Shown here piece after piece: positions 1 through 64,000 of a stretch of DNA of 64,000 nt. Each line of letters starts with the position of its first letter. Within the stretch, counting starts at the first letter, position 1. The position numbers were made by a program, and so were the translations under genes. The notes beneath the pieces were generated by a model. The model did no database searches. It saw only the letters and a list, made by a program, of their open reading frames with translations, and was not told the DNA's origin. Source of the DNA: Gaetbulibacter sp. 4G1 (lineage in GTDB: Bacteria > Bacteroidota > Bacteroidia > Flavobacteriales > Flavobacteriaceae). The stretch lies in assembly GCF_002741945.1 (NCBI RefSeq), contig NZ_MDVN01000009.1:62001-126000 (forward strand). Direction: 5' to 3'.

Positions 1-2
1 AA

Positions 3-1409
3 GAAGCCACAGAAAAAATAAACAACTGCAGACAAAAAGTTGAAACTATAGCTAGCTCTAACAAAGCTGTATATGGGATTAATACTGGTTTTGGGCCTTT
101 ATGTGATGTACAGATAACTCCTGAAGAAACAAGTAAGCTTCAAGAAAATTTATTAATAACTCATGCGGTTGGTGTTGGCAACCCTATTGATAAAGAACTG
201 TCTAAAATCATGATGATTTGCAAAGTTCATGCCTTATGTCAAGGGTTTTCGGGAGTTCGTTTAATACTAATAGAGCGCATTTTATATTTTATTGAGAATG
301 ATTTATTACCAATAGTTCCAGAACAAGGTTCAGTTGGTGCATCAGGCGATTTGGCTCCTCTGTCTCATTTATTTTTACCTCTATTAGGCGAAGGTGAGTT
401 TTGGGTTAATGACTCCATTGTGCCTGCAAAGAGTGTTTTAGATCAACATGGTTTAACACCTATGCAATTGGAAGCAAAAGAAGGTTTGGGACTTATAAAT
501 GGTACACAGTTTATTTTGGCGCATACTATAGTTGGGTTAAAGAAAATGGAATATCTACTTGATTTAGCTGACCTATCGGGAGCCATGACACTTGAAGGCT
601 TTCAAGGAAGTGCCTCTCCATTTAAAAAAGCACTACACAGTATTCGTCCATTTAAAGGTAATTTAAAAGTTGCCGAGCGTATTCGTATGCTATTAAAAGA
701 CTCTCAAAATGTTGAAAACCATTTTGAATGCGATCGAGTGCAAGACCCTTATTCTATTCGTTGTATGCCACAAGTACACGGTGCATCAAGAAATGCTTTT
801 TATCATTTAAATGAATTAGCAGAAATAGAAATGAATTCGGTAACAGACAACCCTATAGTGTTAAGTGAAACAGAAGCCATTTCTGGTGGAAATTTCCATG
901 GGCAACCACTTGCCATGGCATTAGACTATACCTCAATCGCAGCCTCAGAATTAGGTAACATTTCTGATAGACGTTGTTTTTTAATTTTAGAAGGCAAATA
1001 TGGTTTACCACGTTTATTAACTGAAGCTGGTGGTTTAAATTCTGGTTTTATGATTCCGCAGTACACCACAGCAGCTTTGGTAACCGAAAATAAATCGCTA
1101 TGTTTCCCTGCTTCAGCTGATAGTATCCCAACCTCTTTAGGACAAGAAGATCATGTTTCAATGGGAAGCATCTCTGGACGCAAATTCAACCAAATATTAG
1201 GAAACATAGAAAAAATATTTGCTATTGAATTAATGTATGCAGCTCAAGCTTTAGAGTTTAGAAGACCTAACACATTCTCAAAAATAATTGAAGCGAATTT
1301 TAGAATAATTAGAAATAAAGTTGCAAAATTAGAAGAAGACCGCGTATTAAAAGATGACATTAACACTTTAATAGAAATGGTTAAAAACCAAGTTTTTATA
1401 GTAAATTAA
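3..1409 (+). CDS. hutH: Histidine ammonia-lyase, 5' end cut by window
   Basis: This enzyme deaminates L-histidine to trans-urocanate, the first step of histidine degradation, in the cytoplasm. The reading frame is open from base 3, so the start lies outside the window. About 468 codons are present against roughly 500 for the family, so only some 30 residues are missing. Visible motifs are YGINTGFGPL near the N-terminus, the GASGDLAPLSH segment whose Ala-Ser-Gly forms the MIO electrophile, and GGNFHGQPLA with NSVTDNP in the C-terminal half. An internal ATG at 210 is not the real start, because the conserved YGINTGFG motif lies upstream of it. hutU follows after 11 bp, which indicates an operon. 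Confidence 0.96.
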   Translation, partial: EATEKINNCRQKVETIASSNKAVYGINTGFGPLCDVQITPEETSKLQENLLITHAVGVGNPIDKELSKIMMICKVHALCQGFSGVRLILIERILYFIENDLLPIVPEQGSVGASGDLAPLSHLFLPLLGEGEFWVNDSIVPAKSVLDQHGLTPMQLEAKEGLGLINGTQFILAHTIVGLKKMEYLLDLADLSGAMTLEGFQGSASPFKKALHSIRPFKGNLKVAERIRMLLKDSQNVENHFECDRVQDPYSIRCMPQVHGASRNAFYHLNELAEIEMNSVTDNPIVLSETEAISGGNFHGQPLAMALDYTSIAASELGNISDRRCFLILEGKYGLPRLLTEAGGLNSGFMIPQYTTAALVTENKSLCFPASADSIPTSLGQEDHVSMGSISGRKFNQILGNIEKIFAIELMYAAQALEFRRPNTFSKIIEANFRIIRNKVAKLEEDRVLKDDINTLIEMVKNQVFIVN

Positions 1410-1420
1410 AAATCTAAATC

Positions 1421-3418
1421 ATGACTTTTAAAGAACAAATATTACAAGGTATCCCTACTGAATTACCAGTAAAAAAAGATTACCCAAAAGATGCCAATAG
1501 AGCACCTAAAAGAAAAGATATATTAAATAAAGAAGAGAAGCAATTAGCTATACGCAATGCATTGCGCTACTTTCCTAAAAAATGGCATGAAGAGTTAGCT
1601 CTTGAATTTGCGGAAGAATTAAAAGAATATGGTAGAATTTATATGTACAGGTTCAAACCTGCTTATAAGATTTTCGCTAGGCCTATTTCTGAATATCCAG
1701 CATATTCCTCACAAGCAGCATCTATTATGCTAATGATTCAAAATAACCTTGATCCAAATGTAGCACAACACCCAGAAGAATTAATTACTTATGGTGGCAA
1801 TGGTGCTGTTTTTCAAAATTGGGCGCAATATTTATTGGTAATGCAATATTTAGCAACCATGACAGATAATCAAACACTCCATATGTATTCAGGTCACCCT
1901 ATGGGATTATTTCCATCATCAAAGCATGCTCCTAGAGTGGTTGTTACTAACGGTATGGTAATCCCTAACTATTCACAACCAGACGATTGGGAAAAATTTA
2001 ACGCCTTAGGTGTTTCGCAATATGGGCAAATGACTGCGGGTTCTTTTATGTATATTGGGCCTCAAGGTATTGTACATGGAACGACTATTACGGTTATGAA
2101 CGCATTTAGAAAGATTTTACAAAAAAATGAAGCACCAGCTGGAAAAATATTTTTAACTGCTGGGTTGGGCGGTATGAGTGGTGCGCAACCAAAAGCAGGA
2201 AATATTGCAGGTTGTATCACTATTTGCGCAGAAGTAAATTCGAAAGCAGCCATTAAACGACATGAACAAGGTTGGGTTGATATTTTAATTGATAATATTG
2301 CTGATTTGGTAACCAGAGTAAAACAAGCCCAAGCTAATAGCGAAGTAGTTTCAATTGCTTTTATTGGTAATATTGTTGACGTTTGGGAACGCTTTGATAA
2401 AGAAGATATTTTCATTCACCTTGGATCTGATCAAACATCATTACACATTCCATGGACAGGGGGTTATTATCCAGTTGATGTTTCTTATGAAGAGGCAAAT
2501 CGATTAATTCGTGAAGAACCACTAAGGTTTAAAGAAGAAGTTCAAAAATCATTACGAAGGCATGCTGCATCTATCAATAAACACGTAGCTAAAGGAACTT
2601 ACTTTTTTGATTATGGAAATGCTTTTTTACTAGAAGCATCACGAGCAGGAGCAGATATAATGGCAGAAAATGGTATCGATTTTAAATACCCATCCTATGT
2701 GCAAGATATTTTAGGTCCTATGTGCTTTGACTATGGATTTGGTCCTTTTCGTTGGGTATGTACATCTGGCAAACCTGAAGATTTAGATGCCACAGATAAT
2801 ATTGCTGCCGAAGTATTACAGGAAATCATGAAGAATTCTCCTGAAGAAATTCAACAGCAAATGCAAGATAATATTACTTGGATAAAAGATGCTAAAAAAA
2901 ATAAAATGGTAGTTGGTTCACAGGCTCGCATACTATATGCTGATGCCGAAGGTCGCGCAAAAATAGCAAAAGCCTTTAATGATGCTATTGCAACTGGTAA
3001 AATTGGACCAGTTGTTTTAGGTAGAGATCACCACGATGTAAGTGGAACCGATTCACCTTTTAGAGAAACCTCCAATATTTATGACGGCAGTAAATTTACA
3101 GCAGATATGGCTATACATAATGTTATTGGTGATAGCTTTAGAGGTGCTACTTGGGTATCTATACACAATGGTGGTGGTGTTGGCTGGGGAGAGGTAATAA
3201 ATGGTGGTTTTGGCATGTTACTAGATGGTACTAAAGAAGCCGAAGCACGTTTAAGAAACATGTTGTTTTACGATGTAAATAACGGAATTGCTCGTAGAAG
3301 CTGGGCAAGGAATGACGAAGCTTTATTTGCTATAAAACGAGAAATGGAAAGAACTCCTAATTTAAAAGTAACTTTACCAAATATTGTTGAAGACGAATTG
3401 TTAAACAATTTATTTTAA
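1421..3418 (+). CDS. hutU: Urocanate hydratase
   Basis: Urocanase converts urocanate to 4-imidazolone-5-propionate using tightly bound NAD+. The 665-residue product is longer than the roughly 550-residue proteobacterial enzyme; I believe this longer form is usual in Bacteroidota, but I could not check it. Recognisable blocks are YGGNGAVFQNWAQY, QMTAGSFMYIGPQGIVHGT, the glycine-rich LTAGLGGMSGAQPKA cofactor loop and, near the C-terminus, SIHNGGGVGWGE. The stop codon overlaps the start of hutI (TAATG at 3416-3420), so the two are translationally coupled. It is the second gene of the hutH-hutU-hutI operon. Confidence 0.96.
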   Translation: MTFKEQILQGIPTELPVKKDYPKDANRAPKRKDILNKEEKQLAIRNALRYFPKKWHEELALEFAEELKEYGRIYMYRFKPAYKIFARPISEYPAYSSQAASIMLMIQNNLDPNVAQHPEELITYGGNGAVFQNWAQYLLVMQYLATMTDNQTLHMYSGHPMGLFPSSKHAPRVVVTNGMVIPNYSQPDDWEKFNALGVSQYGQMTAGSFMYIGPQGIVHGTTITVMNAFRKILQKNEAPAGKIFLTAGLGGMSGAQPKAGNIAGCITICAEVNSKAAIKRHEQGWVDILIDNIADLVTRVKQAQANSEVVSIAFIGNIVDVWERFDKEDIFIHLGSDQTSLHIPWTGGYYPVDVSYEEANRLIREEPLRFKEEVQKSLRRHAASINKHVAKGTYFFDYGNAFLLEASRAGADIMAENGIDFKYPSYVQDILGPMCFDYGFGPFRWVCTSGKPEDLDATDNIAAEVLQEIMKNSPEEIQQQMQDNITWIKDAKKNKMVVGSQARILYADAEGRAKIAKAFNDAIATGKIGPVVLGRDHHDVSGTDSPFRETSNIYDGSKFTADMAIHNVIGDSFRGATWVSIHNGGGVGWGEVINGGFGMLLDGTKEAEARLRNMLFYDVNNGIARRSWARNDEALFAIKREMERTPNLKVTLPNIVEDELLNNLF

Positions 3419-4659
3419 TGACCACATTATTTAAAAATATTAAAGAATTAATTCAAGTTCGTACAGAACCAGTTGCATTTCTTTCGGGTAAAGACATGGC
3501 GATATTGCCAACCATTAAAAATGCCTTTTTGGTAGTTGAAAATGGTTTAATAGCCAACTTTGGAGAGATGGCAGAATGCCCTAATAATGATTTCTCAGAA
3601 GTCATTGACGCTACCGGAAAAATGGTGCTCCCATCGTGGTGTGATTCGCATACACATATTGTTTATGCTGGAAACAGAGAAAGCGAATTTGTTGACAGAA
3701 TAAATGGTTTATCGTATAAAGAAATTGCCAATAATGGAGGTGGAATTTTAAATTCAGCAAAGAAGTTACAGGAAACCTCAGAAGATGATTTATATGAGCA
3801 AAGTAAACTTCGGTTAGAAGAAATAATAAAACTAGGTACAGGGGCCGTTGAAATTAAATCTGGGTATGGACTAACTGAAAAAGCAGAATTAAAAATGCTT
3901 CGTGTTATAAAACGTCTTAAAAAAAACTATCCTATTGAAATAAAAGCCACTTTTTTAGGTGCTCATGCTGTTCCTGCAAATTACAAAAACAATAAAGCTG
4001 ATTATTTACAAATGCTTATTGATGATGTTTTACCAAAAATTTCAGAAGAAAAATTAGCAGAATACATCGATATATTTTGTGAAACAGGGTACTTTTCCGT
4101 TGAAGATACTGAGCTTATTTTAGAAGCAGGAAAAAAACATGGACTTACTCCTAAAATACATGTCAATCAATTTACAGCCATTGGAGGTGTACAAGCAGGT
4201 ATAAAACACGGTGCTTTATCTGTAGATCATTTAGAAGAGATGCGAGATGAAGATATCGCTGCGCTTCAAAATACTAATACTATGCCTGTGGCATTACCAA
4301 GCTGTTCGTATTTTTTAAGCATTCCATATACCCCTGCTCGAAAAATGATAGATGCCGGACTTCCTTTAGCTTTAGCAACCGATTATAACCCAGGTTCTAC
4401 ACCTTCAGGAAATATGAATTTTGTAATTTCTACAGCTTGTATCAAAATGAAAATGACACCTGAAGAAGCAATTAACGCAGCCACTATTAATGGCGCTTAT
4501 GCCATGGGATTAGAAAAAGAAGTTGGTACAATATCTATTGGCAAACAAGCTAATTTAATAGTGACTGAACCTATTAATTCTTATGGATTTATTCCTTACT
4601 CTTTTGGAAATCATCAAATAGAAAAGGTCTATTTAAAGGGTAAAGAATTTAATATCTGA
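3418..4659 (+). CDS. hutI: Imidazolonepropionase
   Basis: This amidohydrolase opens the ring of 4-imidazolone-5-propionate to N-formimino-L-glutamate. The metal-binding signature is visible as DSHTHIVYAGNRESEF near residue 80. It is followed by the substrate segment GGGILNSAKK, metal-site histidines in FLGAHAVPANYK and KIHVNQFTAIGG, the conserved SVDHLEEM, and ATDYNPGSTPSGNM toward the C-terminus. The length of 413 residues is normal. It begins inside the hutU stop codon and ends 88 bp before a convergent susD gene. The next step, formiminoglutamase or a similar enzyme, is not in the window. Confidence 0.95.
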   Translation: MTTLFKNIKELIQVRTEPVAFLSGKDMAILPTIKNAFLVVENGLIANFGEMAECPNNDFSEVIDATGKMVLPSWCDSHTHIVYAGNRESEFVDRINGLSYKEIANNGGGILNSAKKLQETSEDDLYEQSKLRLEEIIKLGTGAVEIKSGYGLTEKAELKMLRVIKRLKKNYPIEIKATFLGAHAVPANYKNNKADYLQMLIDDVLPKISEEKLAEYIDIFCETGYFSVEDTELILEAGKKHGLTPKIHVNQFTAIGGVQAGIKHGALSVDHLEEMRDEDIAALQNTNTMPVALPSCSYFLSIPYTPARKMIDAGLPLALATDYNPGSTPSGNMNFVISTACIKMKMTPEEAINAATINGAYAMGLEKEVGTISIGKQANLIVTEPINSYGFIPYSFGNHQIEKVYLKGKEFNI

Positions 4660-4684
4660 TTCTAGTTAAATTTATATAAAGTAA

Positions 4685-4713
4685 AAGGGTCACTTAAAAT
4701 AACAGTAACCCTT
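4685..4713. terminator. Hairpin between convergent hutI and susD
   Basis: AAGGGTCAC (4685-4693) can pair with GTAACCCTT (4705-4713) across an 11-base loop with one mismatch. A-rich and T-rich flanks lie on either side. It sits between two convergent genes and could end transcription from both. The stem is short, so the call is tentative. Confidence 0.45.
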
Positions 4714-4746
4714 ATTACTAATTCAACTAAAACTAAGCAACACTAA

Positions 4747-6216
4747 TTAATATCCAGGGTTTTGGTCTAAAACCCCTGGTATTAGTTGAGCTCCAGGTTT
4801 GGGTAACAACCTATTGGTTTCACTAACATTAGGATGTTCGTCTTGATTTACTTCAACAACCATTTTTCTTCTAACCAAATCATGCCAACGGTTTCCTTCA
4901 AAAGCCAATTCCCAATTTCTTTCATCTAAAACTGCTTTATCAAAATCACTTTGTGACATACCTGAAGATAAGTTTGTTAAGCCAGCTCTTTGACGAACTG
5001 CATTTATAGCATCATATGCTGCTTGTGAAGGACCTCCTTCTGCCATATTAGCCGCTTCAGCATATACTAATAAAACATCTGCATAACGTAATATAGGTCT
5101 AAACCCTTCTCCATTAACGTTTGATCCCGGCGGATTATCTTTTCCATTTCCTGCATCCCGATATTTGGCAATGTGAGGTTGCACTCCTGCGTCTATATAT
5201 GACGTTCCATCAGAAAATACGGTTGTAAATGATGCATCCTTTCTTGTACCATCAGGAAATGCATTAAAAAATCGTTCTTCACTAAAGTAATCTCCCCAAC
5301 CACCTTCTCCATTTCCCCAATGTCTTGTAGCGTGATGCATATGACTCCCATATACACCTTCTTGTTCTGTAGAACCGTAAAATGTAAATATGAATTCTGG
5401 AGTTGTTAGCTTTTTACCTTGAGTCCATAAATCTGCAAAGTTTGGCTCTAAACTATATATTCCTCCCATAATTTCAGCAGCTTTATCTCTAGCATCAGTA
5501 TATTTAGCTGTGTCTTCTAATGGCCAACCAGCCATGGTTAAATATACTTTAGCCAACAATGTTTTAGCTGCTCCTTGTGTTGGCCTGCCTTTATCGGCAA
5601 AAGAAACAGGCAATCCAGTTTCTGCATCTTTTAAATCATTTACAATAGAAGTGTAAATTTCTTCTATTGTAGCTTGTTTTAAATTTTCAACATCATTTTG
5701 ATTTTCAAATGTGGTAAGCTGTACTTCTCCAAAAAACCGTACTAAATTAAAAAACGCCAATGCTCTAAGGAATTTAGCCTGACCTCCTAATTCAGCCAAT
5801 TTTTCATCAGAAATCTCAGTAGCATTTTTTAAATTTCCTATAATAGTATTGGCATTAGCTATACATTGATAATGTTTCCTCCAAAACCCTCTAGTTAGCT
5901 CTTCATTGTCATTTGGGTTTAGTCTATCTAGGTTTTTAAAAATATCAGCATCAGACCTTACATCCTCTCCTCCTTGAGATAAAAGTATATCATATCCATA
6001 ATCATAAGCACTCCAATCACTATATAAAGGTCTAAAAGTGCCTACTAAAGCCGCTTCAAATTCACTTTCAGTTGTAAAAAAAGTATTAGGACTTAACAAC
6101 GATGGTGGGTTTTCTTCAAATGCTACATCAGCACAACCTCCAAATAAAGTTATACTTAACATGATTGCTAAAACTATAATTGTGTTTTTCATATTGGTAA
6201 TGTTTTTCTTTTTCAT
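4747..6216 (-). CDS. SusD/RagB-type glycan-binding lipoprotein, locus 1
   Basis: SusD-like proteins sit on the outer-membrane surface as lipoproteins and act as the lid of their partner SusC channel, capturing oligosaccharides. The 489-residue product has a signal peptide with the lipobox LFGGC (Cys about residue 28). Its TPR-rich SusD fold shows as FLRALAFFNLVRFFGEV, the domain signature YADVLLVYAEAANM, and the very typical family C-terminus QNPGY. A second possible start is Met9 (6192), which also leaves an intact signal peptide. It begins only 2 bp after the stop of the upstream susC, so the two are one transcription unit. The glycan is not identifiable from this protein. Confidence 0.93.
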   Translation of the reverse strand: MKKKNITNMKNTIIVLAIMLSITLFGGCADVAFEENPPSLLSPNTFFTTESEFEAALVGTFRPLYSDWSAYDYGYDILLSQGGEDVRSDADIFKNLDRLNPNDNEELTRGFWRKHYQCIANANTIIGNLKNATEISDEKLAELGGQAKFLRALAFFNLVRFFGEVQLTTFENQNDVENLKQATIEEIYTSIVNDLKDAETGLPVSFADKGRPTQGAAKTLLAKVYLTMAGWPLEDTAKYTDARDKAAEIMGGIYSLEPNFADLWTQGKKLTTPEFIFTFYGSTEQEGVYGSHMHHATRHWGNGEGGWGDYFSEERFFNAFPDGTRKDASFTTVFSDGTSYIDAGVQPHIAKYRDAGNGKDNPPGSNVNGEGFRPILRYADVLLVYAEAANMAEGGPSQAAYDAINAVRQRAGLTNLSSGMSQSDFDKAVLDERNWELAFEGNRWHDLVRRKMVVEVNQDEHPNVSETNRLLPKPGAQLIPGVLDQNPGY

Positions 6217-6218
6217 TC

Positions 6219-9200
6219 TTAAAATTTTATATCTAAACCTAGAGTAAACTTCCTTTGAGAAGGATAAGAGGCAGTATCAACTCCTGCAAAAGTATCAGCT
6301 CCTCCAGAATTATTAGATTCTGGATCATAACCTGTATAGTCTGTAAATGTAATTAAGTTGGTTCCTGTAAAATAAATTTTTGCTGCGCTTATATTTAAGG
6401 TTTCAGCTATTTTATTTGGTAAGTTATATCCTAAAGTGATGTTTTTAACTCTTACATAAGATCCATCTTCTACCCAACGACTAGAATTGCGTTGATTACC
6501 TAATATGTTATGTCCTGGAACGTTTGTATTTTCGTTTATAGGCGTCCATCTATTTAACAAAGCCGTACTTAAGCCATCATTTCCACCTTCAGTTAAAAAA
6601 CGTCCTATATTTAAAATTTCATTTCCTTGTACACCAATAACAAGCACATTTAGACTTAGATTTTTATAGGTAAATGTATTATTCCAACTAAACGTATAAT
6701 CTGGTAAAGCCTTTGCTATATTTACTACATCATCACTCCCTATAATACCATCATTGTTTTGGTCTACATATTTAGGAGACCCTGGTGTAACACCATAGGC
6801 AGCTGCTAAAATAGCTTCATCACTTTTCCATACGCCATCATATTCGTATCCTCTAATCAATCCTATTGGTTGTCCTACTTCTAACCAAAGTGCATCAGAA
6901 AATCCTGGAGTACCTGCTCCTCCAACAGATAATTCTGTTTCTCCACTATTTAATGCTACAACTTCATTATCGTTTTTTGTAAAAATGACATTAGTATCCC
7001 ATTTAAAATCATTTTTTACAATAGGTTTTGCTGATAAAGAAATTTCAAACCCTTTGTTTTCAACTTCACCTGCATTTACCAGTTGAGATTCAAACCCTGA
7101 AGCCAGAGGTAAGCTTCTTCCTAGCAAAAGATCGGTAGTATTTTTTTTGTAGTAGTCAGCAGATAGAGATAACCTACCATTAAACATGCTTAAATCTAAA
7201 CCAACATTCAACTGCTCTGTGGTTTCCCATTTTAAATCTGGATTCCCAGCCTGTGTTGAAAGGCTAAGACCTGTAGCAAGAACACCTCCATTAAATGACA
7301 CATTCGATCCTGATCTTAATTGATCTAAAGATTGGTATGGCCCTATAGCTTGGTTTCCTACTTCACCATAGGAGCCTCTCAATTTTAAATTACTAATAAC
7401 ATTTGAGTCTTCTAAAAATTTCTCATTTGATATGTTCCACGCAAATCCTGCTGATGGAAAATATCCCCATTTGTTGTTTTTGGCAAATACAGATGAATGG
7501 TCAGCGCGATACGTTAATGTTATAGAATATCGATTATTATAAGCGTAATTTAAACGCCCCATATAAGACTCTAAGGCTGAAGTACTTTTCCAAGAACTAG
7601 GTTTAGTAGACTCTGATCCTAATTCTAAATTATTATATAAAACAGAATTTGTTAAAAAACCTTTCCCGCTCGCAAAATTACTATTGTTTTTGTCAGATTG
7701 CTGCTCATATACTGCTGTTAGTTTTACATCATGTTTCTCGTTAAATACTTGATTATATGTTAAAATATTGGTGTTTTGGAAGCGACGCCATTTACTATCA
7801 CTTATGCTAGCTTGTCTATCGGATTCGTTTCCATTTATTGTTTTTTCGTTATAGTAAAAATTACCTTCCCAATCATTTAATTGATATGAAGCGCTTACCG
7901 TAGCAGTTAAAAAATCAAAAAGTTTATATTCAACTGAAGGGTTCAACAAGATTGTGTTTGAATAGTTATCTCTAATGGGCTCTAATGCTAATGCTACAGG
8001 ATTATATTCTGTATTTGGTCCAACGCCTCCACCTGGTTGAGAATATGTACCATCTGCTTCAAATATTGGTTTTGTTGGTGAAAACAAAAGGGCTGCATAA
8101 ACTGGGCTTCCAAAAGCATCTCTAGTATTTAAAACAGTAGGATTATCTTTAGAAAGGTTAGTAAATGAATTTAAATTCATCTTTAATTTATCACTAAGGC
8201 TTAAACCGATATTAGAGCGTACTGAAAACTTTTTATATCTGGATCCAATAATAATACCCTTGGTTTCAATAAAATCTCCAGTTATATTATAATTCACATT
8301 TTCTGTTCCTCCTCCAATAGTTATGTGATGATTTTGAGTAACTCCTGTTCTAAAAATTTCGTCCTGCCAATCTGTTCCTCTATTAGCAGCGAGCTCTGAT
8401 AATTGTGTTGAAGAAAAAACTTCAGCTAAACCTCTAGCCAATCTATTTCTATTTATATATTGAGCATATTGAGAGCCATCCATGAAGTCTAATTTTTCAC
8501 GAACATCATGCAGTGTTGTATAACCATTATAAGTAAGTGTTGGTTTTTCTAACCTCCCTTTTTTAGTCGTTATCAAAATAACTCCAGCAGCTCCTCTTGA
8601 GCCATAAATTGCAGTTGCAGAAGCATCTTTTAGTACTTCCATAGATTTAATATCATTTGGGTGAATATCGCTTAGGCTTGCTCCTTGTGTTCCATCTACT
8701 ATAATTAATGGATTACTTCCGCCATTAATTGAACTTACTCCTCTAATTCTAATAGACACATTGGAGTTTGGCGAAGCATCATTATTATTAATTTGAACAC
8801 CAGCTACTTGCCCCTGTAAAACCTCATCTGCTCTAGCCAAAGGAATACTGTTTAGTTCATCTACTTTAACAGATACCACTGCTCCTGTTATATCACTTTT
8901 TTTCTGCGTACCATAACCAACAACAACTACTTCATCTAATTTTGAGATGTCTTCTTGTAATTGAATATTTAATACTGCTTTATTATTAATAAAAACCTCT
9001 TGTGTAACAAAACCCACATAACTAAAAGTTAGTACACCTTCTAGAGGAGCATTAATAGAGTACTTTCCATCAAAATCTGTTGTTGTGCCTGTTGTAGTTC
9101 CCTTTAAAAGTATTGTTACTCCTGGCAAAGGTTGATTATCGCTAGCTGTTACTATTCCTGTTATTGTTTGTTGAGCAAACGAAATCGATGTTATTAATAA

Positions 9201-9233
9201 AAACAGCAGTAATATGCTTAATTTTTGTTTCAT
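6219..9233 (-). CDS. SusC/RagA-type TonB-dependent transporter, locus 1
   Basis: This is an outer-membrane beta-barrel that imports oligosaccharides with TonB energy, paired with the SusD encoded just downstream. Residues 1-21 form a signal peptide. A carboxypeptidase-regulatory-like domain follows (about 22-105, ITGIVTASDNQPLPGVTI), then the plug domain with VVVVGYGTQKKSDITGAV and the SusC signature SIRIRGVSSINGGSNPLIIVDG and SATAIYGSRGAAGVILITTK. The remainder is barrel, ending in a terminal phenylalanine (LGLDIKF). The 1004-residue length is normal. There is no N-terminal STN domain, which fits control by the nearby hybrid two-component system and not by sigma/anti-sigma signalling. Confidence 0.94.
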   Translation of the reverse strand: MKQKLSILLLFLLITSISFAQQTITGIVTASDNQPLPGVTILLKGTTTGTTTDFDGKYSINAPLEGVLTFSYVGFVTQEVFINNKAVLNIQLQEDISKLDEVVVVGYGTQKKSDITGAVVSVKVDELNSIPLARADEVLQGQVAGVQINNNDASPNSNVSIRIRGVSSINGGSNPLIIVDGTQGASLSDIHPNDIKSMEVLKDASATAIYGSRGAAGVILITTKKGRLEKPTLTYNGYTTLHDVREKLDFMDGSQYAQYINRNRLARGLAEVFSSTQLSELAANRGTDWQDEIFRTGVTQNHHITIGGGTENVNYNITGDFIETKGIIIGSRYKKFSVRSNIGLSLSDKLKMNLNSFTNLSKDNPTVLNTRDAFGSPVYAALLFSPTKPIFEADGTYSQPGGGVGPNTEYNPVALALEPIRDNYSNTILLNPSVEYKLFDFLTATVSASYQLNDWEGNFYYNEKTINGNESDRQASISDSKWRRFQNTNILTYNQVFNEKHDVKLTAVYEQQSDKNNSNFASGKGFLTNSVLYNNLELGSESTKPSSWKSTSALESYMGRLNYAYNNRYSITLTYRADHSSVFAKNNKWGYFPSAGFAWNISNEKFLEDSNVISNLKLRGSYGEVGNQAIGPYQSLDQLRSGSNVSFNGGVLATGLSLSTQAGNPDLKWETTEQLNVGLDLSMFNGRLSLSADYYKKNTTDLLLGRSLPLASGFESQLVNAGEVENKGFEISLSAKPIVKNDFKWDTNVIFTKNDNEVVALNSGETELSVGGAGTPGFSDALWLEVGQPIGLIRGYEYDGVWKSDEAILAAAYGVTPGSPKYVDQNNDGIIGSDDVVNIAKALPDYTFSWNNTFTYKNLSLNVLVIGVQGNEILNIGRFLTEGGNDGLSTALLNRWTPINENTNVPGHNILGNQRNSSRWVEDGSYVRVKNITLGYNLPNKIAETLNISAAKIYFTGTNLITFTDYTGYDPESNNSGGADTFAGVDTASYPSQRKFTLGLDIKF

Positions 9234-9340
9234 AATATATTTTACTTAATTAGTTATATAGTTTATAATATTTTAGATATAGTCTTAGCTATTGTATGTC
9301 AGAGAGCTTCAAACTTATTACAGCCTCCTCTACTTAAGCT

Positions 9341-10834
9341 TTAGAATACTGATAATTTAAAATCTTTAGTTGTCTGATTTGCAATATCTCCACAAAGACC
9401 ATGGTCTACCCATGCATCTAGCGTTTGTATACGCATTCTTGTACTTCCAGCTACTGCATCATTTGGCACTGTTATAGATTGACTAAAAGGACCATCATTT
9501 AATTGCGCATCTAAACCAAATTCAATCACTAATTCTCCCGTATCTTCAAAATCGCCATCACCATTCCAATCTATCCATACTTTTGATTTTGACCAGTTAT
9601 TTGATTGTGTAAGTTCTAAAGTGAATGAACTCCCTGTTGTGACTCCAAGTGTTTGCTCTGTAAAAAACTCATAATTACCATTTGGCTGACTTCCTGAATA
9701 GTTTAAATTATTATCTGCTTCTGTTGTAGTTACTGTATCGGCATTATATCCGCCTGTTCCAGAAATACTACAGTAGGAAACACCTAATATTTCCACATTA
9801 AAATCTTTAGTAGTTTGATTTGCTACATCTCCACATAGACCATAATCTGTCCAAGCATCTAAAATTTGTACACGCATTCGGGAACTACCAATAACAGCAT
9901 CTACTGGAACACTTATATTAGCACTAAAAGGACCATCATTTAATTGAGCATCTAAACCAAATTCAGCTACCAATTCTCCAGTATCCTCAAAGTCTTTGTC
10001 TCCATTCCAATCTATCCATATCTTTGATTTTGACCAGTTATTTGATTGCGTTAAAGAGATAGAGAATTGAGATTCTGTTGCAACAATAAGTGTTTCAGAT
10101 ACTAACTCATAATTATTAGCAGGCTGAGATCCAGTATAACTAATATCTCCTTCTGCACCAGTTGTATCAATCGTATCTGCATTATATCCTCCAGTTCCAG
10201 ATATTGAACAATATTGTAACCCAAGAATAGCTGGGTCTCCACTAGCAGCTAATTGGACTACTGCTGTTTTTTGGCCTTGATCTGTAGTTGCTGTAATAAC
10301 AGCTACTCCTGGAGACACAGCTGCTACTACTCCATTTTCATCAACCGAAATTACAGATGGATCACTTGAAGACCATGTTACTGTTTTAATAGTTGCATTT
10401 TCTGGAAAAAAAACCACATTGTAAGATGTTTGTGATGGGTCAGCTGATACTATTTCTTCTAAGGCTATACTTTCTATTTTTATAATCACATTTATGGTTA
10501 CTGTGTTAGTAATATTACCATTTGCGTTTTGAGCCGTCAATATTGCTTCCCCTAGACTAATACCTTTTACACCGGCTACCAATCCATTTTCATTAAATTG
10601 AATTACTGCTACTTGTTCGTTACTTGACGACCAAGTCACTTTCTCTGTGGTTGCGTTTGGAGAAGGTGTAACAATAATTGGCTTTACTTCATCAATACTT
10701 AACTGCAAAGCAGATTCGCTTAATACTATTTCATTTAAAGAAATAGTAGCAAGGTCATCTTCCTCACAGGAATAAAATAGCATCACACTTAAAACAAGTA
10801 ATGACATTAAAAGTTTAAGTTTGTTTTTTTTCAT
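9341..10834 (-). CDS. Surface lipoprotein with two Ig-like (BIG2) and two GEVED domains
   Basis: The 497-residue product has a lipoprotein signal (lipobox FYSC, Cys about residue 23) followed by an acidic EEDD that is typical of surface export in this phylum. Residues of about 35-115 and 120-198 are bacterial Ig-like type 2 repeats (VTWSSSNEQVAVI and VTWSSSDPSVISV cores). Two GEVED repeats follow, each starting YCSISGTGGYNADT and containing KIWIDWNGDKDFEDTGEL or a near copy. No catalytic motif is visible. It lies 107 bp upstream of the locus 1 susC on the same strand, so a role as a surface glycan-binding or scaffold protein is plausible, but this is inference from position and domains. Confidence 0.75.
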   Translation of the reverse strand: MKKNKLKLLMSLLVLSVMLFYSCEEDDLATISLNEIVLSESALQLSIDEVKPIIVTPSPNATTEKVTWSSSNEQVAVIQFNENGLVAGVKGISLGEAILTAQNANGNITNTVTINVIIKIESIALEEIVSADPSQTSYNVVFFPENATIKTVTWSSSDPSVISVDENGVVAAVSPGVAVITATTDQGQKTAVVQLAASGDPAILGLQYCSISGTGGYNADTIDTTGAEGDISYTGSQPANNYELVSETLIVATESQFSISLTQSNNWSKSKIWIDWNGDKDFEDTGELVAEFGLDAQLNDGPFSANISVPVDAVIGSSRMRVQILDAWTDYGLCGDVANQTTKDFNVEILGVSYCSISGTGGYNADTVTTTEADNNLNYSGSQPNGNYEFFTEQTLGVTTGSSFTLELTQSNNWSKSKVWIDWNGDGDFEDTGELVIEFGLDAQLNDGPFSQSITVPNDAVAGSTRMRIQTLDAWVDHGLCGDIANQTTKDFKLSVF

Positions 10835-11111
10835 AATTATGTTTTTAATTGTTTATGAGTTAGAAAGCTGACACCTAATCTTTTAAAAAGAACACAGTAT
10901 CTTTTTAGCTTAGGTCTAAATTATAGGAGATAGAAAAAAAAGACGTGTTAAGAATTCATATATTAAGGATGGTGTTTTCGTAATGTGCAGTATTTGGTGA
11001 ATTCTTACCCAGAAACCTAAGTATTTTTAATACGAAGCTTAGCTTTTAATGATTAGGTAGTAAAAAAATTATGAATAAAAAGGGAATAATGATGTATAGT
11101 ATGAGGCTAGT

Positions 11112-14100
11112 CTAACTATAGTCTTTGATATAAAGTGAAGGGCTTTTGCCAAACTTCTTTTTAAATTCTTGGCTAAAGTGTCTTCTATCGGTATAACCTA
11201 CTTTAAAGCAAACATCTGTTATCGATATTTTTTGTTGTTCTTTTAATAATTGTGCAGCACGTTGTAAACGAAAATCTCTTACAAAGCCAATTATGGTCAT
11301 ACCTGTTAATGCCTTAATTTTTTTATAAACATTCGAGTGGCTCATACCTATATCTTTGGCTAATTGATCGACATTAAATTCAGACTCAGCAATATTATCT
11401 TCAATAATACCTACCAGTTTTGATAAAAATTCTTCATCTGGTGAATTCAGTTTCACATTTTTAGGTCGTAATAATCCTTCTTTTAAATATCGTTCTCGCA
11501 ACAGTTTTCTATTGTCCAAAAGGTTTTTAATTCTTGTTTTTAAAATCGCTTCATTAAATGGTTTAGTTAAATAATCATCAGCTCCAGTTTCTAAACCTTC
11601 AATTTTATCAGAGATAAGAGTTCTTGCCGTAAGCAATATTACTGGAATATGACTGGTTCTGATATCCTTTTTCAATTCTGCACAAAAAACTACTCCATCC
11701 ATAACGGGCATCATAATATCACTTATAACTATATCTGGAATAAACTCAACAGCCATTTCAAACCCTTCTTTTCCATTTACAGCTTCAATTACCAAATAAG
11801 ATTTTGATAAAATTTCTTTTAAATAATCTCTTAAATTCGAGTTATCTTCTATTAGTAAAACTGAGGATTTAGATTCATTTTTCGCTAATTCACTTACGTC
11901 AACATCACTTTGGTCAGCTATATAGTTTTCAATGTTTTCATCTCCATGTGCACCTGTAATTATTTCGGATTCTTTAAAATGTGAGCAACCTAAAGACAAC
12001 GTAATTGTAAACACGCTACCTTTACCTAATTTACTATTTACTTCTATTTTACCAGAATGCAACTCTATAATATCTTTAGCTATTGAAAGCCCAATTCCAA
12101 ACCCTTTGGCTTGATGAGTATTGTCTTCTTTTTGGTAAAATCTTTCAAAAATATTTTGCAGTTTGTCTTTTTCAATACCTTGACCCGAATCACTTACCGT
12201 TATATTAACAAAATTAGCATCTTTTTTTACTTTAACTTTTATTTGGTCGCCTTCTTTACTAAACTTAAAAGCATTAGATAACAAATTGAAAATTACTTTT
12301 TCCATCTGAATTTTATCAAACCAAGCCATAATTTCTCTATCTGTTCTTTTAAACTGATAATCAATATTCTTAATTATTGCCTGTTGTGAAAAATTCAAAA
12401 ATATTTCATTGGTAAAATCTACTATATTGCTTTGAGTTACTTGTAGTTTAACTCTCCCCTCTTCCAGTTTTCTAAAATTCAACAATTCATTTACCAAATG
12501 TAAAAGCCTATTAGCATTACTTTTAATTGTAGAAAGCTGGTTGTTTTTACTTACACCTAAATCATTTTTTAACAGACTATTTAGAGGTCCTAATATTAGT
12601 GTTAAAGGTGTTCTTATTTCGTGAGATATGTTTGTGAAAAAACGCTGCTTGGCTTTATGTAATTTATCTTCGTGCTCTCGTTGTAATTGCTCTAATGCCA
12701 ACTTATTTTTCATCTGTGCCCATCTCAAATAGTAACGTTGAAACAATGCTAAACCTATAATTGCTAATATAAAATATAAAGTATATGCCCACCATGTTCT
12801 CCAATATGGTGGTAATATGCTTATGTATACTTTAGCTACACTATTTTCGTTCCACTTGCCATCATCTGTTTTACTTTTTACGTTAAACAAATATTCTCCA
12901 ACCGATAAATTTGTATATGTTGTTGCGTTTTGAGAACCTATTTCTCGCCATTTATCTTCAAAACCTTCCATTTTTACAGCAAACTGAGTTTTATTAGAAA
13001 AAGGAAGTTTAAGCGATGAAAAGTTGAAAGTAAATATTCTTTGATTATAGGGTAATGTTATACTATCTTGATATGAAATATGATTTTTAATAGCGCTTTT
13101 TATATTATGAGCGCTTTTATCTAATAATTCAAAATCAGTAAAAACTACTGGATAATGAGTATTATATTTATTAATATTCTCTGGGTTAAAAGATACTATA
13201 CCTCTACTTCCTCCAAAATACAATACCCCTTCTTTATCTTTAAAAACAGAAGCTATATGAAATTCTCTTTCCTTAATTGGAAAGGCTTCAATTCGTTCTA
13301 AATTTATATCATACTTATAAATACCATCTCTAGTACTTAACCAAATATTTTTTTCATTATCTTGAATTAATCCAACTACTGCGTTACTATTTAAAACATT
13401 ACCAACATTAAAATTTTTAAATGTTTTACTTTTAATATTAAAAAAACTTAACCCCTCTTTAGTTCCTATCCATAAATTCCCATTATCATCTTTAATAAAG
13501 TTGAAAATATAATTACTTGCTATAGATTTTGAATTATCTTTATTTGACTGATAATTAACAAACTGGCTGGTTTTAGAATCAAAAAAACTTAAACCTCCTC
13601 CAAATGTTGCAAGCCATAATGTTTCATCATTATTTAACAAAATGGATAAAACATTGTCGCTTGGTATTGAGTTTGGGTTATCTTTATTATATCTGAAATT
13701 TGTAAACTTTTGTTCTTGATTATTAAAATAGCTCAAGCCTCCTCCCCAAGTACCAACCCAAATATCTTTAGAGGGCAATTCTATGATTGACCTAACGTCA
13801 TTATATGGCAGCGAAAGATCATTGTTTGCTTCTCTTTTATATTGCTTCACTTTTTTCTTGTTAGAATCTAATAAAACAATTCCTTTTGCAAACGTCCCTA
13901 CCCAATATTGATTGTTAGTTGTAGGTGTTATACATTGAATAAAATCTCCTCCTATGGATGAATCATTTTCTTTGTTATAAAATTTAAGTTTCTTATTGTT
14001 AATATTATAAACGCTTAAACCCTTACCATCTGTACCCATCCAAAGCTCATCTGACTCCTTATAAATTGATAGTATTGGGGATATATCATAACCTTTTCCA

Positions 14101-15152
14101 TCGCTATATAAAAACCTAACATTGTCAGCTTTTTTTTCAAGTATGTTTAAGCCTTTCCAGGCTGTTCCAATCCAAATATTTGATTGGTTATCTTCAAAAA
14201 TAGTATTAACGGTATTGTTTGCTAATGATGCTTGTAATCTATTATCATGCTTATACTGATTAACAATCAATTTATTATTGGAAGTTATTTGAATCTTAAG
14301 TACGCCTTCTCCATCTGTACCTGCCCAAAAATTAGCATTATTTTCTTTATAAATCGTTCTAATAATAGATACTTTTTCATATCTAGTTTTATCTAAAAAG
14401 TTAGATAATGTATTATTTAACAAGTTAAATTTTAACAATCCATTACCATTAGTTCCTATTAATAACTCTGTATCATTTATTGAAGTAATTGAGTTTATAA
14501 ATTCAAAATCATTTTTATTATTTAAGTTAAATCGTGTAAATTTTTCTGTCTTAAAATCAAACTTGTTTAAACCTCCACCATATGTCCCAATCCAGAAAGT
14601 ATCTTCCTTTCCTTCAAAAATACTCCAAACACTATTATTGCTTAAAGAAGAAGGGTTATTGACTTGATACAAATATGATTTAAAAGTATTAGTTGTCTTA
14701 TCAAAAAGATTTAATCCATTTTCAGTACCTATCCAAATTCTACCCTTTATATCTTCAATAATAACATGAACATCATCAGATGATATAGAACTTATATTAT
14801 TAGGTATGTGCCTGTAATTTTTAAAGCTATTCTTTTTTGGGTTGTATATGCTAATGCCACCGCCTATTGTACCAACCCACAAATTCCCTTGGCTATCAAT
14901 TTTTAACGCTGAAATATCGTTAGAACTTATATCACTTGTTTTTTCATTAAAAATGACAATTGATGTCCCATCATACCTATTCAATCCATTCTTTGTACCA
15001 ATCCATATAAACCCTAAACTATCTTGAACAATACTTGTAATCCTACTATTTGATAGTCCTTGGTCTTGGTTTATATGATTAAATTGATCTTGGCTTCGGG
15101 CATGCCACACTAAGGAAATAATAACAAAACAATATTTTAATATTCCTTTCAA
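11112..15152 (-). CDS. Hybrid two-component system sensor/regulator (HTCS)
   Basis: This one-protein regulator senses an oligosaccharide in the periplasm and activates its polysaccharide locus. The 1346-residue chain has a signal peptide, then many two-component propeller repeats (recurring NLWIGT and FWIGTYGGGLN motifs) to about residue 700. A Y_Y_Y domain ends near KDGKWNENSVAKV. A membrane helix follows near 780, then a HisKA domain with the phospho-acceptor histidine in FTNISHEIRTPLT, a HATPase domain (NLLSNAFKFS, DSGQGI, GFGIGLSIAKD), a receiver with the acceptor aspartate in VISDIMMPVMDG, and a C-terminal AraC helix-turn-helix (CFKVGYTDRRHFSQEFKKKFG). All parts needed for signalling are present. 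It lies within locus 1, between the GEVED lipoprotein and the GH123-like genes, and is its likely activator. Confidence 0.95.
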   Translation of the reverse strand: MKGILKYCFVIISLVWHARSQDQFNHINQDQGLSNSRITSIVQDSLGFIWIGTKNGLNRYDGTSIVIFNEKTSDISSNDISALKIDSQGNLWVGTIGGGISIYNPKKNSFKNYRHIPNNISSISSDDVHVIIEDIKGRIWIGTENGLNLFDKTTNTFKSYLYQVNNPSSLSNNSVWSIFEGKEDTFWIGTYGGGLNKFDFKTEKFTRFNLNNKNDFEFINSITSINDTELLIGTNGNGLLKFNLLNNTLSNFLDKTRYEKVSIIRTIYKENNANFWAGTDGEGVLKIQITSNNKLIVNQYKHDNRLQASLANNTVNTIFEDNQSNIWIGTAWKGLNILEKKADNVRFLYSDGKGYDISPILSIYKESDELWMGTDGKGLSVYNINNKKLKFYNKENDSSIGGDFIQCITPTTNNQYWVGTFAKGIVLLDSNKKKVKQYKREANNDLSLPYNDVRSIIELPSKDIWVGTWGGGLSYFNNQEQKFTNFRYNKDNPNSIPSDNVLSILLNNDETLWLATFGGGLSFFDSKTSQFVNYQSNKDNSKSIASNYIFNFIKDDNGNLWIGTKEGLSFFNIKSKTFKNFNVGNVLNSNAVVGLIQDNEKNIWLSTRDGIYKYDINLERIEAFPIKEREFHIASVFKDKEGVLYFGGSRGIVSFNPENINKYNTHYPVVFTDFELLDKSAHNIKSAIKNHISYQDSITLPYNQRIFTFNFSSLKLPFSNKTQFAVKMEGFEDKWREIGSQNATTYTNLSVGEYLFNVKSKTDDGKWNENSVAKVYISILPPYWRTWWAYTLYFILAIIGLALFQRYYLRWAQMKNKLALEQLQREHEDKLHKAKQRFFTNISHEIRTPLTLILGPLNSLLKNDLGVSKNNQLSTIKSNANRLLHLVNELLNFRKLEEGRVKLQVTQSNIVDFTNEIFLNFSQQAIIKNIDYQFKRTDREIMAWFDKIQMEKVIFNLLSNAFKFSKEGDQIKVKVKKDANFVNITVSDSGQGIEKDKLQNIFERFYQKEDNTHQAKGFGIGLSIAKDIIELHSGKIEVNSKLGKGSVFTITLSLGCSHFKESEIITGAHGDENIENYIADQSDVDVSELAKNESKSSVLLIEDNSNLRDYLKEILSKSYLVIEAVNGKEGFEMAVEFIPDIVISDIMMPVMDGVVFCAELKKDIRTSHIPVILLTARTLISDKIEGLETGADDYLTKPFNEAILKTRIKNLLDNRKLLRERYLKEGLLRPKNVKLNSPDEEFLSKLVGIIEDNIAESEFNVDQLAKDIGMSHSNVYKKIKALTGMTIIGFVRDFRLQRAAQLLKEQQKISITDVCFKVGYTDRRHFSQEFKKKFGKSPSLYIKDYS

Positions 15153-15418
15153 GCTTTTAAATATTATTATTAATCTTTAAGTTTTTCAAAATAAAACATA
15201 AGATAAAACTATTTCGTTGAAAATTTTTAATTTTTTGAATGCTTATTTTAACTTATAAAGCTACTTTCTATTCACTATTTCTGAGGTACTTTCTTTTTTT
15301 GGGCTATAATACAGTTAATATAAATACTCTTTTCTAAAGGTTTATTTTGCTTCTATTTTTTAAGCTTTGGTTAATGATTTGCTTTATGCATAGAGCTTTT
15401 CACTAACAATCAATGTTA
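15153..15418. other. 266-bp gap upstream of the HTCS gene
   Basis: This AT-rich gap separates the GH123-like gene (ending at 15419) from the HTCS gene (starting at 15152). It should hold the HTCS promoter. I see no convincing TAnnTTTG box, no strong hairpin and no open reading frame worth calling. Confidence 0.5.
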
Positions 15419-18358
15419 TTATCTAGCTATCATTATTTTAGAGTATCTAGTTCCCGATTGCAATGTAGTTTTCATAATATAAAGCCCATTTGCTAACCCT
15501 TTCGACAGAAACATACTTTCAGAAGAGTTAAAACTGTTATAGTTAGCTTTATAAACAGCTTGTCCGCTAATATTGTATAAAACGAAATTAACTTGCTCGC
15601 CTTTTATCTTTGCTAAGCTTACAGTAAGTTTATTTTTTTTTAATGGGTTTGGAAAGATTTTCATCGAACCTTCAGTATCAATATTATTAAGACTTAGTGA
15701 TCCTGTTGTTGTATCAATTACAAAATCTTTAATTGCAGAATTCTCAAGTGTACCGTCTGATGTTGGTATGCCGCAAGGAGTATTTGGGATTTTAGAATCT
15801 TCGTAAGTCCAAGCATCTCCTGATACTATCCTCATTTTAAAAAAGCCAACAATGGCATCCAAAGGAACATTAATATCCATATTATAAGTTATAGTTGCGT
15901 CTGACACTTTTTCTGGGCTTAAAGGCTGTAAGCGCTCTCCTAAATCGTCAAAATCGTTATCGCCATTCCAATCTATCCATACTATAGATCTAGACCAACC
16001 GTTACCATTGGTTACAGATAAATTAAAAGTAGACCCTTTGTCAATTTTTAAAATTTGACTTATGCTCGCATAATTGTTAGTACCAAATCCTGCTCCTATA
16101 AGGTTAATGTTTTTAGTACCTCCTGATGTAGTTACGCCAGCTACATTATAACTTCCTGTGCCAGTCACTGTACAAAAAGGATCTAATACTTCAAGAATAA
16201 AATCTGTTGTACCAGTTTTATCTATTATTCCACAAGATGTTGGGTCTCCTAAATCTGATTTTTTAACTTGAATTCTTATTCTTTTTTCTCCCCAAAAACT
16301 ATTATAAGGTACGGTTACAGGTATATTATAGTTTAGTATATTATTGCATGAATTTGCAGCACCTCCTGTAAAAACTAACTCACCTAGATCATCAAAATCT
16401 TCATCATCATTCCAATCAATCCAAACTGTAGTTCTTGCACAATTTGATGCAGATGAGTTTTGTAATGCAAAAGAAAAACTACCTCCTGGTAAAACACTTA
16501 ACTTTGTTCCTGTATGGTATTCGTACCCTGTATTAGGGTATTGTGATGTAGAAAAGTTTAAATTGGTAATTCCGCCTGTTGTTGATACCGTTTTTAAGTA
16601 ATAATTACTATCTGCACCTCCATTTACTTTACAATATGAGAACGTACCTAGTGTTAACTCATTAATCATTTTTTGACCTTCTTTTACTAATACATCAGCA
16701 TTAATACCACTGTTTGAGTCAAATGAAGATATTTTATTGTTAAAATCATCTAACAATTGTTGACTATAATCATCTGATGCGTTTTCTAAAGTTGTTTTTA
16801 AAATCTTTAATTTCTCAAAATCTTGAATCCCTTCTCTTAGTAATATTAAACGCAAACTAGGTAAGTATTTTGTAGGATTGTTATTTGAATTTCTATATAC
16901 CATTGCAAAATCGCCTGCGGTATGAGCTCCGTCTCTAGCATCAAAAGGGTCGGAAAGACTCCAATTATCATATGCCCATCTCAAATAGCCATTTAACCCT
17001 TCTTTTGAAGCATGCCACCCCATCCAAGTCATTTCAGCTAAACTCGTTTTTGGTGTTACATAACTATTTGGTGCCACCTGAGTGCAACTCGTATAAAACG
17101 TTGTTATTTTACCAGACCTACCTATTGTAGATGTTGTTCCTAAAATTCCGGAAGCATCGTATAATTTACTACTATTAGACCCACTTAATGTACTAGTATG
17201 TGCTATTCCAGTTTTCCATGTACTGTTATTATTCTGTATGACATCAAGAACATTATTTAATTTACTTTGCTCAACTTCATCTAAATACAACACTGCTTTA
17301 TTAAACCACCCTTTAGAATCTAGATGAGTTTTAAACGCTGTAAAAAAGTGATTCCATCTTGTATTATACGCTGTTGATCCTAATGTAGCACTTAAACTAA
17401 TTTGCGAATTTGTTGCTTCATTCCAATACGGGATTACTGTTTCGTTCCATCCTACAGGAGAAAAACAATTTATTTGTTTATCTATCCCCCAAGACATTAA
17501 TGCAGTTACATATTTATCAAAAGCTGTAAAATCATACTCCCAAGTACCATCAATTTTCTTTATCCATTTTATCATTGTTGGCATTCCAAGAGCGTTTTCT
17601 TTTATATGAGCTGTAATAGCTTTTTGCCCCATATTTGCTAACAATCTATATCCTGGTTCAAATAATGCAAAATGTTCATCAGACCAAAGTGCTATAGTAT
17701 TGCTTGGATTAGCATTGTTATAATGGTTAAGAATTCTAACGGGGAATTGCCATAAATCCAAATGAAAACTCCAGTTATCAACAGTTGGTAAAGTGTAATT
17801 AACCACATTCACCTGAATGTTAAATATTATTGGAGAAATTCCTCCATTTACCGTAATAGTTCCTTCATATACTCCTGCTATCGTTGTGGTTGGAACATCA
17901 ATTGTAATCCATAATTTTAAAGGATCAGTAGATAACAATGACGTTATTGTTTCGTCTGAAAGTGCATCAATAACTTCAACTGACGTTGGATGTGTTGGGT
18001 AAGACGAACAAGTTTTAGGGTCTGGATCTCCCTTAATATATTTTCCAAAACGCAATTTAATGTTGGAGGCAGCAATTTGGTTTCCTCCATTAGTTAAATT
18101 ACTAATATTGTAACTAAGCCCATTTACATTTGAATTACTCCATAATAATATTTGTTTATGAATTCGATCTCCTTTCCATGCTATCGTATTCCAATTTTGA
18201 GATTGAGCTCCTGAAAAACTTTCGTTCTTTTGATAGCGTTTAAATTTTGATTCGAATGAACCTTGAATTGTTTGAGCTAGAGGTATGTAATAAAACAAGT
18301 TAAATAGCAGTATAAGCAACAATCTATAATTTGAAAAAGCTTGACATTTATTTTCCAT
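15419..18358 (-). CDS. Secreted GH123/DUF4091-like glycosidase with two GEVED domains and T9SS tail
   Basis: The 979-residue product has a signal peptide (to about AQ at 28-29), then a beta-sandwich and a TIM-barrel-like region resembling DUF4091 and glycoside hydrolase family 123. Supporting this are FHLDLWQFP (about 198-206) and the adjacent acid pair Asp360-Glu361 in VLYLDEVE. GH123 beta-N-acetylgalactosaminidases use a neighbouring Asp-Glu pair with the substrate acetamido group. NGYLRWAYDNW and LREGIQDFEKLK are also shared with the next gene. Two GEVED domains follow (about 630-880), each with VWIDWN. The last 80 residues are a type IX secretion sorting tail (FPNPLKKNKL to the end). Substrate and exact GH family are inferred. 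The protein is probably cell-surface or secreted. Confidence 0.75.
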   Translation of the reverse strand: MENKCQAFSNYRLLLILLFNLFYYIPLAQTIQGSFESKFKRYQKNESFSGAQSQNWNTIAWKGDRIHKQILLWSNSNVNGLSYNISNLTNGGNQIAASNIKLRFGKYIKGDPDPKTCSSYPTHPTSVEVIDALSDETITSLLSTDPLKLWITIDVPTTTIAGVYEGTITVNGGISPIIFNIQVNVVNYTLPTVDNWSFHLDLWQFPVRILNHYNNANPSNTIALWSDEHFALFEPGYRLLANMGQKAITAHIKENALGMPTMIKWIKKIDGTWEYDFTAFDKYVTALMSWGIDKQINCFSPVGWNETVIPYWNEATNSQISLSATLGSTAYNTRWNHFFTAFKTHLDSKGWFNKAVLYLDEVEQSKLNNVLDVIQNNNSTWKTGIAHTSTLSGSNSSKLYDASGILGTTSTIGRSGKITTFYTSCTQVAPNSYVTPKTSLAEMTWMGWHASKEGLNGYLRWAYDNWSLSDPFDARDGAHTAGDFAMVYRNSNNNPTKYLPSLRLILLREGIQDFEKLKILKTTLENASDDYSQQLLDDFNNKISSFDSNSGINADVLVKEGQKMINELTLGTFSYCKVNGGADSNYYLKTVSTTGGITNLNFSTSQYPNTGYEYHTGTKLSVLPGGSFSFALQNSSASNCARTTVWIDWNDDEDFDDLGELVFTGGAANSCNNILNYNIPVTVPYNSFWGEKRIRIQVKKSDLGDPTSCGIIDKTGTTDFILEVLDPFCTVTGTGSYNVAGVTTSGGTKNINLIGAGFGTNNYASISQILKIDKGSTFNLSVTNGNGWSRSIVWIDWNGDNDFDDLGERLQPLSPEKVSDATITYNMDINVPLDAIVGFFKMRIVSGDAWTYEDSKIPNTPCGIPTSDGTLENSAIKDFVIDTTTGSLSLNNIDTEGSMKIFPNPLKKNKLTVSLAKIKGEQVNFVLYNISGQAVYKANYNSFNSSESMFLSKGLANGLYIMKTTLQSGTRYSKIMIAR

Positions 18359-18471
18359 GATTAAACATTAATATATTACAATGGCAATATTAATATTAAT
18401 GTTATATAGCTATGGTTCTATATTCGGAAAACTGAGTGGGTAATTTCGTAATTAAAAAATACAAACCTTAT

Positions 18472-20421
18472 TTATTCAGTTTGATTAGATAATATTATTT
18501 CTTTAACCTTAATAAAATCTTCTGAACTTTTATACCTACCATCTTGATTTCTAGTAGCGATTTCTATAGCCTTATTAAGATCATCATTAGATATATTTTT
18601 TCTTTCCTTAACTATCCTGAATAATTCATAATCTTCAATCCCTTCTTTTAATAATTCCCATCGAATAGATGATATTGGTCCTTTCTTACCTGGATAAATA
18701 TAATAATCATCACCTTGATTGTGCCTAAATACTGGGTTCTTAAAAGGGTCTGCTGTCCAGTTATTATATGACCATCTCAAATACCCATCGGTATTATATT
18801 TTAAAGCTAGCCACGGTATCAATTGGGATTCAATTGCTGGCGAATATGTTAACGCATTAGGATGAGCAGGTTCTGCACACAAATAAAAAGTTGTTCGTCT
18901 ATTATTGCTTTTTCTGCTTTCAATAGTAGGTAAAACAGATGTAACGGTATCTTTCTCTAAAGGTTGCCCTGGAAAAAACATATATGATATAGACAGGTTT
19001 TTTGCATATTCGCCATCTTCAGGATGTCCAGCAATAACAATTTTATCTAAAAATTCAGGAGCAGCATTTTTAATAATATTTTGTAAAATTCGCATGTCTT
19101 TTTCAACTTTCTCATCAAAACCTAAAAAAGTACGTTTAATTAAATCTTTGGCAGACAAATGCTCTTTGAAACTTATAAGGAACTTTGTCCAAATATCTTT
19201 ATACGTTGCGTCATGTATACTTAATTCTAAACTTTTAACCGCATTAGATTTTTTATCAAAATAATACAATTTTTGTTTAGTTTCTTTAAATGGTGCCATA
19301 GAAAAAGCATTAATAGCTTCATCAATTCCTATTTGTGTAGCCATACTCACATATCTGTCAAAAACATCATAATCAAATTCCCATTCTCCTTTTTCATTTA
19401 AAGTCCATTGTACCATACTACGATATCCAAAAGCGATTTGTGAACGTGTTGAATTGCTTATCCAAGGTTTAAGCCAAGGCTCGTGTGTTATAGTTGTTGC
19501 CAAATTCTTCCCTCCTCTTGATGCATAGTCTTTTAAATATTTAGAAATCATCTCCCAATGTGACTCAGACCAATGCTCTAAATTATAATAATCAGCAATA
19601 GCACTAGGGTTTAACCATAAATCTAAATGAAACTTAAAGTCTTTCGGTTCTGGCAATTCTTCTTTTTGAACATTTAATCTTACCTTATATACAACATCAT
19701 TATATGGTTTAGAACTAATTGTAATATTACCTTCGTATACTCCTGAAGCAGTGCTTTTAGGCACCTTAAAAGTTATCCAAACAGGTTGTGCTCTATAAGC
19801 AGGAATGTTAATTGATTTTAATTCTAACAAAGGATCTCCAACAATGTTTGGAGCCATATTTCCTGAAACTCCTTCTCCTATGATGGTCTCCAACTTTGGG
19901 GACCAATCATACTCACTTCTAGCTCGTTGTATAGGAACATATTTAACATATCTTATTTGAAAATTTTCTTTGCTAATTACTTTTCCATTAGAAGCTTTTA
20001 AATTGCTAATATTTATCTTGACTTCAGAAATATCTTTTTTTGAACCTAATGCTATTTGCGCCGATATTTGTTCGTTTTTAATCGCAGTGAGTTCTAATAC
20101 ACTTGCTTCAGGTAGGTTTGTAATTTGAAAATCTTTTAGTGCTTCGTTTTCTTTTAATTCATCCTCAGAAAATTTGCGCGGAAACCTTGGAACCCTTATT
20201 AAAGATGATGTTTCAAAATTACCAGTTGGCACCCATATATTTAAACTATCTGATAAGAAAACCTCATCTACATTTAAATTCAACCATTCTGAAGTTGTTT
20301 CAATATTATCTAAACTTATTGTTTCTTTTTTCCTTTGTACATTTTCATTATCAATGCATCCAAAATTTAAGATCATTAAAATTATTAAAATCATTCTAAT
20401 ACAGTAAAAAAAGTTTTTCAT
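18472..20421 (-). CDS. GH123/DUF4091-like lipoprotein
   Basis: The 649-residue product has a lipoprotein signal (lipobox NFGC, Cys22). It has the same architecture as the catalytic part of the neighbouring 979-residue protein but lacks the GEVED and sorting domains. Shared landmarks are FHLDLWLNP (264-272), the Asp436-Glu437 pair in LGFDEKVEK, DGYLRWSYNNW and LLKEGIEDYELFRI. The adjacent acids fit the GH123 catalytic arrangement, so an exo-acting hexosaminidase-like activity is possible but unproven. It is separated from the larger paralogue by 113 bp. Its upstream region is the decayed eda tail described separately, so its present promoter lies in recombined DNA. Confidence 0.72.
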   Translation of the reverse strand: MKNFFYCIRMILIILMILNFGCIDNENVQRKKETISLDNIETTSEWLNLNVDEVFLSDSLNIWVPTGNFETSSLIRVPRFPRKFSEDELKENEALKDFQITNLPEASVLELTAIKNEQISAQIALGSKKDISEVKINISNLKASNGKVISKENFQIRYVKYVPIQRARSEYDWSPKLETIIGEGVSGNMAPNIVGDPLLELKSINIPAYRAQPVWITFKVPKSTASGVYEGNITISSKPYNDVVYKVRLNVQKEELPEPKDFKFHLDLWLNPSAIADYYNLEHWSESHWEMISKYLKDYASRGGKNLATTITHEPWLKPWISNSTRSQIAFGYRSMVQWTLNEKGEWEFDYDVFDRYVSMATQIGIDEAINAFSMAPFKETKQKLYYFDKKSNAVKSLELSIHDATYKDIWTKFLISFKEHLSAKDLIKRTFLGFDEKVEKDMRILQNIIKNAAPEFLDKIVIAGHPEDGEYAKNLSISYMFFPGQPLEKDTVTSVLPTIESRKSNNRRTTFYLCAEPAHPNALTYSPAIESQLIPWLALKYNTDGYLRWSYNNWTADPFKNPVFRHNQGDDYYIYPGKKGPISSIRWELLKEGIEDYELFRIVKERKNISNDDLNKAIEIATRNQDGRYKSSEDFIKVKEIILSNQTE

Positions 20422-20432
20422 TAACCCTGTTG

Positions 20433-20738
20433 TAAATTATTCTTTTCAAAAGAAGAGTTTTTAACTGAATTCTATATGTGCCATTTTTGGATAATGAGGG
20501 GGGTGTTTTGCATAAGCTTTAAAAAAATGAAATAATTATTAGGAATAAAACACTTTCCTTAATTACATTCAACCACGCTAGTTAAAATTTATTTTTTGTG
20601 TTAATTTTTATAAAAAAGTAGAGACTGAAGATGGACTGCTTTTCTAAGGCTTATTTATAGAATAGTTTTTCTAACTTCTTTTATATCTCTTTCAAGCTTA
20701 TTATAACCTTTATTTGCTATAAATATATATTTACTCAC
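20433..20738. repeat. Direct repeat copy A: eda 3' end plus flank (partner 33612-33843)
   Basis: This stretch matches the DNA at and beyond the 3' end of eda in the same orientation. Bases 20433-20488 match 33612-33667 with a handful of differences (TAAATTATTCTTTT, AAAAGAAGAGT, TTTAACT). Bases 20645-20722 match the eda C-terminus. About 100 extra bases lie in the middle of this copy. The two copies bracket polysaccharide locus 2. Confidence 0.85.
20655..20738 (-). pseudogene. Remnant of the C-terminus of a KDPG aldolase (eda) copy
   Basis: Reading the minus strand up to a TAA at 20655-20657 gives IANKGYNKLERDIKEVRKTIL. The intact eda ends IANKDYNKLEQDVKEALNIIKEVRKTVQ. The fragment keeps the frame, has lost seven codons between two KE-coding repeats, and has SK-I-I preceding residues that also match. 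No upstream part of the gene remains; the sulfatase terminator follows at 20750. It is therefore a truncated duplicate of the gene at 33739-34416. Confidence 0.85.
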
Positions 20739-20749
20739 ATATAAAAAGA

Positions 20750-20786
20750 AAATTCTCCTGTTCAAATAAATTGAATAGGAGAATTT
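20750..20786 (-). terminator. Rho-independent terminator after the sulfatase operon
   Basis: A 16-base stem (20750-20765, core AATTCTCCT, with 20771-20786, core AGGAGAATT) closes a 5-base loop with one wobble pair. On the minus strand it is followed by a T-rich run. It lies 50 bp past the sulfatase stop codon. Confidence 0.75.
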
Positions 20787-20835
20787 ACTAAAAAACTAAC
20801 TCAAAAAATATAAACTAAACCTTAATTTAAGTTTA

Positions 20836-22437
20836 CTATAACGTGTCTTTATACTTTCTCATATCTGGTAATGGTGCTTCAGAATAAGTAGAATCTATAA
20901 ATTTTGACGAAGCCTTCTTAAGAAAAACTAAGGCTCCTTCTAAATCTGGATATTTTTCTCTTAATATATCATACTCAGGATTAACAGCATGTTTACCCCA
21001 AATCCCTAACATTAATTTTAAATTATTATCATCTTCTGGATATTGCCCCTTATCGTCTGTTTTTGCAATCCACTTTTCTAATACGTCTGCGTACTCCATT
21101 AATACTTTATCATATTCAGGGTTTGCAGCAAGATTATTCAATTCAAAAGGATCCTTTTTTAGGTTGTATAATTCTTCAGATGGACGATCATCGGACATGA
21201 ATCGATCTTGTATAATATTTAATTTATTATCTGCATGTAATTGATGCATTGCTTTTACAAATTCAACTCCATCAAAATCCATATAAGTGGGTTGAGTATA
21301 TGGTCTATCGACTAAAAAGTTACGGATGTATTTATAGTCTTTCGAACGTACAGACCTTATACGGTCTATTGTAAAGTCACAACGATCGCGTGTTGAAATA
21401 ACATAGTCTCTTTTAAATGCATCATCAAATATGTTTTTTCCTTCCATGTAATTTGGTATCGAAATATTAGCTAAAGCCAAAGAGCTAATTCCAATATCTA
21501 ATCCACTTACCAAATCAATATTTGTAGTTTCTGGTCTAAGTTTTTTAATAGTCTTGGAGAAGTCTGCAATTATTAACGGTACATGCAAACCTCCATCATA
21601 TAAAAACTGTTTATTCCGTGTCATTCGCATACCATGATCTGAGAAAAAGAATACTATCGTGTTTTCTAGCAAATCATTATCTCTTAATTTCTTTATAATA
21701 CCTCCAACTTTTTCATCAGTTATTTGAATCGCATCTAAATGATTTGCATATTCCTCTATTATTGCAGGATGATAAGGTAAATAAGGGGGTAATACGATCT
21801 TTGATCTATCAACTGGTGTTTTTACTCTATCTTTAAATGTTGAAGAGAATATTTCTTTCCCTCCATACATTTGTATTTGTCCAAAGAAAGGCTCTTTTCC
21901 TTTTAAAGATGCTAAATCTAATCTTACTCCACTTTTACCATATAAAGGATGTAATTTATAATCTTGACTATATAAATCTCTACGGTTATAAACAAAATTA
22001 TAATCATCCTTACCATTATTGAATGTAAAGTATCCCTCTTTTTTAAATAGTTCTGGTATAGTTTCCAAGCTATCTGGTAAATATATAGCAGATTCTTTTG
22101 TTCTTGAACTATGATGATTATGTGTTCCTGTAGTGGTAGACATAACGCCAGTTATAATACTTGAACGACTTGCAGAACAAACTGGTGCAGGCATAAAAAC
22201 ATTAGTAAACAAAACACCATGTTGCGCTAAACTATCAATATTAGGTGTAGAAATAAGAGTTTCTCCATAACTGCTTAAAAGCGGAGCTGTATCTTCTAGA
22301 AAAATCCATAAAATATTAGGCTGTTTCTTTAAATCCTTTATCTCTTCTTTTTTGTTAGCACAAGAAGTAGTAATAAAAAGTAAAAGCAATAGACCTTTTA
22401 GAGCAAAATCTTTATAGGTTTTTAATTTTAGTATCAT
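20836..22437 (-). CDS. Formylglycine-dependent sulfatase lipoprotein
   Basis: This family S1 sulfatase removes sulfate esters from a polysaccharide. The 533-residue product has a lipobox (TTSC, Cys26). The catalytic cysteine, matured to formylglycine, is Cys87 in CSASRSSIITG, the C-x-A-x-R variant of the signature. The metal-binding N-terminal segment reads ILWIFLEDT, with Glu-Asp where many sulfatases have Asp-Asp. FFFSDHGMR supplies the second metal-site Asp-His pair, and the C-terminal ELYNLKKDPFELNNLA is typical. The maturase is not in the window. It is the last gene of the 26395-to-20836 run, 3 bp after the GH97 gene, so the sulfated target is probably an alpha-galactoside. The S1 subfamily cannot be assigned by eye. 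Confidence 0.92.
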   Translation of the reverse strand: MILKLKTYKDFALKGLLLLLFITTSCANKKEEIKDLKKQPNILWIFLEDTAPLLSSYGETLISTPNIDSLAQHGVLFTNVFMPAPVCSASRSSIITGVMSTTTGTHNHHSSRTKESAIYLPDSLETIPELFKKEGYFTFNNGKDDYNFVYNRRDLYSQDYKLHPLYGKSGVRLDLASLKGKEPFFGQIQMYGGKEIFSSTFKDRVKTPVDRSKIVLPPYLPYHPAIIEEYANHLDAIQITDEKVGGIIKKLRDNDLLENTIVFFFSDHGMRMTRNKQFLYDGGLHVPLIIADFSKTIKKLRPETTNIDLVSGLDIGISSLALANISIPNYMEGKNIFDDAFKRDYVISTRDRCDFTIDRIRSVRSKDYKYIRNFLVDRPYTQPTYMDFDGVEFVKAMHQLHADNKLNIIQDRFMSDDRPSEELYNLKKDPFELNNLAANPEYDKVLMEYADVLEKWIAKTDDKGQYPEDDNNLKLMLGIWGKHAVNPEYDILREKYPDLEGALVFLKKASSKFIDSTYSEAPLPDMRKYKDTL

Positions 22438-22440
22438 TAT

Positions 22441-24429
22441 TTAGTTATTAATTGAAATTATTGCAGACCAACCTCCTCCAGGTGCAAGTTGAGCTTCTAT
22501 AACATCCTTACTTGTTATTTGTTTAGTTTCTAGTTTATAATCACTGGCATATCTATCAGCATTAATACCGTCTTTAAATATTTGAACGGTATAATTCCCT
22601 TCTTCCAAAAAAGAAAAATCAATGCTTAAAGTTCTTTCATTTTGGTTATTCATCACTCCTACAAACCATTTATCTTCATTTTTTCTAGCTACTGCTAAAT
22701 AGGTTCCTATTTTAGCATGGAGCACTTGTGTTTCATCCCAAACTACTGGTATTTGCGCAATAAACTTTGTAGTTTCATCCTCTTTCATGTAGTTACTTGG
22801 CGTATCACATAACATTTGCAAAGGGCTTTCAAATAATGTGTACATGGCAACTTGATGTGCTCTTGTTCCCATACTCATTGGTCTGTTCCAATGTATTGCA
22901 AAATTTTTTTTTTGTGCATTTACCATAGAGCCAGGTGTATAATCCATAGGACCTGCTACCATCCTAATGAATGGTAAAGTAAGGTTATGTTCTGGTGTAA
23001 TATAATCTGCCCATTTATTATTTTCAGCACCTTTTACGCCTTCTCGTGTAAGTACATTAGGATACGTTCTTCTTAACCCAGCTGGTTTATACGACCCATG
23101 AAAATCTACTAATAATTCTCGATTGGCACACTCCCTTGCTACCCGTTCATAATAATTAACCATCCATTGATCATCACGTTGCATAAAATCTACTTTCAAA
23201 CCTACAGCCCCCCATGCCTTAAATGCATCTAAAGCTTCTATCAATTTTTGATCTAAAGAACTCCATGTTACCCATAAGATAACATCCACATTCTTAGACT
23301 TTCCGTAGTTTATTATGTCTTGAACATCAACTTCTGGCACAATATCTAGTACGTCTCCTAGCACGTACCAGCCTTCATCTAAAATAATGTATTCTATACC
23401 ATATTTAGAAGCGAAATCAATATAATATTTATATGTGTCAGTGTTAACTCCAGCCTTAAAATCTACATCATAGATATTATTGTAGTTCCACCAATCCCAA
23501 GCTACTTTCCCTGGTTTAATCCATGAGATATTTTCTATTTTACATGGTTCTGCTAATTGGTAACTCAATTGATTTGTAATTAGGTCAGCATCACTTTTTG
23601 CGATAGCAATTATACGCCAAGGGAAACTTCGCTTCCCTGCTGTTCTAGCAATAAAATCTGCTGGCTTAGACACTCTAATATCTCTGTCGTCTGTCCAACG
23701 CCTATTATCTACTTTCTGTTCTAAAGCATAGGGTGGAAATTTTGCCTGTAAAGTGTTTTCTTCCCCTCCGGTTAACCACATTCCTGGATAATCTAAAAGT
23801 GCTGTTTCTGAAATAAGTAATCTAGTTTTATTTGCAGTTACTAATGTGGGCAAGCTACATAAATCGTTAGTAGAAAGTGTATCTAATTTACCAAACTCAT
23901 ATAACCTTTCATTATGTGATTGAAACTCTTTCTCTCTTGGAAAATATATCTGATTGTCTCCTACAAAATTAAAAACCGCCGACTCATCAACTACTATAAT
24001 GTCATTTTTGAGGCTTGTTTTGAAACGATATGCTATACCATTATCATAAACCCTAAAAATTACGGCATATTTTCCTTTAAAAGATAATAATAATTCATTG
24101 AAATTATCCCTTATAAACTTTGATTTAACCCTAAGTTCTGGCTCTAATACTTGATTAACAAATTGTCTTTTGGTTTTAATTACTTTTGGTTTTTTTCCTA
24201 AAACAATATTATCATCGATTGTTAGTGATAATGTTGATTCGTTCATAACCAAGGTATCATTTACTAAAATAGCATATTTAATTTCTTCATCTATTGTAAT
24301 AATTAGCTTAACATTTTTTTCTGGCGAAGTAATTGTATACTGTTGTGCAGTTAATAAAGATGGAAATGTAAAAAAGCATATACCAAGAGCGTATAATATT
24401 TTTTGTATCAAAATGTTTTTTATTTTCAT
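22441..24429 (-). CDS. Glycoside hydrolase family 97, probably retaining alpha-galactosidase
   Basis: GH97 enzymes hydrolyse alpha-glucosides or alpha-galactosides. The 662-residue product has a signal peptide ending near TAQQ (27-30), the N-terminal beta-sandwich (YTITSPEKNVKL), and the barrel with VAWDWWNYNN and YIILDEGWY. The segment GLKVDFMQRDD puts an aspartate at residue 414, where the retaining galactosidase branch has its nucleophile. Inverting SusB-type enzymes lack this Asp. NVLTREGVKGAEN carries candidate acid/base glutamates 463 and 469. The combination favours a retaining alpha-galactosidase, as in Bacteroides BT1871. The substrate is inferred. It lies between the sulfatase and the GH36-like gene. 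Confidence 0.88.
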   Translation of the reverse strand: MKIKNILIQKILYALGICFFTFPSLLTAQQYTITSPEKNVKLIITIDEEIKYAILVNDTLVMNESTLSLTIDDNIVLGKKPKVIKTKRQFVNQVLEPELRVKSKFIRDNFNELLLSFKGKYAVIFRVYDNGIAYRFKTSLKNDIIVVDESAVFNFVGDNQIYFPREKEFQSHNERLYEFGKLDTLSTNDLCSLPTLVTANKTRLLISETALLDYPGMWLTGGEENTLQAKFPPYALEQKVDNRRWTDDRDIRVSKPADFIARTAGKRSFPWRIIAIAKSDADLITNQLSYQLAEPCKIENISWIKPGKVAWDWWNYNNIYDVDFKAGVNTDTYKYYIDFASKYGIEYIILDEGWYVLGDVLDIVPEVDVQDIINYGKSKNVDVILWVTWSSLDQKLIEALDAFKAWGAVGLKVDFMQRDDQWMVNYYERVARECANRELLVDFHGSYKPAGLRRTYPNVLTREGVKGAENNKWADYITPEHNLTLPFIRMVAGPMDYTPGSMVNAQKKNFAIHWNRPMSMGTRAHQVAMYTLFESPLQMLCDTPSNYMKEDETTKFIAQIPVVWDETQVLHAKIGTYLAVARKNEDKWFVGVMNNQNERTLSIDFSFLEEGNYTVQIFKDGINADRYASDYKLETKQITSKDVIEAQLAPGGGWSAIISINN

Positions 24430-24544
24430 GTGTTTATATTTATTGTTTTTTAACTGCCTCCATATAATTCGCTATTAATCATTTCCATGAGTTATAAAGC
24501 TTTTTAACATGCTCATTTTATAAAATTAGTTCCTTGTACAATTA

Positions 24545-26395
24545 TTAGTTATTAATTTTTTCAAAAGAAATTAAGCCTGAGATAGGCACTTCAAATAAAT
24601 TTGCACCCGTTTTAATTTTAGTTTCTCCATTACTTATTAAGCTTCCTTGACAATCTTTAATTTTATACTTATAAACTGCATCAATTTGCTTAGAAATTAA
24701 AACCACCTCATTAGACATTTTTGCATTTATAACATCTAATTTTTCAAGTGCTTCATCATCTATTAAAAAAGATGAAGTTCCATACAGTACTGTAATTTCT
24801 TTATTACCAAACCTGCCCGAAATTTTTGGGTAATTGGATTGAGGGTTTGAGGGCAAAAACTCACCGTCTAAAAAAACATTTCTATTCTTCAACCAATAAT
24901 CGGTATAAAAACGAATCATATTAAATTGTTCTTGTGGTATATCAGCTAATCTTACTGAAATTTGAGGTACTGAAAACATCACATTTAGTAATTGAAATGC
25001 TGCTACTTCAACAGATTCTCTATAATGCCACATAAGCATATCTGCGTGTACCGCAGTATTACCACTTAGCAGTCTTAAATCGGTAGTCCCGACCCTATTA
25101 ATTAAAGCTACATTAGGGCAGTCTGATGCTCGTAACATATTACCATATTTACGCATAGCAGGGCCTGTATAGGGTTGCCTAAATTCAATCATAATATCAG
25201 GTTTTACTTCTCTTAAAGATGTCATTAAATCTGTCATTAAACGATCTGTAGCATCATTAATAGAAGCGTAATCACGTCCTTCATCTGCTATCAATTTAGT
25301 GTCCTTTCCTGCTTTAAATCTTCCTAAAAAATCTAATTTAAAACCGTCTAAACCCCATTCATTTACAGCTTTTATATATGTATTAATTATAAATTCGCGT
25401 ACTTCAGGAAATCTTGGGTCTACAATATAAGTTCCTTGGCTTTCCCAATAATCTAGAAACTTGCCTTTCATCTGCTTATAAGCTTGAGATTTTTCTCCTA
25501 CAAATGGTACAGCATACCATAAGATAAATTTCATATCTAAATCATGTACAGCACTTACAAATGCCTTCATTTCTGGAATTCGTTCAGGATTCCAGTCTCC
25601 TGTGTATGCATAGCCTCTACTACTATCTAAAGTTTGCCAACCATCATCTACTATAATAGATTCAAACCCCATAGACTTGGCTAGCTTACATTCTTTAACT
25701 AAGGCGTCTTTTGTTACATTCTGGTGATAACTATACCAACTAGAGTATACTGGCAATTTTGCAGCCTCTGGCACTGTAGATGGGGCATACAAATCATAAG
25801 CTGCCCACCAAGAAGCTACTTCTGTTAGAGATTTTGAAAAAGGTATAGACCTAGTATCTAACCTAAACTCTATTTGATAAGTTTTTAGTTTTTTATGCGC
25901 CTCTGTAAAAAGCTGTATTTCATTATACATCATCCCATTTTCTTCCTTGACAGAAGTACTTGTAACAACTGTACTTAGAGCTTCTGAAACCGCAAAAGTT
26001 TGCCTATTAACATCATCATACCCAAATAGAGAAATTACTGGTGCGTGCCTAGAGAGCATTGATTTTACTTTTGCTGGCCCCCAATCTGGAGTTATGGTTT
26101 TATCTAAATACGCACTGCTACTCCAATATCCTGCAATATTATTTGAAGGTACTGCCCATTTTAAAGAAAGTTTTGGTGGTGTTGCACCTTGGGCATGGTT
26201 TAAAGTTATAGTCGCAATTTCTAAACCATCTTCTATTCTATTCGTTTTCCAATCGAGTGAAAACCCATTTAAATCACCTACAACTTCTATATCAAATCCA
26301 TTAATATTGTAGGTCTGATTTTGTGTTTGCGAAAATAGATCTTCATTTAAAACATTTATTAACAAAAAGGTAATTAATAAAATTTTTAATTTCAT
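24545..26395 (-). CDS. GH36-like (clan GH-D) alpha-galactosidase
   Basis: The 616-residue product has a short signal peptide (ending about FSQ, 21-23), a beta-sandwich domain and a TIM barrel. IIVDDGWQTL and DWNPERIPEMKAFV are typical of melibiase-like enzymes. The nucleophile is Asp355 in GFKLDFLGRF. The acid/base is Asp425 in LRASDCPN. Both catalytic residues are therefore present, and the enzyme should be a retaining exo-alpha-galactosidase or a close relative. It lacks an obvious lipobox, so it is probably periplasmic. A 115-bp gap separates it from GH97, and a terminator hairpin lies between it and susD. Confidence 0.85.
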   Translation of the reverse strand: MKLKILLITFLLINVLNEDLFSQTQNQTYNINGFDIEVVGDLNGFSLDWKTNRIEDGLEIATITLNHAQGATPPKLSLKWAVPSNNIAGYWSSSAYLDKTITPDWGPAKVKSMLSRHAPVISLFGYDDVNRQTFAVSEALSTVVTSTSVKEENGMMYNEIQLFTEAHKKLKTYQIEFRLDTRSIPFSKSLTEVASWWAAYDLYAPSTVPEAAKLPVYSSWYSYHQNVTKDALVKECKLAKSMGFESIIVDDGWQTLDSSRGYAYTGDWNPERIPEMKAFVSAVHDLDMKFILWYAVPFVGEKSQAYKQMKGKFLDYWESQGTYIVDPRFPEVREFIINTYIKAVNEWGLDGFKLDFLGRFKAGKDTKLIADEGRDYASINDATDRLMTDLMTSLREVKPDIMIEFRQPYTGPAMRKYGNMLRASDCPNVALINRVGTTDLRLLSGNTAVHADMLMWHYRESVEVAAFQLLNVMFSVPQISVRLADIPQEQFNMIRFYTDYWLKNRNVFLDGEFLPSNPQSNYPKISGRFGNKEITVLYGTSSFLIDDEALEKLDVINAKMSNEVVLISKQIDAVYKYKIKDCQGSLISNGETKIKTGANLFEVPISGLISFEKINN

Positions 26396-26467
26396 AGTAA
26401 AATAATATAAATGTTAATGGAAAAAACTAAAAAAATAGATGGTAATATTTAAATAAAACAAGAAACA

Positions 26468-26488
26468 CTCACCTAATAAATAGGTGAG
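26468..26488 (-). terminator. Hairpin after the locus 2 susD
   Basis: CTCACCTA (26468-26475) pairs perfectly with TAGGTGAG (26481-26488) around ATAAA. On the minus strand a T-rich stretch follows. It sits 40 bp beyond the susD stop, so it may reduce read-through from susC/susD into the GH36-GH97-sulfatase genes. Confidence 0.6.
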
Positions 26489-26527
26489 ATTTCTTTATTA
26501 AATTATTCAATAATCTTGAGTAAAGAA

Positions 26528-28021
26528 TTAATATCCAGGATTTTGCTCAATATTAGGATTTGCATCAATTTCTGCTTGCGGAATAGGTATTAAAACTCTA
26601 AAATCTTCAGCAGAAGCAACTGGATGTACAGGGTGATTCCTTTTAGCACTCACAAATTTTCCGTGTCTAATTAAGTCTTCTCTACGTTTTCCTTCAAAAT
26701 AAAACTCCCATCCTCTTTCATCAAGTATGGCATCTTTCAATGCTTGTTTGTCAGCAAAATCAGATAAAGCAATTGGTGTAGCCTTTGCTCTATTTCTTAC
26801 TTCATTAATTAAATCAATAGACGTTTGTGTTGGCCCATTCAATTCATTTAGAGCTTCCGCTTTTGATAATAAAATATCGGCATATCTTACTACTCTGAAA
26901 TCATGTCCACTTCTCCATGCATCCATCTCTGGGTCTGGCCAGTATTTAAATGCGCTATTTTTATTAGCTTCTTGAGTAATAAGCTCATTACTTGTATTGA
27001 TATACTCATTTATAATTTGCTTTTTACGATCATCGTTAGGGTCAAAAGAGTTAAAAAAATGATCATATACTCTATTCTTAGTACCAGAAATTGATTGATT
27101 AGGCAATTTTACATCATCACCATTAACAAAGGATTTATAATTACTTTCTGGATATGAATGAGACATGATTGCATTTGCTGTACTACTAATTAATGGCGTT
27201 ACAGTATAAGAAAAAATTGTTTCCTTTTCAATCGTTTCAAATGCAGGTTTAAATAAATCCCGGTGTGGATTATCCCCATCTGTATAAAGGCTATACTGAC
27301 CCAAACCATCTATTAAATCTGAATACTCAACAACTTTACCCCAATTTTTAGTATTTAAATAATGTTTAGCTAAGACACCGTATGCTGCTCCTTTAGTAGC
27401 TCTACCAAATTCCTCTGCCTCTACTGGCAAATCTATTGCAGCTTCGGCTAATTCTGTTTCAATAAAATTAAGTATTTGCTCGTTTGATGCTCTACCTAAA
27501 TTAGGTTCATCACTACTAGAGGTTCTTAAAGGTACAGGGCCAAATAAATTATACATGAAAGAATACATTGTAGCTCTCATAAACCTAACTTCAGCAGTCC
27601 ATTGCTTTTTTTGATCATCTGTTAATTCAGAATTATCAACAACCTCTAAAAAGGCATTGGCATTTCGAATTGCTTGGTATGGCTGACTCCAAAAGCCATT
27701 CCTAAACCATGAAGGGTTTTGTGAATCCCAATTCCAATTTAAAACAAATGCAGTAACACGACTTAAACCGCCACGCTCATTCCATAAATGATCACCACTA
27801 AAATCTGAAAAGTAAATAAAGTCTCTTCCTGTAGCTCCATTTAACTGAAACTCAGCATATACTCCATTTAAAAGCCCTTCCATAAAACCTTCTGATGCAG
27901 GGCCATTAGTTGGAGCAAATTCTCCAAAAATTTCTGTTTTTAACGGATCTTCACAATGAGTTAATGTTAACCCTAGAAAAACCATTAAGCTTATTTTTAT
28001 TATTTTATAAAATCGTTTCAT
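26528..28021 (-). CDS. SusD/RagB-type glycan-binding lipoprotein, locus 2
   Basis: This surface lipoprotein is the partner of the SusC encoded upstream. The 497-residue product has a lipobox (LTHC, Cys about residue 23), an N-terminal SusD region with FMRATMYSFMYNLFGPVPL, the signature RYADILLSKAEALN, the C-terminal block DERGWEFYFEGKRREDLIRHG and the family-typical end IEQNPGY. The length is normal. It starts 32 bp after the susC stop. The likely substrate is the sulfated alpha-galactoside suggested by the downstream enzymes. Confidence 0.93.
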   Translation of the reverse strand: MKRFYKIIKISLMVFLGLTLTHCEDPLKTEIFGEFAPTNGPASEGFMEGLLNGVYAEFQLNGATGRDFIYFSDFSGDHLWNERGGLSRVTAFVLNWNWDSQNPSWFRNGFWSQPYQAIRNANAFLEVVDNSELTDDQKKQWTAEVRFMRATMYSFMYNLFGPVPLRTSSSDEPNLGRASNEQILNFIETELAEAAIDLPVEAEEFGRATKGAAYGVLAKHYLNTKNWGKVVEYSDLIDGLGQYSLYTDGDNPHRDLFKPAFETIEKETIFSYTVTPLISSTANAIMSHSYPESNYKSFVNGDDVKLPNQSISGTKNRVYDHFFNSFDPNDDRKKQIINEYINTSNELITQEANKNSAFKYWPDPEMDAWRSGHDFRVVRYADILLSKAEALNELNGPTQTSIDLINEVRNRAKATPIALSDFADKQALKDAILDERGWEFYFEGKRREDLIRHGKFVSAKRNHPVHPVASAEDFRVLIPIPQAEIDANPNIEQNPGY

Positions 28022-28053
28022 TGTTTTATATTTTTTACATTAAAAAGTTTAAA

Positions 28054-31000
28054 TTAAAATCCAATATTAACTCCAAACAAAATTGTTCTAGTTGTAGGAT
28101 AACTATTAAAATCCTGTCTCGAATTACCTGAACCTGCTAAGTCTGGATCATAACCTAAATAATCTGTAGAAATTGCTAAGTTTTGCCCAGAAACATAGGC
28201 ATTCAAACTTCTAATAAACTTATTGTCTTTTAAATCGAAATTGTATTTAAAAGTAATGTTCTTAAGCCTTACAAAAGAAGCATCTTGAATTACAAATTCA
28301 TTGGTAAGATCTCCTCCATAACTTGATGGATCAACAAAAGAAGGCCAAGAATTAGTTGGATTACTGGTGGTCCACCTATTTAAAATAGGCTCTGAGAATC
28401 TATTTCTTGAATTATTAAACGGGAAATACGTACTGGCCAATTGGCTATTGAATAACTCTACACCATGTACACCTTCAATAAATACGGACAATTCAAATCC
28501 TTTATACTTAAACACATTATTAAAACCCCATGTAAAGTCAGGATATGGATTTCCTAAAATGACTCTATCATCACCATCAATAACACCATCGTTATTTTGA
28601 TCTATCCATTTAGGTTGTCCAGGAACAGCATCAGGTTGTGCTGACCCTGTTGGGTCTTCTCCTGTTTGCCATATTCCAGAATTGGCTAAACCATAATAAG
28701 AAAAGGCTGCTTCTCCTTCTCTATTAATTACAGATGCTGCTGTATCAGAATTATTAATAATCTCACGTCCACCTAAATCTGTAATCTCATTTTTATTAGT
28801 TGTTAAATTCAAATCACTTTCCCAACTAAAATCTTTTCCAGTTATATTTCTAGAATTCAACGATATCTCAAGTCCACTATTAGTAATCTCACTATTTGCT
28901 AGATTAACCCATCTTCCACTAAACCCTGTTTGTAATGGTACTGGTTCAAAAAATAATAAATCCTTCGTCTTTTTATTATAAACATCAATAGAGCCACTAA
29001 TCCTATTATTAAATAAGCCAAAATCTAAACCAAAATTAACCTGCTCTGTGGTTTCCCATGTTAAATCAGAATTTGCAATACGAGCAGGAGTTAAGCCTGC
29101 CACAAGTTGATTGTTAAATACTGCAGGGTCACCAGTTACAAAAGTTGCTAAACTTGCAGATGAAGCTACATTTGAATTTCCTATTTGTCCCCAACCTAAA
29201 CGAGCTTTTAAATTGTTTACAAAATCTAAAGATTCCATGAAGCTTTCCTCTGTAATACGATACCCTAAAGAAAAAGATGGGAATGTACCATATTTATTTC
29301 CTTCAGTAAATCTAGAAGACCCATCTATTCTTACAGAAGCTGTTACTAAAAACTTATCTTTATAGGAATAATTCACCCTTGATAGATATGATAATAATGC
29401 ACTTTTCCTTCTAAAGCTCCCTAAGCCATTAAACTCCTGATTACCAGCTCCTAAATCATCTGTACCAACTTCATCACCAATAAAACCTCTAGCATCTCCA
29501 GTAAATAACTCATAATTAAACTTTTGATATGTGTATCCCGCTAATGCTGCTACAGTATGATCTCCAAAAGTGTTATCATAATTTAAAAGGGCATCAACCA
29601 CATAGTTCGTATTTTTTGATGTTAAAATATTAGCTACACCTCCTGCTTGTGAACCAACAACTGTTTGTCTAGAACGATAAGAATCTTTTTTAGCGTTAAT
29701 AACATCAGTATTCAACGATAATGATGCTTTCAAATTATTAGCTATTTCATAAGAAGTTTTTAAGTTAACCAGTGTGCGGTGCGTTCTTCCTTGAATATCT
29801 ATCCCATTAATAAGGTTATATGGGTTATCTAAATCTATAACATCTGGTTGAAAATAAGACCCATCTCCATTAAATACAGGTGCTGTACTTGGTAAAAAAA
29901 CTGCCGTACTAATAACACCAGCGTCAAAATTACCTCCACTATCTCCGTGTGCTGTAATATCATCAGATGTAAAAGAAGTATTAATATTTACATCAGCTGT
30001 AAACTTATCTTTTTTATACCCCCAATTAAGTCGCCCACCATATCTTTCAAAACCAGAGCCTTTAAGAACACCGTCTTGATTGGTATAATTAAATGATGCA
30101 AAGTATTTAGTATCTGATGATCCTCCGGAAAAGGAAATATTGTGCTGTTGCATGATAGCATCTTCAAAAATTTCATCTTGCCAATCTGTATTCACTGATG
30201 GATTTGAAAGCTCAGCTAATAGAGTTCCTCCTTGCTGTTGTAGTATATCCCCAACGTGCTGAATATATCCATTAGAATCTAATAAATCAAGACGATTAGC
30301 TACTTTCTGAAACCCTATACTTGTATTATAATCTATTTTTATAACACCTTCTTTACCTGTTTTAGTTGTAATCAATATTACCCCGTTTGCACCACGAGAG
30401 CCATATATAGCAGTTGCAGATGCATCTTTTAAAACTTGAATAGATTCGATATCTTGTGGGTTGATTGAATTTAATGGGTTGGGAGGTGATGTATTACCAG
30501 GAATATTTGCTCCACTGCTAGTTATTAATGAGCTATTATCTATAGGCATTCCATCAATAACATATAAAGGGTCATTTCCTAAATTTAATGAAGAGTTCCC
30601 TCTTATTCTAATAGAAACACCTCCACCAGGTTGTCCACTAGTTTGAGAAATACGTACACCTGCTACTTTCCCTTGCATCATTTGATCTACAGATGTTTGT
30701 GTACTATTCTCTAGATCGTCTCCTCCTATAGAAGCCACAGCTCCAGTTAAATCTTTCTTTCTTTGAGTTCCATACCCCACTACAACAATCTCGTCTAAGC
30801 TTGCTGCATCTTCAAGTAATAATATGGTAATCTCTGTTTGGTTACCAATAATAATCTCTTTAGTTGCAAAACCTATATATGAAACAACTAAAATAGCATT
30901 GTTGTCTGCAACATCGATTGTAAATTTTCCGTCAAAGTCAGATTGAGTTCCATTGGTTGTTCCTTTTTCAATAATATTAGCACCAGGTAGTGGTTGTCCA

Positions 31001-31425
31001 TTATTATCTGTTATAGTTCCAGTAAGCTTAATTTGCTGTTTATCAACAGTTATCTCCGGTTCTTTAACAACCACTATTTTATTATTATCAGTAAAAGTAA
31101 AATTAAAATCGCCATTAGATAGGCTTTGCTTCAACAACTTATTTGCTCTAATCTTTCCCTTTTTAAGATAAACTTTAGGGGTGTTTTTAAAAAGATCTTC
31201 TTGATAGATAAACGTATAATCTGTTTGTTGCCTTAGTAAGTCAAAAATTTCATCAATAGTTACAATCTTATCTTCATCAATTACAATTTTAGTATTCTGC
31301 GAAAAAACATCGTTCGAAGAAAAACTAAAAACTGTTGTACAAAACAAGAGTATAAAAGTTCTCATAATAAATTGTAGAATTTTTTTCTTAAAAAAGAAAA
31401 AATTGTTAGTAAATTTAATTTCCAT
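28054..31425 (-). CDS. SusC-type TonB-dependent transducer with STN domain, locus 2
   Basis: This outer-membrane transporter also signals. After a signal sequence (core MRTFILLFCTTVFSF, with Met21 at 31365 as an alternative start) comes an STN domain (about 45-125: VTIDEIFDLLRQQTDYTFIYQ, then NKIVVVKEP). This domain contacts the periplasmic part of a FecR anti-sigma factor. A carboxypeptidase-regulatory-like domain follows (KLTGTITDNNGQPLPGAN), then the plug (VVVGYGTQRKKDLTGAV, SIRIRGNSSLNLGNDPLYVIDG) and barrel, ending GVNIGF. The length of 1123 residues is about 120 more than the other two SusC proteins here, which matches the extra domain. Upstream are the cognate FecR and ECF sigma genes. 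Confidence 0.94.
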   Translation of the reverse strand: MEIKFTNNFFFFKKKILQFIMRTFILLFCTTVFSFSSNDVFSQNTKIVIDEDKIVTIDEIFDLLRQQTDYTFIYQEDLFKNTPKVYLKKGKIRANKLLKQSLSNGDFNFTFTDNNKIVVVKEPEITVDKQQIKLTGTITDNNGQPLPGANIIEKGTTNGTQSDFDGKFTIDVADNNAILVVSYIGFATKEIIIGNQTEITILLLEDAASLDEIVVVGYGTQRKKDLTGAVASIGGDDLENSTQTSVDQMMQGKVAGVRISQTSGQPGGGVSIRIRGNSSLNLGNDPLYVIDGMPIDNSSLITSSGANIPGNTSPPNPLNSINPQDIESIQVLKDASATAIYGSRGANGVILITTKTGKEGVIKIDYNTSIGFQKVANRLDLLDSNGYIQHVGDILQQQGGTLLAELSNPSVNTDWQDEIFEDAIMQQHNISFSGGSSDTKYFASFNYTNQDGVLKGSGFERYGGRLNWGYKKDKFTADVNINTSFTSDDITAHGDSGGNFDAGVISTAVFLPSTAPVFNGDGSYFQPDVIDLDNPYNLINGIDIQGRTHRTLVNLKTSYEIANNLKASLSLNTDVINAKKDSYRSRQTVVGSQAGGVANILTSKNTNYVVDALLNYDNTFGDHTVAALAGYTYQKFNYELFTGDARGFIGDEVGTDDLGAGNQEFNGLGSFRRKSALLSYLSRVNYSYKDKFLVTASVRIDGSSRFTEGNKYGTFPSFSLGYRITEESFMESLDFVNNLKARLGWGQIGNSNVASSASLATFVTGDPAVFNNQLVAGLTPARIANSDLTWETTEQVNFGLDFGLFNNRISGSIDVYNKKTKDLLFFEPVPLQTGFSGRWVNLANSEITNSGLEISLNSRNITGKDFSWESDLNLTTNKNEITDLGGREIINNSDTAASVINREGEAAFSYYGLANSGIWQTGEDPTGSAQPDAVPGQPKWIDQNNDGVIDGDDRVILGNPYPDFTWGFNNVFKYKGFELSVFIEGVHGVELFNSQLASTYFPFNNSRNRFSEPILNRWTTSNPTNSWPSFVDPSSYGGDLTNEFVIQDASFVRLKNITFKYNFDLKDNKFIRSLNAYVSGQNLAISTDYLGYDPDLAGSGNSRQDFNSYPTTRTILFGVNIGF

Positions 31426-31527
31426 AAATTTGCGTGTTAATTAGTTAAACATTTTAGTTAATTAATAATCTAAAGGGGGATAAAGCGTGTTACTGTGGAG
31501 GTACTTAGACTTTGTTCCCTTTCTCTT

Positions 31528-32667
31528 TTATTTTATTGTAATTTTTTTATTTGTTATACCATAGGCTGTTATAAAATTAGTTTTCTTGATTAAATCTAAA
31601 ATTTCTTCTATTTTTTCATTTTTGCTTATTACACCATTAAACTTAACATCTTCAAGTTTCTTATCTTCAAAAATAACTTCAACATCATACCAACGAGATA
31701 GAACAACCATTATATCTTTTAATGTTTTGCTTTTAAAACTAAAGACCCCTGTTTTCCATGATGTTTCACCATATACATCAACTGTATTAACAGTTATCTG
31801 ATTACTTCCAAGACTTATTTTTGATTGCTGATTTGGAGTTAAACTTTGTTTTGAAACGGAATTACTAACAGTTACTCTACCTTCTACCAGTGTAGTATAG
31901 ATAGTACTTTCGTCCTTATAAGCCTTAATATTAAATTCTGTACCCAGCACTTCTACTTCTTGGTTCTTATTTAATACTATAAATTTTGAGCCATTATTTT
32001 CAAAACTAGACGTTACATCAAAATATGCCTCTCCATATACTAACTCTACTTCACGCGTTTTACCAGCTATAAAATTTACAGGATATTTTAATTGTGATTC
32101 TGAATTTAACCATACTTCTGTCCCATCAGATAATTTTATAGCATACTGACCTCCTCTAGGAATAGTTAGGTAATTGTATACTATTTCTTGTTTCGAATTA
32201 TTATTTTTATTATAAGTTAATTTTTCGCCATTACTGTTTAAGTTACCTGCAACATACGTTTCTCCCTTTTCGAGAACAATACTAGATCCGTCTTCTAATG
32301 TAAGAGTTGCTTTATCTGTTCCTATTAAAATAAGTTCATCATTATCAACAATAACGGGATCACTAACTTGAATATCTTCTTTATTAAAAATAAAATTAAG
32401 AGAAATTAGTACAAGTATTGAAGCAGCGACTACAGCATATTTCCAATAATTATTCTTTTTTGTATTCTCTGCTATATTTATATTTTTTTGAATAGATAAC
32501 CATCCTTTTTCAATATCAATATGGTTTATATTTTTTTTGTAATTCTTCTTTACAGAAATAAAATAATCCTTATGAGAATCTGCTTCATTATACCATTTTG
32601 AAAAGATAATTTCTTCCTCTGGAGTAAGCTTATTATTAAGTCTTTTTATAATTAATTTAAATTCCAT
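31528..32667 (-). CDS. FecR-type anti-sigma factor
   Basis: This is an inner-membrane anti-sigma factor that holds or releases the adjacent ECF sigma factor in response to the STN domain of the TonB-dependent transducer. Residues 1-75 are the cytoplasmic part (EEEIIFSKWYNEADSHKDYF). A membrane helix follows (YAVVAASILVLISLNFIF, about 77-94). The periplasmic FecR domain contains LTIPRGGQYAIKLSDGTEVWLNSESQLKYP and VELVYGEAYFDV. The C-terminus (LDLIKKTNFITAYGITNKKITIK) is the part that meets the STN domain. It lies between the sigma gene and the transducer, in the usual order. Confidence 0.94.
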   Translation of the reverse strand: MEFKLIIKRLNNKLTPEEEIIFSKWYNEADSHKDYFISVKKNYKKNINHIDIEKGWLSIQKNINIAENTKKNNYWKYAVVAASILVLISLNFIFNKEDIQVSDPVIVDNDELILIGTDKATLTLEDGSSIVLEKGETYVAGNLNSNGEKLTYNKNNNSKQEIVYNYLTIPRGGQYAIKLSDGTEVWLNSESQLKYPVNFIAGKTREVELVYGEAYFDVTSSFENNGSKFIVLNKNQEVEVLGTEFNIKAYKDESTIYTTLVEGRVTVSNSVSKQSLTPNQQSKISLGSNQITVNTVDVYGETSWKTGVFSFKSKTLKDIMVVLSRWYDVEVIFEDKKLEDVKFNGVISKNEKIEEILDLIKKTNFITAYGITNKKITIK

Positions 32668-32793
32668 TTAACACTTGTTTGCGCTCTTTTAATTATTAGA
32701 CAATTAAAAATATATTTTGGGTGACAAAAAAAGAAGAAATATTTAAATAAAGTACAAGAAAAATACTAACCGCCTAATAATAAGGGCATTTTA

Positions 32794-33348
32794 TTAATGA
32801 ATTTGCAATAAAATTAAGATAGAAGTTACTAACTCTGTAATTCTTAATTTGGCTCTCTTAAGTTGGGTTTTAACTGTATTTATAGAAACCCCTAATTCTT
32901 CTGCTATTTCTGAATATTTGTAGTTATGTAAAAATTTTAGCTTTACAATCTGTTGCATCTTATCAGGCAGTGTATCTACAATTTTTAAAATTTGATGATA
33001 TACTATTTTTTTATCTTCATCTGTAACTGAATCAAAAACATGCTCGGTAATAAGGTTTATATTAAACTCTAAAAACTCGTAATCATCTGTGATTTTAATT
33101 GACTTTAAAAAATTAAAACATCTATTACGAACCATTGCAAGTAGATATCCCTTTAATGACGATTTAATTTTTATTTTATCTGCATTTTCCCAAATATAAA
33201 TAAACACTTCCTGTACAATATCTTCACTTGAATCTAAATCAAAAAGATAACCATTAGCATAAACTACTAATTCCTTATAGTGTTTATCAAAAAAGTTTTT
33301 AAAAACTCTACGGTTTTGTTTTCTTATTTCTTCTAGAATAAGATTCAT
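32794..33348 (-). CDS. ECF sigma-70 factor (FecI-like)
   Basis: This 184-residue alternative sigma factor should direct RNA polymerase to locus 2 when the transducer is loaded with substrate. Region 2 shows as DLDSSEDIVQEVFIYIWENADKI, and region 4 as LPDKMQQIVKLKFLHNYKYSEIAEELGVSINTVKTQLKRAK, a typical helix-turn-helix. No region 3 is present, as expected for ECF factors. The FecR gene follows after 126 bp. A TAGATTTG box on the minus strand at 33379-33386 could be its own -7 element. Confidence 0.93.
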   Translation of the reverse strand: MNLILEEIRKQNRRVFKNFFDKHYKELVVYANGYLFDLDSSEDIVQEVFIYIWENADKIKIKSSLKGYLLAMVRNRCFNFLKSIKITDDYEFLEFNINLITEHVFDSVTDEDKKIVYHQILKIVDTLPDKMQQIVKLKFLHNYKYSEIAEELGVSINTVKTQLKRAKLRITELVTSILILLQIH

Positions 33349-33738
33349 TTATATTGTATAAATGTGTTAGGATTCAAGCAAATCTATTAAAAAGAAAGTA
33401 ATAATTGATAATTTTAAAGAAACTTATAGCTAGAGCTAAAAAGGTGCGAATGAAGTATTCTTAATCATACAGCTCCCAAAATAAATATCACTATTTCCTG
33501 CTAAAAAATAAGGAAATAATAGAAATTGGTTAGTGATTTAATAATTAATTGACATTTAAAATAGCTAGAAATGAGAGTAAATGATAATAATTAATTTCAT
33601 ACTATCTTTTATAAATTATTCTTTTTAAAAGAAGAGTCTTTAACTAAATTTTATATGCAGCATTTTTAAAAATAAGAAAACTATAAAACATTTTATTTGA
33701 TAATTAAAGGAAGATACTGAAATGGCTCTAAGGCTTAT
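33349..33738. other. 390-bp gap between eda and the sigma gene, with repeat copy B
   Basis: The right part (33612 onward) is the flank portion of the direct repeat shared with 20433-20738. The left part is AT-rich and should contain the sigma-factor promoter. I see no open reading frame or strong terminator here. Confidence 0.6.
33379..33386 (-). promoter_or_regulatory. Possible -7 box (TAGATTTG) of the ECF sigma gene
   Basis: On the minus strand this octamer fits the Bacteroidota -7 consensus TAnnTTTG and lies 30 bp before the sigma-factor start codon. No clear TTTG is found 19 bp upstream, so the call is weak. Confidence 0.3.
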
Positions 33739-33843
33739 TTATTGAACAGTTTTTCTAACTTCTTTAATTATATTTAATGCTTCTTTTACATCTTGTTCAA
33801 GCTTATTATAATCTTTATTTGCTATAATATCTTTAGATATCAA
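33612..33843. repeat. Direct repeat copy B: intact eda 3' end plus flank (partner 20433-20738)
   Basis: This is the intact partner of copy A. Bases 33612-33667 match 20433-20488 closely, and 33727-33765 match 20645-20683 with two differences (CTAAGGCTTATTTAT, then AGTTTTTCTAACTTCTTT). Here the coding part belongs to a full-length eda gene. Confidence 0.85.
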
Positions 33844-34416
33844 TTTAGAACCCATTCCAACACATGTAACCCCGGCATCAAACCAAGCTTTTAAGTTTTC
33901 TTGAGTTGGAGACACTCCACCTGTTGGCATAATAGAAGTCCAAGGTTGTGGGCCTCTCACTCCTTTAACAAACTTTGGCCCGTAAATATCTCCAGGGAAT
34001 AATTTCACTATTTCACATCCAAGTTCTTCCGCTTTAGCAATTTCTGTCAACGATCCGCACCCTGGTGACCATAATACTTTTCTTCTATTACATACTATGG
34101 CAATATCTTCTCTTAGTACTGGTGTTACTATAAAGTTTGCTCCTAATGCCATATATAAGGATGCTGCAGCTGCATCTGTTACAGAACCTACTCCCATAAT
34201 CATTCCTGGTAACTCTGCAATTGCATACTTGGTTAGTTCTCCAAAAACTTCATGAGCAAAATCTCCTCGAGCAGTAAACTCCATTAAGCGAGCACCTCCA
34301 TTATAGCAAGCTTTTAGTATTTTTTTACTAAGCTCTAAATCGTTATTAAAAAACAAAGGAATCATTCCAGTTTCTTTCATTGCATTAGCAACTTCTATTC
34401 TTGTAAATTGTGCCAT
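33739..34416 (-). CDS. eda: 2-keto-3-deoxy-6-phosphogluconate (KDPG) aldolase
   Basis: This enzyme cleaves KDPG to pyruvate and glyceraldehyde-3-phosphate, the last step of the alginate and uronate route. The 225-residue product is a class I aldolase TIM barrel. The Schiff-base lysine is in GCEIVKLFPGDIYGPKFVKG. The base glutamate lies in RLMEFTARGD. IMPTGGVSPTQENLKAWFDAG binds the phosphate end. It starts 22 bp after the kdgK stop, so the two form an operon. A fragment of a second copy of its 3' end lies at 20655-20738. Confidence 0.95.
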   Translation of the reverse strand: MAQFTRIEVANAMKETGMIPLFFNNDLELSKKILKACYNGGARLMEFTARGDFAHEVFGELTKYAIAELPGMIMGVGSVTDAAAASLYMALGANFIVTPVLREDIAIVCNRRKVLWSPGCGSLTEIAKAEELGCEIVKLFPGDIYGPKFVKGVRGPQPWTSIMPTGGVSPTQENLKAWFDAGVTCVGMGSKLISKDIIANKDYNKLEQDVKEALNIIKEVRKTVQ

Positions 34417-34438
34417 TTTATATTGTTTTTATAATTGA

Positions 34439-35479
34439 TTAGCGCGCTACTCGACCAGAAGCATCACCCCCCATTAATTTTTCTACTTCTGAAACTGTCA
34501 CTAAGTTAGCATCTCCTTTAATAGTGTGTTTTAAGCACGATGCAGCTACAGCAAAATCTAAAGCATTTTGATCATCTTCTGGGTATGTTAGTAAGCCGTA
34601 TATTAAACCTCCCATAAAAGAATCTCCACCGCCAACTCGATCAACAATATCTGTGATTTGATATTGACGTGTTTCATACATTTTTTTACCGTCATACAAA
34701 ACACCTGCCCATGTATTATGAGATGCCGAAATAGAGCCTCTTAAAGTGGTTATTACTTTTTTAGCTCTTGGAAATTTATTCATCATCTGTTTACAAACAG
34801 ATAAAAAAGCTTCAGCTTTAACATCATGCCCATGCTTATGTACATCTAACCCTTCTGGGTGAATTCCAAAGTGTTTTTCAGCATCTTCTTCGTTTCCTAA
34901 AATAATATCGCAATATGAAGTCAATTCAGTCATAATAGCTTCTCTATCACCACCATAGTTCCAAAGTTTTGCCCTATAATTTAAATCGGTAGAAATCGTA
35001 ATTCCTTTTGCACTAGCTGCTTTTAGGGCTTCTAAACAAACATCAGCAGCGCCTTGTGATATTGCAGGAGTTATTCCTGTCCAATGAAACCATTCTACAC
35101 CTTCAAAAACAGTATCCCAATCTATCATTCCTTGCTCTATTTCTGCAATCGCAGAATGTGCTCTATCATAAACTACTTTACTTCCTCTTGAAACTGCTCC
35201 AGTCTCTAAAAAATAAATCCCCAAACGATCGCCTCCATAAACAATTTTATCTACTCCAACACCGCGTTTGCGCATTTCCATCATAGCACATTCACCAATA
35301 TCATTTTTTGGCAAACGTGTTACAAAATCTACAGACACTCCATAATTTGCTAAAGATACTGCAACATTAGATTCTCCTCCTCCATAAACAACATCAAAGT
35401 TATTAGCTTGTGAAAATCTTAAAAACCCTTGCGGAGCTAATCGTAACATGATTTCTCCAAACGTAACTACTTTACCCAT
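34439..35479 (-). CDS. kdgK: 2-keto-3-deoxygluconate kinase (PfkB family)
   Basis: This enzyme phosphorylates 2-keto-3-deoxygluconate to KDPG using ATP. The 346-residue product shows the PfkB signatures: the N-terminal GGGESNVAVSLANYG substrate segment and the C-terminal DRVGGGDSFMGGLIYGL with its catalytic aspartate and anion hole. It is the first gene of the kdgK-eda operon. It is transcribed away from the LacI-type regulator, with two identical palindromes in the 153-bp gap, so it is probably repressed by that regulator. Confidence 0.93.
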   Translation of the reverse strand: MGKVVTFGEIMLRLAPQGFLRFSQANNFDVVYGGGESNVAVSLANYGVSVDFVTRLPKNDIGECAMMEMRKRGVGVDKIVYGGDRLGIYFLETGAVSRGSKVVYDRAHSAIAEIEQGMIDWDTVFEGVEWFHWTGITPAISQGAADVCLEALKAASAKGITISTDLNYRAKLWNYGGDREAIMTELTSYCDIILGNEEDAEKHFGIHPEGLDVHKHGHDVKAEAFLSVCKQMMNKFPRAKKVITTLRGSISASHNTWAGVLYDGKKMYETRQYQITDIVDRVGGGDSFMGGLIYGLLTYPEDDQNALDFAVAASCLKHTIKGDANLVTVSEVEKLMGGDASGRVAR

Positions 35480-35512
35480 TTTTTTTAAATTTTTATTTAA
35501 GTTTATTGTTTT

Positions 35513-35532
35513 TTGCTTAAACGTTTAAGCAA
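35513..35532. promoter_or_regulatory. LacI-type operator 1, upstream of kdgK
   Basis: TTGCTTAAACGTTTAAGCAA is a perfect 20-bp palindrome with the central CG usual for LacI-family operators. Flanking T and A runs extend the symmetry to 35510-35535. It lies 34 bp before the kdgK start codon. Confidence 0.85.
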
Positions 35533-35572
35533 AAATTTAAAATAATATCAAAACCCTATTTTTTATTTGAAT

Positions 35573-35603
35573 TTTGATATTAATAAACAAAACATTAGCT
35601 TTG
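35573..35603 (+). promoter_or_regulatory. Promoter of the LacI-type regulator gene
   Basis: TTTG at 35573-35576, exactly 19 bp, then TAGCTTTG at 35596-35603 match the Bacteroidota primary-sigma consensus. The -7 box overlaps the left edge of operator 2, so binding there should block this promoter (autorepression). Confidence 0.65.
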
Positions 35604-35620
35604 CTTAAACGTTTAAGCAA
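35601..35620. promoter_or_regulatory. LacI-type operator 2, at the regulator's own start
   Basis: This is the second exact copy of TTGCTTAAACGTTTAAGCAA, centred 88 bp from the first. It overlaps the -7 box of the regulator promoter and ends 12 bp before the TTG start codon. Confidence 0.85.
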
Positions 35621-35632
35621 ATATATAAAAAA

Positions 35633-36658
35633 TTGGCAAATAAAAAAAAAACTACAATAAAAGACATTGCAAATGTTTTAAATATATCTGCTGCTGCGGT
35701 TTCAAAAGCTTTACATGACGACTCTCGTATTAGTGAAAAAACTAAAAAAGCTGTAAAGCAAGTCGCAAAAAATTTAAACTACCAACCTAATCATCTTGCG
35801 AGTGCATTACGAAAAGGAAAAAGTAATTTAGTTGGAGTTATTGTTCCAAGGACCAATAGTAATTTCTTCTCTTCTGTTATCCAAAACATAGAGGAAGAAC
35901 TAAACAAAGAGGGGTATAACATTATTATTACTCAATCTAACGAATCTTACAAAAAAGAGTGCAACAATATTGACACACTATTATTTACTCAAGTTGATGG
36001 TATTATAGCTTCTATGGCAAATGAAACGGTTAATTTAGAATATTATGAAAAGATTAAATCAAAAGGGATTCCTTTAATTTTATTTGATCGTGGTGAAAAT
36101 GATTTAAATGTAGATTATATAGGTATTAATGATTATGATAGTAGTCATATGATAGTTGATCATTTAGTGCAGCAAAACCGCAAGCGAATAGCTCACATTG
36201 GTGGATATAAACATACTAGAATTTTTAATAATAGAATTAGAGGTTATGTTGATGCTTTAAAAAAACACAACTTACCGCAAGATAACGATCTTCTTATAGA
36301 AAGTAGTCTTACAACTGAAGATGGCAGAGCTAAAATGATTCAGCTACTAAAATTAAAGGACAAGCCTGATGCCATTTATGTTGCTGGTGATTATGCTGCT
36401 TTAGGTGCGCTACAAGTTTTAAATGAACAGAATATTAAAGTTCCAGAAGAAATAGCCTTGGTTGGTTTTGGAAATGAACCTTTTACTGCCATGGTAACTC
36501 CAACAATTTCTAGTGTAAATCAGCATAGTGCAGAAATTGGTAGGCTTGCTGCTACCACATTTTTAGAACATGCTAAAAAAGAAGTGATAACACAATCTCT
36601 TAATAAGAAAATTTTAAATGCGGATTTAATAGTTAGAGATTCATCTAAAAAAAATTAA
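35633..36658 (+). CDS. LacI/GalR-family transcriptional regulator
   Basis: The 341-residue product has an N-terminal LacI helix-turn-helix (TIKDIANVLNISAAAVSKALH, with hinge NYQPNHLASALR) and a periplasmic-binding-protein-like effector domain (LVGVIVPRTNSNFFSSVIQNIE, AHIGG, DAIYVAGDYAALGALQ, LVGFGNEPF). The start is a TTG at 35633. No ATG precedes it in frame before a TAA at 35606-35608, and the HTH begins at residue 8, so this start is firm. It is divergent from kdgK-eda and flanked by two identical operators. It likely responds to a 2-keto-3-deoxygluconate pathway intermediate; the ligand is inference. Confidence 0.93.
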   Translation: MANKKKTTIKDIANVLNISAAAVSKALHDDSRISEKTKKAVKQVAKNLNYQPNHLASALRKGKSNLVGVIVPRTNSNFFSSVIQNIEEELNKEGYNIIITQSNESYKKECNNIDTLLFTQVDGIIASMANETVNLEYYEKIKSKGIPLILFDRGENDLNVDYIGINDYDSSHMIVDHLVQQNRKRIAHIGGYKHTRIFNNRIRGYVDALKKHNLPQDNDLLIESSLTTEDGRAKMIQLLKLKDKPDAIYVAGDYAALGALQVLNEQNIKVPEEIALVGFGNEPFTAMVTPTISSVNQHSAEIGRLAATTFLEHAKKEVITQSLNKKILNADLIVRDSSKKN

Positions 36659-36686
36659 GCGTTATTGTATAAATACATTAACGCTT
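36657..36686. terminator. Bidirectional terminator between lacI-type gene and SDR
   Basis: AAGCGTTATTGTAT (36657-36670) pairs with ATACATTAACGCTT (36673-36686) with a single mismatch. The arms are flanked by an A run and a T-rich stretch. It starts at the regulator's stop codon and lies between convergent genes. Confidence 0.7.
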
Positions 36687-36743
36687 AATTTATAATAAAC
36701 TAGGAAAACATAACCCCTATTTTTACTTAAAAAAACTTTAACT

Positions 36744-37508
36744 CTATATTCCTAAAGCTTGTCCACCACCAATTTGGATAGTTTCAGCAGTTAAGAAAGC
36801 CGAATCGTTACTTGCCAAGAAAGAAACAACAGAAGCTACATCTTCAGGTTGACCTAACCTTCCTAACATAATATTATTTGCCCATGAAGCAAAGACTTCT
36901 GGCTTCGTTGCTTTAATTTGAGCATGAAATGGTGTGTCAATTGTACCTGGTGATACTGCATTTACTCTAATTCCATATTCAGCTAAATCTTTTGCTAGTG
37001 CTCTAGTTATTGCATGTACTCCTGCTTTGGATGTTCCATAGATTCCTGCCCCAGGGCCTCCAGCTGTCCATCCTGCATTTGATGTATAGTTAATTATTGT
37101 AGCATTCTCTCCTTTTTTAAGAAAAGGGATAGCTGCTCTTGATGCAAAAAACACAGAATCAAGGTTTAGTGCCATTACAAATCTGTAAAAATCTGTTGTC
37201 ATTTCTTCAAATCGAGACCGACCTCCTAATCCTCCAGCATTATTTACTAGAACATCAATTCTTCCGTACTTTTCACCAATTTTCACAATATTTGCAGTTA
37301 CCTCTTCTTCTTTTGTAACATCAAATCCGTAATATTCAGCAGTTATTCCTTCTTTGGAAAGCTCTTCAACTCGTTTAGCTCCTGCTTCATCTTCGATACC
37401 ATTTAATATAACTGTGTACCCATCTTTACCCAATCTTTTTGCTACAGCAAAACCAATTCCACCGGTAGCTCCGGTAATTATTGCTATTTTTCCGTTTATA
37501 TTGCTCAT
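36744..37508 (-). CDS. SDR-family oxidoreductase, probable DEH reductase
   Basis: The 254-residue product is a classical short-chain dehydrogenase. It has the dinucleotide motif TGATGGIGFAVAKR (about 12-25), NNAGG, and the catalytic Tyr-x-x-x-Lys in GIYGTSKAG. In alginate loci an SDR of this type reduces 4-deoxy-L-erythro-5-hexoseulose uronate (DEH) to 2-keto-3-deoxygluconate. Position supports this: it sits between the kdgK/eda block and the MFS carrier, 42 bp after the latter. A second SDR at 50440-51210 is an alternative candidate, so the assignment is by context. The cofactor cannot be read safely. Confidence 0.82.
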   Translation of the reverse strand: MSNINGKIAIITGATGGIGFAVAKRLGKDGYTVILNGIEDEAGAKRVEELSKEGITAEYYGFDVTKEEEVTANIVKIGEKYGRIDVLVNNAGGLGGRSRFEEMTTDFYRFVMALNLDSVFFASRAAIPFLKKGENATIINYTSNAGWTAGGPGAGIYGTSKAGVHAITRALAKDLAEYGIRVNAVSPGTIDTPFHAQIKATKPEVFASWANNIMLGRLGQPEDVASVVSFLASNDSAFLTAETIQIGGGQALGI

Positions 37509-37550
37509 CTTTTAATATTGTATTTTATTATGTTATATAGTTTATATCTT

Positions 37551-38834
37551 TTAATTTTTTGTACTTACGACTAATCTTACTTTTTTGATTAAAAAGAGAA
37601 TGGATAGCACAGCTAGAACTACCGACAGAGTAATAGCTATAAATGCTGGTGTATATGATCCTCCTTTTGTTATACTACCAATAAACCAATTCATTATAAT
37701 AGGCGAAAATGCTGCTACTGTTCCAGCTAATCCAGCTAATGTACCAACCGATGGCCCTCTAAATAAATCACTTGATAAAGTTTGAATGTTACCTATGGCA
37801 AATTGAAATCCAAAAAGAGCTAATCCTGCTAGATATATGAATGTCATATAATTAGAATCATCTACCAATAATATAATAGAAACAAAGCCAATTATTATTA
37901 AAATGCTTCCTAACACTATACTTGCTTTCCTTCCAAAATCTACAGAAGTACGTTTTATTATTTCTTCTGTAAATAAGCCTCCTAATATTCCTCCTGCAGC
38001 AGCCATGAGGTAAGATATCCACATTGTTTTTCCTATTTCTTCTATGCTTAGTCCAAATTTCGAATTCAGATAGATTGGCATCCAACCTGCAAAGAACCAC
38101 CAAATAGGCTCTATGAAAAACCTACATAGTAAAACTCCCCAAGGTTGTTTATAACTCAATATTTTGCCAACACCCAAACTTTTAGCTCCTTCAACAGCAA
38201 CATCATTATTTTCTATTCGGTCATTAAGTATCAAGTTTTTTTCGCCCTCAGTAATCCAAGGATGGTTTTCAGGCTTTGATTTGTTTAAGATTAACCAAGG
38301 AATAATCCAAATTAATCCTAATCCACCTAATATTATGTAGGTAGACTTCCATCCAAATTGAGCATATAGAAAAACTATAACAACAGGAGCTATTACATTA
38401 CCTATAGATGCACCAGAGTTAAAAATACCTTGTGCCAACGCTCTTTGTTTTACGGGAAACCATTCTCCATTACTTTTAACGGCACCAGGCCATAGTCCTG
38501 CTTCTCCTAGCCCAAGTAGACCACGTACTATTGACAATGAAACTATCCCTCTTGCCACTGCATGAAAAGCGGCAGCTACTGACCATACTACGATAGATAT
38601 AACAAAACCAATTCTAGTACCAATTTTATCGTACAATCTTCCAGATAAAAATTTACTGGCAGCATACGTTATCATAAAAACATTAAGCATTAGTGCATAA
38701 TCAGAATTATCCATGCCAAGGTCTTCACCCATTTGAGGCCATAATAATGCAAAAGCCGTTCTATCGATATAATTTATAACGGTTGCTATAAAAATTAATA
38801 TAATTATCCACCAACGTAAGCCTTTGATTTTCAT
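37551..38834 (-). CDS. MFS transporter, hexuronate/sugar-acid (ACS) type
   Basis: This inner-membrane carrier probably imports unsaturated uronate monomers or DEH by proton symport. From Met at 38834 the product has 427 residues and about twelve membrane helices. It begins IKGLRWWIIILIFIATVINYIDR, a start typical of ACS-family hexuronate carriers. GRLYDKIGTRIG between helices 2 and 3 and GLLGLGEAGLWPGAVK are also characteristic. An ATG eight codons upstream (38858) would add MLTCKFRT and is less likely. Its 187-bp leader shares ordered motifs with the alginate susC leader. The SDR follows after 42 bp. Confidence 0.88.
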   Translation of the reverse strand: MKIKGLRWWIIILIFIATVINYIDRTAFALLWPQMGEDLGMDNSDYALMLNVFMITYAASKFLSGRLYDKIGTRIGFVISIVVWSVAAAFHAVARGIVSLSIVRGLLGLGEAGLWPGAVKSNGEWFPVKQRALAQGIFNSGASIGNVIAPVVIVFLYAQFGWKSTYIILGGLGLIWIIPWLILNKSKPENHPWITEGEKNLILNDRIENNDVAVEGAKSLGVGKILSYKQPWGVLLCRFFIEPIWWFFAGWMPIYLNSKFGLSIEEIGKTMWISYLMAAAGGILGGLFTEEIIKRTSVDFGRKASIVLGSILIIIGFVSIILLVDDSNYMTFIYLAGLALFGFQFAIGNIQTLSSDLFRGPSVGTLAGLAGTVAAFSPIIMNWFIGSITKGGSYTPAFIAITLSVVLAVLSILFLIKKVRLVVSTKN

Positions 38835-38898
38835 TGTTCTAAATTTACATGTTAGCATTCTACATAATTATTTAAATTATATAATAGAATGTAAAAAC

Positions 38899-39010
38899 TT
38901 GTTTAGCAATAAATAGCTAAACTTTAAATGTGAAGAAATATATTTTTAGATTTCTTCCCTCCTAATATTTTATATTGAAAAATAAAAAGCGTGCAACATT
39001 ATTTTTCAAT
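38899..39010 (-). ncRNA. Candidate leader RNA element of the MFS gene
   Basis: In minus-strand order there is a hairpin (39010-38999 with 38985-38974, 12 pairs) whose loop carries TGCACGC (38995-38989). Then comes TTAGGAGGGAAG (38965-38954), and then a perfect 7-bp hairpin GTTTAGC/GCTAAAC (38922-38916 with 38907-38901) followed by AA. The same three elements occur in the same order before the alginate susC. It lies between the gntR stop and the MFS start. Function and even transcription are inferred. Confidence 0.45.
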
Positions 39011-39021
39011 TAATTTTATTT

Positions 39022-39726
39022 TTATTTCAAACTGTAGCAGTACTGATATAATACGCTAAAATGATCTTTCATTTTTTCTTTTGCCAAATCAGGTTTTTGT
39101 GCCTTAATAGCTTCATAAATTTCGGTGTGCTCCTTTATACCTTTTACTGCTTGGTCTTTATCGCAAACATGGTATTTTTCAAAATCTATGATTATTTGTG
39201 GTGTTATTGTTAGCATGAACGTATTCATGGTGCTATTTCTACTTGCCTTTGCTATAGCTAAATGAAACAATAAATCTTCTTGTACGGCATCTTCACCTAA
39301 TAACGCTTTAGCTTCATAAGCATCTAACGCTTCTTTTATATTTATTAAATCGTCATCATTACGTCTTAACGCTGCTAATCTAACCGTTTTTAATTCTAGC
39401 AAAATTCTTGTTTCTACTAACGATTTAAAATCTGGTGATTCTAGTCTTAAAATATCTTCAATCATCCCGTTCATAGCAACAACTCCAATATTTGCTACAA
39501 ATGTTCCACTTTGCGGAATAGATTTTAATAACCCATAAAATTCTAATTTTTGAATAGCATCACGCACATTGCTTCTACTAACTTCAAATTTATCAGACAG
39601 CATACGTTCCGATGGTAGTTTGTCACCAGGCTCTAGATTTTTATAATTAATTAAATCTCTAATCTTAGCGATTATAGTATTTTGAATTTTTCGATTATCG
39701 CTTATTGTAAGTACCTCTAACTTCAT
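39022..39726 (-). CDS. GntR-family (FadR subfamily) regulator, likely repressor of the alginate genes
   Basis: The 234-residue product has a winged helix (LEPGDKLPSERMLSDKFEVSRSNVRDAIQKLEFYGLLKSIPQSGTFVA, about residues 36-84) and an all-helical FCD effector domain (LVETRILLELKTVRLAALRR, EDLLFHLAIAKASRN, with metal-site histidines). FadR-type proteins bind TGGT-N-ACCA palindromes. Such palindromes occur upstream of this gene and of the alginate susC, PL17 and lamin-tail/RraA genes, so it probably controls them and itself. A GntR repressor, AusR, controls alginate use in Zobellia galactanivorans; orthology is likely but not tested here. Confidence 0.92.
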   Translation of the reverse strand: MKLEVLTISDNRKIQNTIIAKIRDLINYKNLEPGDKLPSERMLSDKFEVSRSNVRDAIQKLEFYGLLKSIPQSGTFVANIGVVAMNGMIEDILRLESPDFKSLVETRILLELKTVRLAALRRNDDDLINIKEALDAYEAKALLGEDAVQEDLLFHLAIAKASRNSTMNTFMLTITPQIIIDFEKYHVCDKDQAVKGIKEHTEIYEAIKAQKPDLAKEKMKDHFSVLYQYCYSLK

Positions 39727-39757
39727 ATATTCTATTTATTTATTAACCATTTTTAAC

Positions 39758-39767
39758 TGGTTAACCA
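39758..39767. promoter_or_regulatory. GntR-type operator upstream of gntR
   Basis: TGGTTAACCA is a perfect palindrome 31 bp before the gntR start codon. On the minus strand it directly follows a T-rich TTTTTG that resembles a -7 box. This is the same arrangement as at the other three sites and suggests autoregulation. Confidence 0.7.
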
Positions 39768-39846
39768 AAAATTATTGTTCAATTTAAAAAAACTTATGAT
39801 TCTAAACTATTCTAGTTATGATTTTAAACTGATTTTTATCAAATTA

Positions 39847-40764
39847 TTAATGTGTTACTTCAAGTTTGTAATATTTAACTCTAGCAAATGCGTTTTCTTG
39901 AGTTGTAACTAAATAATTTCCTGCTTTAAAATAATTTTCAAAAACATTCCACTTCTGAATATGAACACTATCATAAACTACAGATTCATTATTATTTAAA
40001 ATCACTTCCATTTTCCCACTTTCTACTTTTACTTCTAATGAAAACTTATCAAATCCTACTTCTTCAGAAAACGTATGTCCATCATCATCTTTCCATGAGT
40101 TTGTGTATAGTATGTCTGTATCTGATGCATTTAAGTCTTTCAATTCTTTTGTTTTAACTCTTACTTTTCCATCAGTCCAATAAATTTTTAGCATAGGTGG
40201 CGCATTATTATCATCTTCTCCTATTAAATCACGCTGAGCATTTGTTAATCTACCATGAATTTGCATAATAATTGCTCTGTGGTAATCTCCTTGAGAGTCT
40301 TTAGATATTTCATCCATCGATAAAGTACCTTTCATATTTCCACCTTGAGTAAAAGTCCAATTTGTATTATTACTCCCTGCTACCATTTGTTCTCTCAATT
40401 CAGTTCTTGAATACGATGAGTTAGCTGTTGAAGCTCCTGGGTATGTATAAAAAACTAATGCTCCATTTATAGAATCGTTATAAAAAAATGGTTTTAATGT
40501 TTCGTTTGTAGCATAATCTAAAATCTCTGGTGGTTTAACCTCTGTCGGGTTACCTATCGGTAATGTTACCTTCCAATTATTGAGGTCAATACTAGGCAAA
40601 TTGTAAGTTGGGGTTATTGGCTCTTCTTCTTTTTCTTCCTCAAAAACGCCAACTGGCCTATCTTCAATTTCAGTGTTTTTGTTACAACTAATACAAAGTA
40701 CACTAAATACTGCTATAAAAAGCAACTTCTCTAATATGCCAAATATGTTCTTTGTTTTTATCAT
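39847..40764 (-). CDS. PL7 alginate lyase lipoprotein (first of tandem pair)
   Basis: This enzyme cleaves alginate by beta-elimination. The 305-residue product has a lipobox (CISC, Cys27), an acidic linker (EEEKEEEP, about 42-49) and a PL7 jelly-roll from about residue 55. The three active-site blocks of PL7 are present: SRTELREQM (119-127), QIHG (168-171) and YFKAGNY (278-284). They provide the catalytic Arg, Gln, His and Tyr. It is the distal gene of the susC-susD-PKD-PL7-PL7 run, 7 bp after its paralogue. It is probably anchored on the cell surface. Confidence 0.93.
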   Translation of the reverse strand: MIKTKNIFGILEKLLFIAVFSVLCISCNKNTEIEDRPVGVFEEEKEEEPITPTYNLPSIDLNNWKVTLPIGNPTEVKPPEILDYATNETLKPFFYNDSINGALVFYTYPGASTANSSYSRTELREQMVAGSNNTNWTFTQGGNMKGTLSMDEISKDSQGDYHRAIIMQIHGRLTNAQRDLIGEDDNNAPPMLKIYWTDGKVRVKTKELKDLNASDTDILYTNSWKDDDGHTFSEEVGFDKFSLEVKVESGKMEVILNNNESVVYDSVHIQKWNVFENYFKAGNYLVTTQENAFARVKYYKLEVTH

Positions 40765-40771
40765 TTTTTGT

Positions 40772-41689
40772 TTAATGACTTACTTCTAATTCGTAATATC
40801 TCACTTTAGAAAACGCTCCTTCATCTCTGGATTGAAAATAGTTTCCTGCTTTAAAATAGTTTTCAAAAATGCCCCATCTACGCATATGAATATTTTCGTA
40901 AACCTTATATTCACTTTTATTTAAAATAATAACCATTTTACCTTCTGACACTTTAACTTCTAAGGTGAATTTTTTAAATCCTACTTCTTGCTCAAAATTG
41001 AAACCTTCATCATTACCCCAAGCATCTTCATGTAAAATTTCTTCATCTGAAGCATTTAAATCTTTAAGTTCTTTTGTTTTTATTCTAACTTTTCCTTTAT
41101 CCCAATATATTTTTAATATTGGTGGTGCATTATTATCTTTTGCTCCAATTAAATCACGCTGTTCATTTGTTAAACACCCATGTATTTGCATAATAATCGT
41201 TCTGTGGTATTTCCCCTCTGAATCTTTAGTGGTTTGATCCATAGCCAATTTACCTTTCATGTAAGCACCATCAGCAAATGTCCAGTTTACATTATTGTTT
41301 CCAGGTTCCATTTGTTCTCTAAGCTCAGAACGAGTATACTTGGTGTTTGCTGTTTTAGATTCTGTTGGCATTGCATGAAAAACGATAGCACCTTTTGTTG
41401 AATCTATATACATATATGGTTTTGCTTTTTCATTTTTTGCAAAATCAAGAATTTCTGGTGGTTCAATCTCATAAGGTTTTCCTTTTTCGTTAGTTACTGG
41501 CAAAGTAACTTTCCAATGGCTTAAATCTATATCAGGTAATCTTACTTTTCCTTTTCTTTTTTTCTTCTTCTTTTTTTCAATTTTAGATTCCGATTCTGTA
41601 ACGCTGCTTTTCTTTGTTTGGCAAGCAGCGTTAACAGATAGAAATATTGTTATTATAAATACTAATAGTTCTTTTCGGAAAATTTTCAT
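40772..41689 (-). CDS. PL7 alginate lyase lipoprotein (second of tandem pair)
   Basis: This paralogue of the next gene also has 305 residues, with lipobox NAAC (Cys23). The catalytic domain keeps all three PL7 blocks: TRSELREQM, QIHG and YFKAGNYFQ. In contrast to its neighbour, the linker between lipid anchor and catalytic domain is strongly basic (KKKKKKRKGK, about residues 38-50). The catalytic halves are clearly similar (NAPPILKIYWDKGKVRIKTK versus NAPPMLKIYWTDGKVRVKTK), which indicates tandem duplication. Substrate preference (M or G blocks) cannot be read from the sequence. Confidence 0.93.
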   Translation of the reverse strand: MKIFRKELLVFIITIFLSVNAACQTKKSSVTESESKIEKKKKKKRKGKVRLPDIDLSHWKVTLPVTNEKGKPYEIEPPEILDFAKNEKAKPYMYIDSTKGAIVFHAMPTESKTANTKYTRSELREQMEPGNNNVNWTFADGAYMKGKLAMDQTTKDSEGKYHRTIIMQIHGCLTNEQRDLIGAKDNNAPPILKIYWDKGKVRIKTKELKDLNASDEEILHEDAWGNDEGFNFEQEVGFKKFTLEVKVSEGKMVIILNKSEYKVYENIHMRRWGIFENYFKAGNYFQSRDEGAFSKVRYYELEVSH

Positions 41690-41700
41690 ACTTAATATAT

Positions 41701-42714
41701 TTATTCAACTGGTTCAACAACAATAGAGTCAACTCTTATTTCTTCTTCTCCACTGTTCCATAAAAAACCTTTGTCATCACTTGGCGTACCATCACCATTA
41801 ACCCCCCTCATCAATAGAGCAACGCTAGAATTATTCCCTGTATTGAATGAATAGCTATATGTGTTATACCCATCATTACCTGGATTATCTACTAAACTAA
41901 CCAAAAGGTTATTATCTGTATCTTCCATCTGAGCTACAGAAGTATATCCAAAATCGTCTTGTGGGTATTCTGCAGCAGTGGCAAAATATGCTGGGGTGTA
42001 ACCAGATTCGTAACCAGAACCAGATAAAACTCTTATTTCCAATTTACTAGGAAAAGTACCCGTTTCTATACTTTTAAAGGATGCAACTACCGTTATGGTA
42101 TAATCTGTATTAGGTGTAATTTCAACCTCTTGATAGGTTAAATCTTGCTCATCATTATCAAATTTAAGAACATTATCAGATCCGCCATTACCAGAAGAAG
42201 ACTCTCCTTGTGCTCCTAAACTTTTATTAATCCAACCAGAACAAGTACAATCTGAACCTGAAGATTTAGCTTGTTTATCAAAATCAGCATTAACAATAAC
42301 CGGGGTTATCGCAGCTGGTGCAGGTGGCTCAACTACTTCTACAGTTAATGAAAATGTGCTTGTTACTCCTAATTTGTCTGAAGCTGTTAAAGTAACTGTA
42401 TAAGTTCCTTCGCCTGAATAAGTATTAGCTCCATCTACTCCTATTGATGTGTTTCCATCTCCATAATCCCATGCATAATCTGTAGCGCTACTTGATGTAT
42501 TACCAAATGTCCAGGTTAAATAATCAGCAGTTACTGATGCTGAAAAACTAGCAGTTGGAGGTGTTGCATCTGCCTTTGAACTTGCTTCTGGCAAATCGTA
42601 AGACAACGATTCTATTGTTGGATCGCAAGATAAAATAGTAACAACGACCACCATTGCAAATACGCTCATAATCGCTGTATAAACTCGTTTTTTTATTTGA
42701 TTTATATTTTTCAT
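41701..42714 (-). CDS. PKD-domain surface lipoprotein, probable alginate-binding protein
   Basis: The 337-residue product has a signal peptide with lipobox LSC (Cys about residue 30). A PKD domain follows (about 52-130) with the typical ATDYAWDYGDGNTS and GEGTYTVTLTASDKLG. The C-terminal 200 residues (from VIVNADFDKQAKSSG) look like a beta-sandwich carbohydrate-binding module. No catalytic motif is visible. It lies 27 bp after susD, the position where surface glycan-binding proteins are usually encoded. The binding role is inferred from this position. Confidence 0.78.
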   Translation of the reverse strand: MKNINQIKKRVYTAIMSVFAMVVVVTILSCDPTIESLSYDLPEASSKADATPPTASFSASVTADYLTWTFGNTSSSATDYAWDYGDGNTSIGVDGANTYSGEGTYTVTLTASDKLGVTSTFSLTVEVVEPPAPAAITPVIVNADFDKQAKSSGSDCTCSGWINKSLGAQGESSSGNGGSDNVLKFDNDEQDLTYQEVEITPNTDYTITVVASFKSIETGTFPSKLEIRVLSGSGYESGYTPAYFATAAEYPQDDFGYTSVAQMEDTDNNLLVSLVDNPGNDGYNTYSYSFNTGNNSSVALLMRGVNGDGTPSDDKGFLWNSGEEEIRVDSIVVEPVE

Positions 42715-42741
42715 GTTTACTTTTTTAAAAGTTATAATCTA

Positions 42742-44169
42742 TTAATAACCAGGATTCTGGTTCATTATTCCTTTACTTAAGTTTATTTCTCTTTGAGGAA
42801 TTGGTAATAACAAGTCTGACGTCGAGTAACCTAACCCATTAGCTGCGGAAAATGCGGAAAACACTGATTCTGCTTCACCAAAACGTACAAGATCAAAAAA
42901 CCTGTGATTTTCAAATGCTAACTCTACACGTCTTTCTAATAATAATTCTGCTTTTGTAATCGTACCATCGTCATCATCAGCTAAACCTGCTCGATTTCTT
43001 ACCATATTAAATGACGTCAAAGCATTTGAACTTGAAGTATCTGCACCTCCTGCCATAATAGCTTCAACATGCATTAATAATACATCTGCATAACGCAATA
43101 CAATCCAATCATTTCCAGCTAAAGTAGCGTCAGAAACAAATGTTTTACCATCTGCACCACCAGACTCACCATTTGGAAGATATTTTACTACTTGATTTTG
43201 TGAAGGCTGAAAAGGATCTATTCTATAAGAATATTGTGTTCTATCTCCTCCAAAATCATTTAAAGCAGTTACAGCATCAGTAGTTACATAATTAACACCA
43301 CTAGTTCTTCCAACTGCATTCATCCATTCTGCAGAAAAGTTTTGACTATCTGCACTTAAAGCTGATTCATAGCCAATTGCAAAAATAATCTCGCTATTTC
43401 TTTCATTATAAAAGATATCATTAAAATTAGGTTGTAGAACAAAACCACTACCCACTATATCTTCACAAAGTCCTTGAGCTAGAGAGTACTCTCCAATTGT
43501 TAAATACACCTTAGCCAACATTGCCTGAGCGGCAGCTTTTGAAGCTCTGGTTTTGTATGTATTATCTAGCCCCGCAACAGCGGTTATTAAATCACTAACA
43601 ATTAAACTGTAAACTGTAGAAGTAGCAACTCTTGTATATTGAGTCTCGGTGTCTAATGGAGGAATAACTTTATCTATTAATGGAATATCTCCAAATAGTC
43701 TCACCAAATTAAAATAAGCATACGCTCTATTAAATTTAGCTTCAGCTTCAAAAGCTGCAGCAGTATTTGCATCTGCTATAACTCCTAAGCTTTCTAGAAC
43801 AGTATTGGCTCTAAAAATAACGCTATAAAAACTGGCATAATAGTTTGCAACTATACCATTAGTAGCTTCCACATTATAAAATTCAAATTGTGCAGCTTCT
43901 CCTTCTTGACTTTTAGTTCTGGTATTATCACTACGCATTTCAGTTAAATAAAACTCGTACTGAACGCCATGATTATTATTTAAATTGTTATCATTTACTC
44001 CTTGTAAAGCATCATAAATACTGATTATTCCTGTTTCAACTTCGGCTTCAGTAGTATAGTAAGATCCTGATGTAATTCCAGAACTAGGTATAGGCTCTAA
44101 AAAGTCACTATCACAAGAAGTAAAAATACCTCCTATCATTAGTAAAACTATATATTTTATTTGTTTCAT
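42742..44169 (-). CDS. SusD/RagB-type glycan-binding lipoprotein, alginate locus
   Basis: This is the lid and binding partner of the alginate SusC. From Met at 44169 it has 475 residues with signal MKQIKYIVLLMIGGIFTSC (lipobox FTSC). An in-frame ATG at 44196 would add MHLINNINI in front of the signal and is less likely. The SusD fold shows as EAKFNRAYAYFNLVRLFGDIPL, VLRYADVLLMHVEAI and ELAFENHRFFDLVRFG, and the protein ends with MNQNPGY. It follows susC closely and precedes the PKD lipoprotein, in the standard order of an alginate utilisation operon. Confidence 0.93.
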   Translation of the reverse strand: MKQIKYIVLLMIGGIFTSCDSDFLEPIPSSGITSGSYYTTEAEVETGIISIYDALQGVNDNNLNNNHGVQYEFYLTEMRSDNTRTKSQEGEAAQFEFYNVEATNGIVANYYASFYSVIFRANTVLESLGVIADANTAAAFEAEAKFNRAYAYFNLVRLFGDIPLIDKVIPPLDTETQYTRVATSTVYSLIVSDLITAVAGLDNTYKTRASKAAAQAMLAKVYLTIGEYSLAQGLCEDIVGSGFVLQPNFNDIFYNERNSEIIFAIGYESALSADSQNFSAEWMNAVGRTSGVNYVTTDAVTALNDFGGDRTQYSYRIDPFQPSQNQVVKYLPNGESGGADGKTFVSDATLAGNDWIVLRYADVLLMHVEAIMAGGADTSSSNALTSFNMVRNRAGLADDDDGTITKAELLLERRVELAFENHRFFDLVRFGEAESVFSAFSAANGLGYSTSDLLLPIPQREINLSKGIMNQNPGY

Positions 44170-44199
44170 AATATTTATATTATTTATTAAATGCATCTC

Positions 44200-47100
44200 T
44201 TAAAAGTCTAGGTTTAAACCAAAAGATATGGTTCTAAAAATTGGCGACCCTGCTCTTTGATACCCGTAAGTAGTGGGTGATTGTCTATCAATTGATTCTG
44301 GATTAAACCCTGTATAATTATCTGCTGTTTTATACATTAAGTTCTGTCCTGCTGCATATATTCTTAAACCTGAAATATTATACTTTGACAAGAAATCTTT
44401 TGAAAAATTATATCCAATGTTCACATTACGTAATGCAATGTATGATGCATCCTGAATAATATCGTCAGTAAATATTTTTTGCTTTATAAACTGTTGATCT
44501 GGAGTGCTAGAAATAAAATCTTGTGAGCTATTAAATTGGTTAAAGATATATTGATCTCCCATATTTCTAATTTCTGCACCATGGCTTCCTTGAAACATAA
44601 AACTAAAATCAAAGTTTTTAAATTTAAACTCGTTAGAAAAACTCCATACTAGCTCTGGATACGGATCGCCTAAAGCGGCTTTATCATCATCATCAATAAT
44701 ACCATCACCATTTAAATCTTTTACATAAACATCTTGTGCTTCTCCTCCAATTGGGTGATAAGGATTCGATAAATATTCCAATGGTATATCTCTATCAACA
44801 ACCCATCCGTAGTATGTAGAAATAGGCTGACCTTCTAAATTAATCCACTCTGCTGCTCTTTTCGGATCAACATTTTGTATTTGCCCATTTGAATCAGCAA
44901 AGTCTACAAGTGTATTTTTATTGGTTGTAGCTATTATTGTTGAGTTCCAACTAAAGTTTTCTGTAGCAACATTCTTTGTTCTTAATTCAAACTCAAAACC
45001 TTCATTCTTAACTTCTCCTAAATTTACTAAGGCACTAGAGAATCCTGTTGTTACTGATACAGGATTGTTTAATAATAGTTGATCACTCGTTCTTTGATAC
45101 CAATCAATTGACCCAGAAATTCTGTTGTTAAAAAGCCCAAAATCAATACCAGGGTTAATTTCTACTAATCGCTCCCATTTTAATTCTGGGTTAGCAATAT
45201 TTAATGGCGAAAAACCTGGTTGAACACTTCCACCTATACTAGATGTAGTTGCATTTAACAAAGCTAAAGATGGGTAATAATCTACTAAAATATTCCCTGT
45301 ACTTAAAGCACTCGTACTACTACTTACATCAGGATCAACACTTCCTGTATTTAATCGGTCGTTACCTGTAACACCGTAACTTGCTCTAAATTTTAAATTG
45401 CTTATTACATCACTATCTTGAAGAAACTCTTCGTTAGATATATTCCATCCAATAGAAGCTGCTGGAAAATTACCGTATTTAAAGTCTGAACCAAAAATAG
45501 AACTTCCATCTCGTCTAAAACTTAAAGAAACTAAATACTTATTATCATATGCGTAATTAACTCTAGATACATATGATATTCCATTTTTTTCCCACTCAAA
45601 AGCATCAGCTGCAGATATTAGTGATGCATTAGTAATTTGTTTCACAGCATCACTTGTGTATCCCGTTCCTGAAATACTTGAGAAAAAACTATCTCTGGTT
45701 TCAAAAACGACTCCTACTGTTGCTCCAATATCATGATTTCCAATTGTTGTATTATAATTGAAGAAATTATCCGAAATTAAGTATATTTCTCTTTGAGATA
45801 TTTCACTCATTTGCGCCGCAGAGGCTCCATTTCTATTAGATTGAACCCCTTGCCATCTTGATCTTTTTGTATCTTGATAAGAACCTGATAATGTTGTTCT
45901 AAAACTTAGTCCTTCAATAATTTCATACTGTCCATAAAGGCTACCAAACATTTTAAACTTTTTATCAAAGCGCTCTCGTTCAAGTACTTTAGCTGCAGGA
46001 TTTGTATTAGAAGTATTACTTATGTCTGTACCGCCTGAGGCAACAGAAGTACCTGCATCTAAATCATAATCATCAAAATGACGTTGTGTTGCATAATCTC
46101 CAATTTGTACATTAGGATATTTAAACCTATTTACATATTGAATTGTATTTGCATCATGATACACTGGTAACCAATTAGTTTGTCTTAATATATCGTGCGT
46201 AGATCCATCAAAACGTCTTCTATTTGTGTATGATGGACTAAAGCTAGCTCCTACTTTAAATTTGTCACTTAATTTGGTGTCAACTTTAAGTCGCATCCCA
46301 TATTTCTTAAAATTATCTGTTAACAAAACTCCTTCGTCATCAGAATAATTAATACTTGTGGTAAATTTTGTTTTATCATTTCCTCCTCTTAACGAAAGTG
46401 AATGACTTGTAATAGTGCCTCCATCAAATATTACATCTTGCCAAGAACGATCTATCCCTATAAGTTGCTTGTATCTAGTTCTATCAGAAATCACACCATT
46501 TGCAGCAAGTTCTGCTGCTGCAGTCTCTGCAATAGAGAAGGTATAAGCATCGCTATGTCTAGCTTCTTTAAAACCAGTAAAAGTACTATAGTTAATTCGA
46601 GCTTTCCCTTCAACTCCTTCTTTCATACTTATCATAATGATTCCATTAGATCCTTTTGATCCATATATAGAAGATGATGCTGCATCTTTTAAAATTTCAA
46701 AAGATTTAACATCATTCATGTTTAATGATCCTAAAAAATCGGAATCTACAATAACCCCATCTACAACGATTAGTGGCGTTGAGTCGCCTGCCATAGAACC
46801 TACACCTCTAATAGTAATTGTTGGTGCTGCACCTGCTTCTCCATCGGTTGCTTGTATATTAACACCCGATACTTGACCAACTAAGGCATCATCTACCCTA
46901 GAAACGGCAATCTGATCTAAATCATCATTAACGACTTTAGAAATTGAACCTGTTAAATGTGATTTCTTTTGTGTTCCGTAACCAATAACAACAACTTCAT
47001 CTAGTTTAGCTAAATCTTCAGCTAATGAAATGTTTATTGCTGTTTGAGTGTCTACAATTATTGTTTGAGATATAAACCCTACATATGAGAATTGCAATAC

Positions 47101-47310
47101 TTCTCCCTTATTTACTTGGATTTGATAGTTTCCATCAAAATCAGTTGTTGTACCTCTAGAGGTATTTAATACTACAACATTTACTCCAGGAATAGGAATA
47201 TTATCTGTTTCAGAAACAACAGCCCCTTTAATTAAGGTTCCATTCTGAGCAAATAAAGTAATATTGAATATCAATAATACTATTAAAAATAGCTTAGTTT
47301 TTAAATTCAT
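44200..47310 (-). CDS. SusC/RagA-type TonB-dependent transporter, alginate locus
   Basis: This outer-membrane channel should import alginate oligosaccharides. The 1036-residue product has a signal peptide (to about FAQ at 20-22), a carboxypeptidase-regulatory-like domain (LIKGAVVSETDNIPIPGVN), a plug with VVVIGYGTQKKSHLTGS and TITIRGVGSMAGDSTPLIVVDG, and a barrel ending GLNLDF. No STN domain is present. Its promoter, about 320 bp upstream of the start, carries two copies of the TGGTTTACCA operator. The roughly 310-nt leader contains hairpins that are partly shared with the MFS gene. Confidence 0.95.
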   Translation of the reverse strand: MNLKTKLFLIVLLIFNITLFAQNGTLIKGAVVSETDNIPIPGVNVVVLNTSRGTTTDFDGNYQIQVNKGEVLQFSYVGFISQTIIVDTQTAINISLAEDLAKLDEVVVIGYGTQKKSHLTGSISKVVNDDLDQIAVSRVDDALVGQVSGVNIQATDGEAGAAPTITIRGVGSMAGDSTPLIVVDGVIVDSDFLGSLNMNDVKSFEILKDAASSSIYGSKGSNGIIMISMKEGVEGKARINYSTFTGFKEARHSDAYTFSIAETAAAELAANGVISDRTRYKQLIGIDRSWQDVIFDGGTITSHSLSLRGGNDKTKFTTSINYSDDEGVLLTDNFKKYGMRLKVDTKLSDKFKVGASFSPSYTNRRRFDGSTHDILRQTNWLPVYHDANTIQYVNRFKYPNVQIGDYATQRHFDDYDLDAGTSVASGGTDISNTSNTNPAAKVLERERFDKKFKMFGSLYGQYEIIEGLSFRTTLSGSYQDTKRSRWQGVQSNRNGASAAQMSEISQREIYLISDNFFNYNTTIGNHDIGATVGVVFETRDSFFSSISGTGYTSDAVKQITNASLISAADAFEWEKNGISYVSRVNYAYDNKYLVSLSFRRDGSSIFGSDFKYGNFPAASIGWNISNEEFLQDSDVISNLKFRASYGVTGNDRLNTGSVDPDVSSSTSALSTGNILVDYYPSLALLNATTSSIGGSVQPGFSPLNIANPELKWERLVEINPGIDFGLFNNRISGSIDWYQRTSDQLLLNNPVSVTTGFSSALVNLGEVKNEGFEFELRTKNVATENFSWNSTIIATTNKNTLVDFADSNGQIQNVDPKRAAEWINLEGQPISTYYGWVVDRDIPLEYLSNPYHPIGGEAQDVYVKDLNGDGIIDDDDKAALGDPYPELVWSFSNEFKFKNFDFSFMFQGSHGAEIRNMGDQYIFNQFNSSQDFISSTPDQQFIKQKIFTDDIIQDASYIALRNVNIGYNFSKDFLSKYNISGLRIYAAGQNLMYKTADNYTGFNPESIDRQSPTTYGYQRAGSPIFRTISFGLNLDF

Positions 47311-47356
47311 AATTAGTTTTTTTATGTTTAAAGTTTAGTTAGTAGTTCTACTACTT

Positions 47357-47533
47357 TTGTTTAGCCTCTAAATAATTCAGCTAAAAAATCACTTTATAAA
47401 AACAACTGTTCTGATTAAATTTTTGTAATTTTGCAGAACACATGTTTTACTAAAGTATTACATGTTTTAGGTTTTTACTTCCCTCCTAAAAGAAGTAAAT
47501 CATTTAAAAGGATAGGCGTGCACCTGTCCTTTT
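47357..47533 (-). ncRNA. Candidate structured leader RNA of the alginate susC
   Basis: Minus-strand order: an 11-bp hairpin (47533-47523 with 47516-47506, one wobble) with TGCACGC (47522-47516) spanning its loop and 3' stem edge. Next is an 8-bp hairpin TTTACTTC/GAAGTAAA (47499-47492 with 47481-47474) whose loop exposes AGGAGG within TTAGGAGGGAAG (47489-47478). Last is a GCTAAA-type hairpin (47385-47380 with 47365-47359) followed by CAA. The predicted transcription start near 47622 places all of this in the 5' leader. The order matches the MFS leader. The first hairpin could also act as a terminator for kdgF read-through. Confidence 0.5.
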
Positions 47534-47607
47534 TTTATTTAGTTTATTGTCATTTAAAAAGGTGGATTTTTGAAGGTTATACATTAGTTTAGTTTTATTT
47601 TTTTAAT

Positions 47608-47630
47608 TGGTTTACCAGATTGGTTTACCA
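47608..47630. promoter_or_regulatory. Double GntR-type operator at the alginate susC promoter
   Basis: TGGTTTACCA occurs at 47608-47617 and 47621-47630, 13 bp apart. The upstream copy shares its last bases with the -7 box, so a bound protein would cover the transcription start. Confidence 0.75.
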
Positions 47631-47659
47631 AATATATGCTAATTTTTTGTTAAAACAAA
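47629..47659 (-). promoter_or_regulatory. Promoter of the alginate susC operon
   Basis: Reading the minus strand, TTTG (47659-47656), 19 bp, then TATATTTG (47636-47629) match the Bacteroidota consensus exactly. The -7 box runs into the operator pair. Confidence 0.7.
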
Positions 47660-47681
47660 TTAATTTTTAATTTTAACAGCT

Positions 47682-48029
47682 CTATTCCATAAAATCTTCT
47701 CGAATAGGACTAAAAACATCTATTAATACACCCGCTTTAGTACATTTAGCTCCGTGAAGTACATGGGGTGGTATATAAACTGAATCTCCGTCTTTTACTG
47801 TTTTTGTAACTCCTCCAATTGTAAACTCCCATTCTCCGTCTATACAGTAAGTTACTTGTGAATGATGATGTTCATGCTCATAACCTATTCCACCTTCATC
47901 AAAAAATACTTTAACAAGCATAATTTTGTCATCATAACCCATTATTTTTCTTTTAACACCTTCTCCTACTGTTTCCCATTCTTGGTCATTGTCTAATAAA
48001 AATTCTTTACTTGCTCCAAATGTTTTCAT
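47682..48029 (-). CDS. kdgF: KdgF-type cupin, unsaturated uronate linearisation
   Basis: KdgF converts the cyclic unsaturated monouronate released by alginate or pectin lyases to the open-chain keto acid. The 115-residue single cupin shows the metal-binding motif 1 as GYEHEHHHSQVTYCIDGEWEF and motif 2 as VYIPPHVLHGA. The length and these histidine patterns fit the family. It starts 13 bp after the PL17 stop, so the exolyase and the ring-opening enzyme are made together. No signal peptide is present, so it acts in the cytoplasm. Confidence 0.9.
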   Translation of the reverse strand: MKTFGASKEFLLDNDQEWETVGEGVKRKIMGYDDKIMLVKVFFDEGGIGYEHEHHHSQVTYCIDGEWEFTIGGVTKTVKDGDSVYIPPHVLHGAKCTKAGVLIDVFSPIREDFME

Positions 48030-48042
48030 ATGTTTTAATTTT

Positions 48043-50301
48043 TTAATTGATTTCTTTTAAGGTAAAAGATCCTCTCCAAGACATCTCATTATTATTAATA
48101 ATTAATTTGTGTTTTGTTTCTTTATTATTATTCTGATTAGAAATAACAAACACCATTTTTTTATCTTTATTTGTTATTATTTGAATTGCAGTATAGTCTT
48201 TAGAATTAAATACAATTTCTATAGATTTAATATTACTCTTAGAATTTATAGCTAACTCTGATACTGGACTATAAACTCCTGTTGATTCAATAATTGAAGC
48301 AAAAACAGTATTTCTTATATTCTTTTTACGTAAAATAAGTGTTGGCTCTTGACGCAAATTAAATTCTGGATCGTTTGCACCAATTTTAGCAAGAATAACT
48401 TCGTCTCCATTAGATGTAACAGCCGTATAGCTATAAAATTTATTTTTTAGTAACCAGTTTAGTTTTATGTTTCCTCCTTTAGAAATTGTACTAGCTTCTT
48501 TATATAAGTGTTGGTATCCATCTGATTTCCCTAAAATTTGTGGGACTTCATACTTTGTATATTCAAAATTAGTTTGCATAATTTGTCCTAAATAATAAAA
48601 AGGTAAATCATATTGATTTGGATTATCTGACTCCACTTTTATAATATCTAATACATAAGGGTTATGAAAATCTGAATCCTTTATTAATACCATTGTTCGA
48701 AGCAGCTTTGTACCTGGGTATGCATTTTCTTCTTTTGCGCTGGCTACTTGAATATTACTATCACCAGTACTAAAAATATATTTATTTGAATGATGCTTAC
48801 TCCCAATATCATATTTTCCTTGAAATTGAGATACTTCATTTTGAACAATTGTATTGTGCGCTATGGATTGTTTTGCCCATGTAGTATTCTCCTTTAAATA
48901 GTTTCCTCCACCTTTTTGTTCAATATTCACAAAACGAGCCATTCCATAGTCTTGAACAACTTCGTTTCCTTCATCAAACAAAGCAAAAGACAATTTATCA
49001 TAATGCCCATGACTCAATCCATGTGCTGTATATTTAAAAACCAACTCCATTTTCCCACTACGTAGAATTCCTACTGCGCCTTCATCTCCATTGGCGCCAT
49101 CTGATAATTCAATAGATTTTTTAACAAATGGCTTTTCTTTTCCTTTTTTTATACCTAGAGCAACTGCCAAACCTGCATCATCAAGAACAACTTCATCTTG
49201 TTTTTTTGCTATACTTAATAATTCTGGATTATTTCCACCAAAATGATATCCAATGTCTACAGCAGATATTAACGACCCATTGAAATATGACATCCCTTTT
49301 TGAGCATCGTTTAATAAAAAGAAATCACCGTCAGCATCTGATAAATTCAATAAAGCGTCTATTCCCTTTAATAGTACACCATCTTTATGTTCTAAAACCT
49401 TTAAGTCTGGCTTTTTGTTTTGTAGTGCTTGTGCAAATATTAAAAAAGGATACATAGCATAACGTTGATAATATGGTCCTTCGGTATAATACCCATCTGG
49501 TGAAAATGGTTCATCTAAGTTTGCAAAAAAACCTTTTTTTCCATCCTTATTTATAAAGCCACCGTCATTGTCCTTTAAACTCTTATCTATATCAATGTTT
49601 TTTATTCCATATAAGGCTCTTTGTAATAAACTATCATCTTCCATAACTAATGCAATCATACCAACTGCTACATTTCCCCAAGTGCTATGATTATGAACTC
49701 GATTAAAGAATTGAGGATTGTCTTTGGAAATATGATCTGCAAAAGGCCTAAACAAATCTGTTTCTAAAATGTTTCTCTCATCTTTGGATAAGTAATCATA
49801 TATACAATCGTAAGCTTGACTTGCATATACCAACCAGTTAGAATCATTTAGACATTGCCAAAATAATTTCCCTCTAGCATAAGATCTCGGTTTTGGGTGA
49901 ATTGGTAATGTTGGATACATTTTTGCATATGCAAACAGCATATCTTTTACATATATAGCATATTTTTCTTCATTAAGAATTTGATATAACACACCAGCTT
50001 TTTGCATTAAGACATAATTATTTTTATGTTTTTCATGCGTGTATCCTCCTGAATAATCTTTTGGAATTGGCACAACAAAACCGTTTTTGATTTCTAAATC
50101 AACTTCTGCCTGAGCTTTTGCTAAAGTTTTATCAAAAATTGGAATACTTCCCAAATTTGCTCTTATTTCTTTGACCCCTTGTTTCGTTAAGATTAAATTT
50201 GGATGCTGCAATTGAGAATTTATAGTAGATTTTTCTTTACATGAAAAAACAATAAAAACTATTAGAAGAATTATAGATGATCTTTTAAATACTTTTTTCA
50301 T
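48043..50301 (-). CDS. PL17 exo-oligoalginate lyase lipoprotein
   Basis: PL17 enzymes release unsaturated monouronate from alginate oligomers. The 752-residue product has lipobox VFSC (Cys21). An alpha/alpha-toroid domain contains the Asn204-His205 pair in RVHNHSTWGN, and the tyrosine-rich segment DGYYTEGPYYQRY (269-281) holds the likely catalytic Tyr. The C-terminal heparinase II/III-like beta-sandwich has HGLSHGHYDKLSFALFD. These match the PL17 active-site layout known from Alg17C. kdgF follows directly. Two TGGTTTACCA operators lie about 70 bp upstream, and these make it a member of the GntR regulon. Confidence 0.92.
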   Translation of the reverse strand: MKKVFKRSSIILLIVFIVFSCKEKSTINSQLQHPNLILTKQGVKEIRANLGSIPIFDKTLAKAQAEVDLEIKNGFVVPIPKDYSGGYTHEKHKNNYVLMQKAGVLYQILNEEKYAIYVKDMLFAYAKMYPTLPIHPKPRSYARGKLFWQCLNDSNWLVYASQAYDCIYDYLSKDERNILETDLFRPFADHISKDNPQFFNRVHNHSTWGNVAVGMIALVMEDDSLLQRALYGIKNIDIDKSLKDNDGGFINKDGKKGFFANLDEPFSPDGYYTEGPYYQRYAMYPFLIFAQALQNKKPDLKVLEHKDGVLLKGIDALLNLSDADGDFFLLNDAQKGMSYFNGSLISAVDIGYHFGGNNPELLSIAKKQDEVVLDDAGLAVALGIKKGKEKPFVKKSIELSDGANGDEGAVGILRSGKMELVFKYTAHGLSHGHYDKLSFALFDEGNEVVQDYGMARFVNIEQKGGGNYLKENTTWAKQSIAHNTIVQNEVSQFQGKYDIGSKHHSNKYIFSTGDSNIQVASAKEENAYPGTKLLRTMVLIKDSDFHNPYVLDIIKVESDNPNQYDLPFYYLGQIMQTNFEYTKYEVPQILGKSDGYQHLYKEASTISKGGNIKLNWLLKNKFYSYTAVTSNGDEVILAKIGANDPEFNLRQEPTLILRKKNIRNTVFASIIESTGVYSPVSELAINSKSNIKSIEIVFNSKDYTAIQIITNKDKKMVFVISNQNNNKETKHKLIINNNEMSWRGSFTLKEIN

Positions 50302-50370
50302 TATTATTAATTAGAAGTTTTTATTGTAAAAACAATATATACCATTCATAGTAAAGATAGATATTTAAAT

Positions 50371-50393
50371 TGGTTTACCAATCTGGTTTACCA
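50371..50393. promoter_or_regulatory. Double GntR-type operator upstream of PL17-kdgF
   Basis: TGGTTTACCA occurs at 50371-50380 and 50384-50393. The 13-bp spacing is the same as at the susC promoter, and the same TATATTTG box adjoins it. Confidence 0.75.
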
Positions 50394-50421
50394 AATATAC
50401 AATAATTATTTAACTATGAAA
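50392..50421 (-). promoter_or_regulatory. Promoter of PL17-kdgF
   Basis: On the minus strand a TATATTTG -7 box (50399-50392) merges with the operator pair. The -33 element is imperfect (TTTC at 50421-50418, 18-bp spacing). Transcription would start about 80 bp before the PL17 start codon. Confidence 0.5.
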
Positions 50422-50439
50422 ATATAATTTAGCTAGATA

Positions 50440-51210
50440 TTACATATTATACACACCACCATTAATATCTAGTGTTGCTCCAGTAATAAAACCATCATAT
50501 TCTGATGCCAGATATAGAACTGCTCGTGCTACGTCATTTGCATTACCTGCTCGTTGAATTGGAATACCTGCCGTAGTTGCAGCTGCTGACGCTTTAGTTG
50601 TATGTGTATTGTGGAATGAAGTCCCTAAAATAAGACCTGGAGCAACAGCATTGACTCTTGTACCATTAGGTCCCAATTCAGAAGAAAGCGCTCTTGTAAA
50701 TGTTAAAATAGCTCCTTTGCTTGTAGAATAAGCTAAAGACCCAGGGTGACCTCCTTTACGTCCAGCAAGTGATGCCAAATTAACAATGCTACTATTTTCT
50801 TTTTTTGCTAAATAAGGTGATGCAGCTCTTGTTACAAACACCATTGATGTAAGGTTAATATCCATTACCCTGTGCCAGAACTCTGTCTCTATTTCGTTTA
50901 ACAATCTGCGTGCTACAAGTGAACCCGCATTATTTATTAGTATGTCCAAACTACCAAAAGCTTCTACTGTTTTTTTAACCAACATATTCGCGTCTGTTTC
51001 TTTTGTCAAGTCTCCACTTATAGCCACCGCTTTTTGCCCTTTACTAATAGCATACTTTATCAATTCATTTGCAGTATTGGCACTGGAAAAATAATGGATA
51101 GCGACATTAGCTCCACTATCAATAAAGTGTTTTGTAATTGATTCTCCAATTCCTTGAGCACCAGCTGTAATAAGAATATTTTTGTCAGTTAATTTATCGT
51201 TGATTTTCAT
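50440..51210 (-). CDS. SDR-family oxidoreductase (second)
   Basis: The 256-residue product is a classical short-chain dehydrogenase with TAGAQGIGESITKHF (dinucleotide motif), NNAGS and the catalytic AYSTSKGAI. It is only moderately similar to the SDR at 36744-37508. It is the last gene of the long minus-strand run from the PL6 gene, 16 bp after a PL7-like lyase and near the gluconokinase/6-phosphogluconate dehydrogenase fusion. It may be a second DEH reductase or a sugar-acid dehydrogenase feeding the fusion enzyme. The sequence does not decide between these. Confidence 0.8.
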   Translation of the reverse strand: MKINDKLTDKNILITAGAQGIGESITKHFIDSGANVAIHYFSSANTANELIKYAISKGQKAVAISGDLTKETDANMLVKKTVEAFGSLDILINNAGSLVARRLLNEIETEFWHRVMDINLTSMVFVTRAASPYLAKKENSSIVNLASLAGRKGGHPGSLAYSTSKGAILTFTRALSSELGPNGTRVNAVAPGLILGTSFHNTHTTKASAAATTAGIPIQRAGNANDVARAVLYLASEYDGFITGATLDINGGVYNM

Positions 51211-51226
51211 ATTGCCTATAAGTTAA

Positions 51227-52315
51227 TTAATCATTTTTAGTAAAATAACCTTGATTAGATACAGAAGTTTTACTAACAGTTATACTTGCTTTTTTGAACC
51301 AAACCTCAGCGTAGTTTCCATCTTCATATTGTTTTAGGATATCACCTCCATGTGTCTCAGCACCTGAACACCAATTCCTATTCACTTCAGGAGATTTTCC
51401 ATTAGTTTGGTTGTATGAGCCTAGCTTAAAAAAACAGCCTTCACCAGCATAAGCATTTTTACGCTCCACACCGTCCTGACCAATTGGCACAAATAATTCT
51501 TGAGTCTGCTGTGGGATATCAGCAGTTGTTGTATATTCTGATTCAATTAAGTTTTTTGTAAATAATTTTGTTTCATGTCCTTCACTCATAAATTTCAAGT
51601 TCATAATACCATTTCTAACTTCAATTTCATAACTAAACTCCTCGCCTAATGCAATCCCATCTTTAGGCTCTTCTGGAAATGTATTTTCTTCTTTACCAAC
51701 AACAGAAAAGTTATTCCCCCAAACAGCGCTAGAATAATCCCATCTTCCTGAATTATCATCACCAGCTGTATTAATTTCATAATGCCAAAAAACAGAACCG
51801 TTTGTATGACTGGGAAATTTCTTGTAAAATATTTTAAGAGGCTCATTCTCATGTCCATCTGCACTATGAATTTGCCCTACAACTACAGAATACGAAGCCG
51901 CAACACGAGCATCTCCAGTTGTTGATACATTCATCACTTTAAGTGTAGCTTTTAATTTATCATTTGCAGTTTTTGGGTACCACTTTTTAGTTTGAGCTAA
52001 TTCGGTTCTTGTATTGTTTGAGGTTCCGTGAGTATCTCCACCATTGGGAGTTTTATAAACTACCCAATTTGCTTTACCATCATTTGCTGTATAAAAGAAA
52101 TTTTTATGCTCAAAATTGTTAGGATACCCAACGTTAGAACCATCGCCTAAAATCAAATTCCAATCGTTAGAAAAGGAAATAACATCGCTAGGGTAAACGT
52201 TTTTTTGCACTTCTTCTTTGTTTGTTTTTTTTGAAGTATGATTACAACTATTTAGCATTAAGAAAATCCCAAGTACATAACCCATACATATTGGAATAAT
52301 ATATCTTTTATTCAT
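51227..52315 (-). CDS. PL7-type alginate lyase lipoprotein
   Basis: The 362-residue product has lipobox LNSC (Cys24) and a divergent PL7 jelly-roll. The first block reads NNTRTELAQ (101-109), the second VVGQIHS (145-151) and the third FFKLGSYNQ (about 300). The catalytic Arg, Gln, His and Tyr are therefore kept, although the second Arg of RTELR is replaced. The long insert HENEPLKIFYKKFP is shared with the paralogue at 55554-56549 but not with the tandem PL7 pair. An exolytic role, as in the PL7_5 branch (AlyA5 of Zobellia), is possible; the subfamily is inferred. Confidence 0.82.
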   Translation of the reverse strand: MNKRYIIPICMGYVLGIFLMLNSCNHTSKKTNKEEVQKNVYPSDVISFSNDWNLILGDGSNVGYPNNFEHKNFFYTANDGKANWVVYKTPNGGDTHGTSNNTRTELAQTKKWYPKTANDKLKATLKVMNVSTTGDARVAASYSVVVGQIHSADGHENEPLKIFYKKFPSHTNGSVFWHYEINTAGDDNSGRWDYSSAVWGNNFSVVGKEENTFPEEPKDGIALGEEFSYEIEVRNGIMNLKFMSEGHETKLFTKNLIESEYTTTADIPQQTQELFVPIGQDGVERKNAYAGEGCFFKLGSYNQTNGKSPEVNRNWCSGAETHGGDILKQYEDGNYAEVWFKKASITVSKTSVSNQGYFTKND

Positions 52316-52371
52316 TTTTTAATAAATTAAATGTTTTAAAAATCACTCCTTTTTTCAGCTGTATAATACAA

Positions 52372-53646
52372 TTAAAAAAAGTTAAACAATGCTATAATTC
52401 CGTTATATGATATCACCAAAGAAAAGAACAATGCTGCATACATACCGATATTAACAAAAAGACCTGTTTTATATTCATTCATAACCTTCTTACTGTTCAA
52501 TAATATAATGATCCCTATAATTACCAGAGGAAGGACAAACACATTAAAAACTTGAGATAGAATTTGAATCTCAATTGGATTTGCTCCAAATGCAGGTCCA
52601 ATTAAAGCCACAAAACAAGCTACAGCGGTTACAATTCTGAATTGCTTAGAATTAGTATCTAATTTTCCCGACTGATAATCTGCAATTAATAATGGTGCGA
52701 TTAACAGACATGGAAAAATGGATGACAAACCAGCACTTAATGCTCCAAAAAAGAAAATAGTTACGGCCCATTTACCAGCAACTGGTTTTAACGTATTAGC
52801 CATATCAAGAACGTGCGTTACTTCCTTACCTTCATAAAATAATGCCCCTGCTGCTACGGCCATAATAGTAGCACTAATTATAAATATTAAAATTGCAGCA
52901 GTTATGGAATCTTTTTTTTGTTGATTTAAATTTTTAATTGTCCAACCTTTCCCTTTTACAAATAGAGGACGAGATAAAAACGTTGCTGCAGCCATCGTGG
53001 TTCCAACAAATGCTGCCACTAACATTTTACCTCCAGGCACATCTGGAATTGTGGGGATTAAGCCTTTAACCACATCTACTGAAAGTGGCTGAACAAAAAA
53101 CAACGAAAGCAAGAATGACATACCCATTAAGGTAACAAAAATGACAAGTATTTTTTCAAAAAACGTATATTTACCTACCAACATTAACAAATAGAAAACG
53201 ACTATTATTACAATAGCAGTTATTAAAACGGTTTCGTATTCATATCCTTTTAAACTTTCAAAATTAAGCGCCAATATTTCGAAAATAATATTTGATGATA
53301 TTCCTAGAATCCCCATTAAAGAATTCCATTGTCCAAAGGTGACTCCTATAATAATTAAGATGGCTAAAACTTTACCATACTTTAAATGTTTCTTAAAACC
53401 ATACAAGGCTGTTTCTCCAGTTAATAAAGCATAATTCCCGTATGCAAACATCAATACTCCCGAAAATAAACAGCTTAATAATAGTACCCACAATAATTGC
53501 ATATTAAATTTACTACCAGCAACAATCATAGAGGTTACGCTACCTGTACCAATGGTATACCCAATAGCAAATATTCCAGGACCAAACCCTAAAACTATTG
53601 CGATAATTTTTTTGAGTAATGATTTATTAGTTGTTGGTACATCCAT
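52372..53646 (-). CDS. Nramp-fold membrane transporter lacking the metal-site motifs
   Basis: The 424-residue product has about eleven membrane helices and aligns in pattern with the Nramp superfamily (start LGFGPGIFAIGYTIGTGSVTS). In metal-transporting Nramps helix 1 carries Asp-Pro-Gly-Asn and helix 6 Met-Pro-His. Here these positions read IGTGS and GTTMAAATF, so the metal ligands are absent. It lies 11 bp after the gluconokinase/6PGDH fusion and 56 bp before a PL7-like gene. A sugar-acid or other non-metal substrate is plausible from context, but no substrate can be assigned. Confidence 0.72.
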   Translation of the reverse strand: MDVPTTNKSLLKKIIAIVLGFGPGIFAIGYTIGTGSVTSMIVAGSKFNMQLLWVLLLSCLFSGVLMFAYGNYALLTGETALYGFKKHLKYGKVLAILIIIGVTFGQWNSLMGILGISSNIIFEILALNFESLKGYEYETVLITAIVIIVVFYLLMLVGKYTFFEKILVIFVTLMGMSFLLSLFFVQPLSVDVVKGLIPTIPDVPGGKMLVAAFVGTTMAAATFLSRPLFVKGKGWTIKNLNQQKKDSITAAILIFIISATIMAVAAGALFYEGKEVTHVLDMANTLKPVAGKWAVTIFFFGALSAGLSSIFPCLLIAPLLIADYQSGKLDTNSKQFRIVTAVACFVALIGPAFGANPIEIQILSQVFNVFVLPLVIIGIIILLNSKKVMNEYKTGLFVNIGMYAALFFSLVISYNGIIALFNFF

Positions 53647-53657
53647 AATGTTAGTTT

Positions 53658-55541
53658 TTATATCCAGTTTGTGTGATGATTTTCTGCTGAGTCATCATCT
53701 ATTCTTTGATATGTGTGTGCGCCAAAATAATCTCGTTGAGCCTGTATGATATTTGCAGAAGTATATGGTGTTGTAATTCCATTTAAAAATTGAATTGCTT
53801 CAGCCAAAGCTGGTGTGACAATATCATTGAGGACACATTGTGACACTACTTTTTTAGCTGCTGGTTTATACTGATTAAGTAAATCTATGATTTGTGAATT
53901 AGTCAATATATTGGTTGTACTTTTGAAGATTTCAACTAAGTTTTCCATTAATGAAGACCTAATGATACAGCCGTTTGTCCAGATTCGTGCTATTTCACTT
54001 AAGTTTAAGTTCCAATTGAATTTATCTGAAGCCTCAACTATTAATTTAAAGCCTTGATAATGGTTTATAATTCTTGCAAATTGATAGGTTTTTAAAACCT
54101 CGTCTTTAGCTATTTTTAGTTCTAAAGTATTTACTTTTTTAAAATTTTTATTTAAAAGAAGTCGTTCTTCCTTATAAAATGAAATATATCTAGAAAATAA
54201 CGCAGAAGCTATTAATGTACTTGGCACACCTAACTCTGCTGATGTAATAGTGGCCCAATTACCTGTGCCTTTATTTCCTGCTTTATCTAGTATTTTTTTA
54301 ACTAACCAATCTTCTCCTTCCTTTTTTCTACAAATTGTGGTTGTTATGTCTAACAAGTAACTGCTTGCTGTTTCTTTCCAAGTTTCAAAAGTGTTTGCTA
54401 CATCGTTTGGGTTTTGACCTAAAGCTTCCAAAATTGTAAATACCTCAGCTAACAATTGCATTTCTACATACTCAATACCATTGTGTACCATCTTTATAAA
54501 ATGTCCACTTCCTTCTGGACCAACATATGTACAGCATGGTAAACTATTTTTGTCTTTGGCCGAAATGGTTTCTAAAAATCGCTGCACCTTTTTATAAGCT
54601 TCAATATTTCCACTTGGCATAATGGACGGCCCTTTTAAAGCTCCTTCTTCTCCACCAGAAACTCCAATCCCTATAAAATGTATATGCTTAGTTTTTAAAT
54701 AATCAACACGTTCCTTTGTTCTTTTATAATTAGAGTTTCCGCCATCAATTAAAATATCTCCTTCAGATAAATGCTGTAGTAAATCTTCAATAACATAATC
54801 TATTGTTTTCCCCGCATTAACCATGAGCATAATTTTTCTTGGTTCTTGCAATGACTTTACAAATGCAGGAATATTGTCAAAAGCGGAAGCTTCTGATAAT
54901 TCAGGATATTTAGATTTAAAATCTTTAGCAATATTTTCTTCTATACCATCAACGTGTCTATTAAACATTGAAATCTTAAAACCCATATTGGCAAAGTTTC
55001 TACATAAACTTTTACCCATTACTCCTAAACCAAATAATCCAAATTCAGATTTATTCACTAGCTCGTTTTTTATCGTTTCAATAATATTTTCTGGTGTTAA
55101 GCTAATATCAATTTGTAATGCTTCTTTAGAGATTTCTAAAATATCAAATTGAGATTTTAGTAGTTCTGAAGGCATAAAATGATTTGGCCTTATATTTATT
55201 CTGTTATAAATCTGATCGAAAGATCCAGATAAGTGAACCCATTTAGTTTTGCTTTCAATATCAAGGCTTAAAATATCTCGATACTTTTGCTTTAATGCAG
55301 AGCATACAATCACACAACTGCTTTTAGTCAATTGCTTTTTAGCCAATTTGTTTAAAGTTTTTAACCAACCTTCCCTGTCTTTATCAACTAATGGCTGGCT
55401 ATTAGCCATTTTTTTGATATTGCTTTTAGAATGAAAATCATCACCATCAAAAAAAGGAATATTTAGGTCTTGCGATAGTAATTTTCCAATAGTACTTTTT
55501 CCACATCCAGAAACGCCCATTATGAAAATCACTTTTTTCAA
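53658..55541 (-). CDS. Fusion of gluconokinase and 6-phosphogluconate dehydrogenase
   Basis: Residues 1-162 are a GntK-type gluconokinase with Walker A GVSGCGKST (9-17), DGDDFHSKSNIKKM and VCSALKQKYRD. Residues 166-627 are a 6-phosphogluconate dehydrogenase with GLFGLGVMGKSLCRNF (dinucleotide fold), DGGNSNYKRT, GVSGGEEGALKGPSIMPSG and the catalytic KMVHNGIEYVEMQ (usually YGDMQ). Together they would turn D-gluconate into ribulose-5-phosphate and CO2, making NADPH. There is one continuous frame with no internal stop. It is flanked by an Nramp-fold transporter and a PL7-like lyase. NADPH could serve DEH reduction, or the pair could process an unusual sugar acid; both are inference. Confidence 0.88.
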   Translation of the reverse strand: MKKVIFIMGVSGCGKSTIGKLLSQDLNIPFFDGDDFHSKSNIKKMANSQPLVDKDREGWLKTLNKLAKKQLTKSSCVIVCSALKQKYRDILSLDIESKTKWVHLSGSFDQIYNRINIRPNHFMPSELLKSQFDILEISKEALQIDISLTPENIIETIKNELVNKSEFGLFGLGVMGKSLCRNFANMGFKISMFNRHVDGIEENIAKDFKSKYPELSEASAFDNIPAFVKSLQEPRKIMLMVNAGKTIDYVIEDLLQHLSEGDILIDGGNSNYKRTKERVDYLKTKHIHFIGIGVSGGEEGALKGPSIMPSGNIEAYKKVQRFLETISAKDKNSLPCCTYVGPEGSGHFIKMVHNGIEYVEMQLLAEVFTILEALGQNPNDVANTFETWKETASSYLLDITTTICRKKEGEDWLVKKILDKAGNKGTGNWATITSAELGVPSTLIASALFSRYISFYKEERLLLNKNFKKVNTLELKIAKDEVLKTYQFARIINHYQGFKLIVEASDKFNWNLNLSEIARIWTNGCIIRSSLMENLVEIFKSTTNILTNSQIIDLLNQYKPAAKKVVSQCVLNDIVTPALAEAIQFLNGITTPYTSANIIQAQRDYFGAHTYQRIDDDSAENHHTNWI

Positions 55542-55553
55542 TATTTCTTTGTT

Positions 55554-56549
55554 TTATTGATTAGGTACTGTACTTTCTCCCACAGTAGCTTCTTTAAACC
55601 AAACCTCTGCATAACTTCCATTTGCATATTGTTTAGCTATATCACCATTATAGATTTCAGACTTCGTACTTTTACCATTAGCCTGATTATAAGCCCCTTG
55701 TTTAAAGTATTGTATTTCTCCTGCATAGGCAATTTCTCTTTCTGGACTTACACTTCGTCTTGATGAATAAACGTTTAGCACTTGTTCTGGAATGTCTGCT
55801 TTTGTTGAAAAATCTGATTTCAATAAGTTCTTTGCGAATTTTATAGTTTCGTGACCTTCACTAGCAAAGGTTAGATACATAATACCTTTATGTACATTGA
55901 CTTCATAACTAAATTCCTCTCCTAAGGCGATGCCTTCTTTAGGTTCTTCAGGGTAAGACATTGAACTTTCTCCAACAACAGAAAAATCGTAACCCCAAAC
56001 GGCTGTGGAATAATCCCATCTCCCCGAATTGTCTCCTTCTGTATTAATTTCATAGTTCCAAAAAACCGATCCTTTATTGTGTCCAGGGAATTTTTTATAA
56101 AATATTTTTAATGGCTCATTTTCATGGCCTTCATCACTATGAATCTGACCTACTACCACAGAATATGACGAGGATACTCTTGCATCACCAGTTGTTGATA
56201 CATGCTGTACTTTTAAAGTACCTGTTAATTTGCCTCCTTCTTCTGGAATCCAATGTTTCTTTTCTCCTAACTCCGTTCTCGTATTACTTGAAGTTTTTGA
56301 GGTGATACCTGAATTTGGCGTTTTATATACTACCCAATTTGTATCCTCATAACTTTCTACATAAAAAAAGTCATCCTTTTGAAAATTAACTAAACTATCA
56401 GAACGCGTGCCATCTCCTAAAAGAATCTTCCATTTATCCATAAATGGAATAACATCACTAGGGTATTTTATTGATTTTTCGGTTTTAGAATTATTTTTAC
56501 AGGCCAAAAATGCCAGTAATATTAGTATTGATAAGCCTATTCTTTTCAT
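55554..56549 (-). CDS. PL7-type alginate lyase lipoprotein (paralogue of 51227-52315)
   Basis: The 331-residue product has lipobox FLAC (Cys17). The PL7 blocks are SNTRTELGEK (88-97), VVGQIHS (132-138) and YFKQGAYNQ (about 285). It shares YPSDVI, NWVVYKTP, STTGDARV and GHENEPLKIFYKKFPGH with the gene at 51227-52315, so the two arose by duplication, with the transporter and the fusion kinase now between them. It lies 12 bp upstream of the fusion gene and 27 bp after the PL6 stop, clearly in one operon. Confidence 0.85.
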   Translation of the reverse strand: MKRIGLSILILLAFLACKNNSKTEKSIKYPSDVIPFMDKWKILLGDGTRSDSLVNFQKDDFFYVESYEDTNWVVYKTPNSGITSKTSSNTRTELGEKKHWIPEEGGKLTGTLKVQHVSTTGDARVSSSYSVVVGQIHSDEGHENEPLKIFYKKFPGHNKGSVFWNYEINTEGDNSGRWDYSTAVWGYDFSVVGESSMSYPEEPKEGIALGEEFSYEVNVHKGIMYLTFASEGHETIKFAKNLLKSDFSTKADIPEQVLNVYSSRRSVSPEREIAYAGEIQYFKQGAYNQANGKSTKSEIYNGDIAKQYANGSYAEVWFKEATVGESTVPNQ

Positions 56550-56576
56550 TGATTTAATTAGTTGAATATTGGTTGA

Positions 56577-58904
56577 TTAATACATCAATTTTAACTTTAA
56601 ATTCTCTTCAACTTTAATCTCGCCAGAATTTGATATTTGATTGTTTGAATGCGAATTGTTTTTTGCTCCCCAAAGCAATGCTACAAGTTTAACAGGATTA
56701 TTAGAAAACGTGTTATCTCTAATATTTACATTTATTATACCTCTGTGATTTAAAAGCACTTTGTTTTTTTCTTTTATACCACAATTAGTAAAAGTGCTAT
56801 TTGTTACTAATAGGTTTCCACCAATAGTAGATTCATCATAACCGCCTCTGTAATAATCAATAACATTTGCTTTTACATTATTAAAGTTACAGCTGTCTAC
56901 GGTTAAATATTCTGTATTATAATCTCCTTTATCGTTTATTTCTTCAGATAACTCTAGTCCATTTTCACAGTTAGAAATTGAAGTTTTTTCAAAAGTAATG
57001 CGTTCAGCAAATGATTCTTTATAAGCTTTTAATACATAACCAAAGTTGCTTATTTCAGAATTTGAAACTGTTAACCCAAAATGATTAGACATGTTTTCTT
57101 TTAAACTTGCAAACGCATAATTTGAAGAATTTCCTTTTAGAATTATATTACTTACCGTTAGCTTTCCTTTAGGTTGCAATGAAAATAGTGGTGTTAGAGA
57201 TTCTCCTGAATATACAAGTACTGCTTTTTCGTTTCCTTGAGATTGGATAGTCAATGTTTTATTTATTATCAAAGACATATCTATACTATAAATACCTTTA
57301 GCTAAAGCAATAACATCTCCACTACTCGCTTCATTTATTTTGGTTTGTATTTCTCCAACATTTGCAACATTATGCACTATAGGATCTTTGACTTCAGCTT
57401 CATTAGAAAACCAAGTAGTACCATATTTAGATTTATCTAAAATATTTGGGTTGAAAGCATCACCCTCTAAAACTGCACCAATACTTTTACTATCTTTTCT
57501 AGATGTACCAAATAAATCGTTTTCAATAGTATTAAAATCGAAACCATTATAAGCTTCAACTTCGCTAGGAATTCCGGTTGGAAGCATAATATTATCTGAT
57601 ACTTTCTTCAATTCTAAAGATGCTTCAACAATACCTCCATCAAAACCCTTAAACTTAACCCCCTTGTTATCTACTATATTGTTTTTAAAAGTGACTCCAT
57701 CTACTTTATCATTTTCAATAACTATATTTTCATTTCCTTTTTCATTGTACACAATATTATTAGCTACTGTAGTTCTAATGGCTCTTGCTGAACGAATTTC
57801 AGATTTTGGTAATACATCTGCTTGCGCAATATTTGTTCCTACACCAAATTGCCAAGGCGAACTACAATTTACATATGTATTATATGCAACAACAACATCT
57901 GTTACTTGATTATAACGATTTAATGGTGATTTAGGAATCCCATTCATTACTGCTAATGGGCTTCTAAAACTTTTCCCTTTTAAATTAAAAAAGTAGTTAT
58001 TGACTACCCAATGTCCTGTATTAATAATACGAATGCCCCCAATGTTTTCGTTTCCAGGATCTCCAATAAAATAATTTCCATCAATCATTGAGTAGTTGCC
58101 ATGACGCGTTACTAATGAGCCCTCACTTTTATAAAATACATTGTTTTTAAATACATTAAAATTTGTTTTACTTGAAATAACCTCAACTTCACCATTACAT
58201 TCTTCAAATAAATTATTAGCAACCATAGTATGACTTGGAGACATAGACGTATAACTATCACCTAACTGAATTGTTTCACCACTTGGGCCTCCTTTTACTG
58301 GTCTTGGTCCAAAATGATTATTTACAATTTGATGATAGTTATTAATACTTTCAATACCAGCAATACTAACTCTTACTGTTGGCCCTCTATTAGTTTTACC
58401 GCCAATATAACAGTTGCTTAGCTCATTATGTCTTCCCCAAAATTGCACCCATAAATCACTTTTATCTCGTTTTGGCTTATTAAAATCTTCAATTACACAA
58501 TTAGTTAATTTACAGTTATTTGCTATTTCATCTAATGTATCTTTATGGCTTATTTTAAAATCGACTACAGCATTTGATGGCGAATAACCATTTTTGAAAT
58601 ATAACCCCTCAGCAACCAAATATTCGCCTCCGAATTTTAAATACGATTTACCTTCAATACTAACTTTTCCTGCTGTTTCAGCTTTTAGGATTATTGGTTT
58701 ATTCTTAGTACCCTTACCTCTAAATTTAATTTCAACATCTTTCCAAGTACCATTTGCTAATACAATTTGATCTCCAGCTTTACTGTTCTTTATCGCATCG
58801 TTTAGTTCTTTAATATTAGTAACTTTAATTTCACCCGTTTGTGTTTGTTGATTACAAGCTATTAATAAAACAAATAAGCTTAAAGTGAATATGGTTTTCT
58901 TCAT
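56577..58904 (-). CDS. PL6 (chondroitinase B-like) alginate lyase lipoprotein
   Basis: PL6 enzymes are right-handed parallel beta-helices that cleave alginate, often MG or G-rich. From Met at 58904 the product has 775 residues with signal MKKTIFTLSLFVLLIAC (lipobox LIAC). An upstream ATG at 58943 adds thirteen residues ahead of the signal and is less likely. The catalytic region shows as CNGEVEVISSKTNFNVFKNN, giving the base Lys, followed by SEGSLVTRHGNYS, giving the Arg, as in PL6. A second beta-helix part follows after about residue 500, so it is a two-domain form. It heads the minus-strand run to the SDR at 50440. Confidence 0.9.
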   Translation of the reverse strand: MKKTIFTLSLFVLLIACNQQTQTGEIKVTNIKELNDAIKNSKAGDQIVLANGTWKDVEIKFRGKGTKNKPIILKAETAGKVSIEGKSYLKFGGEYLVAEGLYFKNGYSPSNAVVDFKISHKDTLDEIANNCKLTNCVIEDFNKPKRDKSDLWVQFWGRHNELSNCYIGGKTNRGPTVRVSIAGIESINNYHQIVNNHFGPRPVKGGPSGETIQLGDSYTSMSPSHTMVANNLFEECNGEVEVISSKTNFNVFKNNVFYKSEGSLVTRHGNYSMIDGNYFIGDPGNENIGGIRIINTGHWVVNNYFFNLKGKSFRSPLAVMNGIPKSPLNRYNQVTDVVVAYNTYVNCSSPWQFGVGTNIAQADVLPKSEIRSARAIRTTVANNIVYNEKGNENIVIENDKVDGVTFKNNIVDNKGVKFKGFDGGIVEASLELKKVSDNIMLPTGIPSEVEAYNGFDFNTIENDLFGTSRKDSKSIGAVLEGDAFNPNILDKSKYGTTWFSNEAEVKDPIVHNVANVGEIQTKINEASSGDVIALAKGIYSIDMSLIINKTLTIQSQGNEKAVLVYSGESLTPLFSLQPKGKLTVSNIILKGNSSNYAFASLKENMSNHFGLTVSNSEISNFGYVLKAYKESFAERITFEKTSISNCENGLELSEEINDKGDYNTEYLTVDSCNFNNVKANVIDYYRGGYDESTIGGNLLVTNSTFTNCGIKEKNKVLLNHRGIINVNIRDNTFSNNPVKLVALLWGAKNNSHSNNQISNSGEIKVEENLKLKLMY

Positions 58905-59040
58905 GTGTTTATTTAGTATGTTTAAAAAATTACTTGTAGTCATTTATGTTTTTCTATAAATTTATATATAACTCTTTAAATAGTTGATTTTTTTTTATAA
59001 AAACACTTTTAAAATTTCATTCGATTATTCAGGTACTTAA

Positions 59041-59069
59041 AAAAGCCTTTTATTTAATAAAAGGCTTTT
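59041..59069. terminator. Strong bidirectional terminator after the lamin-tail gene
   Basis: AAAAGCCTTTTATT (59041-59054) pairs perfectly with AATAAAAGGCTTTT (59056-59069); the tip would open to a small loop. It lies 23 bp beyond the stop codon of the lamin-tail gene on the minus strand. Confidence 0.8.
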
Positions 59070-59091
59070 AAATCAATCAAACTAATTCTAA

Positions 59092-60165
59092 TCACTCAAT
59101 TACTATTTTTTTAACTAGACTATTATCATCAGTATTTACTTTTAAAAGATAAATCCCACTACTTAAAGCTGATACATCAAATCTATTATTTACCAAATTA
59201 TTTTCAGAAATCACTTTATTACCAATAATGCTATACATTTCAACAGAGGAAACTTTTACGTTTTTTGATTCTATAGTTACTATATCTTTTACAGGATTCG
59301 GATAAATTTTAAAGTTTGAAGCTAAAACATCTTCAGTTGATAAAGTAGTATTTTGAGACGGATTAGCAGAACCTATATGATTTAATTCTGAACCAGCAAA
59401 GCTATTAGGGGTGCTTCGATTAGTTGTAGAACTTAATACCCAATTTGGCACATTTCCTGACGGAATATCTCCACCAACCCAGTCTGATGTTGACTCATCA
59501 TTTGTTACAACAGACCCAGTTGAATTTCCTATTCTAGCTGCATAATCGTATTGGGTTGTTGTTTGTATAACAGTTGCTCCAGCTGGAAACTTTAAAGTTC
59601 CTGTTGTTACTATAGCGTCTTCGGCAAAGATAACATTGGCATAAGCAAACTCATCATGAGGTAAAGTACCGTCATCATCAGCAAATGAAATACCATCTAA
59701 AACTGTCCAACCAGCATAAACCGCCCCATCAGGTGTTCCGTCATCATCACTATCTATATCATCACTACTTGAAGGAGCCGTTGCAGACTGAATTAACAAA
59801 TAAGTATGTGTTTGATCTTCTAAGTTACCATCATTTAAATCTAGAACAACTGTCGCATCTGGGTCAACGGTATAAGGGTGGCCTGTTGCTAAAAGCACTA
59901 AATACCCATTTGATCCTAATGTCAATCCTGATAAATCCATGATATCAGATTCAATATCACCTGGACTATTACCGTCATCACCATCTCCATCAATTCCAAC
60001 TAAATATGTTCCTGCTCCAATTGTCGCATTTGCAGCACCCCGAATTTCAATATATTCGTTTGGAGCATCAGTCCCTGGAGGACTTATAAAGATTTCATTT
60101 ATATAAAGTTGAGCGCTAACTAATTGGCTAGCAAATAATAAAGTAAAAAGTAATTTTGTTTTCAT
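59092..60165 (-). CDS. Secreted lamin-tail-domain protein with T9SS sorting tail
   Basis: The 357-residue product has a signal peptide (to about VSAQ at 16-19). A lamin-tail domain follows (LYINEIFISPPGTDAPNEYIEI, about 20-170) with acid-rich turns such as GDGDDGNSPGD and DDIDSDDDGTPDG that resemble calcium-binding loops. The C-terminal 75 residues are a type IX sorting tail (FKIYPNPVKDIVTIES, SSGIYLLKVNTDDNSLVKKIVIE). No catalytic residues are recognisable. Its promoter carries three GntR-type operators, so it should be induced with the alginate genes; its function there is unknown. Confidence 0.8.
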   Translation of the reverse strand: MKTKLLFTLLFASQLVSAQLYINEIFISPPGTDAPNEYIEIRGAANATIGAGTYLVGIDGDGDDGNSPGDIESDIMDLSGLTLGSNGYLVLLATGHPYTVDPDATVVLDLNDGNLEDQTHTYLLIQSATAPSSSDDIDSDDDGTPDGAVYAGWTVLDGISFADDDGTLPHDEFAYANVIFAEDAIVTTGTLKFPAGATVIQTTTQYDYAARIGNSTGSVVTNDESTSDWVGGDIPSGNVPNWVLSSTTNRSTPNSFAGSELNHIGSANPSQNTTLSTEDVLASNFKIYPNPVKDIVTIESKNVKVSSVEMYSIIGNKVISENNLVNNRFDVSALSSGIYLLKVNTDDNSLVKKIVIE

Positions 60166-60232
60166 AATTTTCAGATAAAAAGTTTATAAAATATTACCAT
60201 TACTTTTTAGGTTAAGAATTATTTAGTATTTT

Positions 60233-60268
60233 TGGTAAACCAAACTGGTTAACCAAATTGGTTTTCCA
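60233..60268. promoter_or_regulatory. Triple GntR-type operator between the lamin-tail and RraA-like genes
   Basis: Three 10-bp elements lie exactly 13 bp apart: TGGTAAACCA (60233-60242), TGGTTAACCA (60246-60255) and TGGTTTTCCA (60259-60268, imperfect). They sit in the gap between divergent genes and could control both. Confidence 0.75.
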
Positions 60269-60286
60269 AATATATGGATATTTTTG
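60257..60286 (+). promoter_or_regulatory. Possible promoter of the RraA-like gene
   Basis: ATTG (60257-60260), 18 bp, TATTTTTG (60279-60286) approximate the consensus on the plus strand. The -33 end overlaps the third operator. Confidence 0.35.
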
Positions 60287-60297
60287 TATTATGCAAA
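60267..60297 (-). promoter_or_regulatory. Promoter of the lamin-tail gene
   Basis: On the minus strand TTTG (60297-60294), 19 bp and TATATTTG (60274-60267) reproduce exactly the layout of the alginate susC promoter, with the operator array directly downstream of the -7 box. Confidence 0.7.
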
Positions 60298-60320
60298 TTA
60301 TTTTAACACAAAACTGTAAA

Positions 60321-61040
60321 ATGGTGAAGTTGGACCCTATTATTCGTCAAAAGTTCAAAAAGATAAGCACAGCAACTATAGCTACATGCTTATATAAAAA
60401 GGGATTAAGAAATCAATTTATTCAAGATGTGCACCCTCTTAGTTCTTTAAAAGGAAATATGGTAGGTGAAGCTTTTACCTTAAGATATATTCCTGCTCGA
60501 GAAGACCTAAACCCTGTTAGTGTATTTCAAGACCCAAAACACCCACAACGAGTTGCTATTGAAACTTGCCCTAAAGGAGCAGTTTTAGTTATTGATAGTA
60601 GAAAAAATGCTAAAGCAGCGTCAGCTGGATCAATTTTAGTTACGCGTTTAATGATACGAGGTGCGGAAGGAATTGTAACTGATGGTGGTTTTAGAGACTC
60701 TGAAGAAATTGCTAATCTTGACTTCCATTCATATCATAAAAGGCCTTCAGCTCCAACAAACCTGACACTACACCAAGCTATAGATATTAATACACCTATA
60801 GGTTGTGGAGACATTGCTGTTTTTCCTGGTGATGTTATTGTAGGCGACAAAGATGGGGTAATAGTAATTCCATCAAATATAGCTGAAGAAGTAGCTAGTG
60901 AATGTGAAACAATGACTGTCTTTGAAGACTTTGTATTAGAACAAGTAAATAAAGGAAAATCTATTTTAGGATTGTATCCACCAACAGATCAGCAAACTTT
61001 AACTGATTTTGAAAAATGGAAAAAGTTGAAAAATATTTAA
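60321..61040 (+). CDS. RraA-like / HMG-aldolase-family protein
   Basis: From ATG 60321 (MVKLDPIIRQKF) the product has 239 residues. ATG 60291 and TTG 60258 are in frame, but they overlap the divergent promoter and the operator. The family signature is RGAEGIVTDGGFRD, with Asp and Arg of the aldolase site. GCGDIAVFPGDVIVGDKDGVIVIP is the typical C-terminal block. Members are class II pyruvate aldolases, oxaloacetate decarboxylases or RNase E regulator homologues. Here the operator array suggests a catabolic enzyme for a sugar-acid-derived keto acid. The exact reaction is unknown. It is the only plus-strand gene of the putative GntR regulon. Confidence 0.83.
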   Translation: MVKLDPIIRQKFKKISTATIATCLYKKGLRNQFIQDVHPLSSLKGNMVGEAFTLRYIPAREDLNPVSVFQDPKHPQRVAIETCPKGAVLVIDSRKNAKAASAGSILVTRLMIRGAEGIVTDGGFRDSEEIANLDFHSYHKRPSAPTNLTLHQAIDINTPIGCGDIAVFPGDVIVGDKDGVIVIPSNIAEEVASECETMTVFEDFVLEQVNKGKSILGLYPPTDQQTLTDFEKWKKLKNI

Positions 61041-61115
61041 GCTTTAGTTATTATAATTACTAAACTTATAAAGTCTTCTCTAAAATAGAGTACTTTCTGG
61101 CTCATAATAAAAAAA

Positions 61116-61136
61116 CCTCCAACCAAAGGTTGAAGG
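61116..61136 (-). terminator. Hairpin with minus-strand T-tract
   Basis: CCTCCAACC (61116-61124) pairs with GGTTGAAGG (61128-61136), with one internal mismatch and loop AAA. Seven A residues precede it on the plus strand, so it is a good intrinsic terminator for minus-strand transcription. No minus-strand gene lies to its right. On the plus strand it could weakly terminate the RraA-like gene. Confidence 0.5.
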
Positions 61137-61291
61137 CTTTACTTAGTAGCGGGGAAAATCAAAATATCTAACTTATTTATAAAGGATTCTAAATTAATTT
61201 ATAAAATTTCAAAATACTTAAATCACAAGAATTAGTAACTTCAAAAGCCCCCTATCTTACTGAATAATATTTCCCTTATATATTAGTTGCC

Positions 61292-61305
61292 ATAGGTATA
61301 CCTAT
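61292..61305. promoter_or_regulatory. 14-bp palindrome ATAGGTATACCTAT
   Basis: This is a perfect inverted repeat in the gap upstream of the unknown operon. Its right half, GTATACCTAT, recurs at 61497-61506, 63 bp before the 61569 start codon. It may be a regulator site; nothing identifies the regulator. Confidence 0.3.
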
Positions 61306-61568
61306 AATTCTAGTTTGTTTTAGGCATAGTTTGTAATAATTCTTGAAATTTTCAAAATTCTTACCATTTATCGTTTAAAAGCAACAATTCATGTAATTAA
61401 TTTCTTATTTCCTAATAGTTTCATAAATTTATCTATCTCCCTATTAAACCTGTTCATTTCTGAACAGAAATTAATTAATTGCGTTTCGTTGTTAAAGTAT
61501 ACCTATTACTGGGTATTTACTTATTAAACGTTAATCTATATTATTGGTTAATTTAAATCCTAAATTAA

Positions 61569-63017
61569 ATGAGGTATCTTAAAATTAAATTCTTTTTTGC
61601 ATTTGGTGTATCATTATTGGTATTCCCCAAAGTGCTATGTCAAGACTTACAATCAGTTCGGGCCAATGTAGATGGAGCTAATAAGGAAAAAAATAGATTA
61701 ACAAGAGAGTTTGCGAGAATTGCTACGGGTAACTCTTTTTTAAATATTGGGAATTTTGCATCCTTATCAACTAAAGATGAAACACTTTCGGCATCATTAT
61801 TTTTTTTAACCGAAGGCGGAAATGTCATTAATGTTGAAGCTTCAGGGGGTGCGACTCAAGGAATTACTAAAATTTTTGATGAAGGAAAGTTAAATTCTAA
61901 AGTAAGTCTAGGAGTATCCTATAATTTCATGCTTAGAAAGGCGAATAACGCAATAATGATTAATAGTACAGCAGAAGATGCTATTCTATTGGCAATAGAA
62001 AATGAAAACAGAAAGTATGAAAAGAAACTAATATCCGTATTAAACGATAGTTATGTTGAAGAACTTAAAAAGGATATTAAGACTGCAACTGCTTTAAGCA
62101 AAACTTTGGCAAAGAAATCAAAAGATGCTGCTAAAAAAATTAGAGCTTTAAGAAAGTCTAATGCTCCAAATAATAGTATACAAAAGGTTAGTGATAACAA
62201 AAATGCATTTGATTTAAAACTACAAGAGACAAATCATTTGATTACAACACTGCAAGCTAAAATCCAATCAGTAGAAGTCAAAAAATATAATGAGTTAGTG
62301 AATGCTTTAGAGCATGAAAGAGAAACCAAAGTTAAGGAACTAAAAGATAAACTTGTAAACTTAAAGCCAGATGCAATTTCTTTTTCTTGGATTTCCTTTG
62401 GATATAAAGCAACCAATAACTCCTTCTCTTTATTCGATGAGTCTCTTGAATTAGATAAACAAATATTAAAAGATGATTACACATCCCAAAGCTTTTTCCT
62501 TAGTTATTCGCATCAAAGCAATGTAAGAGCAGTTACGAGAAACGGTGGCATTGTGAGTTTTAAAGATAAAAAAAGAGAATTTATATCAGTTGGTGCAAAA
62601 TTTGATTATACACATAATTTAAATTCGTTGAAGCAAGTAGAAGTAGTTGATACCTCAATTATAGATGCAGAAAATGGAAGGACAAAAGTTGTTAAACAAA
62701 ATGCCTTTTCTGGTGAATATGAAAAAGATTTATCAAACCTTACAGCATTTTTTGACTATTACAATTTTATTGCATCTAAAGATATTTTAGCGATTCACAT
62801 GAATCCTACAATGACTTTTAGAGAAAATCATAAACCAGTAGCTAATTTTCAATTTGGTTTGTTGTTGCCTTTTAAAGATAAAGATAAGCAGACTACTAGA
62901 GTAAATTTAGAGATATTCTATCAAGTGAAAGACATTTTTAATACTTCTGATAGCACTAATGCTTTACTTAATAGAAATGTAATAGGGCTACAAACAACAT
63001 TCCCTTTCAATCTATAA
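61569..63017 (+). CDS. Exported protein of unknown function, coiled coil and probable beta-barrel end
   Basis: I do not recognise this 482-residue protein. It has a signal peptide (core FFFAFGVSLLVFPKVLCQ, cleavage about residue 24-25). A region with amphipathic strands follows (to about 130), then a lysine-rich helical, probably coiled-coil stretch (about 155-265; KDIKTATALSKTLAKKSKDAAKK). Strand-rich sequence makes up the rest, with a C-terminus (NVIGLQTTFPFNL) like that of outer-membrane barrels. An outer-membrane location is plausible. It is the first of four close plus-strand genes. Confidence 0.7.
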   Translation: MRYLKIKFFFAFGVSLLVFPKVLCQDLQSVRANVDGANKEKNRLTREFARIATGNSFLNIGNFASLSTKDETLSASLFFLTEGGNVINVEASGGATQGITKIFDEGKLNSKVSLGVSYNFMLRKANNAIMINSTAEDAILLAIENENRKYEKKLISVLNDSYVEELKKDIKTATALSKTLAKKSKDAAKKIRALRKSNAPNNSIQKVSDNKNAFDLKLQETNHLITTLQAKIQSVEVKKYNELVNALEHERETKVKELKDKLVNLKPDAISFSWISFGYKATNNSFSLFDESLELDKQILKDDYTSQSFFLSYSHQSNVRAVTRNGGIVSFKDKKREFISVGAKFDYTHNLNSLKQVEVVDTSIIDAENGRTKVVKQNAFSGEYEKDLSNLTAFFDYYNFIASKDILAIHMNPTMTFRENHKPVANFQFGLLLPFKDKDKQTTRVNLEIFYQVKDIFNTSDSTNALLNRNVIGLQTTFPFNL

Positions 63018-63044
63018 ATTAATTATAAACCAAAAACATAAATC

Positions 63045-63215
63045 ATGAAATGGAGAGTAGTATGTAACAAAAATGATGCACCCGGCACTATTTACGATGA
63101 AAAATGGAAAGCTGATAATGTAGCAAGAAGTCATAAGAGAAGAAACCCAAGTCATAAGGTAAAAGTACAACGTATAATAACTCAATTTAGCGTTCAGCAA
63201 GAATATGAAATCTAA
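63045..63215 (+). CDS. Small basic protein of unknown function (56 residues)
   Basis: An ATG at 63045 opens 56 codons to a TAA at 63213-63215. The product starts MKWRVVCNKNDAPGTIYDEK and is rich in Lys and Arg (SHKRRNPSHKVK). It has no signal peptide. It lies 27 bp after the upstream gene and 44 bp before the next, on the same strand, which supports it being real. I know no family for it. Confidence 0.5.
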   Translation: MKWRVVCNKNDAPGTIYDEKWKADNVARSHKRRNPSHKVKVQRIITQFSVQQEYEI

Positions 63216-63259
63216 ATTGTTGTTACAATTAAATTGATTATGCACATAAAGAATTCATA

Positions 63260-63880
63260 ATGAAAATGAAGAAGTTTTTATTAATGATGATGACCTTATT
63301 ATCTGTTTTTAGCCTTTTTGGCCAATCAAATCAAGATTCTACTGATGTTGATTCAGGTATAAGTAAATCTTTTTTAGAGTTTGAAAAAACTGAAAATGAA
63401 AGGCAATTGTTCATTAAAGAAATGATTGAACTTGATTCTATTTTAGAGCAAGAGAACTATCTTGACAATATCAAATTATTTAAACCCAAAAAGCTGTCTG
63501 TTACTTTAAAAGATAATATCATCAAACTTGATTTCCCACAGATTTTCTGTGTTGATTACTTTAAACTTAGAAAGCAAGAGAAAATTAACAATATTGAGAG
63601 ATTAAGAGTTAATGATAAACTTGTAGTGTACTGTAGAGATATTGCCAGTGATTTAGATATTTTTCCAAAGCGAACAGGTAATATTGAAGAAGATTGTAAA
63701 ATATATTTAAAAACCATCAAGCAATTATTAAGTAAAAATCAAAACATCCTTGAGGGATTTAATTATAAAAAGTACATACAATTAGAGAAAAGCAGAAATA
63801 TTAAAACTCATGCTAAAAGATTTGTTTTTCGTAAACGATTCCTGAAGTTTTTAAATGAAGAATATTATGTGTCTATTTAA
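63260..63880 (+). CDS. Exported protein of unknown function (206 residues)
   Basis: The product has a signal peptide (KKFLLMMMTLLSVFSLFGQ, cleavage about residue 22-23) and no lipobox. The mature part is highly charged and mostly helical, with one strand-like block (KLSVTLKDNIIKLDF) and two cysteines (IFCVDYF and VVYCRD). I do not recognise a domain. A Met two codons in (MKKFLL) is an equally good start. The next gene begins 7 bp after its stop, so it is part of an operon. Confidence 0.65.
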   Translation: MKMKKFLLMMMTLLSVFSLFGQSNQDSTDVDSGISKSFLEFEKTENERQLFIKEMIELDSILEQENYLDNIKLFKPKKLSVTLKDNIIKLDFPQIFCVDYFKLRKQEKINNIERLRVNDKLVVYCRDIASDLDIFPKRTGNIEEDCKIYLKTIKQLLSKNQNILEGFNYKKYIQLEKSRNIKTHAKRFVFRKRFLKFLNEEYYVSI

Positions 63881-63887
63881 TGAAAAT

Positions 63888-64000
63888 ATGTTTTCTAGAA
63901 TATCAATGCTATTTTTTCTAATACTGGCAGCAAATTCAGTAAATGTCAACGGACAAGTTGATTCTATATCGGAAGTAGAAAAAAAGTTTGATTCATTTAT
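63888..64000 (+). CDS. Start of an exported protein, cut by window end
   Basis: An ATG at 63888 opens a frame that runs off the window. The 37 visible residues begin MFSRISMLFFLILAANSVNV and form a signal peptide ending near NGQ, followed by VDSISEVEKKFDS. An ATG at 63867 is in frame and would overlap the preceding gene. Nothing can be said of its function. Confidence 0.6.
   Translation, partial: MFSRISMLFFLILAANSVNVNGQVDSISEVEKKFDSF

Follow-up and report, generated by a model that had tools for sequence, protein, structure and literature searches.

A seven-gene polysaccharide block sandwiched between two copies of one short gene junction in Gaetbulibacter sp. 4G1

The window considered here is a stretch of 64,000 nucleotides from contig NZ_MDVN01000009.1 of Gaetbulibacter sp. 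4G1 (genome G000), a flavobacterium of marine type, in which a seven-gene polysaccharide block, locus 2, is sandwiched between two copies of one short gene junction. The features of the site are the following:

18472..20421, minus strand: GH123_lipo, a lipoprotein gene (Pfam GH123_cat, E 3e-84)
20433..20738, minus strand: left repeat copy, with the decayed last codons of eda (about 20655-20738), the eda 3' flank and the upstream region of GH123_lipo
20497..20504, minus strand: ACCCCCC element ACCCCCCT, which begins 83 nt ahead of the GH123_lipo start
20750..20786, minus strand: hairpin AAATTCTCCT...AGGAGAATTT after the sulfatase gene (by eye), left end of the putatively inserted module
20836..33348, minus strand: locus 2, seven genes (sulfatase, GH97, GH36-like, SusD, SusC, FecR and ECF sigma factor, from Pfam)
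33349..33431, minus strand: leader of the sigma gene, common with genome G003 (93% over 84 nt); the blastn match to the G003 module extends no further to the right
33432..33594, no strand: spacer between the module and the right repeat (the G003 match ends at 33431)
33612..33843, minus strand: right repeat copy, with the intact eda C-terminus, the eda 3' flank and what is left of the GH123_lipo leader
33739..34416, minus strand: eda (KDPG/KHG aldolase), intact (Pfam Aldolase, 3e-30)
34439..35479, minus strand: kdgK-like sugar kinase of the PfkB family (Pfam), which accompanies eda in 20/20 other eda loci read at length

Locus 2, which reads from the sigma gene towards the sulfatase gene, displays plug, CarbopepD, SusD, GH97, melibiase-like, sulfatase, ECF sigma and FecR domains in Pfam and, with its tandem SusC/SusD pair and degradative enzymes, is a polysaccharide utilization locus (PUL). 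It is also a discrete, self-contained module. The same seven genes occur in the same order at other sites in G003, which belongs to the same genus (locus L063), and in G368, which belongs to another genus (L090/L091), and no repeats flank the module in either genome at E<=0.01 (2-4 kb flanks compared). An empty site in G000 corresponding to the location of the G003 module was looked for and rejected: the left flank of that module has no match in G000, and its right-hand neighbour gene has a match of about 75% elsewhere in G000, which leaves no simple empty site. The SusC and GH36 genes of locus 2 are single-copy in the genome, and no plasmid-borne SusC relative of at least 60% identity was found among 85 plasmid records with a SusC match. 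Between the two repeat copies lie locus 2 and the 163-nt spacer (33432-33594), a region with one weak match to G046 (33424-33496, 78%, E 4e-6). In agreement with the first-pass annotation, which had reported neither a transposase nor an integrase, no such family was matched in the 29 scanned out of the 44 window open reading frames of at least 100 aa.

The direct repeats in the same orientation that the first-pass annotation had noticed around locus 2 are borne out by a collinear alignment. Two blocks recur, 20427-20488 versus 33606-33667 (62 nt, 85.5% identity) and 20643-20722 versus 33727-33827 (73% in 101 alignment columns, 21 of them a gap), and a gapped alignment of 20745-20403 with 33843-33576 unites them with a score of 112.4, compared to a mean of 35.3 and a maximum of 56.2 for 500 dinucleotide shuffles of the left copy. 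In both copies, the eda tail, the eda 3' flank and the leader follow each other in identical order; the longest identical run measures 18 nt, and a palindrome, TTCTTTTnAAAAGAA, is discernible by eye within the best-conserved stretch. Of the window's self-matches at E<=1e-6 in which one side is mostly noncoding, these repeats are accompanied only by a palindrome at 36652-36691. The next best whole-genome match to the left copy has an E value of 0.024, and the right-hand query 33360-33740 finds its next best genome match, after the left copy, at E 0.004. Both the shuffles and the uniqueness in the genome show that the resemblance of 20400-20800 to 33580-33900 is real homology rather than a chance match of AT-rich DNA. 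Direct repeats of host sequence are thus present at both ends of the module, as in a target duplication. The similarity may extend, by a short step, to an ATGAAA on each side (20416-20421, which is the GH123 start codon, and 33595-33600). Past this motif none was found, since 295/300 shuffles scored as well, and the idea that the right repeat reaches into the GH123 coding sequence was discarded because the alignment shows no such extension.

The left copy codes for IANKGYNKLERDIKEVRKTIL, followed by a stop codon, and is preceded on its 5' side by about eleven bases and then by the hairpin behind the sulfatase gene (by eye). Its earlier description as a decayed relic is confirmed by a 21-nt deletion relative to 29 other eda tails (29 of 31 other loci, L024 and L061 not being parsed), all of which keep the seven residues missing here (by eye). 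Comparison with relatives revealed no clear breakpoint within eda, whose final 113 nt reach no more than 74% similarity to any of 22 relatives, a distance which fast decay or another origin could explain.

With respect to its extent, the repeat had been described as the eda 3' end plus its downstream flank; this is correct and can be sharpened, the repeat covering the whole eda-to-GH123 junction. What is new here is that its noncoding half doubles as the region upstream of the GH123 lipoprotein gene. Relatives of GH123_lipo were found in F. pacifica (67%), G368 (57%) and G416 (52%). The ACCCCCC element, at -83 in the left copy, stands at -81 in two orthologues, those of F. pacifica and G368 (in the latter counted from the start aligning with residue 1, and at -75 from an earlier ATG), and these are its only three occurrences in 562 upstream regions. 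It is absent from the right repeat copy, from the region upstream of the G416 relative and from that upstream of the second GH123_lipo copy of F. pacifica. Compared with the -100..-1 region of the left copy, the two orthologues are the two best of 555 upstream regions, regions from four G000 loci being left out of the comparison. Once the element is removed, the score of F. pacifica is equalled or exceeded by 7/555 regions for the left leader and by 48/555 for the right leader, so that conservation of the leader block in the orthologues is not significant without ACCCCCC; pairwise leader shuffles looked better (0-1/500), the comparison with other upstream regions being the stricter test. Since the leader is unrecognisable without this element, its assignment to GH123 rests on position.

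An uninterrupted eda-GH123 locus, which the first-pass annotation suggested looking for in related genomes, was found in none of those searched. No GH123 match at E<=1e-5 occurs in the neighbourhoods of 20 eda loci read at length, taken from 60 eda matches outside G000, and no eda occurs within 10 kb on either side of the F. pacifica relatives of GH123_lipo or within about 1.5 kb on either side of those of G368 and G416. This absence counts little because GH123_lipo is too rare: besides G000, a relative at E<=1e-100 exists in only 2/396 genomes of the family. The eda loci were first checked with the best non-overlapping matches only, and the check repeated without that filter yielded only distant locus 2 paralogues (25-39% identity), in 5/22 stretches of the 20 loci. 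No donor with an eda-leader segment joined to locus 2 was found, including in the G003 and G368 contexts. The noncoding flank of the repeat, about 85% alike between the left and right copies, has no match in the eda-flanking DNA of the relatives retrieved or in eight other whole genomes.

The acquisition of the module from outside, as previously proposed, is not favoured by its composition and most of its divergence, which look native to the lineage. The comparison of 20.8-33.3 kb with its surroundings gave no foreign sign: GC and GC3 equal those of the neighbours, and the tetranucleotide distances of locus 2 to its neighbours (0.108 and 0.116) fall within the neighbours' own range (0.14 and 0.18 between neighbour halves), so that composition was rejected as a mark of foreign origin. 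Divergence was calculated from 9, 9 and 8 open reading frames for G003, G002 and G368, respectively, leaving out those shorter than 120 aa or without a partner sharing 35% of 4-mers. At 4-fold sites, the sigma, FecR, SusC and SusD genes together differ from G003 by 160/773 = 0.207, for a background of 253/1021 = 0.248, and the divergence from G368 is 0.62-0.72 per gene, for a background of 0.565. Neither deviating composition nor discordant divergence of the kind left by a recent, distant horizontal acquisition was observed, and the data agree with a relocation or with import from a close relative. For the sulfatase and GH97 genes, the 4-fold divergence from G003 amounts to 0.50 and 0.60, far in excess of the background, which is ascribed to replacement in G003 and makes the native reading weaker for that end. 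The left and right repeats differ at 27/209 ungapped columns (0.129), a lower bound that conversion between the repeats would also reduce; as they differ less than most of locus 2 does from G003, the move probably postdates the split from that species.

Taking these data together, it is probable that locus 2 was placed, in this lineage, into an eda-GH123 junction, and that part of the junction was duplicated on that occasion. Since both copies hold the eda-GH123 junction, eda would once have run directly into GH123, locus 2 now lying inside the duplicated junction; and since the repeat includes GH123's own upstream region, the present genome itself allows this earlier adjacency to be inferred, GH123_lipo presumably having been the gene that originally followed eda; the direction and the timing of the move are likewise inferred. 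Starting from that junction, the event would have duplicated about 220-300 bp of it, to give an intact eda with a leader remnant on one side and an eda-tail remnant with an intact GH123 on the other, a site-specific recombinase being unnecessary. The likeliest route would be recombination of the junction with a piece of DNA in which locus 2 was attached to another copy of that junction: a homologous crossover at the eda/leader end, the second joint being illegitimate or else the donor circular. Subsequent decay would then have removed 21 nt from the eda tail of the left copy and about 75 nt of leader, including the ACCCCCC element, from the right copy. The observations do not discriminate between Campbell integration, one-sided recombination and duplication-deletion.

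Among other explanations, a larger tandem duplication could have set a second eda-GH123 pair beside locus 2, followed by a deletion that spared only the eda tail on one side and, on the opposite side, only the GH123 leader; locus 2 would then have been relocated within the genome rather than acquired. The background-like divergence of most of the module from G003, its neighbour-like composition and its single-copy SusC and GH36 genes all fit such a resident module, and transformation has been documented to promote tandem duplications in pneumococcus (PMC3784515). This scenario needs two joints, at about eda codon 199 and near the GH123 start codon, as well as a prior linkage of locus 2 to the region, of which no trace was found, and it is considered possible but rather unlikely. 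That two complete eda genes flanked locus 2, the left one having decayed to a tail with no insertion into a junction, is suggested by G002 and G003, which carry two close eda genes each; their second eda adjoins its own kdgK, however, and the shared noncoding flank, unmatched in the relatives searched, and the left eda tail almost abutting the sulfatase hairpin make it very unlikely.

Gene-3'-end integration by ICEs and islands leaves the target gene intact on one side and a displaced 3' fragment on the opposite side, which is also the present layout, so that the repeats could be the attL and attR sites of an element attached at the eda 3' end whose integrase has since been lost. However, the repeat continues for at least 100 nt beyond the stop codon into the neighbour's leader, an 18-nt run is no identical att core, and the 29 reading frames scanned, of 44 in the window, hold no integrase family; such an element appears highly improbable. 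As to a regulatory or terminator element that arose independently in both places, to which the TTCTTTTnAAAAGAA palindrome might point, it is in practice refuted by the common eda codons, coding and noncoding blocks recurring with order and orientation kept at only two places in the genome, and its likelihood is close to nil. The insertion into the junction remains the preferred reading, and the site apparently represents an insertion scar without a visible transposase or integrase alongside, a clear case of a known type of genome rearrangement.

For Bacteroidota, there is as yet no settled account of how entire polysaccharide loci move in the absence of visible mobile elements; the present site supplies junctions, an internal record of the order preceding the insertion and an approximate date with respect to a species split. 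It is tempting, albeit quite speculative, to consider integrase-free relocation of PULs into junctions, with a duplicated and complementarily decaying junction, as a general and datable mode of shuffling of resident loci in flavobacteria; if true, duplicated junctions could serve as insertion scars to be searched for throughout Bacteroidota. An eda-linked PUL insertion is not named in the titles and abstracts of the literature searched, and may still be in print.

Several known systems resemble this arrangement. In a Campbell-type single crossover, the inserted DNA comes to lie between direct repeats of the target sequence, as locus 2 does, with the difference that a circular donor is not known here. 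Islands and ICEs residing in gene 3' ends likewise have a 3' piece of their target gene displaced to the opposite end; here, in contrast, no integrase is seen, there is no identical core, and the repeat runs well into noncoding DNA. For the alginate loci of Flagellimonas, vertical inheritance has been stressed (PMC12323373). According to a study of gut Bacteroides, the PULs of Bacteroides ovatus/xylanisolvens differ between close relatives mostly without signatures of mobile DNA, and homologous recombination at neighbouring genes was proposed for their exchange, so that the general idea is not new (PMC8845570). As described there, two flanking nodes common to donor and recipient are swapped, whereas in the present case copies of a single junction lie on both sides of a module at a site unseen elsewhere. 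The effector-immunity arrays of the Vibrio cholerae T6SS, explained by homology-facilitated illegitimate recombination in which 3' gene ends are displaced (PMC5361080), are similar in that a new module sits behind a conserved anchor, the old 3' end is shifted downstream and no integrase is known; in Vibrio cholerae successive modules of the same kind displace each other, whereas here a catabolic operon has been added and eda is intact.

In the Gaetbulibacter sp. 4G1 genome (G000; 3.9 Mb; window C9:62001-126000), the genes lie mostly on the minus strand and, read from right to left, lead from an alginate-type cluster (alginate-lyase families, SDR, MFS, LacI) through kdgK and eda to locus 2 and then to locus 1. 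Locus 2 successively encodes an ECF sigma factor, FecR, SusC, SusD, a melibiase-type GH36-like enzyme, GH97 and a sulfatase. The features concerned are:

18472..20421, minus strand, GH123 lipoprotein gene, the first gene of locus 1
20433-20738, left copy of the direct repeat
20836..33348, minus strand, locus 2
33612-33843, right copy of the direct repeat
33739..34416, minus strand, intact eda (KDPG/KHG aldolase)

The palindrome TTTGCTTAAACGTTTAAGCAAA occurs twice in the kdgK-LacI intergenic region (35512-35640), where the two sites are perhaps candidate LacI operators. Elsewhere in the window, a single open frame (53658-55541, listed start TTG) fuses a shikimate-kinase-like domain to 6-phosphogluconate dehydrogenase.

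The direct repeats around locus 2 and the decayed eda tail on its left, both reported in the first-pass annotation, are borne out. The two copies align with a score of 112.4, against a maximum of 56.2 in 500 dinucleotide shuffles, and the repeat occurs just twice in the genome, the next match having an E-value of 0.024 with the left copy as query and 0.004 with the right-hand query. One palindrome apart, no other self-match of the window at E<=1e-6 has a largely noncoding side. In the left copy, the final eda codons survive with an in-frame deletion of 21 nt, and this copy is regarded as the decayed one because the deleted stretch is kept, as judged by eye, in the 29 eda tails compared from 31 other loci. 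On the 5' side of this tail, some eleven bases lead to the 3' hairpin of the sulfatase gene.

The noncoding half of the repeat, previously described as the downstream flank of eda, doubles as the upstream region of the GH123 lipoprotein gene in the left copy, which sharpens the earlier reading. An ACCCCCC element (20497-20504) starts 83 nt before the start of this gene, and at -81 in the orthologues of Flagellimonas pacifica, found by protein search via its GH123 gene, and of G368, a relative from another genus; the sites in these two orthologues are L089:9920-9926 and L098:1411-1417. Among 562 upstream regions of the fetched loci, the element, a candidate regulator or promoter site, is present in these three only. 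Against this reading of the flank, it is absent upstream of the gene in the relative G416 and of the second F. pacifica copy. When the left -100..-1 region is compared with 555 upstream regions, the same two orthologues score highest (26-27, next 21.5). Without ACCCCCC the leader is unrecognisable, the F. pacifica score being equalled or exceeded by 7 of the 555 regions with the left leader and by 48 with the right one, so that the leader is assigned to GH123 by its position between the start codon and the element. Next to intact eda, the right copy carries this leader to about the start codon, devoid of the C-rich element. Both copies thus hold one eda-to-GH123 junction, and in the simplest history eda directly preceded the GH123 lipoprotein gene until locus 2 came between the duplicated junction copies.

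An uninterrupted version of this site, as suggested for comparison, was not encountered in the relatives searched. Of the 60 eda matches outside G000, 20 loci (5 from this genus and 15 from the family) were read over longer stretches; they show no GH123 match at E<=1e-5, and the locus 2 proteins are represented there by distant paralogues only. No eda adjoins the GH123 lipoprotein genes of F. pacifica, G368 and G416 in the flanks covered. In the relative G002, eda is closely followed by a Fic-domain gene (L069:10788-12448), which adjoins a stretch of ~200-350 nt recurring in G368 and in G003, a relative of the same genus; the 3' side of eda therefore varies within the genus.

The same seven genes occur in the same order in G003 (L063:7064-19482; 93% nucleotide identity over window 24816-33431, 76% over 20891-24203) and in G368 (L090/L091; 72-76%), in neither case adjacent to eda or with a repeat joining the flanks. 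G001 and G002 contain no close relatives of the locus 2 SusC (E<=1e-250) or of its GH36. Identity to G003 falls from 93-95% to ~76% at window ~24950, inside GH36, and over 24200-24950 G003 departs from both G000 and G368, which stay closer to each other. Since G003 is the odd one of the three around this breakpoint, the GH97-sulfatase end of its module seems to have been replaced.

In GC content, codon-position GC and tetranucleotides, locus 2 resembles its neighbours, so that the proposed compositional comparison yields no foreign signal. At 4-fold sites, the sigma, FecR, SusC and SusD genes differ from G003 at 160/773 positions (0.207), compared with a background of 253/1021 (0.248; single ORFs 0.09-0.36) in nine ORFs of the adjoining 14 kb of that contig; divergence is far greater for the sulfatase (57/113, 0.50) and GH97 (95/157, 0.60) genes. 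With G368 it reaches 0.62-0.72 for each of the seven genes, against a background of 479/848 (0.565). Nothing in the composition and divergence values therefore indicates a recent distant origin. By these values, the module either dates back, within this lineage, to about the time when G003 split off, or stems from a lineage of similar age that has not been sampled. Between the two repeat copies, 27/209 aligned columns differ (0.129, a lower bound), and the junction duplication would at face value be younger than this split. Capture from afar is therefore less likely than relocation of the resident module or its import from a close relative. As to the alginate-type cluster (33739-38858), eda diverges by 0.59-0.83 at 4-fold sites from five same-genus eda genes and the MFS gene by 0.198 from G002, under the G002 background of 0.355, so that this cluster looks mosaic.

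The interpretation that a whole locus was acquired by homology in eda is partly supported: locus 2 does lie inside a duplicated junction with no visible transposase or integrase, but the support does not extend to acquisition from outside or to a Campbell-type crossover, and the greater likelihood of relocation, or of import from a close relative, speaks against calling the event an acquisition. An integrative element using the eda 3' end as its site is unlikely, taking into account that no integrase family was detected in the 29 of 44 window ORFs scanned, that the longest identical run between the repeat copies is just 18 nt, and that the repeat continues well past the eda stop codon. The layout is compatible with three routes: a single crossover with a circle bearing the junction, homologous recombination at one side with an illegitimate second joint, or a tandem duplication followed by deletion. 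Recombination through the junction is tentatively favoured, although no clear breakpoint was seen inside eda.

Related events are described elsewhere. In PMC5361080, the second of these routes, with displaced 3' gene ends, is proposed for T6SS modules; PMC8845570 proposes, for gut Bacteroides, exchange of polysaccharide utilization loci via homologous recombination, mostly without mobile genes; and tandem duplication promoted by transformation is documented for pneumococcus in PMC3784515. The locus 2 site is a well-preserved example of an already known type of event.
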